DNA from: Liolophura sinensis
Lineage: Eukaryota > Mollusca > Polyplacophora > Chitonida > Chitonidae
NCBI RefSeq assembly: GCF_032854445.1
Contig: NC_088302.1
Location: 17,789,338-17,853,337 of the forward strand
Direction: 5' to 3'
Length of the DNA stretch: 64,000 nucleotides
Positions within the stretch are counted from its first letter, which is position 1. Each line of letters opens with the position of its first letter. Positions 1-64,000 of this stretch are shown in pieces. Position numbers and translations under genes: made by a program. The notes under the pieces were generated by a model that saw only the letters and a program-made list of their open reading frames with translations, was not told the origin of the DNA and searched no databases.

Positions 1-74
1 GCCTCAGCAGATTTGTCCTGTTCCTTAAAAGACAGACTTTCTGGAGGGATTGTCACATCTAGATCTTCTTCCAC
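1..74 (-). CDS. TP53BP1: 53BP1 coding exon 20, cut by the window edge
   Basis: Begins at 74 after acceptor GATTGACAG in phase 0 and reads VEEDLDVTIPPESLSFKEQD and on, open to base 1. The PESLSF segment recalls EESLQFNLEKP of vertebrate 53BP1, which lies before the Tudor part. Confidence 0.8.
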   Translation of the reverse strand, partial: MEEDLDVTIPPESLSFKEQDKSAE

Positions 75-3000
75 CTGTCAATCAAACAATCAAAGAAAAG
101 GAACATTACAAGCATCAGTGAAAACTGATGTACACAGCTTATTTTGCTTCTTAATTGTTTTCTAACCCGAAAATTCATTGATTTATTTAAATTTTCACAT
201 CCATATGGGCTGGTATCCTTGTGAAATGTTAAACAAGGCCAAATTCACTCTAGATGTGACAGCCCATGTTGCCTTGCAGTCAGGTCCCTTGCTGCATGAA
301 TGGCCTGTATCAAAAGATAGGATATTAAAAATCTGACTGATCAACCAAGAGTCAGGACAACAAATACACCTGCTTGTCGCAGTTAAAATCTGTCAATTAC
401 CTGCTCTACCACAGCTTCGTCCTTTGGATTATCTCCGCTCTGCTGTTGACTGGAGGTTATCTTCTGATGTGACTTTTCCAATGTAATCTTTTGATAACCT
501 CTTTGTACAGCCTCACTTGAACCTCCTTCTACAGCCTCATGTGAACCCTCTTCTACAACCTCATGTGAACCTTCTTCCACAGATTCATGTGGGCCCCCTT
601 CCAAATCCTCGTGTGAACCCACTGGTCTTTCTTCAGCTATGTGTAAGCCTCCTTTCACACTGTAATCCGTGGCTTTGATGCCTTTCTCAACCTTCTGTGA
701 CACAGCCTGCCTCTTTGGTTTTGGAGGTTTGTCCTGACTTCTTGGTGTAAACGAAAATGGGTCATCCTCCTCATCCTCTGTGCTGTAGGAGTAGTAACAG
801 AATGGTAAGAACTACAAGTCAGAAATCAATTTGATGCATTTATTTTGCAGCATCAGACAAGATCTCCCATTTCCACTGATAAGCAAGTTGTATATCAGTT
901 GGACGTGTATATTCCCGTATCCTGCAGCTGATGCCTTATGTGTTGACTAGGTTATCTCCCTTGGCCTGGGTGTGAAGACAGTGATACACCAGCCATCTTT
1001 GCTGAATAGGTCTTTTGCTAACAAAAAAGTAATCACCTGCTTACTCAGTGATGCTGCACCCAATATAAACATTCCTAACACCATTTATTTCTGTATTCGG
1101 TCAGCGAGTATTAGCAGTACACAGCTCTGCTCGTTGTGCCCAGTCTGACCAGACTGGAGATTGGAAACAAGGATCTCTGGATTTCCAGTCTTCGTTCTAC
1201 CACTGGACTAAAAGGAAAATTCCTCCAGCAAAGGGGTCGAAAGTGCTTCTTGCCAGCACCCTGCTATATCATACTGTTATCATACTGTTATATGATATAT
1301 ATATATCATATGATAGCAAAGTTTTCTTATCTGACAAGATTTCTAAATAATTAATTTATTTTATTTATTTATTTGATTGGCGTTTTACTCCGTACTCAAA
1401 AATATTTCAATTAATTATTCAATTAAGAGACCAACATTATGGTGGGACGAAACCGTGCAGGACCCAGGGGAAACCCACGACCAACCGCAGTATTCATTCA
1501 TTTGATTCATACTCAAGAATATTTCACATCCATATACATCACAGCAGTCGTTTCCTATTCATGACTCAATGACACAGTTTTTCACCTTCAGAATGAGTTC
1601 AAGGTGTAGGCCACAGTGGTGGAACACAGGCCAACTCATATTTCCTGTAACACCTCATATTTAAAGTGGCTCTATTACCGTTGTTACACTAATTCTTCAA
1701 CCTTTTTGCATATGAAAGACCAATTTTCAGTGCAATTTATGCATTATTTTAATTTAATTTTGGAGACAAAACTACATTGGTTGGGTTGGCCATTATCAGG
1801 GCTTCACACAGAATAATGTCTTCAGAATTTGCTTGAATAAACACCTTGCAAACAATGCAAAAAGGTTGAAGGATTACTGTAACTTACTGTCAAAAGAGCC
1901 CTAAGAACAGTTGTCAGAGAATCTCAAAAATTCCTTTAGGATGGAATAGAGGAGTTTCAAATACTGTTAACGGTAAAAAAATTCTAACTGTACCATGTGG
2001 CTTGCCTGAAATGTAAGGCATTTATTACACTTATTATACTGGTTACATGGGTAGCTGGAAAAAGTTTTACACAAACTCATTTAGAGTAGATGAATGATGG
2101 AGAAAATTGAGAAGCGGAGTATAAGTGAACTTGAAGAAAACAGGTGTCACTTGTGCCTCCGAACACAGTGATATTGGAGATCACTAAATTAATGTCACCA
2201 ATAGCACCACTCATTTGATGTAGAATGATTTTATATTCCTTAAGAGACAAAAGAGTTTGGACTCAAAACACCCTATTGAAGCAACATCCCTTGAAAAACA
2301 TGTATCATAACCATACACCTGCAACTCATCTGTGATAAACAATGGAAGATCATTGTCTTTTGTGGTATCTTTCATGATTTTTCCGTTAGTATCACAATTA
2401 TTATAATGCTCACTGGTCTTTGTACAGTGGCCTTTTTCGACTCTTGTGAGGGGAAACTCCCTTCCTGAAAAGGCTCTCTTCTTCAGGTTTCAAAGAGGTC
2501 TCCGGCAGATGTACAACAGGTCCTGTTAGTAGAAACAAAAAAATATAATTGAAAATCTACTTTCGCATTAAACACTAATCAAAGAAATAAATAAAGATGT
2601 CAACTAAGGAAGGGACCTCAAAAAAGAAGTTTATCTTACCATAAAAACAATTTTTATCCTCAGTTAACTGTACATAAAAGCTGCATTTCACACAATACAA
2701 GACTAAGGTATCATTGCAGTATCTCATCCTACATCAAGCTTGCATAAGGCAAGTTTTCATGCCAATAAATTTATTTTGATTCACACACCATAGAATTCAC
2801 AAATTGTGTTTTAAGCTGTTCTAGATCTTTACTATCATATAGAATTCAGAGAGAAAGTGTTATGTGCATATTCCAGGCCATAATGTTTCATCAATCAAAT
2901 GTAGAATTATGAAACTTAAATTTAAAAGCATAAATTTGCATGTCCACAGTGATAGTAGGATCAGTCCCATCTTAGGACAGCAGAGAATAGAAATGGTTAG

Positions 3001-6000
3001 TTTCTAGTGTCAGTAAAGCTTACTGGTGAGTCTGAAGGACTGAAGACTGTCCTCTTCCTCTGGGTCATCAATCATACCAAGGCTAAGGGGTGGCTTGAGC
3101 ACCGAGGCAGCCCTGTATCGACAAGTACCACAACTATGACAAAAGCAGGTATATTCTGTTCATCCATAATGAAATGTAAGTTTCAACTTCTTGTATACTA
3201 CTTGAAAACTGCCTCAAACATAATTAGTATATAAATACATCAACCAATGGTGGGCAAAAATGTCCACATAACAATAAAAGTAAACAATCTGATAACAGGG
3301 TCTGGCCAAAAAAAAAAAAATGCCTGAAGGAATACTTTAATTGCCAACACAAGCAAAGTCACCCAAAAAATTTCAGTTCAGACTTCACAGATGTACCTTT
3401 CCACATCTTGGTCAACTTTCTCCTCAGGGGTAGAAAATACTGGAGACTTTGGGGAGAGCACATCAAGATTAACACCAGCTCCACCTGGCCGTCTTGGAGC
3501 AAAGAGGGAGACAACTCCTTGGAATTTATGCTGTTTTGCACCTACATGCACAAGAATGACATTATACCCCTTCATAATTAACACTTCAAGCATGGATGCC
3601 AGATATACAGTTTTTCACTTTAACGATTACTGTCCACAATTAGCTACTGTTCCTAATCATAGAAATTATAATCTGTTTAAACAGTATGTTACTAAAAGGG
3701 TTTCCAGGAAACCTAATAATGATTTTAAATCCACCTAAAACCATAGATTTACTGCCCTAACGGATCCCCAGGCGGCCACGAGTGACGTGATAGATGGCCA
3801 ACCCAAGTCAAGCTGGCCTAAATAACCTGAGGATATGTATCAAAACATGTCGTTTTCTACATGAATTCTAGCCACACAGAAGCAAATATAGTGCTGTATT
3901 TATTTGAACTCATGCTGAAACGAGGTCAGTAATCATGTCAGCTTTACTGTTTGAGATTCCACGAGAGCACGTGTGGCCTGACAACATTAGTTTATGACCT
4001 TTGTAGGTCAAGTACTCCTTGACCTCCTGCTACAGTTTCTCACTTTCTACACTCACACTGACAGATGACATTCTCTGACGGCAAAGGACTGCTTTATCTT
4101 TTCAGACACAAAATTAAACAGACCTCGCTTTAATGCCCTGCGATCCTGAACAGAGAGAAGCAGTGTTGGGAAGAATTACTGACAGAAGGATGTACATGTG
4201 CAGAACCAGAACAAATTTTAAGGAGACTATAAAGTAGAGCAGTCTTAGTAGCTCTTTCAGATTTTTCCATTATTTTTATTCCTAACAACTGTTCAGCCAA
4301 TGCCGGCCAGTTGTGGTTTACTATTCCTAAGGCATGCTCCATATGTGCCTTGTCCATCTGGTGCCACACTCCTTGATAGGCTTTTTCACACGCATGAAAA
4401 TGCCCCTTGGAAGCCTACCCAGTTTTTATGGTCAATATTTGTAAAATTCCAGAGTTGTTCTCAAAGTTCTCAAGTGTCTCCACATAAAGAGTAGATAGCA
4501 TAAGCATGAGTGTAGACGTCATACATACACAACTTCCTGGTCAGTTGTGCCTGTATCAGTGGGTTCATTATAATGACACTAAAGAAGGGGGCTGCTTTCA
4601 CATTTGCTGCCATTTTCTCCTTATTGCTTTAGCTATACACTTAATAAAGCATGCTGCTTGTTTGTCATTTGCATAATTCTGAAGCAAGCCCACATCAAAA
4701 TTAACACTTTGAAGCTCCAAAAGCCCATAAAGTCAGTGAGCGGTTTGTTTGTATGGCCATATATTGATCGGTGGTCAACAATTTTAGCATATGTTTCTTC
4801 TCTGTCATATTCTCAGACATTGCATAAGGTGCCTTTGGTCTGGCTGCTGAGAGGCTGATTTGATTTCACAACTTAAGATGGGCACGGGAGACCTCATGAT
4901 CTATTATGGAAGTATTTCTTAAGTTCTGTGAGCCGCTGATAAAAGTATTTTTTCGACTGACCTTTACTCATGTCGTACACGTGGTGCAAAACATAGTATT
5001 CTCGGTCTCTCTGTATGTGAGCCATGGTCTATTTATTTTCCAGTCCTGCTTTAAGATTCCGCTGCGCGGCTATAGTTTTGGGTTCTGCGTCTACAGATTC
5101 TTGTCAAAAGACTTTTTGTCGATGTGTTTATCTTATTATCTGGCTCTCTCGTTGATCTTTTCAGAAAACCAAATTTGAGCAGGCTGGCGACTTTGCAAGT
5201 TCTCACTGCTGCGCTGCCTATGCCAATGGTTACCTTATTCATAGAGCCCCATAACTGTCCCAGCATGCCAAGTGCTGAAGTATATAAAATTTGTTGACTT
5301 TTATGTGGAAGATATTGGAATAGGGTAACTTCTGTTAAACACAATTAAGATAAGTCTCGTACCAGAAGTCTGATACATTTAATTAAAAATGTCCTTTGCG
5401 ATTTCCAATTTCGTCACCATCTTATTTTTCATGAAAGTTTCAGCCCACAATACTACAAAGGAACGCCAAATTCCCAAGCTTTTAGTTTATTTTCTCTGCC
5501 AGAATGTCAGAGGGACAAATGTCTGTGGTCTACCTTTTTTTGGCGGACAGGACCTGATTTTTGCCAGTCATGTCCAACAAGTGAATGGTACTTTTGAGCC
5601 CTGCTCCAAATAGACTATGCATATAGGGGCCTATAATAGTGTACTATATAAATACATGTAAGATGTGGACTTCAGTGTTACAGTGTACACAGACAGAGAG
5701 ATTTACTATCTATCAGTATTCAGTTTAGTTAATAGTAGTTTATAACTTTTGTGTTCAGGTGCCAATGTGGAGATTCAGCTTTATTCCTCTCTTAGCTTTC
5801 ACTTGTAAAATGGCAAGAGCTGATACGACTTTTTTTGGCGGGTACAAAATTCTTCGATCTAGTGCTATGAATCCACGCATTCCTAACTGGTCAAATCATC
5901 TGAAAACTTGAAAAAACTAACTCCACGGTTCTTCGACAACCTGTTTTTTTAAAACCGTATGCAGAGAAGCACAAAATTTCCTGGCGAAATTTGCAATGCT

Positions 6001-9000
6001 TGTTGTCACTCTTGTAGCTTTTTTTAACACTCAGCTAAATGGCGAAGCTCTGACAGCGCGTGAAGGTTGGCCTTGTATGACATAATTCAACAGAGACTAT
6101 CGAGTTTTGGCAGAAGAAATGCATAAGCCAGCCTCATTATCTAGCGACTTTAAGAACCATATTACTCAGATTAACGTACCCTTTTTCAATATTTGGTTAC
6201 ACTCAATTTAACAATATATACAGGGGTTGATAATTATGACTAAATAATAAATCTGTACAATAATCCTTTAACAATCACACCAAATTAGGATAGATGGATA
6301 ATTTCATGTTTTACAAAAAAAAAACAAGATGGTGAACTTGAAGGTTACAAAACATACATGTATAGATATTTAAGCTCCTCTCCCCTCCCCACTCCTCATG
6401 CACTCACTTTCCCCCTCCCCTGCCCCTACTCATACATTCACTTTTTGGCAGTTAACTTGAGGAAATCTTAGCTTTAGTACACAAATAAACTATGTTTTTG
6501 AAACATTTTGCACCACACACAAACATCAACTTACCAGATGGATTAGAACTACTCAGATGCCCTGCTGTACTCTTACTCTTCTCTGGCCAACTGGATGGCT
6601 TGGTAGAACTTCCTGATTTCTGGCCCTCAGTCTTATCCCCTGGCTTGGCATCTTTTTCTAGGTAGAAACAGTAAACTCTACAGCTCCGCATTCTGTACAG
6701 TGTACTACACAATGCATCCTGATCAATTTAACTACAACCGACATTTTTCATAACAAATCTGAACTGGAAGTTGTTCCGAGATATTTTTCAATCAAACCAT
6801 GTAGCAAGTAGGTGTATGTATGTATGTTTGGGGTTTAATGTCGTACAGCAAGTCAGTGTTGACATGCCAGTTGGGCTACTCCTACTACTCATCTATCACA
6901 TGGTCAAACGAAGATTATTACAGGCAACAAAGTAGCAAATGCGTTGTCCTTACCTGTAGAGTCTGGCTGGGAGGGGGACAGCCTAAGGGCAATGTGCTGG
7001 GAATCCAGATACACTGGAAACAAAAGCTAGTCAGTAATTTATATCGTTATACTTTATAAAAGGAAAAGATAAGAATTCAAGGAAAAGATAAGAATTCTTA
7101 CCATTAAACATACATGTTTGCACAAACAGTCAATGAAGTGATCAGTCAATGGAAAAAGGAATGATTTTACAATCAGAAACAAACACATTCCACAAGCCAA
7201 CTAAACATGAAGCAGTTTCAAAAAAACTTATGAATGTGTCTTGGAAATTTATGACTTTTCTCTGTGGGTTACTGCAAATGGAAATCTTGTTTTTGAGTTG
7301 TCTTTTCCTTCAAGGCCTGCTTATGGCCAGTACAACAGATATACTAATACACTCCTCACAGAAAATGTTTATGACCCATTTGTTCAGACTGCCTGTTTTC
7401 TTATGATTTGGACCAGCTGAAGTGTTCTTACATCTTACATTTGGCACTTACTGTTTTAATACAAATTATATTTGGAACAGAAATCCAATACCAACAAAAG
7501 TCATATATCTCACATTGGCCAACAAGCTTGACATTGGCCTCTGTTAACTATGAAGAAAAAAGAACAATTTTTGAAGTATAAAAAAGCACAAAAAATAAAC
7601 TCACCATGTTCGTCATCAAGATTCTTATCTTCTTCTGGAAACTTCCCCTACAAATGTAGAAATAATCTTTTTCACAGTTGAAAGAGTTGCGAATAAAGCC
7701 ATCAGAATGTACAAAATTTTTTGAAAATGTCTCAAATAAACACAAGCTCTTAAGTTACAAGCACTAGGAAATAGTAAACTGGAACTGGAGGGGGATCTCA
7801 TATTTTTTTACCAACAATTTCGACAAGATGTCCAAAAACATACTAGTTTATATGTCATCTGACCATTTCTTCTTTTGTTTTTAAAAAAAGTAACACTCAG
7901 GCTGTTACTGCCTACGATCAGGATGAAAATAAACCTAGGCTAACAGAATTTAGGATCACTCAGAGGAGCGTTATTACATTCACTGTAGCCTTGCCTCTAG
8001 AAGATTATCTATCACATTTACCTGTGATTTGTGAGCAGAGTTTGATTTGTCCTCTTCAGAGTGTGACAATCTCAGAGCAAACGAGTCGCTGTTCTCGCTG
8101 TTTGCTTCGGACAGACTTGGTAAAAACTTGGAGGAGCTTGATCGAACATTTAACTGCTGTGAAACAGAAAACAAACATATTCATGCCTAACATGGTAGTA
8201 TGTAAGCGCTATCTATATACGGGCTGAAGGAATTTCCCTATAGTCCAGTGGTAGAAGCATAGACTCCAAACCCAGAGATCACTGGTTCAAACCCCCCAGC
8301 TAATAAGCCTCGTCACACATATAGCCATAAATACCTATTCTTCCACTGTCCAGACCATCATTTACTTTTATCATCTGTAATGCTCCATTGATTCCACAGA
8401 AAATGTGTTGCAAATCCAGCATTTATTCCACTAAAGTTTAATTTTTACATACTGAAAGTAGAAGAGAATGTAGGAACATATACAGAGGACATTTCAAAAA
8501 TTAAATCACGCACAACCTGGAGGGAATCAAGTAATCAAGTAACTTTCTCAAGGTATCTGACAAATCTCCCAACTGAAAAGCCCAAAACTAACAAGAGATC
8601 TCACTGGTTTGAGGCTTATGGACTTATGGGCTTATGTGGGAACCATAAAAGCATTTCCAGACAAAATAGAATTTAGTATTAAGTTGATTAAAACTGTACC
8701 TCTGAGGCCTCAATATCAATGTCAAATTTCCTCCCCTTTGTGCTGGGAGGTTGAGTTGTCTCCCCTGAGGTTTTCTCCCAGGAAGCTGGTTGTTGCCCTC
8801 CTGATCCTATATCACTTAGCAAGGTGGCTGGCTGCCAGGCCTGAAGAAAGATGGGAACACTTTCATGTGGGTGTATATGTTTTCATAAAAAGTTTTATAT
8901 GGGTGTAATGAAACTTACTAACGAAATTTCTCCCAACAAATCCCTTCAGGCTATCTAAATACTGTACACCGTTACTCTTTTCTACACTATCAAATATATG

Positions 9001-12000
9001 TCAATCTTTACGCTCTATGGTGGACTTTCTGAACTTTTGTGAGACTTTTTTGCCATAAATATGTCCTCCATGGATCAAGAATAATGACAGTAAATTTGAA
9101 ATTCAGTCTAGTACACAAATAATTTTAAAGCACTTAATGTCGTATTTAAAAAAAAAAAAAAAAAAAGAAAAAACCAAATTGAAGACGTTTTCAAATACAG
9201 ATTTCGTATCAGTTTAATGATGCTTTAAACTTTGTTCTCATATAAGAAATTCTTTTTCATTAAGTTAAATTAAATTAATTCAACAGATTTATACATTTTT
9301 GATGGCATACCAGCTTAAAACTGGAATGTTCTGAAGATGGGATAAAAGTTTCACATCTGTTCACAGACCCTTTCATGTAGTAAGTCCAATACAGGTCAGT
9401 GATTGGCCCCGTACGCACAGAATTAACCTCCATTTACTATAGATCATTTACAAATAACCTTAGACAAAATATGAGGGCACTAAAAAGGTCATCTTAAAAG
9501 GATTATCCAGAACGAGAACTGTTCAATGAAAACAAACCAGGAGCAGAAGTTAACTCACTTTAATACTTTCCCTGCTGTTTCCAGTAGATTTATTCTCAGA
9601 CTCCACAGACTGTTTCCCTGATCTAGAACTACTACCCGATCCAGAGGTACTACCCTATTAAAAAACAAGACAAAGGAATTATACTTCTCACGCATAAAAT
9701 CAGGATTGTGTTTTGAATCTCCAAAAATGTTTATCACATGCCAGACATGGTAAATAGCACATTTTTTCTGAGTTGTGCTGGTTTCAGGAAAGTGTTTTGT
9801 AATATGTCTGGGATGTCACACGATATCGTACTTGGAAAACGTTTATTTCAGTATCAACATTAATATTTTATGAGATTTATTTGCCTCTAAAACTGCACTT
9901 TGTAAGAAGAAATGTTAGGTCATTTTCCATAAATGTGATGAAATATCAAGTAACGAAACTTTAACTGTGCAAGTGAGTTATCACCAATGAATCAGAACAC
10001 ATATTAGTGATTTTATCCATTTTAAACAACCAATCAACCAAATCTTGCTTTTCTTTTAAAACATGAATAAAGATTTTATAAGTCATAACAGTGCGTTGAG
10101 TGGGTATTTATTCACCTTTTCAGAGAACATATTACACTAGACCAGCCACGGATAAGCCAGACTAATACAGCACATAAATATTTTAAAACTCAAAATATAT
10201 TTTAACTGGTCTGCAAACTTACACCCACTGCAGGCTTATGTTTGGTGTCAGGATCCAAGGTAGATAACTCTTCAGGTCTGTAGCTTCCAGGCTCATCTTC
10301 ACTGGAATCTAAAATATTAAAATATTTATTTATTTACTTGATTGGTGTTTTACGCCATGCTCAAGAGTATTTTACTTATACGATGACGGCCAGCATTATG
10401 GTGGGAGGAAACCCAGGAACCAGGTTGCTGGCAGACCTTCCCACATACGGCCCGAGAGAAAGCCAGTATTGGCTGGACCGGAACTCACAGCGAACGCATT
10501 GGTGCAAGGCTCCAGGGTTATTGTGGCCTGCTGTTATGCTAGCCCCCTCAACCACAGAGGCACCCTAAAATGTTAAAATAGCTCGTCACTGAAAGAAAAT
10601 TACAGTACTGGCATACCTTCTTTGGGGGATGGAAGAAAAAAATCAATGTAAGAAAAGTCATTTCAGTTCATTAGATGACAGTAGTATATGCACCATACTC
10701 TAAATGCTAGAATACTGATAATGCTAACGATACCAGTCATAACAAACACTCTGTTTTCATTATTTTCATCACCTTTATCTGAGACTTGGGCTGTAGGAGA
10801 GCTGGGGATGATGACGGGAATAGAGCCATAGGCTTCCACGGATGGAGGAATATCTTCTAAAGAATCACTGAAAAGAACAACACCAATAGCCTTGCTTGTG
10901 TAAGGAAGCGGTGGGAAAATGTTTCAATCAAAGAAAGAATGATCACACAATCCACATATGTACATTAATGCATATTTTTTCAATATCTACCATCCAGCAA
11001 GAGTAGTAAAAACAAACATCGTCTGACAGCAACCTGCGGATGGTCTCGGGTTTCCGCCGGATTTTGCCCAGTTTCCTCCCATCATAATGTTGTCCGCCAT
11101 CGTATAAGTGAAATATTCTTGAGTACGGCGTAAAACACCAATCAAATAAATAAAAATAAACATCTGTACGATACAAATTACCATCTTTTTACAAGATTAG
11201 CATTCTTCAAGTGAGGCATTCTGCTTGATTCTTACTGATTCGTTCATTTTAATGGAGCCACTCAAGGGGTTTTTGTCCAGTTCGATTAATTTCTCAATAG
11301 AAAAACTTCCATGTTGGTATCAAGAGTGGCATTTTACTTGCTTCTTAAAGGGTATTTTTACATACCAAACTTCAGGTTTTAAACTGGAACATTAGCATGC
11401 AATACTGTAACATTATCACGCAATATTGTAATATTATCACACAATACCGGAACATTATCACACAATACTGTAACATTATCACACAATACTGGAACATTAT
11501 CACGCAAAACTGGAACATTATCACGCAATACTGTAACATTATCACACAATACTGGAACATTATCACGCAATACTGTAACATTATCACGCAATACTGTAAC
11601 ATTATCACACAATACTGGAACATTATCACGCAATACTGTAACATTATCACACAATACTGTAACATTATCTTGCAATACTGGAACATTATCATGCAATACT
11701 GGAAAATTATCATGCAATACTGGAACATTATCACGCAACACTGTAGAGATTTTCTAGCACTGTCAACCATAACCACGTCAGACGTGAGATATGAGATGTA
11801 ATCACAGGCAATTAAGCACAGAGGGTTATTCAAGTAACCTTTAATGTGGTGATGTCAGAAAATTCTGATTGACATATGTTTTGTCCAGATGTAGTATGCG
11901 ATTTTGTGAGACTAAAGAAAATAATCAGTGAAGTTCAAGCTTTCCTCATTTGTCACAGGTAGAAGTCCCGAAAGTCATCAGATGTTCCACTCCTTGTTTG

Positions 12001-15000
12001 ACTACGCTTACTTATCAAGGGTCTCTCATACTATAGCCCGAGACCTTCAGTGCCTGAGACCAGCAGTGAACCGACGTTCTGAGGGTGTAAGCACACCTGG
12101 CTTGTCTACACTTACTTATCCAGGGTCTCTGGTACTAAAGCCTGTGACACCTGCAGTGAGCTGATATGTTCTGAGGATGTGAGTACACCTGGTTTGTCTA
12201 CACTTACTTATCAAGGGTCTCTGGTACTAAAGCCTGTGACACCTGCAGTGAGCTGATATGTTTTGAGGGTGTGAGCACACCTGGCTTGTCTACACTTACT
12301 TATCAAGAGTCTCTGGTACTACAGCCTATGACACCTGCAGTAAACTGACATTCTGAGGGTGTGAGCACACCTGGCTTGTTTACACTTACTTATCCAGGGT
12401 CTCTGGTACTAAAGCCTGTGACACCAGCAGTAAACTGACATTCTGAGGGTGTGAGCACACCTGGTTTGTCTACACTTACTTATCAAGGGTCTCTGGTACT
12501 AAAGCCTGTGACACCTGCAGTGAGCTGATATGTTCTGAGGGTGTGAGCACACCTGGTTTGTCTACACTTACTTATCAAGGGTCTCTGGTACTAAAGCCTG
12601 TGACACCAGCAGTAAACTGACGTTCTGAGGGTGTGAGCACACCTGGCTTGTCTACACTTACTTATCAAGGGTCTCTGGTACTAAAGCCTGTGACACCTGC
12701 AGTGAGCTGATATGTTCTGAGGGTGTGAGCACACCCTGTTTGTCATCATCGTCATCATCATCTGACTCTGGAAAACAAGCAGATTTTCTTTTTTGCTCTT
12801 TATGTAATGAAGTGCTAAACCAGTCCCCAACTGAAACTGGGTAGAAATACTACAACAATATAATGGAAATTCTATGAAACAAAATCTCTGACAGTTTATG
12901 TATACTTTTCCTGGTGTGATGTGATACTATTTCTTATACAACGCTGAATCAAGCAGATGTGACATTAGGCATGCCAATAAGGGAATGATGTCAAGAGCGT
13001 TTGAAAGTACAATATGGTGAAAGTTGTGGCTAAATTTGAGCGATGGGTCACATCATGTATTCATGCGCGTCAACACACCAGCAGCAAAAGTGCAAGGCAC
13101 AGAAAATTTTTTGTTTATTATCCTCTGAAACGTCCAATAATATGCTTAATACACTGTAATTTTTCTACGATTGAAGAAAGCATTCAGACAATACAATGGC
13201 ACCCGCAAAGCTCAAAATCCGTTACTTTATGTGATTGGATATTTCACCGTACACACTTATAGGAATATTTCACTTATATGACGACAGCCAGCATTATCAT
13301 GAAAGGAAACTGGGCAGAGCGCTGGGGAAACCCACAAGCATCCACAGGTTGTTGGCAGACCTTCGCACATACAGGTATGATCAGAGAGGAAGCAAGAAGG
13401 AGTTGGACGAATTCATAGCAACCACATTGCTAAGAGGCTCCTGTGTCAATGTGCTGTGCTAGCACGCTAACCACTTGGACACGGAGGCTCCCAGTGTAGC
13501 TCTTTAAGCCAAGTTTCAGCAGCAACTATTGACTCTAGAGGTCACAATTCATGTAAGCATCAGTCCTGTAAATTGGGACTGAAATATGACATAATAGAGC
13601 CAATCAGGTTAAAATGGTCTATTCACCACTCCTTGCCACTGTTAGGAGAGCAATAATGGTGACCTCATCTTTTCAGCACATCCTCTTCATTTATGGGAAT
13701 AAACTGCTTTCTTCACAGACAGAGAGTTTCAATTTTCACACACCCTTATTGTCAGTGACTAAGTTTTGAGTCTATGAATATTTCAGTCAAGATATTTACC
13801 ACCAGAGATAAATCAACTACCCAAATTCTTAAGCCTTTTCAACCAACTCTGTGACCAATGTGTTGAAACACTCTGAGAGAACTATGGTATGTAGAGAAAT
13901 AATTTGCACAGGTTTGTCAAGTCTATATTTTAAGTGACACAAACAAATCATTTTTACTGTCATTTTCACAATAATTATATGCATAAATTCCACTTTAAAA
14001 AGTGCTTTAATGGTTGAAAAAGTTCAAGGTTTACTGTACTTCAAAAAGATTTATAATACCGAAATATGGCCTGCTGATATCCCTTACCTTGAGCTGCAAA
14101 GAGGTCTTTAGGAGAATGCATTTTTCTGGTGTCATCCTGTGCTCTCACTGCTGGGGATCCTTGACCTCTGGACTTGCTGGTAAGGTGTGCCCCCTGGGTA
14201 TGGGAGAGCTCCCATTCAATACCGCTCCCTAACAGGTACTTACCCGATGATCTGCCACTAGAGAAATGCAGAGAACAATCGTTAAATTTTCACCAGTTGT
14301 TCTGCGGATTTCATTTCCAAAAGGTTAACTGACAAATGATTTGGATCACTGCTTGTGCAACAACCATCTTTTTAGGACAATTGTCGTAGTGTTGGCATGC
14401 AGCACATGTTTCTTTGAAGAGAATCAATCTCCAGTTTTGATTTCAAATGACAAGTCAAGAGCCAGATTTGAACTCTCACCTGCTGTCTTGATCCCCTTGA
14501 AGTGTTTTTTCTCCTTCAGAGACATCAACTACAAGCGGTGCTTTAATCGTCTTGTCTGGATCATCTGTAAAACAAGCATTAATTTAATGTTTAAAATTAA
14601 TTTAAGGAGAACGTTTCACTATAGAATGGCAGTCAGGTTAATGGGCTGAGGAAAACAGAGCCTGAAGTAAACAACCAGCCTTTCCCTTGAACCTGACAAA
14701 CTTCTAGACTAAAACGCTAAGCTGAACTGACAGTAAGTGGAACTCTGCCTCTGCCTTGGTGAAGGACTGAGGGGTGAATCGGCTGATCAATACTTAACTC
14801 CAATCAGCCAGCCAAGGCTACCAATTAAATCTAATATTGCAAACTGACAAAATACTGCCAATTCACCAATATTGAGATTATCGGAAAAATAAAACAAATC
14901 AAACATTTAATGGCAAAATGTAAGTACATTGTACATGTGTTATGACCTTTAGTTGCCTCTAAAAGGGCACTCTTTGGGGTGAACTATTAGGTCAGTTATC

Positions 15001-17220
15001 CATACATGTATGCCCAAACATACCTGTGCATGTATTTGGAAACATGTGAAATTACACCTTTGACAGTTAATTTTTTTTTTTTACTTAATTCAGTCAAAAT
15101 GTAGCAACTTCATTATACCTGAGGAACCATCAAGGGGTGCTTCAGGCATGGATCTCCCAGCAGCAGTATCACTGATCACACCCCCATCTGTGTCGCTAGG
15201 GAAGACAGGAAAGATAACATCACATTCCGTGTCAAGCAATCATTGTGTGACACTTTGAAAGATTAACAAGAGAGCTTTAAGGGCACTTGTGTTTTTGTCT
15301 CAAGATAAAACTTCTGAAGAGATTTTTGTTTGTTCTTCAACTACTTTCAATCTGATTCATTGACTGATTTATTTATACACTGGTGTTTTATGCCGTACTG
15401 AACATTTCCCTTATACCACGATGGCCAGCATTATGGTGGAAGCAAACCTGGCAGAGCTGTCAGGGAAACCCACGTCCATCTGCAGGTTGCTGGAAGACTC
15501 TGATTTAATGATGATGAGCCTTCATTTCAATACACATGAAGACATGGAACATTTTTTTTTTTTTTGTTAGTGATAAATTTTACCTTGTGTCCTTAATTTG
15601 GAAATGACAGGTATCAACGAAAGATTTAAATCTCAATCAAAGCAAACCCTACCTGAGTTTGACTGAGTCGGCTTGTAGTTTGAAAAACTTTGCAATACCT
15701 TTGTGTTTCTGTCTCTGCCACTATGATGGGCGGTCTCTGTGAAGGCTGGATCTTGCTGGGCTCTGCCTCACTGCCAGTGTCTGTGACATGAGTGATGGCT
15801 ATTCTGGCTGGAGGACTCTCTTCATCTGACAAGTTTTCATCTGCGCCTTCAAGCGAAACAAAATTTAGTCAGTTCTGACATATAAAATATCAGTAAAGAG
15901 AGAGTAATCTGTCAGAAATTATTGCTCTTACATTACAGATCCCCTCGTGTATATATCCAATATTGAATAACAGGAAGTTCCTTGATCAGTGGATCACTGT
16001 TTTAACCCATTTGAACAGAAAGCGAAAACATGTTTCACAGGAATTTGACTATCAGTTGAATACTTCTATCTGCACTCCGCTTGAGAATTTTAAATATCAG
16101 AGAGTACTGACCTGTTTTTTGTCGGTCTTCAGACATGCTTACATCAGACACAGACACACCAACCTGTTAAGAAAATATTACCTGTATGTAAGTCTAAAGC
16201 ATTGAAAGTAACTTACATGTAATTATAATACAATAATTTAATAAAATAAGAATAAGGTCTCTAGCAGGAAATTCGGAATATAAAATACAAGTAATGATAG
16301 TCTTGAGAGTCTTGAGCAATTTCAAATATCCACCAGTTTTCCAATACTGCATCATGACAAAAATATTTTCTTACACTCACTGTGTCAATTTTAAAACTGT
16401 TTAACATCATTAAAGAAACACACATTTGCATGATGACAACCAGGTTTATGGTAGAGGAAAAGGTGTGCCTATAGTAAAGCAGTACAATTCACCATGAAAT
16501 TGACAATCTTTTGGATCTGAAGCCAAGAGCCTCTCACTAATGCAACTGCAGGGAGTTCAAGTTCAGTTCACGCTGGCTCTCACCCTGATTGTATGTGGGA
16601 AGGTCTCCTAGCAACTTATCGGAGTTCTTGAGTTTCCTCTCCTCTCCCCACCATAATGCTGGCTGCCGTCATATGGGTGAAACATTCATATGTACAGGGT
16701 AAAACACCAATCACATAAATAAACAGATTTTTCATTATAACATCATTGGTATTTAGCTACACCAAGGATAACCTGAATAAGATGAATTCAAGCTTGGATC
16801 CTCATTGGTCCTGAGCTGATAGCAGCTGTGCTAGGCTAGAAAATGACATTTCATAAATGAGAAAGGAAATCCTGCCATATGGGCTCTGAAGTTTTGTGTA
16901 TAAAAAGACAATCTCAAAGGGATGTCGCCACTTGTTTGACTATCTGTACTGCTGGCGAAAACTGTTAATGGAACATTGTCTTTAAGTTATAACACCTGCA
17001 TGATCTAGGTGTATGTGTGTGAATTGTGGTGAATTATTCATGCAACATGACACTGGGCATACTCACATTTTCAATGTGTAGGCCAGGCAGGGTAGAAAGC
17101 AGAGTTCTCTCCCCTGGCGCTGGGAATGGGGATTCCTCCTGGGAGTCTAGCACAACAAACTTACAGCTGTCTGCTTGTGACACATCAGACCCATTAGAGT
17201 CCATCCTCTGCCACGACTCA
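1..17220 (-). CDS. TP53BP1: TP53BP1 (53BP1) homologue, N-terminal half, 20 exons, partial at left edge
   Basis: Known role: 53BP1 is a nuclear chromatin-bound adaptor at DNA double-strand breaks. Its unstructured N-terminal half carries ATM sites that recruit RIF1 and PTIP. The Tudor and BRCT domains, expected later in the protein, are off the left edge. Seen: coding exons (high to low) 17204-17067, 16163-16112, 15846-15699, 15195-15119, 14564-14480, 14257-14088, 12767-12662, 10867-10773, 10308-10223, 9654-9559, 8840-8700, 8156-8022, 7647-7605, 7013-6954, 6657-6535, 3541-3397, 3112-3024, 2522-2414, 782-401 and 74 to beyond 1. All have AG acceptors and GT donors, and every phase joins without a stop, giving about 784 residues rich in S, T, P, D and E. 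The family call rests on the start (MDSNGSDVSQAD... VVLDSQEES), the block IPVIIPSSPT at about 276-284 (human IVPSSPT) and DPFSFTP at about 640-646 (human PFHFTLP). Exon joining is inferred and a small exon may be missing. Confidence 0.87.
401..782 (-). CDS. TP53BP1: 53BP1 coding exon 19, with internal 8-residue repeats
   Basis: The largest exon here (382 bases), residues 634-760. It opens with EDEEDDPFSFTPRSQDKPP, which parallels ETPFHFTLPKEGD of vertebrate 53BP1. Residues 688-727 are five diverged 8-residue repeats of the form GSHE-x-V-E-x. Acceptor CTCCTACAG, donor GAGCAG|GTAATT. Enters phase 2, leaves phase 0. Confidence 0.85.
500..619 (-). repeat. 24-bp coding repeat, 5 copies, in 53BP1 exon 19
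   Basis: Five in-frame 24-base units encode GSHEDLEG, GPHESVEE, GSHEVVEE, GSHEAVEG and GSSEAVQR. Diverged but without a frame break, so the expansion is probably tolerated in a disordered acidic region. Confidence 0.85.
1355..1492 (-). mobile_element. SINE family 1, partial
   Basis: TTATTTATTTGATTGGCGTT tail, then CAACATTATGGTGGGACGAA and ACGACCAACCGCAG. The head is missing. Confidence 0.7.
1683..1883 (+). mobile_element. MITE family A, copy 1 (best TIRs)
   Basis: A 201-bp element bounded by 29-bp inverted repeats: left begins GTTACACTAATTCTTCAACC, right is its complement ending GGTTGAAGGATTACTGTAAC, with about two mismatches. The core contains TTTTGGAGACAAAACTACAT and CTTCAGAATTTGCTTGAATA. 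Confidence 0.75.
2414..2522 (-). CDS. TP53BP1: 53BP1 coding exon 18
   Basis: A 109-base exon for residues 598-632, with a basic stretch near the end (SPHKSRKRPLYKD) that could act as a nuclear-localisation signal. Acceptor TACTAACAG, donor ACCA|GTGAGC just before an in-frame TGA. Enters phase 1, leaves phase 2. Confidence 0.78.
3024..3112 (-). CDS. TP53BP1: 53BP1 coding exon 17
   Basis: An 89-base exon for residues 568-596, AASVLKPPLSLGMIDDPEEE then DSLQSFRLT. Acceptor CGATACAG, donor ACCA|GTAAGC. Enters phase 2, leaves phase 1. Confidence 0.8.
3397..3541 (-). CDS. TP53BP1: 53BP1 coding exon 16
   Basis: A 145-base exon for residues 520-566, with VNLDVLSPKSPVFSTPEEK (three S/T-P sites). Acceptor TGCATGTAG, donor AAAG|GTACAT. 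Enters phase 1, leaves phase 2. A second frame is also open here, but only this one joins exons 15 and 17. Confidence 0.8.
3542..6534. other. 53BP1 intron 15 (3.0 kb)
   Basis: Holds the transposase-like relic above and no recognised exon. Splicing exon 15 straight to exon 16 keeps frame (phase 1), so no missing exon is required. Confidence 0.7.
4080..4500 (-). pseudogene. possible decayed ZNF862-like transposase piece
   Basis: In shifting minus frames one can read KECGTRWTRHI and then LKFVLVLHMYILLSVILPN. These resemble the GTRW...h and F--FLHFL-DVL segments of hAT/ZNF862-like proteins. Stops and frameshifts are frequent. Lies in the long 53BP1 intron 15. A further open stretch at 5,051-5,344 was not recognised. 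Confidence 0.28.
6535..6657 (-). CDS. TP53BP1: 53BP1 coding exon 15
   Basis: A 123-base symmetric (phase 1-1) exon for residues 479-518, basic and serine-rich (KDAKPGDKTEGQKSGSSTK and on). Acceptor TTTCTACCTAG, donor TCTG|GTAAGT. The 3.0 kb intron after it is the longest in this part of the gene and holds transposase-like relic sequence. Confidence 0.8.
6954..7013 (-). CDS. TP53BP1: 53BP1 coding exon 14, LRLSPSQ motif
   Basis: A 60-base symmetric (phase 1-1) exon for residues 459-477, YLDSQHIALRLSPSQPDST, with an SQ site. It resembles the vertebrate 53BP1 motif GVLELSQSQDVEEN. Acceptor TTTGTTTCCAG, donor ACAG|GTAAGG. Confidence 0.84.
7605..7647 (-). CDS. TP53BP1: 53BP1 coding exon 13
   Basis: A 43-base exon for residues 444-457 (GKFPEEDKNLDDEH). 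Acceptor ACATTTGTAG, donor CATG|GTGAGT. Enters phase 0, leaves phase 1. Accepted because it is needed to link the phases of exons 12 and 14. Confidence 0.75.
8022..8156 (-). CDS. TP53BP1: 53BP1 coding exon 12, with NAGNAG acceptor
   Basis: A 135-base phase 0-0 exon for residues 399-443. It contains SFALRLSHSEED, which repeats in exon 14 as HIALRLSPSQPD and resembles the vertebrate GVLELSQSQ. The acceptor reads CACAGCAG, so splicing could start at 8156 or 8153 and add or drop one Gln. Donor CAG|GTAAAT. Confidence 0.83.
8229..8297 (+). repeat. tRNA-like relic (SINE head)
   Basis: TAGTCCAGTGGTAGAAGCAT resembles a D arm/A box and CACTGGTTCAAACCCC a B box. Stems do not pair well, so it is not called a gene. 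The same AGTCCAGTGGTAGAA block occurs inverted at about 1,138-1,216. Confidence 0.4.
8700..8840 (-). CDS. TP53BP1: 53BP1 coding exon 11
   Basis: A 141-base phase 0-0 exon for residues 352-398, from AWQPATLLSDIG to GRKFDIDIEASE. Acceptor TTTCTTCAG, donor GAG|GTACAG. Open and in frame with both neighbours. Confidence 0.82.
9559..9654 (-). CDS. TP53BP1: 53BP1 coding exon 10
   Basis: A 96-base phase 0-0 exon for residues 320-351, very rich in serine and glycine (GSTSGSGSSSRSGKQS). Acceptor TTTTTTAATAG, donor AAA|GTGAGT. Being symmetric it could be skipped without a frameshift. Confidence 0.8.
10223..10308 (-). CDS. TP53BP1: 53BP1 coding exon 9
   Basis: An 86-base exon for residues 292-319 (SSEDEPGSYRPEELSTLD then PDTKHKPAVG). 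Acceptor AATATTTTAG. The donor GGT|GTAAGT is preferred to the overlapping GG|GTGTAA because the next exon needs phase 0. A full SINE sits just upstream of its acceptor. Confidence 0.82.
10321..10566 (-). mobile_element. SINE family 1, near full length
   Basis: Tail TATTTATTTACTTGATTGGT and GTTTTACGCCATGCTC at the left, and CCTCAACCACAGAGGCACCC (complement of the tRNA-like head) at the right. Lacks about 30 bases of the body between GGAAACC and AGGTTGCTGG. Lies just upstream of the 53BP1 exon 9 acceptor. Confidence 0.8.
10773..10867 (-). CDS. TP53BP1: 53BP1 coding exon 8, conserved IPVIIPSSP block
   Basis: Residues 260-290. It contains SVEAYGSIPVIIPSSPT, the best match in the window to vertebrate 53BP1 (DAFRSTPFIVPSSPT). 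Acceptor TTCTTTTCAG, donor AAAG|GTGATG. Enters phase 2, leaves phase 1. The conserved SSPT is probably a phospho or docking motif; that is inference. Confidence 0.9.
11028..11161 (+). mobile_element. SINE family 1, 5'-truncated
   Basis: CAACCTGCGGATGGTCTCGG to GGCGTAAAACACCAATCAAA and a TAAATAAAAATAAA tail. Half-length copy in 53BP1 intron 7, close to the 21-bp array. Confidence 0.78.
11397..11757. repeat. 21-bp minisatellite, about 16-17 copies
   Basis: Unit near AATACTGTAACATTATCACAC. Because 21 is a multiple of 3 and the unit lacks stops in several frames, long open frames appear on both strands (QYCNIIT on plus; LQYCVIM and NVTVLCD on minus). It lies inside 53BP1 intron 7, so these frames are not genes. 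Confidence 0.93.
12000..12740 (-). repeat. 90-92 bp tandem array of the exon 7 end plus its splice donor, 8 copies
   Basis: Using the shared CTTACTTA (complement of the donor TAAGTAAG) as anchor, units begin at 12007, 12111, 12203, 12295, 12385, 12475, 12567 and 12657. Spacings are 104, 92, 92, 90, 90, 92 and 90. Copy 8 is the real 3' end of exon 7. Copies 2, 3 and 6 keep its 92-bp form and reading frame. Copies 4, 5 and 7 are a 90-bp form with a 2-base loss that shifts the frame. Every copy keeps GTAAGT. Confidence 0.92.
12662..12767 (-). CDS. TP53BP1: 53BP1 coding exon 7, whose 3' end is copy 8 of a tandem array
   Basis: A 106-base exon for residues 225-258. It opens with an acidic run (ESDDDDDDDKQ), then GVLTPSEHISSLQVSQALV, like the vertebrate segment with LASTP...LLQLSGQRSLV just before the IVPSSP block. 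The acceptor is GTTTTCCAG. The donor used must be GATAA|GTAAGT at 12661, because reading on meets TAA at once. The phase-2 exit fits the next exon exactly. About 74 bases of its 3' part, with the donor, recur seven more times in the following intron. Confidence 0.82.
13245..13492 (-). mobile_element. SINE family 1
   Basis: AATATTTCACTTATATGACG, CAGAGCGCTGGGGAAACCCA and TAGCACGCTAACCACTTGGA (head complement) in the right order. The A/T tail is missing. Confidence 0.75.
13828..14038 (+). mobile_element. MITE family B, copy 1
   Basis: AAGCCTTTTCAACCAACTCT at the left and GGTTGAAAAAGTTCAAGG at the right are inverted ends. The inside shares GAAACACTCTGAGAGAACTA and the GTAGAGAAATA...TTGCACAG blocks with the copy at 42.9 kb. 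Confidence 0.68.
14088..14257 (-). CDS. TP53BP1: 53BP1 coding exon 6
   Basis: A 170-base exon for residues 168-223, ending in KMHSPKDLFAAQ. That tail resembles the SP-dEDLF-type motif of 53BP1 proteins. Acceptor TTTCTCTAG, donor CAAG|GTAAGG. A GTAAGT within the exon near 14242-14237 could be an alternative donor; using it would give a 15-base exon. Confidence 0.78.
14480..14564 (-). CDS. TP53BP1: 53BP1 coding exon 5
   Basis: An 85-base exon for residues 140-166, including KAPLVVDVSEGEKTLQGDQD. Acceptor TGTTTTACAG, donor GCAG|GTGAGA. Enters phase 1, leaves phase 2, fitting both neighbours. Confidence 0.8.
15119..15195 (-). CDS. TP53BP1: 53BP1 coding exon 4
   Basis: A 77-base exon for residues 114-138 (about SDTDGGVISDTAAGRSMPEA and on), between acceptor TTCCCTAG and donor TCAG|GTATAA. 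Enters phase 2, leaves phase 1. No domain, consistent with the disordered N-terminal half. Confidence 0.78.
15366..15500 (-). mobile_element. SINE family 1, partial
   Basis: TGGTGTTTTATGCCGTACTG, GCCAGCATTATGGTGGAAGC and CATCTGCAGGTTGCTGG. The tail half only. Confidence 0.7.
15699..15846 (-). CDS. TP53BP1: 53BP1 coding exon 3
   Basis: Residues 65-112. It has an acidic start (ADENLSDEESPPARIAI) and ends in VAETETQ, whose TQ is a possible PIKK site. The acceptor is CGCTTGAAG, with a weak pyrimidine tract. The donor is AAAG|GTATTG. Enters phase 1, leaves phase 2. Confidence 0.8.
16112..16163 (-). CDS. TP53BP1: 53BP1 coding exon 2
   Basis: A 52-base exon for residues 47-63 (VGVSVSDVSMSEDRQKT) plus the first base of codon 64. 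The acceptor is TTCTTAACAG and the donor ACAG|GTCAGT. Enters phase 0, leaves phase 1. Placed by splice sites and frame continuity only, since the sequence is acidic and serine-rich and too short to recognise. Confidence 0.75.
16514..16726 (+). mobile_element. SINE family 1, 5'-truncated
   Basis: AGCCTCTCACTAATGCAACT, CCACCATAATGCTGGCTGCC and GGTAAAACACCAATCACATA. Plus orientation, in 53BP1 intron 1. Confidence 0.72.
17067..17220 (-). CDS. TP53BP1: 53BP1 coding exon 1 (start codon at 17204-17202)
   Basis: Residues 1-46. The ATG at 17204 follows a likely acceptor (TTTGGCAG) ending at 17221, so 17205-17220 would be the end of the 5'UTR and the upstream leader is probably spliced. The donor is AAT|GTGAGT, phase 0. 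SQ pairs at residues 9-10 and 21-22 match the ATM-type sites at the start of vertebrate 53BP1. LLSTLPGLHIEN parallels the vertebrate MLSRHLPNLQ segment. Confidence 0.85.
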
Positions 17221-17501
17221 CTGCCAAATATCACAACAAACCCTCTGTTTAGTGTATATACCATAGCTCACACAGCCTTTGCAATTCAGTGAAGCAAGGC
17301 CATCATTAAAAAATGACTTGAGTGAGTATCACACCCCCATCAGAAAAAAATTAGGTCTGGTCTATAGATTTATTTTTCTTATTCTGTGTCTTGGAAGAGA
17401 AAGGGATGTTAAAGAAAGTAACATTGACAGAAAATTAAATTAAGTAACTTCCATCAAAAGACCAATTAAACTCTGAACTACGGCCCTCCATCGGATTAAT
17501 T

Positions 17502-17711
17502 TACTATAATTCCTCAAACTTCTCGCACATCAAAGAGCATCTTTCAGTGCAATTTGTGCCCATTTCTGATATGAATTGGAAGACAAAACTACATTAGTTA
17601 GAATGGGCAGTGTCAGGGCTTCACAAAAAGTATAAGTTTATCAGTCAACACAGAATAATGAATTCAGAATAGCCTGAATAAACATGTGAATAGGTTGATG
17701 AATTAAGTGAT
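17502..17711 (+). mobile_element. MITE family A, copy 2
   Basis: Shares the core GACAAAACTACATTAGTTAG, the TCAGGGCTTCACA block and the CAGAATAATG...GCCTGAATAAACA block with copy 1. The ends are worn (TAATTCCTCAAACTT / AATAGGTTGATGAATTA). Confidence 0.65.
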
Positions 17712-18210
17712 AAAAATATTTTTAACGCTGACCTAAAAGTTCATGGACAATTACAAACATACACTGTAACAATGTCTGGTCATCAACATGTTTTTACAAG
17801 GTCAGTAAAAATTACACCTTGCGCTGGTCACCACAAAGATGACCATGTACATCATGTCTGTCTTCATAAATTCCAACACCACTTATTGGCATGTTCACCA
17901 AAATTGTATTTTCTGGTTTAATTACATGTTCATGGCTTTCGTACTGAAAACATGGCAGTACCACATAGCCTTGATGCTTTATTCTTAGAAATGATACTTG
18001 ATCAGATTACCTTTTCAAAATAGTGTGTGGCGATGGGAAGGGAAGAGGTTACAGCGCGGCAATTTATTCACCATGCGCGTAAATGGCAAGATGTCTGACT
18101 AGAGGTTGAGCAACCATGAACATTGCGTATCAGAATGTGTCTCAACCTACTAGCCAGTTAGCCCACAGACAAACTGGATGTACTAACACAACATCCAAGC
18201 TCAGCGTAAC

Positions 18211-18590
18211 CTAGATCCACGTGGACAATTTCACTAAAATAACAGCTCAAACCCTACATTACATTTCGTATCCACTGATTCCCTAAAATCCCTGAAATGT
18301 AAATGTGAAAAAGAAAAAATGTTATCCCAGCCAATATTCTCTTTACAGTGCATGTATTTCTAAAAGAGAATGTTGGCTGGGATAAAATTTTCACAGCAAG
18401 TCGCCGTGCTGAAAGTTTGAATTCTGAACATGTTAGACATTGCTTGGCCTTGTTCGATTCAAAAGTTTAAATGTCTGGATTATTGTTGAAAGGTGGTTTA
18501 TCGATGTTGGCTTTGACATATTTACACTTTGAGTGTTTTAGGGAATCAGTGGATACCAAATGTAAGGTAGGGTTCAACCTGTGGATCTAC
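18211..18590. mobile_element. MITE with terminal inverted repeats and a nested hairpin
   Basis: Arms 18,211-18,288 and 18,537-18,590 are inverted copies: GTATCCACTGATTCCCTAAA with TTTAGGGAATCAGTGGATAC, plus AACCCTACATTACATT and TAGATCCAC at the outer ends. Inside, 18,320-18,344 (TTATCCCAGCCAATATTCTC) pairs with 18,361-18,385 (GAGAATGTTGGCTGGGATAA). No gene. It sits in the presumed 5' leader intron or promoter area of the 53BP1 gene. Confidence 0.75.
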
Positions 18591-18955
18591 ATTATGTCGA
18601 AACTGGACATTACATGAGTACGTTCAGCTTAGCTCTACGCTACTAGTCAGTGCACTCAAACTATCCTGCGGCTGGAAAATTTGGAAAGTTGAAATCAACA
18701 GAGCTGTTGAACTTGTGAAATATGCGCCAGATTTGATAAAACACATTCACTCCTCCAGAGGAAGTATGCTGGGACAGAACACGAAGACGACGGCTGTGGG
18801 TAAACGTGACTGTTTAGTCTTGCACAAAAGACGGCACTATATGGACTGCCAACAGGCGAGAAAAACTACACACCAGCCGCTTTAGGCATGCGCAACAGAC
18901 CAATGACATCACATGACATAGGCAGGGCGACCAATAGTTAACCTAAAACAGTACT

Positions 18956-19170
18956 GGCGATGGATGGATATTTACCCTTGGGATTATCCATAGTTTGAGA
19001 TTTGAACAGTCATACTCTCACTTCAAGATCACAAGCATTTTAAGGGAGTAGGCCTAACTGGACAGTTGATAATCAACTCTCTACGAAGCTTTAGTAAGTA
19101 TCCTACAGGGGTGAATGGAATCAAGCCATGACAATGCGTACGCCCGTCCTACCAGAAAAGACCTATCCAG
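18956..19170 (+). mobile_element. single-arm copy of the foldback family, near the RPS6/53BP1 promoter
   Basis: GATGGATGGATATTTACCCT, then GGGATTATCCATAGTTTGAG, matches the right arm of the 21.2-22.0 kb foldback element in order, with similar ends (AATCAAGCCATGAC compared with CAATCCATGAC). Diverged. It lies about 500 bases upstream of the RPS6 start. Confidence 0.55.
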
Positions 19171-19663
19171 GATTCGTTTCTTAACTAATTTTCTACAATA
19201 ATTGTACACGTTGTTGTTGTAATTTTCTCGTCAGAGAGCAACAAGGAAGAGGAATGACGTACATTAGTTTAACTTTAAAAAGAAATGGCCTATTCTTCGT
19301 TTCACCAAATTCAATACGCAGACATGTCACAAGGATCGCAGAAACTACTTCAAGTGACAGATACAATCATCTTACCATCACATGTTCTGACATGAACATT
19401 TTTATCAACTTCGCGGACTTTTCCAAACCTCTGTTTCCGCCTATTTCCCGTCAAATGATTTGATTGGCTGACATAATACTCTCTGCAAAAATTATGTAAA
19501 GATACAAAGTTTATGTTATAAACCGTACGTTTCAAGGTTCTTCCGGTGTTTTATCAGTACATTATTTTCATTATTAGTATCAAATAAACAAAATATTTAA
19601 TATAAAATGAATGAACGGATTAAATGAAAGCCAGGAAGATTAGAGGCTACAAAAAACGCCTTT

Positions 19664-19695
19664 TCTCGCGATGTCTCGCGATTCTTTCTTTTTCC
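19664..19695 (+). promoter_or_regulatory. RPS6 core promoter: two TCTCGCGA elements and 5'TOP tract
   Basis: TCTCGCGA occurs at 19664-19671 and again at 19674-19681, ten bases apart. The related TCTCGCGAGA motif is a known animal core-promoter element (BANP/ZBTB33 class), frequent at TATA-less housekeeping genes. Immediately after it, a C at 19684 followed by pyrimidines to 19695 fits a 5'TOP transcription start, giving a leader of about 46 bases before ATG at 19730. The exact start base is inferred. Confidence 0.75.
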
Positions 19696-22600
19696 GACCG
19701 GAACACGGTCGCCTATATCGTTTTTCACGATGAAGGTATAATAAATGAACACTTATGTCATTTTATATTGCTTATTAAAGCGAAATAATGATACATGTGT
19801 CAGCCCAATCATTGAAGTAAAGATACACATGAATACGATAACAATATATTTTGGACCAAACGGTGGATGGCAGGGATTCTTGTAACCATAAGTTTGAACA
19901 TGTTGACTCGCCACGCATTTCATGCAAACAACAACAACAACATTTCTTTTCTACTTACCGAGATGTATTTCTATTCAAGTTCATTGCCTTAGAACAGTGC
20001 ACAATGGCATTATTTGAGCTGAATAGAGGATTCTGAGAGGATGTTAATTCACTGGTTGCGTGGAAGTTGTGTCATGAGCCAAAGAGCTCTGATAACGCGC
20101 AGTATTCCAAGAGGTGTATCGTGACAAACCCACATATTTTATTTAGCTTTCCATATCATTAAGTGAACAATAGCTAAGTTGGTGGTGTTGGTTGGTGTTA
20201 TTGCTGCAACCATAAACACCATAATATTGATGTCTCCATGTAAGTGGCAGCTTACATGGAGATATCAGCAACAATTTCTGATATTTACCTGCTTCAGCGT
20301 TTAATCGTTGAATCCACTCCAAAACAGCGAAACCTGTTGATTATGACCTTTATTATCGCTCCTACAAGTGTAAATCCATTCCAGAGTCAAAATGTTGTTG
20401 AAATGCACTGAAATAATGGTCAAAATAACTTTGTGCAGCCATGGAGAGTCTGGTGTACTAAAATCTCGAAAGCGCGTGCTAAAAGATATGGAAATCAACC
20501 AAACAGGACAAGACCATGTAACCAGTCTTAAATGACAACCTCAGTATTCATTTCATCAGCAATTATGAACCTTTGTCAATCAAGCAAGAAAAATTAATTC
20601 TAAGGTTATAAAGGCTTACGGCTATCATGTGCGTGTCTGCTTCATTTCCCATGTTTTCTGCCGGATTTTTGATCCGTAATCCCGATTTTGGATTCACCTG
20701 ATGCGTCGCACATGCACACCATGATTTTGAAGAGAGAAAAGTCAACACTTCATCAGATGTTCTGCATATTACTAGTCTGAAATGAATTTAAACATGTACG
20801 AGTGATAAAAAGCATCATTTTCATTTCAATCCTCAACAGAAATTGCGTGTGCGGCTGTTTTAGAGTGGATTTATGGTCCAACGTCGTTTCACTAAGTGCC
20901 TTGCGCAACGGACCTCCTGCGTTTCTGAATTCAACGACTGAACGTTGAGAAGGGTAAATGTAAGAAATGTTTGAAAACCGGCCTCAACGTTTAATTTAAT
21001 TGAACTATCGGCAGATACTAACATTTCAACAGTTAACTATGCACTTAGAGAATACGTCTGTCGCACAGTTTCTTGTAACTTCCTCCAGACAAAAACGTCC
21101 GCACAGATTAAACTCCAGAGCCATGGCATCTTTACACAATGTGTTGACAGGCCTTGACTAAACCGCAACGTCTCTGCTCCCTGTCATGAGTGTGTCTGTC
21201 AGTAGCCCTGGATGACTACGCTGCCCTCTTTTATATTTGTGCTGATGCTTGCGTAATCATGGCTGTGTCCCCTTTACCCCAGTAGGATGAATTGTAACAT
21301 TTCGGAAAACTGTCAGTTACTTTACTACCATGCCCATGCAGCCACTCCTGTACAATGCTAAGGGTCCAAGGGCACCTGGCTATTAAAGTCACGAGATGTT
21401 GATCATCCCAAAGGTAAATAAGCATCCATATTTAGCTTTAAGTCGCCCCTCTCTCTTGACTTCTCGTTTACAAAATGGCTACCATCTACACGGTGAGCTT
21501 GCACGGATAGGCAGCTGAATACGAAACTATGCTTCCCTGCATTTATGCTGGTTATGAAGTCTTTTGTTGTCATACGAACACATGCTGGCTGGCTTTAGTC
21601 CCCTTTACTTTAGATGGTACAAATAGCACGTCAGGGAACCAAACTAGAGCCTTGTGCCGTTATGACGTGTGACCTCCACAAAGAAGGCCAGTTCAGCTCA
21701 GCCGTTTCGTATCCAGCTGTCTGGCCGGGCATGCCTGCCATGTATATGGTCGCCATTTCATAAATGAGAAGTCAGCGGAGAGGAGAACTTCAGTGAATAT
21801 GGATGGATATTCACCTTAGGGATGATCGACATCTCATGATTTTAACAGTCAGGTGGCCTTGGACACTAAGCTTTGTAAAGGAGTGGCTGGATGGGCATGG
21901 TAGATTAGGAATCGACTTTTCTGAAATTTACAATTCATCCTACCAAGCTGAACGGAGGCAATCCATGACTATGCCAGCCCCTGAGATCGTAGTCATCTAG
22001 GGCTAGTCTGCCAAAAGCTTAATAGACATGTCCTCAGTCAGCTCATTATAATGAGGTGATCTTAAGTTTGCATTGGAAATATTTTCCTGCATTACTTAAC
22101 CATCGTCCCTTCTAATTTACACGAATACATAAACCACGAAATCGGAATTATCGTGATGTTTTTTTAACCGGTATCAAAATGCAAAATTGTTCTCACAAGT
22201 ACATTTCTAGGCATCACTTTTGCCCAGATTTGAATGTATATCAAGTGTTTATTAATGTAAATTCGTAATATGTTAAAAAAAACTGTGCTGACAATCGTAA
22301 TCCTACCATACCTTGGTTAACCAGAGACATGCTCCAGGGGGAGTCCAGGAACAAACATGATTTCAGCTGAATTGCTTCCCTTCATGATTGTTTGGTGCTA
22401 TTAAAGCCCTCCACACATGATGTTGCCGTTGACTTCAAGTTGATTATTTTTATTTTCTAAAGCATAAAGTTCCATTGATGAAATTCAATAGTTGCACACG
22501 TTTAGGTAATGTGGGAGTGCATCTGCGCATAATTATGAATTCTCGCATAATTCTTATGAATTAAGTTTACAGTACATTTACGAAAACACTGATTGGTGGA

Positions 22601-25600
22601 GAGCTAGTCAGCGCAGAAAAAAACTGCGAATTTTCTCACGGTTATGTTTCTTTTTGTATCTTTGTATTCTTACACATTATGGATTAAGGTTTGTTTTCTT
22701 AAACGTTATTCTGTTAAAAAAAGAATACAGAATGCTTAATACACTCTTGTCTTGCAAGTCTAAAGTTCACCTTCCTCTTGATTTGCGGGTAAAGCAATCC
22801 ATTCAGTAATGCTTGGCGTGGTAAATGACTTTACACGTGATAATGTTCCATTATTTGAAGACTTTATTGCGAGACAAGCAAAAATTTGTATAGTTGTTTT
22901 ATTAGACCGAGTAAACCGATCAACACAAGCATCTGAAATTAATGTGTACATTTTGTATCCTACAACTGTTGTCACGTTCAGATTTCTGCTTATTCCAGCC
23001 ATTACAAATTACCTCCTTTGTCAGGATTTGATTTTGTGCGTATTTAATTATAACACAGTATAAATCTTTTGGGTCCGGATGAGCGTGTTATTTCGAGGGA
23101 GCAGTGTATGGACAACCTTTTTTAATGTTCAAGTATATATGAAATGAAATGAAGTGTGTAATTTAAAGTAAATAAGTTTGGAAAGATTAGATTGGCAAGT
23201 TTAGTGGACAGTGCTACAAGTACTGTATTATAGTATTTCCTTTGCTAGTATGTGTAATGACTGTATAACATATGCAAAATGTTTATTTGAAAAGACACCC
23301 TCTGGGACTATGTTACTGAAAATCCCCTAATCGCTCTCTAGTAGCAAGGGTCTAAACTATACCCTCTCCCCTAAACTTGAAAAACTGCCTGTTCGGGTGG
23401 CCTGTTGTCAATTTTTGCTAAAGACCTATATTTCTTAACTCCACAGGTGAACATCTCTTATCCGGCCACTGGCTGCCAGAAGCTGATAGACATTGACGAT
23501 GAGAAGAAACTACGTCCCTTTTTTGAGAAGCGCATGGCGACAGAAATGAGCGCAGAAAGCCTTGGAAATGAGTGGAAGGTAAAGTATATCTTACTTTTTT
23601 CATTATATTATAACGTATTACCAGCCTGACCTTGCTGGTAATACGTTACGAAAAGCTGCCAAAACACATGTACTTCACCTGGACTTCAGTAGACTGTACG
23701 TTAGCTGAGGAATAGTCTTAGGTTGTCCCAGGTTGTCCCATGAAAAGGTTTAGAGTGCTGTTAGTCAGAAGGCCCAGGTGTAATGCTTTAGGCAGGCTGT
23801 TTGATGAGATGACTACATGTGTGGATATTGAGAGGTGAAATGTAGACAGGAAGGTGAAATGTAGGCAGGTCATGTTACATCATATGCAAATAGTTTTTGA
23901 AAATTTTCATAGAAGTTAAATTGTTTAAAGAAAGATTTTGGTAACAAGTAACGTTCAGCCATTAAACTTAGCTAACACTGACCATGCTAGTAAGCTGAAG
24001 GTTGTCAGCGTGAGTTCTCTGACTAGAACGATCGCTGGTGGGAACCTACGCTGATACGCTGACTCGCACATGTTGTTCCAGAACAGTTTCATTTGATTAA
24101 ATATGTTCGCTTTTGTTATGCGAAACAGAAATGCCTACATCAAGTGTCATTCTCGTATATGGGGTTTGCCAGAAACCTATTAAACCAAGCGGCTTAGGAC
24201 AAGAGTTTAAGCGAGACCATCTGTTCCACCTAACAGTCTGACAAGTGTTGGTGCATTTGTAACTGTGTTTCAAATTTCAACCCACTCTTTCTGTTCTTGG
24301 TGCCTTGATGACAAAAAGAGGTGGATGGTGCTTTCCCAGTCTAATAATTGTTGACGACTACTTTATCTTCTGCCGATGTGGTATGCATATCTGTATGTCA
24401 CAGATGGGAAAGTTCTTGAGCAGGAGACTGGGTTATACCACAATCAAATGAATTCCAACAGAAATGTAGGGTCAGCTTATATCAAAATGATACATTTCAG
24501 CATTTCTTTTCTTTTTTCAAACTTCCTTTTTCAGAATCTCATTGTTGAGTGTAGAAAGTCTTGTGGGTATCAAACTTTCATTTTCATTTCCGTCAGGGCT
24601 ATGTTGTGCGCATCTCAGGAGGAAATGACAAGCAGGGGTTCCCCATGAAGCAGGGGGTATTGACAAACGGACGTGTCAAACTTCTGTTGTCCAAAGGTCA
24701 TTCGTGCTTCCGCATGAGGAGGAACGGAGAGAGGCGCAGAAAGTCTGTACGAGGCTGTATCGTGGACAGTAACCTCAGCGTTCTCTGTCTGGTCATTGTC
24801 AAGAAAGGTAACTTGTAGTTTCTAAAGTGAAAAGTCTGTCAGTGGGATACTAGAAGACAAGGTATGCAAAAAGGTCCACAAGAGAAGACATCATTTTCTT
24901 CTGTGATGTTGTAGTGCTTGTATACTTCATAGGTGTAGGTATTTTATGATCATGCACACCAATAATTCTGATGTAATAGTAGAAAGAACAAAAGAGTTCA
25001 CAGCTTAGGGCAGTTTTGTGTTGTGTTGCAGGCTAGAGGGAGGTTTACATGTTCACAATCACATAAATGTTTTGATTTAATTTTAAAGGAAAAACTGGAA
25101 TTACTAATGGATAACAACTTCTAAAGTTATTTATGACATTTTGATGCGAGTGCTTCGGCTGTTATCAATGCTTTTGTACAATCTCAAGCGCCCGCATTAA
25201 AACATCGAGAAGTTGTTTTCTCCTTTATCATTAGGTGTGGCGGTATTTAAGATGATAGCATATAACTTGTCACTTTTGTTCTATAGACCAATTGGGTGAC
25301 CTCCAAGTGTCTTTGTCAGCCTGGTTTCTTACCAACATAATGATGTCCATTGTCGTATAAGTGAAGTATACAATGTAAAACGCCAATCAAATAACTGAAT
25401 ATCTGCTGGCCTGTTCCCTGAAGAAATATGAGGCTGTTGTTAAGTCCGGTGAGATTGATGAATATTTGACACTTTCAGAAAACAAAAAAATTATGCTTCT
25501 GCATGGATAAATGCGATGTGATTTTGAAGTTCACAGAAAGCAAATCAGTTTACAACTCTTGTAAATTCATGTATGTATTTGTTTGACTGGTGTTTTAACC

Positions 25601-28194
25601 AGGCTCAGGAGTATTTCACTTCTGCAAATGCAATCTGGTTGTGGGTGAAGAAAACTAAAGCAAGCATAAAAGAACCACTGGACTCGTCAAACCTGCTTAT
25701 GCAATGCTGTAATTGAGCTTACGAGAGCTGGATTTGATTGTGAGCACTGCCTCTGTGTTCAGTTGCTAGTATTTGTTTGGAAAACCTGATAGACAGCCTA
25801 CCAAGCAATTAGACATGAATAGTAAAGCTGAGAATTGATACCATAAGCATGTGGAGATTGGTTGCAAACTTAAGCACTTGTTTCAGAACTAAAGCCCTTG
25901 TGTCTGTTGTAGGTGAGGATGAAATACCTGGCCTGACCGACAAGACTGTGCCCCGACGTCTTGGCCCCAAAAGGGCAAGCCGAATCAGGAAGCTGTTCAA
26001 CCTGGGCAAAGAGGATGACGTCCGTCAGTATGTTGTGAGGAGACCGCTGCCCCCTAAAGAAGGTAGGTTTACGTCATAAGAGTCTTAATACCGTCAGACA
26101 GAAAGTTGTCTACTCTCAACTGTGATTGGCCATTTGACTTGCACAGTGACGTCCTCCTGTTTTTATATGTAATGAATTGCACATGAGAAAATCTGCATGA
26201 TACAACGGTTCTTTTGTTGGCAAGGAAAGCAATGTGTTATTGGACGTCATGCATACGTTACTGAAATCGGAACTTTGTAACAGTTCAAAATGTAGCTGCT
26301 AAAGCAGCCATGCCAGGGTTCAAGTTGGTGTGTCCATCCTCTGCAGTGTCCCTTCCGGTTACCTGAATGATGTTCATGCATTGATAAATAACCAACTTTA
26401 TTAATAATTAGAAAGCCTACATTCTTCGTAGCCATCAGTGCATTGTATGTATAGTGTATAGCTTGTATATGTAGACGTGTCTGGTGTAGTAAGGCAACCG
26501 TTGGACAAAAGTTGAAGGCGTGCATGTCCTCCGCATACAGTATACATACAGTGCTGATACAGCCCTTGTCACACAGCTATTTTCAGCTTTACAACCGTAA
26601 CAGTTTTCCATACAGCAAATATCGGTGAAATTGCCTTTTTTTTTGCAATTTGATCGCAGTTCGCGACATTAGTATAGTTTGCAAGATAAAAAGACTGGAT
26701 TCATAATCAGGATGTCGGGCTACATCTGATTACACATTTATAATCTTCAAATAGAAATTTTCATATGACATCACTTCTGCTGTGTAAGTTAAAACCTACT
26801 TTGCATACACAGTGCATTCTTTTTTTTTAAGTTGACATAGAATCCAAAGAAAGGGACTCTCTAATGTTTTCACTTCAATTCAAAATGACCATTAGGTCAC
26901 GGAACTCGGGTCTCCTGATTTTTACTCGCTAAAGCTTGTCAAGGACTACAACATACCTCAGTTTCACACATTTCAGTTTGCAGACGTCATTTCCGGTTAT
27001 GTAAAATTTTTCTTCTTTCCTTGGGATAATGTTCGACCTCAAGATTGCGTCTCTAGCTTCATTGGTTAAGGAGATATACCCACTTCCGGTTTAGAGTAAG
27101 TCTCTTTTGGTTTTGCAAAAGTTGCATTTTCGGAATCTGGTTCCAAAACTGCATGAAGCCAGACTTTGCCAGACATCATGTTTAGAAGTGTAGAAATTAT
27201 TGGTAAAAAACCAATTTTTTGGTTATTTGACATTTTTACCCAATAGCAAACAATTTTTAACTGGGAAAGTCCTCATGAACAAATTGAACATTGTGTAGTG
27301 ATAGTTTAAATTTCATCTCAGTCGCATGAGTCATTGTGGAGAAAAAGATTTTCATCAAAATCCAATATGGCTGCCGAGTCACGCGACCAAATATTCCAAA
27401 AGCTAAAAAGCACAATTTCAGATCCTTTCCTAAAACATACTAAAGAATGTACCATTTGTCACAAAATTGGTAAGAATAACAATAATCCTAACGATTTCAA
27501 TAGGGATTCAAGCCTGAATGGCTTGAACCTTTAATTACCGTATTCTAGGCCTGTAGTGTGAGATCAGATAAATTCTACAAAACAGTTGTCAGTTAAGCTC
27601 CTGGGCACTGGCTTCGACATCAGCAATCAAGGGGAGTAACTCCTTCTAGCAAAGGCTGTGGATGTGGGCATGCAAACAGTTCATCAAATGACAGTGTAGC
27701 AAATATAGAGCGATGTTCCTTCAGCCACATGTTTGGCCAATTGTCAATCAGATAAATATCAAATTTCTCTCTGGATAATGTTGGTGGTTTACTCTTTGCA
27801 CTCCAGTTTCCTCCACAGCAAATGATGATGGTGAAAACGTCTTGAGCATGGTATTGAAACACCAAACAATCCACTAACTCCCTGTTTTTTTTTTTTCGTT
27901 TTTTTTTTCCCTTCACAGGTAAGAAAGCCCGCACGAAGGCCCCTAAGATTCAGCGCCTGGTCACACCTGTTGTCCTCCAGCGCAAGCGCCACAGGCTGGC
28001 CATGAAGCGGCGTCGTTCTGCTCAGAAACGCGAGGATGCAGCTGAATATGCTAAACTTTTGGCGCAGAGAATGAAGGAGGCTAAAGAAAGAAAGCTTGAG
28101 CGCAGACGATCCGCCTCCGCATCAAAGAGCAGAGATTCAATCCGAGAATCTACGTCAAAAAAATGAAGCTCTTGTAACTACTAGGGGAAATAAA
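19684..28194 (+). CDS. RPS6: 40S ribosomal protein S6 (eS6), complete, 5 coding exons
   Basis: RPS6 is a structural protein of the 40S subunit and the classic target of S6 kinase. Coding exons: 19730-19735 (MK only), 23447-23578, 24597-24807, 25913-26062 and 27919-28166 (TGA at 28164). Total 248 aa, against 249 in human. All introns are GT-AG, with phases 0, 0, 1 and 1. Family blocks are plain: [94 protein letters not shown] and [11 protein letters not shown]. The C-terminal tail (228-248) keeps RRR followed by serines at 231, 233, 235, 237, 240, 244 and 246, as needed for S6K/RSK phosphorylation, but with SASAS spacing rather than the vertebrate RRRLSSLR. Start of transcription is a 5'TOP tract, as expected for mTOR-controlled translation. 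Confidence 0.97.
19730..19735 (+). CDS. RPS6: RPS6 coding exon 1 (Met-Lys only)
   Basis: ATGAAG followed directly by the donor GTATAA. A first exon that codes only for the first two residues is typical of animal RPS6 genes. It joins exon 2 in phase 0 to give MKVNISYP. Confidence 0.93.
19736..23446 (+). other. RPS6 intron 1 (3.7 kb)
   Basis: Holds the foldback element at 21.2-22.0 kb. No further coding segment was seen. A minus-strand donor-like CTCG|GTAAGT near 19,959 could belong to a divergent transcript. Confidence 0.75.
21225..22010. mobile_element. long foldback element in RPS6 intron 1
   Basis: The left arm (about 21,231-21,530) and the inverted right arm (about 21,698-22,000) pair over roughly 300 bases with mismatches, around a loop of about 170. 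Matching pieces include GATGGATATT...ATGATCGACATCTCATGA (21,800s) with the complement of 21,380-21,430, and TGACTTCTC / AATGGC blocks at 21,457-21,481 and 21,750-21,770. It has no coding capacity, so it is a large MITE-like foldback element. Confidence 0.75.
23447..23578 (+). CDS. RPS6: RPS6 coding exon 2
   Basis: Residues 3-46, [20 protein letters not shown] through GNEW-K. Acceptor ACTCCACAG, donor AAG|GTAAAG, phase 0-0. Confidence 0.95.
24597..24807 (+). CDS. RPS6: RPS6 coding exon 3
   Basis: Residues 47-116, from [14 protein letters not shown] to LVIVKK, plus one base of Gly-117. Acceptor CCGTCAG, donor AAAG|GTAACT. Confidence 0.95.
25310..25640. mobile_element. two SINE family 1 fragments in RPS6 intron 3
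   Basis: A plus-strand tail fragment at about 25,310-25,400 (TTGTCGTATAAGTGAAGTAT, AAACGCCAATCAAATAA) and an inverted fragment at about 25,569-25,640 (TTTGTTTGACTGGTGTTTTA). Confidence 0.6.
25913..26062 (+). CDS. RPS6: RPS6 coding exon 4
   Basis: Completes Gly-117, then residues 118-166 ([20 protein letters not shown] onward to PLPPKE), then one base of Gly-167. Acceptor TGTTGTAG, donor GAAG|GTAGGT. Confidence 0.95.
26063..27918 (+). other. RPS6 intron 4 (1.9 kb)
   Basis: AT-rich, with a long T-run just before the exon 5 acceptor. The open frame at 27,334-27,534 was not recognised and has no support. Confidence 0.75.
27919..28166 (+). CDS. RPS6: RPS6 coding exon 5 and stop
   Basis: Residues 168-248 plus TGA. 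The basic C-terminal helix holds [19 protein letters not shown] and the phospho-serine tail [10 protein letters not shown]. Preceded by a long T-rich tract and CACAG. Confidence 0.95.
28189..28194 (+). terminator. RPS6 polyadenylation signal
   Basis: AATAAA lies 22 bases after the stop codon, giving the very short 3'UTR usual for ribosomal protein mRNAs. Confidence 0.8.
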
Positions 28195-28579
28195 AAAATA
28201 ATTCGAATCAGGCTGGAATGTTTGTGTTATGTTCTGATTTTGTTCTTTCCTGCTAAAGGCATTCATTATAGCAGCACAGAAGTGTCTCTCCAATATCAAC
28301 ACTTTTCACAGTATTGTATCAAAATGTACTTGTTTTATGAATTTGTGTGGTTGTGTTGGGCGAATAGGCTAAGGACAGGTTAGTTTCTTCTGGAAACCAC
28401 TCTGTTGACATCGATTTACGTTAGGGAAGTTTTGATGCGCGTGTGAAGATGTGGCAGATGTTTTAGACCATGACTTGCGCAGCTATGAGAGTTAACCCAC
28501 TCAACAACCAAGACATGGTGGGTAAACCTAGGTAAATATAAATGCTCAGTGGTGGTGTTTTGCAGACTCTTTAATTTGC

Positions 28580-28836
28580 GCAGTGCTCCGTTGGTTAGCG
28601 CACTTGTGCAGCGTAATGACCCAGAAGCCTCTCTCACCAATGCAGTTGTTGTGAGTTAAGTCCAGCTCCTGCTGGCTTCCTCTCCAGCCATAAGAGGGAA
28701 GGTCTTCCAGCAACCTGCGGATGGTCGTGGATTCCCCTGGGCACTGCCTGGTTTCCTCCCACCATTATGCTGGTCGCCATTGTATAAGTGAAATATTCTT
28801 GAGTATGACGTAAAACATCAATCAAATAAATAAATT
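28580..28836 (+). mobile_element. SINE family 1, near full length, plus orientation
   Basis: A tRNA-like head carries an A box (CCGTTGGTTAGCGCAC) and a B-box-like GAGTTAAGTCC. Then come the shared body (AACCTGCGGATGGTCGTGG, GGTTTCCTCCCACCATTATG) and the tail CGTAAAACATCAATCAAATA plus AATAA. The order is that of a polymerase-III tRNA-derived SINE. The most complete copy, about 400 bases after RPS6. Confidence 0.8.
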
Positions 28837-28867
28837 TGCACATTTGAAATGTGTTGAAGCCACTAAC

Positions 28868-29140
28868 TTGCCTTCCACCAAGACACTGCTGCTACTGAAG
28901 TATCATGCCAAAGACGCCAAACATGACACCCCAACAAGTCATTATACGGACACCAGGCCAATCAGTCCTTTTTCCTTGCTCTGACCTCTCAATTCTGAGC
29001 ACCAAGTGAGGCAGAAACAATCACTATTTTTGAAGTCTTTTGGTATGACCCAACCTGATGTTGACCCCAGGTTTTGTAGCCATGCAGTACCTGTAATACT
29101 GGATAACTTGGTAATTGTGCGTACAGAAGGGCTGAATTGC
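28868..29140 (+). repeat. interspersed repeat family C, copy 1
   Basis: CTGAAGTATCATGCCAAAGA, CATGACACCCCAACAAGTCA and TTTTTGAAGTCTTTTGGTAT match the copy at 30.8 kb in order. No coding content. Confidence 0.6.
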
Positions 29141-29617
29141 ATTTAGATGTAGTTTTGTGAAATGGTTGACACACCCAGCCTGAGCGAGTGGGTCATGGTC
29201 TGCTTTTCAGTTTCAGATGTGGTTTGAAACCTGGTCTTGGACAGGGAATTTGTAGGTTCCTCTGCTCACGGTTTGCAGGGCCGTTCTTAAGGACCACTCC
29301 AGTATGGTGTGCAAATCTTCATGTGACTTGTGCGAAAGTTCATCAGTAACTGGCCAAAGGTTGGTGGTTCACCACAGGCACTCTGGCTTCCTCCACCCAT
29401 AAATCTGACAGCCTTCGTACATGTGAAAAATCTGAGTATAATTAAGGCAGACATTCAACTGCTTCAGAACAGTGATTCTCAAAGGATTTGTGAAGCCTGG
29501 CCCAAAGTAAGTAGCCAATTACATCTAAATTTGAACACTGGTTTCTTAAAGTTTATTACTTAAGGCTGTGTTGGAAATAGGCCTTCTGATTGCTTCAGTG
29601 GATGGATTTAAAACAGA

Positions 29618-29740
29618 ATGGATGATTGTGGGTATCCCCAGCCCGGTTTCCTCCCACCATAATGCTGGCTGCCGTTGTATAAGTGAAATACTATTATAGG
29701 CCTACTTGAGCAGGGCATAAATCACCGATCAAATAAATAT
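29618..29740 (+). mobile_element. SINE family 1, partial
   Basis: GGTTTCCTCCCACCATAATG, GTTGTATAAGTGAAATACTA and CACCGATCAAATAAATATAG. A worn piece of the same family is at about 29,352-29,450. Confidence 0.7.
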
Positions 29741-30814
29741 AGCTTCAAACAACTTCTGGATTGATTGTTCAGATATTATATATGTTATTAGTTAATAAAA
29801 AACATTTTTATTAACAGATCTTCCTGATTAAAAGAGAGAATGCTTCATGATATACCTCCGGTTTAAAATGAATGCTTTGTGCAAGTAAAGTTAGACTTTA
29901 TCAACATCAGTGTGGAAGAAGGGAGAAAACTCTGCCACCTCTAAGTTAATCCACCAAGCGCGAAGTGCACATATAGTTCTCTCTACATAAATTCTCTATC
30001 TTAACATGATCAAAATTTTGGGAATATTTTTATTTGTCAATTCTGATCAATTTTTATAGAATTTGTAAAATTTTGATAATCCTGTTAAGTATATGCCTCT
30101 GCTTTCCCCAACATCAGGTTTTACCAATGTGCTACTTGTCCAGACACGGAAACGGAAATCCAGACACGGAAACCCACGTATGGAATAACATGCCAATCAC
30201 TTTCCCAGAATTCCATACATGAGAAATGAACATTATTGTTTGACATTTACTACCAACACGTTTTAATTTAGAATCCCTCATGATCCCAGCCCCAAAACTG
30301 CACAAACCATTGTCTGCTGATATCCTGTTTTCCCACTGGACAGGTATCTCATTTCAACGACAGCTCAAGCTTTCAGTTTGTGGACATTTTTGTCTACCCT
30401 GGTGAACTTCATGTGTGGCTCAACAGTCCTGTGTTTTGTGAAGTAGATATTTATAGCTATTGGAATCTGAGCATTATCAGTTTGTTATTCTTAGAATTCT
30501 GGAGCAAGTAAATTGCTGTCAAAGTGGCTAGGGGAACTATTTATAGAAAATGCAGAAATATGGAGTGTACCCCTATCTCATGCAGAAAGAATAACTGACC
30601 CCTATTTTTTTTTCAAGTTGATAAGGTATGACATTCTGTCATAAAGGGGTTGACATTCTGGTTGCGCCCCATTCTTCACAGCAAACTACCAGTGCAGGTA
30701 TATGTGTGTAAACATCAAGGAATTAAAGAATGACTGCTTGGGGTTTTTTGTCATACTTAGCAATTTTTCAGTCATGATGACACAGAAGTCTTATGAAAGG
30801 GAGAGTCTGTATCA

Positions 30815-31290
30815 CAAAAGTGCTGCCGGCACTGAAGTATCATGCCAAAAACTCCAGACCACACCCCACCCAGTCAAATCATATGCACACCACGCCAAAC
30901 AAGGCCACAAGAAGTACCATTTTTGAAGTCTTAGGTATCATGGTATGTCCCGACCCGGATTTGATCATGGTTCTCCAGACTTCGAGGCAAACACTCTTAA
31001 CTATTAAGCCAACAAAGTGGTCAAAACATCAAAGAAGTCATTTGATCGTTCATAGTGGTGTAATGTCAGTGTCCATATATTTCAGTTGTAACACAACGGT
31101 GTCGGCCTCTGGCAGGCTGGTATCAATGCAGATGTACATTTATTCAAAGTGCTGCCTCACTGGAATGGTAAGCTGAAAACAGATGGCATGTCGTAGCATA
31201 ATGACAAGTACTACAAGACTTCATGTCTTCAGGATTGAACTCTACTTTTCTGCGTACAAGTCAGATGCTCTAACCACTCATCTGTAATAT
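30815..31290 (+). repeat. interspersed repeat family C, copy 2, with tRNA-like piece
   Basis: CTGAAGTATCATGCCAAAAA and TTTTTGAAGTCTTAGGTATC match copy 1. At about 31,230-31,285 the complement reads GAGTGGTTAGAGCATCTGAC then GAGTTCAATCC, which are good A and B boxes. A related worn piece is at about 61,306-61,420 (ATCTTTTGGTATGGCCTGAC). Confidence 0.5.
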
Positions 31291-34200
31291 TTGTATACTC
31301 GTGAAGTTTTCACATATACGAAACATGGGTACCTTAAGTAAACCACTGCCCAATTGAAATGGAAGCATAGAGTTCACGTCTTGTGTGATGAAAAGGCAAG
31401 CACCTAACCATGTGGCTGCAAACCACTCCTCTGGTACTTATAATAGAAAATAAACATATGCACAAGGATTACCACAATTTTTTTTTCTTTTTTTGTTGCT
31501 GAACATTGTATACAGTAACTGATTAGTCAAAATGTGAAATTTACTTAACAATTTATGTCTATTTCTTTGATGTATTATACCAAAAGATTATTTCATTTCC
31601 AGGGCAATAGTTAGGTTCATAGGTTCATTCCTTGAGGTTAAAACTCTTCCCCGGAAAATACTATCCCATCTCACCAGCTGCCAAACATACCTGGCAGGAG
31701 CTAGGCTTGAACTGCGAATGTCATTGACAATTTCTCTGAGCTCATGCAATATAGACAACTGGGCCCTCAAAATCTTTCCCTTCCAACACTACCCAAACAC
31801 AACATTGTCAGTTGTCACCATCTCGAGTCTTCTGTTAAGCTACAAATCTGATCCATTAAATGGTTATAATTCTGTTTTCCAATGACACATTTTTAGCAGT
31901 GATACCACGATGGAGTTGAATGAATTAAAACAAAGCTCACTTTATTCATTTCCCTTGTTTTTTTCACTTATGGCACCAACGGTTGTTGGTAGCATGTCCT
32001 CTTAACCCACTGTCACACTCAAACCTTTTTTGAGTTTAATCAAATCTGAGATAACACTATACCAATACACCAAGCCATAATTTATCTACTCAAAGCAAAA
32101 TTTAAGTTTGTAAATCTTACTGAGAACATCCAACACAATTTATCATTCAATTTTTTTCTGAAATGAAATCTGTTGTTATTTTAAAAAAAAAGTGTACAAC
32201 CCAATCCAACCCAATTCACCTAACTGTGAGCAAATGAGCATACGACTTGTTGGTATACATACAGGTCTCTTATAGTGTTGTCAACTAATCCCATCATAAA
32301 ATAAATCATCTTGCAACACATCTATTATGTAGTAAAGCATATGGATAAATTGAACACATCGCTATAAAATGACCTAACCGTATAGCTAAAAAAAAAAAAA
32401 AAAAAAACCACAACTACTTATAGAATCACTATGCCATAAAATATCACCTTCTCTCGTGGTTATAAACTTTGAACCACTGTGCATGCCTATATTCAACAGC
32501 CTGCAAATGAAGCCGTCACATAAAATTGCATAGTTTTAATGACAAACAATGTTTACCCAGAGTTCACTTCAGAAGCACTGCTGCAGCATTTGAGTAATGC
32601 CATAAAAGACAAATATAAAGCTGCTGCCGCTGCTGCTGCAAGTGAATAAAGATAAAAACACAAAAACTAATATTGTCACGGGAGTTGCTCGGCAACTCTG
32701 ACGAAAGTCGCATTAACATCATGTCGAGGAAGATTGGAAATGACAAGTGTGACACAAGATACGAGAGGTAAGGAAACATGGCTGAGCTGTTCAAAAGTTA
32801 GTGCTTAAGCCTGGGATAAAGTTTAGTCTGTCATCTGCCTACATGTATTCTCGTTTTGTATTAGGATAAGGCTGGTATTAATATTTAAGCCTGGATTAAG
32901 ACTTAATACACTTTGGGAAAACTGGCTCCCGATCTAAAAAAAATAATCAGAAAAAAACCATACTGTCATGTAAATCAAATCAATTTAAGTCATTTTTTGA
33001 GAATACATGTTTGGAAATTATCTTGTTGCTAACACATACATCATTTGTAGAAACCTTTCCTGTGATTCACACAATAATCCATATTTTCTCGCCAGCGAAT
33101 TACAAGTAGTAGAACATGTACATACTATGCTGTCTTAAAATAACAGGGCTTCTAATATTTGCCAACAGGCTTGTCAGATTATGACAGGAAATTTATACAT
33201 GCATGTTTTCTGTAGATGGCGTGGGCAGTGACTGGAGTTCATATACATTACATTGCACAAAGTACACTCAGCCCCTTGTGGTCTCAGTCAAGAGAAACAA
33301 TTTGAACCAAGATCTAAGAAGCCTGATTTGTACAGCTTAATTCTCAACAAGAGGAAGCATTGCCCAGAGCAAGGGATTGGTATTGCCGAAGATAAAGCAT
33401 CATTACTGACAGCTATTTCCTTCTACTCCTAGTTATTGGGTAAAGAGACCCTTCAGGTGTGCCCAAATCAGTGGCTGCTCAAGAAGAGTTTGCCCGAGAC
33501 TCTGATCATCATATCGCATGTGTGCCAACACTGAAGACTCTCCAAAGCGCCTTAATATCCCTTTAACCTCACTTAGACGTTCTCCAGAACAAGTTCTAAA
33601 ATAATCTGTAATTGTACACGACTTGCGTCAATCATTATAATAAACCGTTCTCGAATAACAGTTTGCTAACCACCCCAAAAGTGAAAAAAAAAGTATGCTG
33701 AAAGGTAACGTTCATTTTCAATTACACAGAGCAAATAAGTTGTTGAGTTTCACAATCCACTCCTTGTTGTCCATCACAAACTCTAAACTAATGTATCACT
33801 TCTGGCAAATGCACAACGGACAGAAAAAGGTATTCTTTAGTCTGTCAGGTTACTTGTTCTCTCAGCTTAGGTTAGAGTTCACCTTAACATGACATCTTAA
33901 CATGAAGTACATGTACCACTGGGAACCATTTTCTTTTTGGTTAGCAAAGGCGTTAAACGAAAATGTGTTAACTCTGCACACTTCAACCGAGCACATTCAG
34001 ACAATGCATTCTCTCTTTAATTAACGTTATTTTGCCGAGAACAAATATCCAGGGTGTCTCCTGAACAAAAGTCCATGTATCTAGTGCTGAAGAGATCTTG
34101 GAATGCCTTCAACCTTAATAACAATTGAAACTTGTCCTCTTCGTGTGTTGCTTGCTGAAAACAGGATCTTCAATTCAGCAAAGTCTCAATGTCTCTTTAT

Positions 34201-36471
34201 TATGCTAATCAAATTCGAAGATTTCGGAGATTGTCTGATTTGACTTTTTATGTGGACCAAACCCATTTGATTTACATATATCTGGAGAACCAGAGAGTTG
34301 CCCATTTGTGACTGACCCCATTTTTTTTTTCAAGACTTCATTAAAATTTGATCAAGGCCACTCCAACTTTAATTGTTATTTTATGGGTAGAATAAATCTC
34401 TTTCAATGTCGTCAGAGAGTATGAAACAAGACAATAAAATTCAAGTTGATCTAGTCAGTGGAAATCTAGACAATGTTGGTAATTTTTCTTGTTGAAGGCA
34501 TATTTCTACATGATCAGGAAGCTTTGAAAAACAAGAAAATCAGAAAAATATCAAGAACAGACAATATAAAAAGGTAGATTTTCAGTTTTTTGTGGATTTT
34601 TTTTAGTGGTGGCTCGCCTGCAGAACACAAAGTAAAATTGGTGTCGCCTTATTCAGGTTCGTAAACATCATTCATATTTCATTCACCAAAAATTTTCTGT
34701 ACAAGCATAGTTATAACTATGATTAATATTTTTCCTCTTTCGTGGAAGAGATGACAAAAAGAAAGTATGTCAAATTGTCTTATTTTGGAAGTCTCTGGCA
34801 TCAAGGTCGAGTATCTTTATCGAAACGCTGGGCATTGTCATGAAAATTATGATGATTCATTTAAGAAAACACGACATTAGTGCACTTTGCCTTCTTCAGC
34901 TGCACACTGGTAAATGATTTGTTGCACGCTAAAGAATGCAATTTATAAATGAGGGGAAAAGAGTAGAGGAGGAGACATTTCAAACACTGCCAATACGCAG
35001 CTTTATGTTTCAACCATTTTAAAGCTTGCCTCCCTGTGTGTACATGTATGCACTGACATTTGCATGACAATTTGTAGACGAAAACCTTTATTTATACACT
35101 CATCTTGGCCACAGAGCCAGATGATATTTAGCATCAAAGAACATGTAACGACATTACCATTTCTGGATTAAAAACAAAGCAGTCCAGAAATACCACATTT
35201 ACCAAATTTCTGTGGAAAAAGCACTCAAGCATGAAACAAATTAGGCAGCCCCTAGGAAACTCCGGGGGCGACACGCTTGCTTTCAAGCTGGATTCTATCG
35301 GGTCAGTGGCAATTACCTCAAATCACCAGAGAACCATTTTATGACTGGCTGATTAGATCAAATTAAAGAGCCCTCGATGAACAAAAGAGTAGTATGTGTT
35401 TTCTGCCTGGAAAAGATGGATTTGGCAAAAATTTGGGAATGCTCTGGGCATGCCTTTATACGATCTTTGTCTCATTAAACAGTCGATATCCTCCTCTCAA
35501 TGCCTAGCTTTTTAGTGGCCCATCAGGCGGTCTGGATGACACAGGCTATCAGTCTTCATTTCGTGTCTAGAACTATTAAGGTTATAGTTCACACAGTTTC
35601 ATCTTGCGCTTCCACCTCATCTCTAACATGGAACAGACGTCAATGAATATTGCTGATAAAGACTTCTATAGCTGCTGCTACTGGCCACTACCATACCTAG
35701 ATCGAATACGGCAACAAAGCAAATGCACAGCACAGCCTTACATCACTGCAGAAGAGTGTCTCTTTCATTTCGTTTTGTTCACAGCATTGGTCTTTTTAAG
35801 GCACAAATCATCAACACTGTTCACTACTGTTCAAAACCATTATAGTCTCTATACGTTTCTCTGATCATGCTATGCTGACGTCGGTTGACAACTGAAACTA
35901 CATGTAGCTTCTGACCCATGAAAATCACTGTGTGGAAGAAAATCATTACACAAATGTAAACATACATGTACATGTATGGTTAAGGGATCACTGTTGATAA
36001 ATTTTTTTCTCTCAACAAAATGTATCAAGTTGCAATTTAAAACATCCTGACAAGGGCATTTCTCTGGGGGCCTTAATTCCATTGGTACATTCAAAATGTA
36101 TTTGCTTCTGCTGTATACTCCAAATAATTGGCTATCAACACATTATTCTGTTTTTGCACGTTTTTCAAGAGGTTTTCGCATGCCATGTCTGTTTAAAATG
36201 AACAAATGTTTCGAAAGTCATATTTTTCTGAGCTTGTCAGTTCAACACTTGTAACATTTCTGAAACCATGGTAATTAAACTCACCTGCAGTATGTTCTAT
36301 GAATTGTAGAAATTAAGCAAGCACTAAACATGTACATGTAACTTTACAAACAATTTCTGAGGTACAATAGAGATAAGGTATCAGATCTAAGCACACAGGG
36401 AGTAACTTTTGTCTCTATCAGATCTTTTAGCACAAATACATCACAGGGCTGAAGTTAAGACACATGCACAC

Positions 36472-36547
36472 ATAGCCAACAGTTATTACATAGCCAACAG
36501 TTATTACATAGCCAACAGTTATTACATAGCCAACAGTTATTACATAA
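36472..36547. repeat. 18-bp tandem repeat, 4 copies
   Basis: TAGCCAACAGTTATTACA repeats at 36473, 36491, 36509 and 36527 with almost no change. It lies to the left of the TNFAIP8-like stop, in its possible 3'UTR or the intergenic DNA. Confidence 0.92.
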
Positions 36548-37092
36548 ACAATTACAGTTGCTGCAGCTCTAGAAAGAAAGTCAGAAACCACAAAAGCTGC
36601 AACGTGTTCTTTGCAGCAAGCATTATGCTTATGGTTTAAAAAACAGATGAACCATCCATCCTCCTCCTTTTATGCAATTCCTGTCAGTGTTCAACACCCA
36701 TCCTCTAATGTAATGCAAAGGACTACAATCCTTGTATAGAATATTAAAACAGACAAGCTTCTCATAAAAGAGATTCTGGTTTTCATTTTTTTCTCCTTTT
36801 TTTTGTCACAAAATAAAATGTTTCCCTGCAATTATATAAATTTGCAGATTTGAAGCATCTGGTTGCTTCATGCCACTGATACTTTTGTCTTTCTGAAAAT
36901 AAACAAATGCAAGTCTTGACAACTGAAGCCAGGGCTTTAAGAGCGAGTACAAGGACATTTATATGGCACAACAAGGAGTCCAATGCCATGTGGCCAGAAA
37001 GCTCTCAGCACATCTTAATGTAGCACATATATGAATATAGATGATGTCTCACAGTGACAGTTTTGAGCGAACACCTTGGACAGCACCACTGT

Positions 37093-37098
37093 TTTAAT
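37093..37098 (-). terminator. possible polyadenylation signal of the TNFAIP8-like gene
   Basis: ATTAAA on the minus strand about 220 bases after the stop. Other signals further left (AATAAA near 35,090) are also possible, so the 3' end is uncertain. Confidence 0.3.
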
Positions 37099-37317
37099 GG
37101 ATAGGGAATAACCCAGGTGCATAGGACATTAGGGAGGATTGTATCATGGCACTCCAGCAACAGTGCTCCTTCAGAAAATGGGACACAATGTCATTACAAT
37201 CACATGCCCAAACAGCTCCTGAACCAGAAACGCACAAGGCCATACATTAACCCCAAGTGCCACACCTTTTCTGAAAAATGGAGGCTTTGGATGTCCAATG
37301 AGATGAAGAATCAGTCA

Positions 37318-37889
37318 TTACAAATTGCCCTCGTCCATCATTTTATGCATATCTAAAACTATACGGTCCATGGCCTCTCTATGCACACTGTCTTGGGAGA
37401 ATAAGGCTTCCAGAAAGTCTGGCGTGGCAAAGAAATTAAAGAGCAGGTCAATGCGTCCCTTTGATTTTTCCGTGAGATGGCGTGTTATAAGATTCTGGAT
37501 CAGGATACGGCACTCTTCAATAGACTTGCGTAAAAAGTTTTTGTCAAAGGTGAACTCGACTTCGTGGAAGCTTATTATGCTTAAGGCCAACGAATGGAAC
37601 TTCTGCTTGAAGGACTCAGCTATGGAGAGCTCTTCCGAATTGAACTGGTCATTGCGGTATAGAATCCCTATTTTCACCACTGTCTTAATAAGGTACTTGA
37701 GCATTTTCTCCGCTTCCTTCTTCGTGGGGAGGTAATCCTTGAGAATCTTGTACATGTTATCTAGCAGGTGCCCAGTGGTGTCATCTATAAACACCTTTGC
37801 AATCTTCTTGCTGGACATTTTCCCCAGGAGTTTCTTCTGTGCACGCAGTCCCAGCCCCCGGGAGTCAAACCCTGACCCTGCCTCTGCCA
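37318..37889 (-). CDS. TNFAIP8-like coding exon 2, whole TIPE2-homology domain
   Basis: Residues 20-208 and stop TAA (37320-37318). Acceptor GTCGTTGCAG just above 37889. The frame stays open across the acceptor to an ATG at 37905, so an unspliced or internally started transcript would add MFVVAV instead of the acidic leader. The whole domain is one exon, as in vertebrate family members. Confidence 0.93.
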
Positions 37890-40800
37890 CTGCAACGACA
37901 AACATTTGTTTTATATTAATATTAATAAACCATTAATCACACAAAAATCAAAATACTAATAATAATTACATGCACCTAAAGATCTTAACTTTCATGGGTT
38001 TTACAGGCTCAAACTTCACAATTTTCAAGCTGTATGCACTTGGTATAATACTTTCACGCACACAAAGCCTAAAGAGTCTAAAGGCCTTCCAAGTCCTACA
38101 AGTACAAAATCCCCTGGAGAATTACTTTCAAATTTCAGGATTTTCACAGTTTTTAAGGCTCAATTTGAATCCTCTTCATTAACAAACCTTTTGCTCTCAA
38201 AAATGTATTTTAGAAAGAACTACACTACCCTAATTCCTCAAATGAAAAGAGCCATTTTTAGTGCCATTTATGAACATTTTTAATATGATTTTGGAGACCA
38301 AACTACACTGGTTGAGTTGGCCAACTGCAAGGCTTCGCAAAAATCTTGTCAGACTACGGAGGATAATGCCTTCAGAATATGCTTGAATAAACACCTAGCA
38401 AAACATGCAAAATGGTTGAAGAATTACAATGGTTGATCCCTTTTTTTTTTTTTTTCCAGGCAAATCTTGACAGACATGAAAGCACAATCACACAGTAAAA
38501 GAAATTTTATGGGTTCACAGAAAACCTGTACATTTTCATACCATGCTTTAACTTGCCCCAAATAGACTTGAGAACCTCTGAACATCGCAATATAACCATA
38601 GCATTCAAGTAGGTAAGACTAAGCCATGTTAGATATGACACACATCTTGGTGAACATCCTTAAATCAAAGATTATATGCACAGACAGATGAATTGCACAC
38701 ATGTACAGTACATGTCATTTATATGCTGCATGTATTTAAGTATTGCCGAAACTTAATCTTGGAGCTAAAATATTGTGTTTCGAAAGATCACCAACTGCCG
38801 AATGCATGCATATTAAATTTTGTAAATGAATCCTCGACATCAAATTCTGCACACAGAAGGATACTGTATACAGTGATGTTGGCACAACACGTTTACTTTG
38901 TAAACAACTGCTTTTAAGTGTGAAACATTGGCTCAAAATTATCTCAGAAGACAACAAGTACATAAAAATTACATATAGGATATTACATGACGACTGCATG
39001 ACGTACATGTATGACGAAATTAACGAGGGCATCCAATGTACAACATTTGCTAAATGACTTTGGCCTAGGTTATTCCTGGCAAGCTCAGGCAGTAGGAAAT
39101 AAGGGACAGATTTCCTTTCGTTAATTAAACAACTTCTAAATGACTACACTGTTCAAAACTTGGATTCCCGACTACGACAAAAACAAATCCTGCAGATGTC
39201 CAGTAATGAACTACAATCATACTTAGGAATGATTACAGTAAAATAGTTCCAACAGACAGTAACAAAACTACAAGCTTCCTAATGGAAGTGGGCAGATGAC
39301 TCTATGGAGACTTCTGTTAGTGAAAGAGTCTGTACATTTACATGCACTTATTGTAATGTTGTTAAGAATAAGTATCATTTCCTTCTGGTCTGCTCACTGC
39401 ATAGCAGCTAGAGAAAAAAGTATATGAAGACATACTTCTATAGAACCTAATTGGGAGAAATTCAACTGGCCTTTGTTTTCACCGTACAAAAGCCGTCAAT
39501 GGTTGTAGCCAAACCATTTATAGGCAAGAATGATATGATGTTTTGTCTGATTTTCCCCACCACCCAGGTATATGTATAGTGTCACCTGTTTCCCATGCAT
39601 TGTACATTTATTCGGGACTGTATGCTCATGGGCCAATTGGCCCAATTACATGAAGACATTTACAACAATGATACATTTATATATATATATATATATATAT
39701 ATAGTCCCAAGTGGGTATCCAAAATTTTCCCTGAGCAACATAACTGTAATATGGACTTTCATTTAATCGGAAGGCAGCCTATTTTTTAATCCTGTGAGTT
39801 GGCGCTAATGTGAAGCAGGACATTGAGCCATTGTTATGTCTAAAATGGATTGCAGCACAATGTCTGCAATGTGTAAACAATGCATCAGCTAACAGGGTAA
39901 TATTGTGTTGCCTTTAATGTGACATCATGATGAGCTGGAAAAGGAACATTGGACGTCAATGGGAGATTTGCGTACTTCGTATATGAGCACACACACACAA
40001 TTAATTGTGACATAATAAAAAAAAAGAACATAAGTTAAAGGCTTTGAACTGTTTGTTACAGATGCGAATGAGTTTTACAATTTCCCCATTAAATGACGTC
40101 AAGGTCTTGCTGCCGGGTGTTTGACAGGTCCCGATTAGCTCATTATTTATTTATTTGATGAGAGTTTTACACCATACTCAACAATATCTGACTTACGACA
40201 GTGGCCAGTGCAGTAAGGCTGTAGTTAAGATTTGGCTTCCCGCCTTTTTGGTAACACTGATGTGTTAGGTTTAAAGACTTTGGGGAAGAAGCTCATCACT
40301 AGTGATTCATATTAGCACAGCTTGAAATGTTTTTTTCCACCTGGGAGCCATTGGCCCCTAGACATAAATATTTTAGGGGCCAAATAATTTTTTCAGGGGC
40401 CATCTATACATACAGATTTGTTTTCAGCAATCAAGGAAAATGTTACAGTCCTTGTACATTTCTGCTATGTAGTGAACATATGTTTTGAACTACTGGTTGT
40501 TGCAGTAGTGCTTTGTGAGCAATTCACAACCAAAGTTTGAAACTTGTAATTCACAGAGATTTTCATTAGCAGTAAACGACCTGTCATTCTTGGCAACATA
40601 GAACGCAGTTCGGAATTCATGGATATTTCACCATGGATATTTCTGCACTGTTCATTTTTTGTAGGCCTTGTAAAATTGATGTATCTGAAGACTTCCCTGC
40701 TTATTCAGCCTTGGAAGCTAACAAAGAGGCGTTGTGCATTTCTGATGCCTCATGATTTGTCACAGCATCTAACTTTAAAGTGTTCGTTCCAGCCACAAAA

Positions 40801-43800
40801 CCTGAATTTTTTTTTGAGTCAAATATTTTGCGCAAGTCACATGTCATGAGATTTGTATCGTGGTCAAACTTCAGCCATGGCCTATTAACGCTCCATGCTT
40901 GGCGAAAAGTTCTTTTTGTGATTTTGTTCTGGGTCCCGTCCTCAGAAACATTGATAACTGAAACTCTTTTAGGGCAAGGACCTTTGTTTTCCTCCCTTGC
41001 GCCCACTTTCCATCGCGGGGAAGTTGATGATTAGCAACAAAAAAATGCTATAGCTGTCAAAACAAAATTCAGAGAACACCGCCACATGGCCTACCGAAAA
41101 TTGCAGCCAGGATGAGGTGTTACTGTAGAAACAAACAGAATGACCTACAAATGCATGTGCTGAAAGCCTGGTCTCCTGTGTTAGGGATATTTCCTGTAAG
41201 TAACGTGCATACACTGTGACCAACACAAGACCGCATGCTAGGAGATTAGAATCTGCAATCTGCATTGTCAGAGTCTCATTTTGGATGGGTGACCATCGCT
41301 GGATTCAACTTTTCGAGCAGGCTACACTTAACGGATTCACTCACCATGTACAACAACTTAAATAGAGCTTAGGCGCTAATGGCGATCCACCACTAAATTT
41401 TCATTCGCCAAAACACTATTGTACTCGCAAGTGGCGAATTGGCGCTCGGTTTATTTCAAGCCATGATTAGATAGGGATATTGCATATGGATGTGTTCGCA
41501 TTAGCTTGTACTTTATCTTCATAGTTACTAGCTTGCAGGTGGAATAATATTTAAAAATTTACGTTTTTTGAATGTTCATTAACCATATTAAAACATTCAT
41601 TCAAACAAAATGGATAAAGGGTATGGCAAATCATTTTCGTCAAACCTTCAAAACTACACATTTATATAACACATATCTAAATAGTCATGCTTTCATAACA
41701 TTTGTATTTCATTAGAGCATCTGCTTTGTGGAACTAGATCTGGATTAGATTCTGGAGGATTTCTGCAGTGCGAGTCTACTGAAATTCATTGAGAATTATG
41801 ATAAAAAATTTAAAAAAAGAAGAAAATAAAGGCCTAAAAGCAAACCTCAAGCCCCAAACTTCAACCTGACATGCCAACACCCATCCACCACCAGCCAGCC
41901 TTAACCTGCAAATATTCCACCATCCAAAGTCTATTTTCCTATAAGGCACCGATAAGATAATTTCCGTGCAAAACCCTCTAACCTGAAGCTATTGGTAATC
42001 AAATTATCCATGCCTTTGATGTGTGTTAATAACTAGCTCCAGATTCCCCTGGAGAACAACCAGCAAAACAGTAATGAAATCTGGCTGGACACATCCGAAT
42101 ATGGGTTTCTGCTCAATTACTGGGTCTCCTAAAAGCATACATCTATAATTACATCATTTAATACAGTTGTTTATGGACAATTCTCCAGCACAGTTGAAAG
42201 AATTCTTCCCATTTTTTAGCACCTTTCACTAGTGGCTATTTATATAGGTCATCTGGCATTTCAACTCTTATCCTAAAAATCACCAAGCTACGTTATTAAT
42301 CTTGAATCTTTTCCTTTCAACGTGCTGCATACAGTGCCTTAAAGGGTTGTTACAAGGTACAGTATTGAAGACACCAGCTTGTGAAAGTCTCATCTCTATC
42401 CCAGACCATAAACCATGTGGGATTTCTCCAGTCACAAACTAAGTTAAAACATCATTGCTTGAATTGATCCTGAACATTACACCTGGGGCATTCTGATTAG
42501 CCACAGAGGTTAGCAAGGCCTTGCTATCTCCTTGGTGAAGTGTATGACTTCAAACTACCAACACATGAGGTGCAAGTTCAATCCCAATCTTGAAAAAGGG
42601 ACTTCATAGATTTTCCCATTATTATTGTTCAGGACATTTTGGTGACAATAAGCAGTCGAGGCAGTGTGCGTCTTACATTTGCCAAAGACCACTTATACGG
42701 CACTGAAGTCAGTATGTTTATAATACACATGAAAAAGTTTACTTGGTCAATCCTGTTTTCCTCCACCCACAAAATGAGCTGTATTCATGTAAGCAAAATG
42801 TTCTTGCGCATGGCATTAAACAACAATACAAACAAACAAATAAATATCTAGAAAGAAGCTATATTTATGTATCAAACATAGCCCAATTTTTCAACCTTCT
42901 TAACTGCTTATGCAACCAAAATTTTGAAACATTCTGAGAGAACTATGGGGTGTAGAGAAATAGCTTGCACAGTTTTAAGAAGCTCGCATCTTTAAGGACA
43001 CAAATCATGTTTAGTATGATTTCCATAATAACTGTATGCATAATTTCCACTGATTAAAGTGCTTTAGTGGTTGAAAAGGTTGAAGATTTACAGTAATCAA
43101 AACAATTATTACCACTGAAAAGCTTCCCGTATACATCATAACAGGAATTATACAACAACAAAAAAACAGCTCAGCCATTTCCATTGCTTGTGTGTACAGG
43201 TACATGTACATGAATGCCAACAAATCTTGAAACTTCCATGTCCTTCCTAATCTGCCGAACGCTATTATTTCTTTCCTTCCTTTGCCATAACATTTCTACA
43301 TATCTCTCTACACGTTTGACTTTCCATGCCAACACCTGCCAGCGAGCCATCAGGAGTTTTACTTCATCACCAGAGCATTTTTTAACAGTGCTCATTAATA
43401 GACACATGGTAAATAAATTACTGTGCTTTCATGTCAGGAGCTCCTGAATGAATATCAGTAATTATCCTGTCATGGTACGAACGACATAACCAGACTGACA
43501 AGACACTGGATGTGCACAGTGAAGGATCAATCTGAAAGGTTTCGGAATCTGGCTCTAGTCATGCAGAATCCGACACAATGCAGGCCAGAAAACCTGAACC
43601 TATCTCTACCATATACTCAGCTACTTTTGTGTTAGGCAGGCTTATCAGGTACCATCTGACTCCTCAGGCTTGGCCAATGGTGTACCGACAGGACACAGGA
43701 TCTTATCTTCCACATAAGAACCACAATTGTATGCTACTGTACTGGCAATACTGTTACAAGCACTTCTTCACTTCAACAACAGAATTAATACAGAGCTAGT

Positions 43801-46800
43801 GTTGTATACTACTGCATTGGCATACACACAACAATGTTACAAGCACTTCTTCACTTCCACAACAGAATTAATACAGAACTAGTGTTGTATACTACTGCAT
43901 TGGCAGGCACACAACAATGTTACAAGCACTTCTTCACTTCCACAGCAGAATTAATACAGAGCTAGTGTTGTATACTACTGCGCTGGCAATACACACAACA
44001 ATGTTACAAGCACTTCTTCACTTCCACAACAGAATTAATACAGAGCTAGTGTTGTATACTACTGCACTGGCAATACACACAACAATGTTACAGGCACTTC
44101 ACTTCCACAACAGAATTAATACAGAGCTAGTGTTGTATACTACTGCACTGGCAATACACACAACAATGTTACAAGCACTTCTTCACTTCCACAGCAGAAT
44201 TAATACAGAGCTAGTGTTGTATACTACTGCACTGGCAATACACAACGATGTTACAAGCACTTCTTCACTTCCATAGCAGAATTAATACAGAGCTAGTGTT
44301 GTATACTACTGCACTGGCAATACACACAACAATGTTACAAGCACTTAACTTCCACAGCAGAATTAATACAGAGCTAGTGTTGTATACTACTGTACTGGCA
44401 ATACACACAACAATGTTACAAGCACTTCTTCACCTCCACAGCAGAATTAATAAAGAGCTAGTGTTGAATACTACTGCACTGGCAATACACACAATGTTAC
44501 TAGCACTTCTTCACTTCCACAGCAGAATTAATACAGAACTAGGGTTGCATACTACTGTACTGGCAAATACAGGCAATAATGTTAGTAGCATTTCTTCACT
44601 TTCAAAGCAGAACTAGTATCCTATACAACTGCACTGGCAAATACAGGCAATAGCACTTCTTTACAGCCACAGCAGAATACAGAACTAGTGTTGTGTGCTA
44701 TTATTTGAAGGTCTTCCGAGGTCTTGAAAATCCTTTTAACAACATTCAAACTGCACACACATGATTTAAAAGACCAGACAGAACCCTAATAATTTCATAC
44801 CTGAAAACTAAATCCATGTACACTCAGTACTGTAACTGCTGTGTGAAACTCAAACTAAACATCAAACTTAATTAACATTGGCAATTTTCACAATTCCATC
44901 CAGACACTGTTAGTGTGGGCAAAATGATGACGAGCAAGAGACACATGACTACATTCAGTATTCATGTCAGAGAAAAGGATGTACCTAGAAAAAGTTCACA
45001 GGCAAAAATTAAAAATTTTAGAGTCTCATATAAATATGTGCACAGTTTGGCTTGATTATTTTGATACTTTGAATATCAGCTATATATGTACATGGAATAC
45101 CTAAACATGAATCAACACTGCCACATTTTCTGTTGTGTACAGGTTACAGAAGCATCCCAGGCTAAAAATAACAGCCGAACACATTCCATCGTTCTTCTCT
45201 GCAGAACTCTATTCCAAGGCGTTTTCAGGTCTGAAGCAGCCCAGGAATTTCTGGTAATAATTCTGGAGAACCTGCTTTTACATGAACAGACAATCTTCAA
45301 TAATCATTACTAAATGACACCAAGTGTTTGACAGCGAAAACTATTGAAAGGGATGCACAGAGCATTGATGTATTTACACAGGCATTTCTTAGCAGACTTC
45401 ATCCAGACACTGCAACAGTTCATGAAATGTAAACAAACATGCAGGATGAAACCTCAGGGGGTTACAGACATTTTGTTAGGTACAAAACACTTGAACGTTA
45501 GTCCATACCAACAGCTGCAATACATCTGTATCCCATCAATTTATGTATGCAATGCCCCCAAACACTTGTCATGGAGTTTTTATGGCTCACAGGCAAAAGA
45601 TATTTGTATGTGAGAGGAAATGAGAAAATTATACTGCTATCAATGTTGAGGTTGATGCTAAAGCAAGTCACCTTTGCTGAGCAATGTTCCATTGGCAAGC
45701 TGTTAATGGTTACACGCTGAGAACAAATCTGTCCTTCCGGCACTATAAAATGTGCTGTGGTATTTTGCAATGAAAATACAAAACTTTATCAATATCTGGG
45801 AGTCATGTGACAAAAGCTGGTATAAAGCTGAAAACTTTAGACATATCTATCTCATAGTTCATCTATAAGGAATCTCAGCTACACTCAGCTCTACTTGGAT
45901 ATCTTATTCCACTGACTACTTCTTCTCTATTATAACGCTATAAAAACCAAGCCAGGAAACTATCAACTTGGAAACTCTTTGCTTGTGATAACAGTTCTTG
46001 GATTCCATTTTACTGAGAAAATGCCCACCTGGTTAAGGTGGCTTATCTACACTATTACCGAGGCAAACATAAGAAAGGCACTGTAATCATTGGTGCAGAA
46101 AGGGTATAATTAAACCACACACCAAATAATTTTCAGATACCGGGTATAAAGGACAGAAAAGTATACAAAAATGACATTGGTGAGGCTTCAATCAACAATG
46201 GAGACTGGAATGTGGATGTGTGCCTTAATTATTCCAGCAAATTACGATCAAATGGCTGATAACAGCTCATAGTTGCTATAAATCAATTTACTTTTCGATC
46301 ACTTCATGACTGCATTTTTGTGCTTTCCGCAAAGGTACAACACAATAAACTATTACTAAAGACATTCCATAGTGTAAAGAGAAACCCATAGATTATCTTA
46401 ACGTAATAACACATACAACAGTCACCTTGTTTGTTTTATTCAGAATGATTGATTATAGCAGCCCTAGAGTTACCTTGGGGAGATGGAGAATATGCTTAAT
46501 TTTGTTTTTAACTCTGTTCAGGGTCTGAAGGTTTATTTACATTTACCTGCACCAAATTTGATAAGACTTGGAATAACATTCCTTAGTGAATTCCATTTAC
46601 CCTCAACACAGGGTGTGACACAGAAAACGTATTACACATGTAGCTAGGATATAATTCTGTGATGTTTAAGAATTGTCAAACTAAATATAACTTTCTGTGA
46701 ACACCTGAAACTGGTCAATCCAACCAATGTAGTTTTGTCTCCAAAATCAGATTAAAGATGTGCCTTAATTGCACTGAAACTTGCTTTTTCACATGCGAAA

Positions 46801-49800
46801 AGGTTGAAGAATTCGGGTACGGTTCAGTACTTAAGCATCTTCATGAAGTCATCAGTTGGTATGATAGCTGAAGAAAGTTAACAGTCATATACATAAACAT
46901 ACATACATCGGTCAAAGTTTAACAACCAGACACAAATATGACCATAGATGATATCTAATCCAAGCAGGGCCTCTCGGTGATGTCATACACGCCCCACTGT
47001 TGAAGTCTGAAAGGCAATCAGCTGGAAATTACCCTAGTACAAAGTGTAACGTCCAGGAAACAAAGATGACCTAAGCAGATATATTATTATTATTAGATGA
47101 AAACAAATCCCAGTGGTTCACTGAGTGATGTTATGGACCTGTCCAAGCTTGAGGGTAATTGCTCATGGGCAGCGTAAATCCCTAAGTCCCTACCACCAGT
47201 TCCTGGCAGGGGACAACCACAAAATGAAAGGATGGTCACATAAATGTAGCAAAATATCACAACAGAAAGTAATATTTCCCACAGGTAAAATATTGTCACC
47301 ACATTAATTTGGGATAGATATTTGATTTCATAATTAACAAAGTTCATCATTCTTGATGGTGTCAGGATAACAAAAGCAAAAGAGACAAAATTAAAATGTC
47401 CCTGCTCTTAAATGTCACACTCCAATGGGCAGTAACCTGGGTAAATGACACTGTCCCCTAAGCCTTTTCTGAACTGTAGTTCAGACTCTACATGTGCATC
47501 TTTTTTTGGAGTACATACCATTCTGTCTGGAAGAATGTGGACTGAACAGTAACATGAATTGGAGATCATCGCACAAGACACAGGAAGTTATACTGTATAT
47601 CCCTGAAAGACTTGAGAAGTTGAAATGACCTTACGATTTGAAGGGAGCTGAAATTTTAGACTAGAAGTCTGGGGTTAAATATATTTGTCATTTTCAGTTA
47701 ACATTGAAATGACAGTTTCATCAAGTGAAAAACTACTAGGCTTGAAAAATGTTACTCAAATCTCTGAAATCAAATTTAAATCTTACGGTTTTGGGGGTTT
47801 TTTTTCTGTATTGACAGTCGTTCATATCATAAAAGGTTAGAAAACCCCAGGACAACACAAGACTTCATTTTCTCAAATAAAAAAAGAGCCTAAAAATGTT
47901 ATTAATATCTGGATCAATATAAAGTGAATGTCAAATCTGAGTAAATCCATCAAAGCTTTAGGAGAATACTGAGGATAGCTCCAAGGCGAAAAAGTCATAT
48001 CTATCTCAGTGTTGATGTCTTGGAGACAGAATCTGAACTGCTTTGTAAATTGGGATCCACAAAAAAAAAAAAGCATGAAAAATTCGCTTTGAACAGCAAC
48101 AGCATAGGGGTATTCGGCTTCCTGAATCCTGTGACATGGGCAAACATGTATTCTAACCTACCTCATTTAATGCCACAATACAATGAACGTGATAAAATGA
48201 CAAAGGACTTCTTCATAAAACATGCCGGCTCTTAGTGCAACTGATTTAAACAGCCTTTGTCCAATAAAATCTCTTTTTTTTTTTTTGTAGCGGCTGCTAA
48301 ACTTAATATTGGATATGTATCATCACTATCTTGACATGGCACTCAATTCCAAGTGAGTGAGTGAGTGCTCAGGGTTTAACGTCGTACTTAACAATTTTTC
48401 AGTCATATGACGACGAAGGAATCCTTAGAGTGTATATAATGTGCAAGAGGGCAGTCTTCCTTGTCTAACCAAGCAGCAACTAGGGAAATTTCACTCCTGA
48501 TCTCTTCAACTGAGGTGGTTAGAAGTCATTCATGTTGAGCAGTCATGTTTGATGTACCTCACTGATCACATTATTTACTGATAAATGAGAGAATTCCTTC
48601 TTCATCGGATAGTAAGATATTTGAATAGTGGAAATTCACCAGCTGAAGCATACAAGCAAATACATGTACACTGGAAACAGGCTAAAGCCTACATGTACAT
48701 CTAATGCTTTATTACAGTAATTTATCTGAATGATGTACACCAGATTTATTCACAAGTTTTGATACGGCTGTCAAACGGAGAGAAATCAAAGTGCCCTTAC
48801 TGAACCACTGCCCTTGGCACGTACACAGTGTACATGTACCTGACAGCCACAGCAGGACTAGTAAGAGCTATGGCAGAGCCTGTAAACTCATTGTCAGGAG
48901 GTGATCGGGCAAGGAAATCTTTAAACATGAGACAGCGAAGACATTTTTAGCACTTCAGGCAGGATGTACAAGTGCCGCTGTTGTTTCATGTACACCTACA
49001 CAGAACCCCAGCTAGAAATCAAAAAAGCCAGGGTGCAATGCTACAAGTACACTCCTGAAAAAAGAGACATGGTACTGGCAATTTCCACTGCCAATCTAGT
49101 TACTACATGTATGTGTCAGACAAAAAATGGAAGGGTGCACATGTTATGAGCAGGGTCACCGGTGCAGCACATATTTTTAAAAAGCCTAGCCTCAGGTATG
49201 GTATATATATATATATATAAATTTTAATGAAGGAACACTGTAGAGCAGATTGTTTAAGCTTCTAAATGTGTCTTTAACCATTAATTCTGCTATTTCACAT
49301 CACTATACATGTATGCCCGCACAAAATGGTCCAATTACATTTACAATTGCATGGCTTTGCTTCCTGACTGAAGTCATTTGTAAGACAACACTTACAATAC
49401 CCCACCCAGTCATAGATACCTGTAACTAACACCAGATGAAATTGTAATTGACCTGCATGTGCCAAAACTTAATTCTCCCATGTAGTTATTAGTACTACAA
49501 GTAATACATCTACCTTAAATGACCATAAATTTCGTCCATGACTAACTTGCCCATTTTTCTGATTCTGAGACTTTTATTGATTTTGGAAAGGTGTTTTGAG
49601 GTTTGCTTGGAACATGGGATGACAGTTTCCTGGAAAGTTTCAGCACCAAAAATAATATTTTGTGAGATTTATTTGCCTCTAAAAATGCACTTTTGAGGGT
49701 AAAATTTTGGGTCACTTAGCATAACCCAACGCTTGACTGAATTCTAGTATCCCACCTACAAGGCCGATGTTTAGGCAATAGGCAGGGCCTCAGAACAGTA

Positions 49801-52800
49801 CAAGGCTACATGTATATATGATACCAGATATAATTCTCAATCATGACACAAAAAGACATTTGGTGTGAGTGAGTGCTTGGGGTTTAACATCCTACTTCAG
49901 TCATATGATGAGGAAAGAATCCTTAGAGTGCATGTAATGTGCCTCCTTGTTGCAGGACGGATTTCCACCGCTCTTGTATCTAGTGCTGCTTCACTGAGAC
50001 GAATTACCGACGGCAAGTAAGCCGTGAGCCATCATACTGATATGGGTCAACCACTCGTGGCACTATCATGCAACGCCAAGCCAGGAAGTTACAACTTCCT
50101 CTCCCCAAGCAGGCGCTCTACCAACCGTGCTATCGGGGCCGGTCAAAGGCTTTTGGAAGATTAGAGCTTGTTGGCAGTAGTGAATAATCAGATAACAAAT
50201 GAACAGGAAAAACAAATGTCACAGGTCACAAAAGCTATAGTAATGGGAGAAATGCTAGATGACAATTTTTTTAAACCTTTAATATTGTCACAATTACAGT
50301 AGTTACAGATTAGAAAATGAATTCTACATATCAAACCAATAAATATCTGAAAGCTGTCAAAGAAGAGACATACAACAGACTAAGTTCATGTACATATGTG
50401 ATACATGCATATACCACAGAATTACTTTTACATGTATATATGCATACAATCTGCAGCAACATCATATAAAATATCATAATTACCTAATAATGATGTTTGA
50501 TTTCTCTCTCTGCTTCAAAAGTGGAGTGTAATTATCATAACTATGCACCATTTAAGAACAACTGTAGATTACTGAATATAAAAGACATGAACAATTTCAT
50601 ATTTAATAGTGTTCACTCAGAACCCTACTTAATTTGAATGTACACACATGCTACTGTAATTCTTCTATCATTTCGCATGTTTGCGAGGTGTTTATTCAAG
50701 CATATTCTTAAGGCACTATTCCGCATAGACTGATATTTTCTGTGAAGCCCTGAAATTGATCAATCCAACCAATGTAGTTTGTCTCCAAAATCAGATTATA
50801 CGTATGCATAAATTGCACGGAAAGCTACTCTTTCATATGCGAAAAGGCTGAGGAATCAGGGTATGTTTGTCCAGAACTTTGTCAACACAAACACTTATTC
50901 ATTATTACCAGTGTGTGTGCATGTTTAACATGATGACTACAATGTCATTTACAGTGTCTACCCATGCTCAAGATGAGGGTCAGACATTTTCTCAAGTGCC
51001 ATACATTTATTAATGTTCAGGAAAGAATCTGTCCAGAGTGATTATGAGGACACAAGCCCATGGCACAACCAGCAGTGATTCTCATTACATAATGTCAGTC
51101 CTATTTCCAACCCAGACACACTTTTGGCCTCTACCACTTCAAAGGGCTCTCTTCGACCATAACCAGAGCAATCAATCAACGGCTACTTGACAGCTCCGTG
51201 GTCCCACTTAACCTAGTGTAGATTCCCCACTGACACTCACACAATTACATGGATCTACCTGGCCAAACTACCTTAAGCTTCTAAATTAACAGCAAAGGCA
51301 ATAGAGATGTGCCCCCTCCTGACTCTCCAACTCCCCGTTCCCCTCCACGTCTGCACACTTAATGCACACTTAAATTTATCACTGGCTATGTATTCAGGCG
51401 TTTCTTTACTTGGCTGATTTGTTTTTCAAAGAAATGATACTCCAGAATTTTCACCTTATACGGTAGTTGTATGGAAGGAGGAAGCTGAAGTGCATAGGCA
51501 TCATAAAGCTTACCAACAATCTCTTACAAGTTACCATTAAACAAATTTTCTTATATATGACACACAAACATGTAAGCCATATTGACGTGGATGAAAACTG
51601 GTCTTGGATAAAGGTAAGGTTAGGTAAACAGCTCTGTCATATGTCATTAAGATTGCATGGACAATAAGAGCAAGGAAACAAGGCTGGGACTGAAATAGTC
51701 TAATGTGTGCCTTAATTTAGGAGTTACACATACATGTACATTCTTCAATTCTTTTTGTGTGCTGTATTACAATGTATATATACAGCACAGAAAAATGACT
51801 TGCACCTAAAATTGCCAAAAACATTTACAGAGTCCATGAAAACATGAGTTATGTTTAATTCTAAAATAATGTCAGCAAGTCAACAATTTAGAAACGTCCA
51901 GAGGTCAAACAGAGCTCGGGTTTGTGTGACTAAATACCATTTGCCATTTATTTAATTGGTCTTATTAAACTCATAAATATTTCACTTGTATTACTGCAGT
52001 AATTTATGGAAGAAGGGAAAGAGCTTTGGAAACCCCATCAACATGCCAGTTAGCTGACAAATTTCTTGAATGGAAGCCTTTTCCTTGCCAGGTGCCTGAC
52101 AACCTTATTGACACGACTGTCTGTTCCAAACCATGGGAAGCTGCATTTGTACCTGTACATGCAACATCATTTCTCAACACCAAGTTGTCTGCGAGGATAT
52201 GTTAACCACGCAGAAAAGGTCATTTTGCAGATATGTAGTCTAATCCAACTAAACTTTCAGTACTGGGTTATGGTTTCCTGTTGCAATAACCAAATGAGGG
52301 AAGTAACAACAGAAATTTTGTTACACAATAACCAAATGAGGGATGTAACAACAGAAATTTCATTACACAATAACCAAATGAGGGAAGTAACAACAGAAAT
52401 TTCATTACACAATAATCCAATGAGGGAAGTAACAACAGAAAAAAACATCTGCAACAGTAATCAACAGCAGAATGAAAGTGGACAGATTGTCTGAGTAAAG
52501 CTTGATTCTAATATGGAGAACAGTAGTGTTTTTTCTCTCACCATGTTGCTGAGGTTTACAAAGTATCAGTTAAACAGAGCTGTGCAAATTACTACTGTCT
52601 GTCACTTTAGTAGGAGTCAAAAAAAAAAAAATAGTGAGTGAGTGAGTGAGTGCTAGGGGTTTAACGTCCTACTTAACAATTTTTCAGTCATGTGACGATG
52701 AAGGAATCCTTATAGTGCATGTAATCTAGTGCTGCTTCACTGAGATGCCTTACCGAACGCAAGTAAGCCACCCCGCCCAAGCCATCATACTGATACGGGT

Positions 52801-55800
52801 CAACCAGTCACTGCTCTATACACTTCATGCTGAACGCCAAGCAAGGGAGTTATAACTTCCTCTTTTAAGGAACTCCCACTGCGAAGCAGACGCCCTACCA
52901 ACTATGCTATCGGGGCCAGTAAAAAAAAAATGGTGATTTCACGTTATCAAGTGTTCTCTCATTACATTTGTATCCCCCCCCACCCCCGCCCGCCCCAGCA
53001 AAACTTGTACGTTATTACTATCATTTTCAATTACTCCACATGCATAGATAAAAACGCTGTGTGAAACACAGAAATATTTCCTTGTACCAAGTAATGTTAA
53101 TAAAAGGAACGTGAGCGTAAATTAGAATCTCAAAATATAGCATTTCAATAAACTCCTTGTGATTCCCTTGAAACAATACCCTAAATCCTCAACAGACCAC
53201 AAATGTAATGCATGCTTTGGCATATTAAAAGAATGTCATCTGGTCTGAAGATGAGAGCTAATAACTTGTGTAAATTTCACATGAGCCCCTACCTAAATAA
53301 CACAGTTTAGTCTTCAAATCTAGTGAATTATGATTCCAAACTTCATCTCAAGTTATATTTTATATAGGATTTAGGACATAAACAAATATGGTGATTCTAC
53401 AGTATAATGTGTCAAATGACATAAGAACTGCAACAATTCTCTTCTTAATCCATACATCTAGACTGACTGCTAACAAAACAAATTGGTGGACATACAAACA
53501 TATGTGATGACTGCAATACATTTCAGACATCTTATATAATTGGATTGTTTTCATAGCACACTAAGGAATTCCTAAATGTTTCAAACCAAGGGGATGAGGA
53601 GTAAATCTTGTTTTCAGTATACATCTACTATATGTAGTTGCTGCAGTTTGTAAGTAGATTTGAAAACTAGCTTAAGCCTATCGCAAATGTATAGACAACA
53701 GTTGTTGTCGAAAATCAGATTTTTAGATCCGGTGCCAAATGATCCTGAATATCCTGAATTTGTTGTCCATTTTTTAAGATTCCAGCGGCAAAAGATGGTC
53801 ACATGGTACTTTCAAGGTCATGTGACCCCAAAAAGCTGTGTCGCAGCATCCATTTTGTATGTACTCGTATGACATTTCCATAGACATGGATTGGTTGATG
53901 TAGACTACAACGATCTCAGAAGATCCAGATTACTAGCAGACAAGCGAAATCTTGTGCCCGGCTGATTTGTTTCTGGATTTTTTGATGCCTAAAATTAAAC
54001 AAGCTGAACCTTTCGATCAAGTGTTTCAGATTCTGGAATTCTTGTCATTGTTACCCACACGAGTAAATTTCGAGGATGTTTTGCTGTCCAGATAAAGAAA
54101 TCCTGTTTTTCAACAACAAATGTTGTTCGTGTGCTCAGAGCTTTAGTAGCACATGTCGTGTACCAGTTAACCACTGGTAGTTTGGATGAAACTGAAGCAC
54201 TGTCAATTCATTTGTTAACTGTTCAGGTCTCAGTGCTCAGCTATCTGGAATATGTTAAGTCTACATCTGCGTCATTTATCTTGTAGGGAATTTGACCAAA
54301 TTCTTCTTCCTTCTCTTTTTCACTGATGCATGTCTTTGTGGTCCAAGACATTGCCTGATCAGATATGGCAAAAAGCTTGACATAAAGCTCAATACGTGTT
54401 TTGGACAAAATAAAAACAGGCAATGTGTTTTCGCTGACAGCCTAGCAAACTGACATTTCCATACCAGTGTGCCTACATCCCAGTCATTACCAAATCTTTC
54501 ATGCAAGAAGGGGGAAAAAAACAACAACAGATTTCCACTTTTATTGGATGCACGCATTAGTATTCTCCAAGCAACACCTCAAATTTAGCGGGAGAATTAT
54601 AAATGGAAACTGTCACGATGTTGGTAGAGATTAGCTGGCAGTCTGCTGTACATCTCCACTCTTCTCTGCTGGCATAGGGACAGTCTGGTGTCCAGATATC
54701 CACTCACCACAAATGTACAAGACAGGCCTCTGCCTCAGACATGGTTTATGTTCCTCACAGAATAATATAACTTAGGTAATTCCTTCTGTTTACTGGATCT
54801 AAATTCCAAGACAGTCATTAAATGGATTTTCAGCTAATAAGTAAACCACATTCAATCTCAGCTGCTGTACTCTGCAGTCATCAAATCATCAATGCTCCAT
54901 CTTATTCTTTCTGTCAATTACTGCATTCACTTATCAAACTGATCACGTTCCATATCACCATGTCAGCTACAACATTCAGATACATGTATCAATGGCTCAA
55001 ATATTTTACCTTGGCTGCTGTATTCAGTTATCAAATTGTCCTTAATTTAATATCTGCAATAAGCGATCAAATTGTCTGCATTCCATTTCAGCAACATCAT
55101 TCAAAGATTAAATGGTTTACATCCCATCCAAGTTACTGCATTCATTTATAAAATGGCCTCTATCCTACATGTATATCAGCTACTGCATTCAGTTGTCAAA
55201 TGGTCTGTATTCCATTTTAGCCACGGCTTTCAGTTATCAAATGGTTTACACTCCATTTTAGATATGGCATTCAGTTATCAAATGGTTGCATTCCATTTCA
55301 GCTATGGCATTCAGTTATCAAATGGTTGCATCCTATTTCACCAATGGGATTCAGTTATCAAATGGTTGCATTCCATTTCAGCCATGGGATTCAGTTATCA
55401 AATGGTCTGCATTCCATTTCAGCCATGGGATTCAGTTATCAAATGGTTGCATTCCATTTCAGGAAGGGGATTCAATTATCAAATGGTTGCATTTCATTTC
55501 AGCTATGGCATTCAGTTATCAAATGGTTGCATTCCATTTCAGCCATGGGATTCATTTATCAAATGGTTGCATTCCATTTCAGCCATGGGATTCAGTTATC
55601 AAATGGTTTGCATTCCATTTCAGCCAGGGGATTCAGTTATCAAATGGTTGCATTCCATTTCAGCCAGGGGGTTCAATTATCAAATGGTTGCATTTCATTT
55701 CAGCTATGGCATTCAGTTATCAAATGGTTGCATTCCATTTCAGCCATGGGATTCAGTTATCAAACGGTTGCATTCCATTTCAGCCATGGGATTCAGTTAT

Positions 55801-57520
55801 CAAATGGTTTGCATTCCATTTCAGCCAGGGGATTCAGTTATCAAATGGTTGATTCATTTCAGCTATGGCATTCAGTTATCAAATGGTTGCATTCCATTTC
55901 AGCCATAAGATTCAGTTATCAAATGGTTGCATTTCATTTCAGCCATGGGATTCAGTTATCAAATGGTTTGCAATCCATTTCACCCATGGGATTCAGTTTT
56001 CAAATGGTTCACATTCCAGTTTAACCCTGGCATTCAATTATTAAATTGTTCCTTTCCATCCACACTACTGCATTTATTTATTAAAGGGTCTATATCCTAT
56101 CTCATCCTATCCACATTCCAGGTTAGGCAGAGTATGAAGTCAATGAATGAGGCGTTATTCCACCCACTGCTACAGCCTTCAGTTAACTAGACTGCATCTT
56201 ATTTCTGGTACCACCTGCTGTGGCGAAACAGTGCTCATGCAACACACCAGCTATTCTATGAGTTACTACATTCCATTCAAAGTACTCATGTGTGATAAAA
56301 CTATGGTAATTCTGTTACAAAGGATCACATCTTTTTGAATCAAAAGTCAAACACATATCACAATTATCCAATGGTATAAATGGTACCTCAGACACTTCAG
56401 CCAGGAATAATAACTCTCATACTACATATACCTCACCCTCGACAATAGTTTAAGACGTTCAAACAACGAGTTTTGGTCAAAAAATCTATATTCACTAATG
56501 ATATCAATTTTTCTGTGTTTACCAAAAATAGCTCAAATTATTGCCTTTCAATAAATGATTCTGAAGTTTGAAAAAGTCATGCTGCAACCCTTTTTAGAAA
56601 CATTATTACCGATTCTGAATGGTAACACATGTAGAGACAAGGTTGATTTTTTTTTAAAGGTAATTATTCTAAAAATAATGGTAAAAATGCGATTGGGTTT
56701 GTGCAGATACATTTTTTGGCCCAAATCTCTGGTACAGTCTCTTTAACAAACTGTTCATAATGTTCTCACCCTTTCATTCAGAAAAAGGGCGACACTGTAC
56801 CTAAACCAGATTACACTGGACACAAAGTAAATATATGCTCCACTTAATCACTGAAGCCACCCTAAAAAATAGACCACATGCTTCATTAGCCCCAACATTC
56901 ACAGCTACTGTAATAAAAGATCTAATTTATAACTTCTCTACAGTACTAAATATCTTCTCTGACACTTAATTTACTAGATATGTGGTCCACAGTCTATATC
57001 GACAGTTACATAAAGCTACTGGATTAAGATATCACATGGTCTGTTGTTATACCAGGAGGTTAATACAAGGGTCACCTTCAAATTAATCTGCCACATTCTT
57101 CACATATCTGCCACATACTTTATTCAGCTCACGGCTGAATCATTATGTACACTGACAGTCAACCTATTCACAAAAGTAACAAATAAAAGGAAGAAATTAA
57201 GGCTGATAGACAAATAAAGACACATGCCAAAAAATTTGTGTTTCATTTAGAGATATATATCCTGCTAAAAGGTTGAGCGTGTAAACATTGCCTTTGTATG
57301 TGTCTTCTTACAAGGTCAGCTGGGTACGTGTACATCATAACAAATTAAAAAACAAATGCCTCATTTAAATGCAAGACAGTTTCAGTTTAACGATATATGA
57401 ACATCTATATCAAAAATACAATGGAACAGCTGTATGTCATTTTCAGATGAAATGAGCATTATTACCTGGGTCTTCATTGTCATCGCTCTCATCTGTATCG
57501 ATGATGATCAAGGTAGACAT
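37318..57520 (-). CDS. TNFAIP8 (TIPE) family protein, complete, 2 coding exons
   Basis: TIPE-family proteins are cytosolic all-helical (TIPE2-homology) proteins with a hydrophobic cavity that binds phosphoinositides and fatty-acyl lipids. They affect apoptosis, inflammation and cell migration. Exon 1 is 57520-57466 and exon 2 is 37889-37318, joined in phase 1 across a 19.6 kb intron, giving 208 aa (family usually 184-204). The body, from about residue 34, matches human TNFAIP8 closely: RAQKKLLGKM, KIAKVFIDDT, KKEAEKMLKYLIKTVVKIGI, LYRNDQFNSEEL, FHEVEFTFDKNFL, ECRILIQNLITRHLTEKSKG and C-terminal KMMDEGNL. The leader MSTLIIIDTDESDDNEDP is acidic and differs from vertebrate leaders. The member (TNFAIP8, L1, L2 or L3) cannot be assigned; invertebrates may have a single ancestral gene. 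Confidence 0.9.
38226..38430 (+). mobile_element. MITE family A, copy 3
   Basis: Starts CCCTAATTCCTCAAATG and ends GCAAAATGGTTGAAGAATTAC. The core TTTTGGAGACCAAACTACAC and the ATGCTTGAATAAACACCTAG block match copy 1. Lies just inside the TNFAIP8-like intron. Confidence 0.7.
39677..39703. repeat. (TA)n microsatellite
   Basis: About 13 TA units. A shorter (TA)n run is at 49,201-49,219. Confidence 0.9.
40141..40220 (-). mobile_element. SINE family 1 fragment
   Basis: ATTTATTTATTTGATGAGAG, TTTTACACCATACTCAACAA and GACAGTGGCCAGTG. A similar worn fragment is at about 51,946-52,040. Confidence 0.55.
40701..41006 (-). pseudogene. hAT/ZNF862-like TTF-type zinc-finger relic
   Basis: The open frame holds KRTFRQAWSVNRPWLKFDHD, then NLMTCDL and FVAGTNTLKLDAVTNHEASE. 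That is the usual order of a TTF-type (BED-like) finger of hAT-derived ZNF862-like proteins: FQ-W...PWL-yd, a Cys pair, FV-GT--fkld--k-HE-S. The expected second Cys of the C-x2-C is lost (CDLRKIF) and the frame ends soon after, so it looks dead. In the TNFAIP8-like intron. Confidence 0.5.
42500..42848 (+). mobile_element. tRNA-derived SINE, third family
   Basis: A head with a GGTTAGCAAGGCC-like A box, then a B box (GCAAGTTCAATCCC). It ends GCATGGCATTAAACAACAAT plus ACAAACAAACAAATAAAT. Directly abuts MITE B copy 2. Its body shares TTCCTCCACCCA with family 1. Confidence 0.55.
42888..43096 (+). mobile_element. MITE family B, copy 2
   Basis: TTTTTCAACCTTCTTAACTG to GTGGTTGAAAAGGTTGAAGA. The interior (GAAACATTCTGAGAGAACTA, GTAGAGAAATAGCTTGCACA) matches copy 1 about 29 kb away. 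Confidence 0.68.
43753..44700. repeat. 81-85 bp minisatellite, about 12 copies
   Basis: Anchored on GTTACAAGCACTTC: starts at 43753, 43835, 43919, 44003, 44087, 44168, 44250, 44334, 44415, 44496 and 44581, with a worn copy near 44651. Units of 84 give the false 28-residue repeating frame MLQALLHFHSRINTE and so on. It lies in the large intron of the TNFAIP8-like gene. Confidence 0.92.
46690..46818 (-). mobile_element. MITE family A, copy 4, inverted and truncated
   Basis: CCAACCAATGTAGTTTTGTC, then TCCAAAATCAGATTAAAGAT, is the reverse complement of the family core. The right end, TGCGAAAAGGTTGAAGAATTC, is intact. The other end is missing. Confidence 0.65.
48353..48530 (-). mobile_element. SINE family 2, partial
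   Basis: GAGTGAGTGAGTGCTCAGGG, TTAACGTCGTACTTAACAAT and GAAGGAATCCTTAGAGTGTA. The tRNA-like head is lost. A smaller fragment is at about 6,812-6,860. Confidence 0.68.
49864..50142 (-). mobile_element. SINE family 2, full length
   Basis: Starts GTGAGTGAGTGCTTGGGGTT and ends CCGTGCTATCGGGGCC, whose complement GGCCCCGATAGCACGGTTGG reads as a tRNA-derived head with an A box (GGTTGGTAGAGCG). Matches the 52.6 kb copy end to end. Confidence 0.75.
50654..50865 (-). mobile_element. MITE family A, copy 5, inverted
   Basis: From ACTGTAATTCTTCTATCATT to GCGAAAAGGCTGAGGAATCA, with the inverted core CCAACCAATGTAGTTTGTCT. Both ends are present but diverged. Confidence 0.68.
52285..52441. repeat. 42-bp tandem repeat, about 3.7 copies
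   Basis: AATAACCAAATGAGGGAAGT recurs at 52285, 52327, 52369 and 52411. The unit is 14 codons and gives a false repeating frame on each strand. Intronic. Confidence 0.92.
52634..52920 (-). mobile_element. SINE family 2, full length
   Basis: GAGTGAGTGAGTGCTAGGGG, GGAATCCTTATAGTGCATGT, CATACTGATACGGGTCAACC and CTATGCTATCGGGGCC. Same order as the copy at 49.9 kb. Confidence 0.75.
54822..56050. repeat. 40-bp minisatellite, about 22 clear copies
   Basis: The unit resembles TTCAGTTATCAAATGGTTGC plus ATTCCATTTCAGCCATGGGA. It is clear from 55,180 to 56,040 and worn at the left end from about 54,820. As 40 is not a multiple of 3 and the unit has no plus-strand stop, all three plus frames stay open (278, 188 and 232 codons). 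These are artefacts; a 40-residue super-period proves it. Intronic. Confidence 0.93.
57466..57520 (-). CDS. TNFAIP8-like coding exon 1, acidic leader
   Basis: ATG at 57520-57518, then 18 codons rich in Asp and Glu, ending CCAG|GTAATA in phase 1. The first base of codon 19 joins TG of exon 2 to give Val. Chosen because it is the only upstream segment noticed with an ATG, a good donor and the right phase. Other first exons may exist, as they do in vertebrate TNFAIP8 genes. Confidence 0.72.
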
Positions 57521-60500
57521 GGTTCTCATAGGTCACCAGACGACTCTGGAGTCAGAGGCAGGATTACCAGGCTAACTGGCTACAGAATCACCAGCTAACA
57601 ACTCATGCCTCCAGCACTAAGAGGACTATAAAGCTAGAGCTGGTAACTAGACCTAGGTCTTTAACACATCACACAGTATTATAGCAAAGTTATGTTTACA
57701 ACTTCACCAGGCTTTCCTATGATCTGGCTAACTCCTGTCAGTCTGAGTTTGTCATTGACAGTAAATCCTCAGGATCAGTCTTGATGCTGGATACTCTCTC
57801 CAGGCTCATGAGCTTCACTGCTTGAGAAGATGAGACCAGGACAAGACTAAAGATCTCTATGACAGATGATATAAAAGGAACATCAATAAAGTCTCGGACC
57901 AGTCTTGTTCATAGCTATGTTCCAGACTCGGCCATGTGGTGATCCTTTAGCACTGACTGGGCACGGAATGGGAGCCAGTCTGAACAGGGTGTCAATATGT
58001 CAAGCCAAGCCCCTTCATTTCCTCACAGGCAACCTTTCAACAGTCTTGTCTAAAATGCAGCCAGCTGACACAGGGAAATACCAACCCAGATCTGTGTATT
58101 CAAATTCGGCAGTCCCAGAAAGGCACATTATCATTAGACCCACATGTGTGGGCTAGTCCACATAAGTAATATAGTATAGCAAGGGATCCAGGGAATTCCC
58201 CAGAAGGGAAGTGTGATATTTGCCTTTGTGCCACTCTCAAAAAGTACATGCACATGCTGATCTTCCCTGGTTGGTTCTGACTGAACAAAGATGAGACACC
58301 ACAATGTATATTACAGTGACAGTTCTCCTAATTAAAAGATCCCAGCCTAAAATACAACTTTGTCAGAGAGTAAAACAGACTGGCATGTGTATTACTAGTC
58401 ATTACCTTTAATGTCCACAGGCAATACATGTTCCTTAATGGGATAGCTATTTTAACTACATGAAGGTGTACCTGTACAAAAACGTGATTTATGCAAAAGA
58501 CTGAATCTAAATGGAACAATTCCCTCAGTGTCTGTTTATTATTTGGCTACTTCAAAATACTCACACTTGTAAACATAGATAACGTTTCTTGACAACTTAT
58601 TTACTCTATTCACTGGGAAAAAAACAATTTGCCACCTCTCAAAATACATACATGGGTTTCTACATAAACATATGTGAATAAACCACCTTGACGTCTTTGA
58701 TCATGAAATTCACATGCATTTTACAAAAAGACGACTCTGTCTTAAGAATAACTGTATTACACAACACTGAATAATGTATTTCATATACCACCGCCTCTGT
58801 ATGATAAACTGTTCAGAAAATATTACATCACAAAGTCAAACCTGCTTATACAGTCTCCTCACAGGTGCAAGTTTCATAATAAACTTAATGTTAAAGAAGC
58901 ACTGTTTATCACTACAATCTGGTTATTGATACTATTAAATACTATTTCACAGCAGTCAGGTCTATGGATGAAAAAACAGGAGTGCCTAGAATAACTCACC
59001 GCTCTTCAATTCACACATCAAAAATCATCTGACTGAAAACCACAGCTGATTTAGCAAGAACTTGATTCAGGCTTGCTATGAACTCAGTAGTCAGGTAAAG
59101 AGTAATGCTTTAGACAAAATAACCATCAAAGGACCCTGTCACCACTACCCATCCACATTCTAAGTCAAAATGTCTTCCATGAGATGTACCTGTGTCATGA
59201 TATCCTTATTTTGCATCACTTGACAAAACTGCAGCAAATACACTTGAGTAGACCAACCAGGACCATATACCACCTTTAACCCCAAATCCCCCAGTCCATG
59301 ATCAGTATACTTTTTACCTGCTTGCCTCCAGAATCCTTCAGACAGTTTTATGGGTGGATCAGATCAGCGTGCTAGTGATAAACCACCAACCACTAGTATG
59401 TTACTGGCCAACTCTCCCACAAGTGACAGCCGCCAGTCATATAGGTGGCAGGCAAATGGTCTTCAGTGAACTTTACACAAGATGACAAAAGACAGCAGCG
59501 TTCACAACTTACTGCCATCAAGGCCCAGAGAACAATGGAAGCAGGGGAAATCCAGAGAGTTCTGTGTCTGAGAATGCGGTTGAACCCACGTTTTCTGTGA
59601 CCAAGAAAATCCTCCCAACCACTTGACCATGGCTCTTGCCTGATCAGCCTATTACAAGCTATCTACAAAGTAATACTTAAAGGAAAAGACCTCTGAAAAT
59701 CAAAGTAGACATCACTACATAGACCACTTCAAAGTATGCATAAATATACTTTTATTTACTTTTATAGATTTTTGTGAAGAGAGTTTAAGGCATTCAAATA
59801 TTTGAATTCTAAGGTGGGTTTTAGGAACCACACTATCAGAGTTTAGGAGCTCTGACATCACAGTAAGTTTTTCCAACTCTAAAAACAACACCGGGTCTTA
59901 AAATTTTACCCTTGAGTAAAAGATTACTAATTTACATACTGAAAGATTATGCCTTTCAACATTCAAAAAAAAATCTGAGAAAAATAAATAAAAGTACTTT
60001 TACACGTAGTTTTCAGTTATCTATATGACGAACCTTACTTCATATTTTTAGCTTTTTTATTTTAAAGATACATCAACAGGCCACATCTATTCTTACTGCA
60101 GACCCATCTGACAAGTCCTGGTGTAGACAAATTAAGACTGCCCACGGTCAGAAGGTCAGGCAGTGACAAATTGGATAGGTTACTGTTCCTTTAGGCACAG
60201 ACATTGCTCCCTAAAGAGAAACTGCAAATTAACTCTTTACACCAAGTAATTGCCCTGAAATAGGTCTAGGAGTTCTCTCCACAACACATCCTATGCAACA
60301 ATCTTGTAAGTGTTAAAATATTTGGAGGCATCTAAAAAGATATCAGTGCTGTAGTTTCTCTGCCATGATAGAGGCAAATTAGGACAAGACACCTCACTAA
60401 ACTCACCGGTTATGACATCATGGGAACTTACAGCAAATGGTGCCGTTTATGGATCAAGAGAAAGTAAAATGAATTCAACACCTTACTGAACATTCACTCA

Positions 60501-63500
60501 TGATAAATTCAGTATTGTTATACAAGGACTATTTTTCCATCTGTTACACATGTGTCTTTTCAGCACAAATCAATTCATATTCTGTAGAGAAATTTCAAGT
60601 CTCACAACATCTAAACGTATATATGTATGTACTCTTTAATGATTTATTAATTGGGCAAACTGATTTAATGTTATCATCACAAATGTAAATAAACTAACAA
60701 CACAAAAATAATATTAGCTTTGTAAATCTTTAAGCTTGTTCCTGGAAGTGTTCATACAAAGGACCTGAAACCGAGTTTACCTATTTGTGTAAATTGTAAA
60801 AAATGAAGCTCAAGCTGGTCGAAGCAAATGCCCATCTACCTTTGAAATGTTTAAACAAATTCAATATTCATGCGCTACATCATTGAATCAATACTTATCA
60901 AATTTTGGAAATTGCAGCATAAGGGATCAATTGTGCTAAAACATGAGCACCTTTGGTTCATGAACTACAGTAGGAGGATGTTTTCATAATCATTATTATT
61001 GATTTCTTCTTGTCTGTGTACAAGGCGATCTTATGACAAAATTAACTTGACACTGATTGATTTGGACAAGAACTAGGGTGGGTAAATACTGACAGTGCCT
61101 CTCTTACAAATGACCACAAGTAACACACCTACGCGAAGGACTAAATAAGTCTCAATTACACTTTAAAACCTGTTATCCGATACTTTGACAAAGTGTAAAC
61201 AGATCAGGGCCCAGTTGTTCAAACTGTCTAGAGATTTAATACCAGGCTTAACTTTAATTTAAGTCTTCAACATTGTACTAGGCCCCAAAATAATAATGTA
61301 ACAGTACATTAGGCAGGACCAAGTACGATTTTTAACATCTTTTGGTATGGCCTGACCCAGTACAATAGTTGTTCTTGCTTGTCACACCTAATACTGGACA
61401 CTGCCCCGACCCAATGCCCACTGTTCAGTACACAATTTTTTATTCATCAGCACATATACATTATATATGTCTGCAATCGACATGCCAAATGCCAGATGGC
61501 CTCTAAACGCTGCCATTCCAAATGTCAGATTATATGTACAATACAAATTATTCTGGTAGCCAAAACACCGGCCATAAAATAATTAAACAAGGTTGTAAAC
61601 TGCAGAACGACAGACTTTACAGAACATTTTTTAAATTTACAGCACATTCGTTTGGACAAACTCACACTTAGTCCATGTCTGTTTTTACGCACACGTATAC
61701 CTTTGATTCTATGCTTGAATAAAACTCAAACTTAAGGCGGCTTACAATGTCAGCTCATTTCTATGAACAGAATGTTTTGAAGGTCAGTTTGATTGAATTA
61801 ACTAATATAGTGTGAGACTGTGAAATTCAATACTCAATGTAAACAAGTGAACTTCAGATAAATCTTCTCTAATTGCAATGTTACATGAAGATTTTACTTC
61901 ATCCTCATTCCATATTCCTTCATCCATCTCGGGAATGTCTCTCCAAGCATTATAACAAAATGAGCAAATTTCCCACTGCCCACTGAAATAATTGCCAGCC
62001 CCTTTGGGGCGAATTGTAAAAAGGGCAGTCGAGTATAATTAAGGCCAAGCTCCCATGATATTACAAGATAACCCTTGGCTCTATCACTATCTGCAATTGA
62101 AGTAGCGTAACATAAGCACACAATCAGAAAACCACAACCTTTCATGCTGAAAAAACACATTCCAACAGCTAAAGGGCCAAACGAGTGCTACATGTACAAA
62201 GCACTTCATGTGCATGTGATTTGTGTGTTCTGTCAGAAACAATGAGATGAAGATTTTAATCAGAGTCTGTTCTTTAGCCAATGTGTTTCCCTACATCCAC
62301 ACAAGCTGATGATGACTCACTGCCACAGTAAACTACCCTGGTATTATAAGACCCAACAAATTACATTAGAGAACCTTTTTCTCTCTTCTTAGGACACGGA
62401 CTCTTTCAAAGGAATCTTCCCTCAAATTTTCATTACAAAGGATGGATCTAAACCATAATCTGACCACAACTCCGATCAGGGCTTCTTCATTAACTCCATT
62501 TTGCTGATTTATGACAGAGGCTTTCATTGGCGACATGGACAGTACAATGCCTAATGAGAAAATCATACATGTTCATTAATGCTGGAGTTGAGTTCATTGT
62601 CATAAAAGAGGATCTCAGTTTCTTCCAGTCCAATTTTAAGTAATAAATTTGAAATACTCAACTATCATTTTTTTTTTTTTTTTTTTTTTTTTGCTTTTTA
62701 GGTCATCCCTGCAGGCTTTGAAGTTTAATTATTACTTGTTTGGTGTCAAAAAATAGCCAAGGAATCAGTCACAAAATGCTATGTTCACACTTCTTGTGGT
62801 GGATTTTCAGGATTAGAACCTAAGACTTCAGCGTAGGAGCACCATCATTGAAATGAAGACTTCAGAAGTAACCGAGTCACAATGAGACTATATATGTAGT
62901 AAGAAATCCAATAGTAGAATGATATATCCAAGTTTGTGACGACACATCAGCATTTGTTGAAAACATAGGGAAAATGTTTATTATATTGACACATCAAGAT
63001 ACAAATTGTAATATTTATCTGATTAGTGTTTTAGATCTGGTGTTCACCGATCTTGAGATTGGTGTACTCAAGAACATTTAACTTATCTGACAGCAGCCAG
63101 CATTATGGTGGGAGGTAACCTGCTCTGCCCAATGGACTCCATGACAGTCTGCAGTTAATATTCCAGATCTTCCCAGTTACGGCCAGAGATGAAGCCACAA
63201 TATGAACTCATAGTGACCGCACTGGTGAGAGGCCCCTGGGTCATTGCACCAAGCTGGCATGCTATAACCACCTCGGCCAAATTTGGCCTCAGACTTTGCA
63301 TTTTTTGAACTTTTACTTACTTGCATGTATTATAGTGTAAATTCACAAAGGTTTACAATCACAAACACTTTCAGTATGCAATAATGCAGTAATGTTTTGT
63401 TTTGCTTGTAAATATACATGCATACAAGCATACATACAATATCTCTCGTACAGATCGACAGACAGACTACACCAAATCTTTAGCTCTGGTAGCAGAACAT

Positions 63501-63696
63501 AATCTCAAATCACAGTGGCTTTAGAAGTGATAATGTAGATTTTTCCCTTCAGTTTAACTGTTTATACGTGTAAAATAAATATTTAAGGCTTTCATTCACT
63601 TGTTTTACGCTATTCTGCATGTATATTTCATGCAACGGTCATTCTGTCAAATGTTAGTACTGGTACCAAAGTTCTTTTGCACTCCTGTCAGGATTT
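57521..63696. other. upstream of the TNFAIP8-like gene
   Basis: Should contain its 5'UTR and promoter near 57.5-57.9 kb; no TATA box or clear start was identified. The rest is AT-rich with a family C piece near 61.3 kb, a long T-run at 62,670-62,692 and the SINE at 63.0 kb. Open frames at 61,894-62,160 and 62,366-62,566 (minus) were not recognised. Confidence 0.5.
63015..63283 (-). mobile_element. SINE family 1
   Basis: GCCAGCATTATGGTGGGAGG, GACCGCACTGGTGAGAGGCC and CCTGGGTCATTGCACC in order. Tail region altered. Confidence 0.72.
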
Positions 63697-63881
63697 TTAA
63701 CCTGGTTATACGTGGAGAATCACATTGACAGGGCTGGGCAAAAGATGGCTGGTATGCCCTACAACATTCCACAGCCAGAAAAAGATGAACTTAAAGCACT
63801 GGTCCTAAGAAAACTGAAAGATAATTTTGGCAGACAGCTTTGTCTTGTTTCTCCCACTGCTGCTGAATTGGAAACAAACTA
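63697..63881 (+). CDS. possible terminal exon of an unrecognised gene
   Basis: After a pyrimidine-rich tract ending CTCCTGTCAG, one frame is open for about 60 codons to TAG at 63879-63881. It reads FLTWLYVENHIDRAG, then KMAGMPYNIPQPEKDELKAL and KLKDNFGRQLCLVSP. The start is hydrophobic (possible membrane end), then soluble and charged, which looks protein-like. There is no ATG before QKM, so it could only be a downstream exon. No upstream partner exon was identified in the window and the family was not recognised. An open stretch of this length can also arise by chance. Confidence 0.35.
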
Positions 63882-64000
63882 GTATTGGCTTTCACGCCAG
63901 ATCCCCAGGTTATTTACATAATGGTGAATACTGTCAAACATTAGGTTACATGTGCAAGAGGCTGTATACCAACATTTGCAGGGCATGTATAAAATGTCAT

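What the first reader, a model, noticed from the sequence alone, without database searches (positions are those of the whole stretch)
12000..12767. Eight tandem copies of a coding-exon end with its 5' splice site
The last ~74 bases of 53BP1 exon 7 plus the GTAAGT donor are repeated eight times, so the pre-mRNA offers eight near-identical donors in a row. Only the first one met by transcription (copy 8, at 12661) gives an intact protein, because reading past it hits TAA at once. Copies 2, 3 and 6 keep the 92-bp, in-frame form; copies 4, 5 and 7 are a 90-bp, frame-shifted form. The duplicated peptide (VLTPSEHISSLQV and on) is a conserved 53BP1 segment. This could be a splice-donor buffer, a decoy array, a source of truncated isoforms, or neutral slippage.
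Basis: partly seen in the sequence, partly recalled or inferred. Interest (0 to 1): 0.8.

Follow-up and report, generated by a model that had tools for sequence, protein, structure and literature searches.

The report
Eight-copy splice-donor minisatellite in chiton 53BP1
In a chiton's DNA-repair gene 53BP1, the end of one exon with its splice site has been copied head to tail eight times; this is most likely an ordinary minisatellite that happened to catch a splice site, of a kind already known from two human genes.

Summary
The array is real. On the minus strand, 74 nt of exon end plus 18 nt of intron are repeated, giving eight donors from 12661 to 12011 (seven GTAAGT, one GTAAGC). The gene is 53BP1: Tudor- and BRCT-coding exons lie downstream. 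Assembly and scaffold sizes match the chiton Liolophura sinensis. The unit matched nowhere else in the assembly. Splicing from any later donor straight to the next exon gives ...VPETLDK-stop, so a spare donor cannot rescue the protein and the 'buffer' idea fails. The donors are not clearly better conserved than the rest of the unit. In 120 kb sampled elsewhere, 18 tandem arrays of 150 bp or more cover 22.5% of the sequence, so a donor caught in one is unremarkable. Best reading: a near-neutral minisatellite, founded by a tandem duplication across the exon/intron border and expanded by unequal exchange, with the first donor mostly used and leaky, unproductive splicing at the others. Human CBS (31 bp) and ABCA7 (25 bp) VNTRs are the same kind. 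No RNA or population data were available, so donor use is inferred.

The parts
12662..12767 (-). 53BP1 coding exon (106 nt) whose last 74 nt (12662-12735) is the parent of the repeat; copy 8, donor at 12661
   Evidence: acceptor TTTTCCAG before 12767, donor GTAAGT at 12661, frame fits both neighbours
12572..12661 (-). unit up to the copy 7 donor (90 nt, B type)
   Evidence: donor GTAAGT at 12571
12480..12571 (-). unit up to the copy 6 donor (92 nt, A type; 74-nt exon part identical to copy 8)
   Evidence: donor GTAAGT at 12479
12390..12479 (-). unit up to the copy 5 donor (90 nt, B type)
   Evidence: donor GTAAGT at 12389
12300..12389 (-). unit up to the copy 4 donor (90 nt, B type)
   Evidence: donor GTAAGT at 12299
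12208..12299 (-). unit up to the copy 3 donor (92 nt, A type)
   Evidence: donor GTAAGT at 12207
12116..12207 (-). unit up to the copy 2 donor (92 nt, A type)
   Evidence: donor GTAAGT at 12115
12012..12115 (-). unit up to the copy 1 donor (104 nt, divergent, B-like)
   Evidence: donor GTAAGC at 12011
11988..12011 (-). start of the native intron after the array; CAAACAAGGAGTG matches the exon's CAAACAGGGTGTG at 11 of 13 nt (candidate founding microhomology)
11383..11743 (.). second, different minisatellite in the same intron (21 bp x 17.2)
10773..10867 (-). next coding exon (acceptor TTCTTTTCAG before 10867; its donor end, AAG|GTGATG at 10772, is a candidate)
14088..14257 (-). candidate preceding coding exon (start 14257 or 14251, chosen by eye; donor AAG|GTAAGG at 14087 in matching phase)

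Best explanation
This is a minisatellite founded by a tandem duplication of about 92 bp whose ends lay in the 53BP1 exon and 18-20 nt inside the following intron, perhaps helped by a short exon/intron similarity (inferred). The second copy lost coding constraint and took a 2-nt deletion (B form). AB dimers and single units then multiplied by unequal exchange or slippage to eight copies (inferred from the order A B A B B A A B' and the 182-bp period). In RNA, the spliceosome most likely uses the first donor by exon definition, because it makes a 106-nt exon while the others make 196- to 756-nt exons (inferred). A few percent of transcripts probably leak to a later donor, carry the stop after ...VPETLDK and are degraded (inferred from ABCA7). 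The array itself has no selected function.
For: Array, A/B forms and dimer period. Exon/intron similarity at the junction, 11 of 13 nt; 1.3% of 5,000 random pairs of 24-nt window pieces score as high. Stop in 7 of 7 extended single-intron products. Donor 9-mer: 1 minority cell; 8 of 84 nine-column windows, the donor window among them, are as invariant, so no clear sign of selection on the donors (16 of 108 alignment columns with gaps in half or more of the copies were dropped). Array RNA no more structured than shuffles: z +1.94, 19 of 20 shuffles fold at least as well. Tandem arrays are dense: 18 arrays of >=150 bp (period >=10) covering 27,042 of 120,000 nt in 12 sampled 10-kb pieces; more lie in the same intron and in the 30 kb downstream (6 in L005-L007). 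One place in the genome. Precedent: in human ABCA7 the frameshifting isoform that, by the order of the text, uses the second donor of a donor VNTR was 2 +/- 1%.
Against: No RNA or population data. All seven GTAAGT donors pair equally with U1 (-7.5 kcal/mol; the GTAAGC donor -4.5) and are similarly accessible (74th-93rd percentile for the eight), so donor strength does not favour the first. From memory of in-vitro competition work, intron-proximal donors can win between equal sites, and SRSF1 is reported to activate intron-proximal donors. Donor VNTRs need not be harmless: longer ABCA7 alleles strongly raise skipping of the next exon. Copies 6 and 8 are identical over the 74-nt exon part, which could reflect recent conversion or maintenance. 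Array density is uneven: three satellites-like arrays make up about 19 of the 27 kb, and 5 of the 12 sampled pieces have no array of that size.
Confidence: 0.75

Rival explanations
1. Regulated unproductive splicing: the seven downstream donors form a poison extension of the exon, and the share of transcripts lost to nonsense-mediated decay sets 53BP1 dose, perhaps scaling with copy number.
For: All 7 downstream donors give the same early stop; the seven GTAAGT donors are equal in U1 pairing and all eight are accessible.
Against: No clear excess conservation of the donors (8 of 84 windows as invariant); in human ABCA7 second-donor use did not change with VNTR length, although skipping of the next exon did.
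Confidence: 0.1
2. U1-binding array: the extra donors recruit U1 without being spliced and protect the intron from premature polyadenylation or help define the exon.
For: Seven sites with U1 pairing of -7.5 kcal/mol within 546 nt; two ATTAAA hexamers lie downstream in the intron, at 11845 and 11253.
Against: 135 of 7,591 GT sites in the window, both strands and the array's own seven included, pair with U1 as well, so many minisatellites would carry such sites by chance; ATTAAA is a common hexamer.
Confidence: 0.04
3. Proto-microexons: a 45-nt piece of five units, or an 87-nt piece in three places, is sometimes spliced in between the first donor and the next exon, adding in-frame copies of ...VSQALVPETLD.
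For: 8 of 786 two-intron combinations are open in frame, all from the first donor.
Against: The acceptors (ending GTCAG, ATCAG or TAAG) have little or no pyrimidine tract just upstream; in four of the five 45-nt cases another AG lies 8-10 nt upstream; the open frame follows simply from copying an in-frame exon end.
Confidence: 0.04
4. Splice-donor buffer: spare donors rescue the protein if the first is mutated.
For: Eight GT donors.
Against: Every back-up donor, spliced straight to the next exon, includes the stop after LDK.
Confidence: 0.01
5. Assembly artefact.
For: Only 14x HiFi coverage.
Against: Copies differ from each other by substitutions and indels; the 0.75-kb array is far shorter than the 8.3-kb mean read.
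Confidence: 0.03

Closest known systems
Human CBS 31-bp VNTR, c.1444_1467+7(16_21)
   Same: By its name the tandem unit is the last bases of a coding exon plus the first 7 nt of its intron, so each unit carries the donor; units differ by single substitutions (name and table footnote seen in passages of PMC2630376).
   Different: 31-bp unit, 16-21 copies and polymorphic in people; here about 92 bp, eight copies in one assembly, with a 2-nt-shorter second form; different gene and phylum.
Human ABCA7 25-bp VNTR of intron 18
   Same: Tandem repeat whose first two bases are the exon's donor GT, so extra donors follow in a row; an out-of-frame isoform from the second donor was measured (2 +/- 1% by the order of the text), and transcripts with a premature stop rose under cycloheximide (PMC5954066, passages and one section).
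   Different: The unit is described as intronic and starts at the GT; about 12-427 copies; its disease link is skipping of the next exon.
[quoted passage not shown]
   Same: Tandem duplication across an exon/intron border that copies splicing signals (PMC4974935, abstract and one section; review PMC3443670, passages).
   Different: There the acceptor side is copied and a new intron is spliced; here the donor side is copied and no new intron is shown.
Internal tandem repeats at exon-intron boundaries in human segmental-duplication genes
   Same: Variable repeats at exon borders change gene structure (PMC2812944, passages).
   Different: Those cases are compared with transcripts and concern recent paralogs.

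Membership tests
Exon/intron-border VNTR carrying the 5' splice site (CBS/ABCA7 kind) | Head-to-tail array of a minisatellite-length unit | tested here: met
Exon/intron-border VNTR carrying the 5' splice site (CBS/ABCA7 kind) | Each unit contains the exon's native donor | tested here: met
   8 of 8 copies keep GTAAG; frame and phase of the parent exon fit both neighbours
Exon/intron-border VNTR carrying the 5' splice site (CBS/ABCA7 kind) | Copy number varies between individuals | not testable with these tools
   one assembly only; one place in G000
Exon/intron-border VNTR carrying the 5' splice site (CBS/ABCA7 kind) | Downstream donors used at a low level in RNA | not testable with these tools
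   no RNA data
Intron gain by tandem duplication | The duplication provides both splice sites of a new, spliced intron | tested here: inconclusive
   8 of 786 donor/AG/donor combinations are open in frame, with acceptors that look weak by eye; no RNA
53BP1 (TP53BP1) gene | Tandem Tudor and C-terminal BRCT coding exons in the same gene | tested here: met
   Peptides from L005 and L006: Tudor, 13 of 17 PDB sequences listed are 53BP1 and the other 4, weaker, are KDM4A/B; BRCT, 3 of 5 are 53BP1 and the other 2, weaker, are Rhp9. That these exons belong to the same gene as the array is inferred from order and strand, not from a transcript

The most novel reading that the evidence does not exclude
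The array is a copy-number-set rheostat for 53BP1: more donor copies send a larger share of transcripts into the same stop codon and decay (or into skipping of the next exon), so individuals or populations that differ in copy number differ in 53BP1 dose and in how they repair DNA breaks.
Probability: 0.07. Interest if true: 0.65.

Novelty: new member of a known kind. Interest (0 to 1): 0.33.

Why it matters
It is a natural test of how a cell picks one splice donor among eight: seven share the same GTAAGT core, and every single-intron choice but the first puts a stop into the protein. Public HiFi and five-tissue RNA-seq data for this species exist (accessions in PMC11068029), so the test is cheap. 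It also shows that donor-carrying minisatellites, known from human CBS and ABCA7, occur in a mollusc whose genome is rich in tandem arrays.

Tried and rejected
Dispersed element: rejected, the unit matches only this place in G000 (that search skips simple repeats and very common words). Strong RNA structure hiding the extra donors: not supported. Selection on the donors: tested, not shown. The Pfam search for the 53BP1 Tudor in G000 found nothing (0 of 1 genome; 0 of 14 control genomes rang, so it is uninformative); the Tudor was found instead by reading L005. Pfam on the 142-aa open frame at 383-811 found nothing. I first thought that nothing in the array could be spliced in frame; one search showed 8 of 786 combinations that can.

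Literature: eleven search calls, of which ten ran and one was rejected for its wording. Searches found no paper. Of the 12 papers that one search listed for 53BP1 and mollusc, none is about 53BP1 gene structure by title and start of abstract. Passages of PMC8724738, PMC12005716, PMC2576457 and PMC6692358 were looked at and not used as evidence. Two papers were not held, the second being the primary report on the CBS VNTR (Lievers 2001), which I saw only as a reference.

Rough expectation: 9 arrays with period >=40 and >=4 copies in 120 kb scale to about 46,000 in 609 Mb; with an assumed 200,000 donors (my assumption, from no call) a 92-nt unit placed at random would cover a donor in about 3% of cases, so of the order of 1,000 such arrays if selection removed none. 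The 12 sample places were round-number coordinates chosen by me on contigs C1-C12, not a random draw; one (L012) is wholly a 391-bp satellite and was kept in the count; L012 and one long array each in L018 and L020 make up about 19 of the 27 kb, and 5 of 12 pieces had no array of that size.
Full report
What is there. On the minus strand of the window, an exon runs from 12767 to 12662 and is followed by an array in which 74 nt of that exon's end plus 18 nt of intron are repeated. The eight donors lie at 12661, 12571, 12479, 12389, 12299, 12207, 12115 and 12011; seven read GTAAGT and the last GTAAGC, with spacing 90, 92, 90, 90, 92, 92 and 104. Two forms occur: an in-frame A form (copies 8, 6, 3, 2) and a 2-nt-shorter B form (copies 7, 5, 4), with a divergent B-like copy 1. 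Copies 8 and 6 are identical over the 74-nt exon part. A 182-nt dimer period is also found.

Where it is. The window lies in an assembly of 609,464,459 bases in 632 contigs. The published Liolophura japonica assembly has 609.5 Mb in 632 scaffolds and N50 37.34 Mb, and its table gives scaffolds of 25,057,479 and 19,479,325 bases (passages of PMC11068029); G000 has contigs of exactly those two lengths and one of 37,343,639 bases. A correction renames the species Liolophura sinensis (whole text of PMC12441733). The assembly used 14x HiFi reads of mean 8.3 kb, so single reads can span the 0.75-kb array. A search with two units matched only this place (4 matches, all inside the array or its parent exon).

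The gene. Reading the minus strand through the next 30 kb gave peptides that match 53BP1 Tudor chains (best E 1.3e-4; 13 of 17 sequences listed are 53BP1, the other 4 are KDM4A/B at E 0.0011-0.0098) and 53BP1 BRCT chains (best E 9.5e-13; 3 of 5 are 53BP1, the other 2 are Rhp9 at E 0.0014). The next exon after the array joins in frame and reads ...LDNDSLEDIPPSVEAYGSIPVIIPSSPTAQV. A candidate preceding exon ends at a donor at 14087 in the phase that the exon at 12767 needs. By comparison with the human sequence as I recall it, this is the N-terminal region around Ser366, a TOPBP1-binding site; the codon context of Ser366 was read from a mutagenesis primer in passages of PMC6561707. In that recalled alignment Ser366 falls in the next exon, so the repeated part is not the known binding site.

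What the extra donors would do. Joining each donor to the next exon gave an open product only for 12661; the other 7 ended in ...VPETLDK-stop. A back-up donor therefore cannot save the protein. Exon length would be 106 nt for the first donor and 196, 288, 378, 468, 560, 652 and 756 nt for the others. Allowing a second cryptic intron of at least 30 nt, 8 of 786 combinations stay open, all from the first donor, with acceptors that look poor by eye. All seven GTAAGT sites have the same computed U1 pairing, -7.5 kcal/mol, and the last has -4.5; 135 of 7,591 GT sites in the window, both strands and these seven included, pair as well as the seven. Accessibility of the eight donors is in the 74th-93rd percentile of 9-nt stretches of the exon-plus-intron segment. 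The array RNA is not more structured than shuffles (z +1.94; 19 of 20 shuffles fold at least as well). So little but position and exon length marks the first donor. Exon definition is the reason I expect it to win; this is inference.

Origin. The exon just upstream of the unit and the native intron just after the array share CAAACA.GG.GTG (11 of 13 nt); 1.3% of 5,000 random pairs of 24-nt pieces of the window score as high. This is modest support for a microhomology-guided tandem duplication. The order A B A B B A A B' and the dimer period suggest a two-copy stage followed by unequal exchange (inference). The 2-nt deletion in B shows that downstream copies are not held to the reading frame.

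Is it maintained? Over 92 alignment columns (16 of 108 dropped for gaps in half or more of the copies), 39 cells depart from the majority; the donor 9-mer has 1, and 8 of 84 nine-column windows, the donor's included, have as few. That is no clear evidence for selection on the donors. Tandem arrays are very common in this genome: in twelve 10-kb pieces, 18 arrays of at least 150 bp with period at least 10 cover 27,042 of 120,000 nt, and 9 have period at least 40 and at least 4 copies; three long arrays make up about 19 kb of this and 5 of the 12 pieces have none. The window has five arrays of that size, and the same intron carries a second one, 21 bp x 17. Under a rough scaling with an assumed 200,000 donors, of the order of 1,000 donor-spanning arrays would be expected if none were removed by selection.

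Known kind. Human CBS carries c.1444_1467+7(16_21), a 31-bp VNTR whose unit, by its name, is the last part of an exon plus 7 nt of intron (passages of PMC2630376). Human ABCA7 carries a 25-bp VNTR that starts with the donor GT of exon 18, has about 12 to 427 copies, and gives a one-unit retention isoform through a donor in the array (passages of PMC5954066). The two frameshifting isoforms there were 14 +/- 6% and 2 +/- 1%, the latter, by the order of the text, being the retention isoform; cycloheximide raised the transcripts with a premature stop; second-donor use did not change with VNTR length, but skipping of the next exon rose strongly with it (section read). That last result speaks against assuming that such an array is harmless. 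The chiton array meets the structural features of this kind; copy-number variation and RNA usage were not testable. Intron gain by tandem duplication (PMC4974935, abstract and one section; PMC3443670, passages) is related but yields a new spliced intron.

Verdict. A real, tidy example of a minisatellite that has caught a splice donor, in a genome full of minisatellites; most likely near-neutral, with the first donor doing the work. It is a new member of a known kind. Its value is as a cheap natural experiment in donor choice.

Noticed in passing
window 11383-11743: Second minisatellite (21 bp x 17.2) about 270 bp from the donor array, in the same intron.
   Followed up: partly
window 11021-11118 and 13263-13360 (also 10329-10412, 15381-15498): Several copies, in both orientations, of a dispersed repeat that looks like a molluscan SINE (label recalled) lie around the array.
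   Followed up: no
window 496-619: Tandem repeat (24 bp x 5.2) inside a 142-aa open frame on the minus strand (383-811), probably a 53BP1 exon.
   Followed up: no
window 37318-37932: Open frame on the minus strand with a full TNFAIP8 domain (Pfam E 4.2e-70).
   Followed up: no
window 43752-44612 and 55187-56059: Two further long minisatellites (84 bp x 10.4; 40 bp x 21.7).
   Followed up: no
L007 3101-3798: Another array with a 92-bp unit (x 7.6, 96% matches); its unit looks unrelated by eye and was not matched, so the shared period seems a coincidence.
   Followed up: partly
G000 contig C99: Mitochondrial COX1 matches seven times (one partial) about 15.5 kb apart on one contig, as if the circular genome was assembled as a concatemer; one more match is on C632.
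   Followed up: no
L012 4-10000: The sampled 10-kb piece is wholly a 391-bp satellite (25.8 copies, 95% matches).
   Followed up: no
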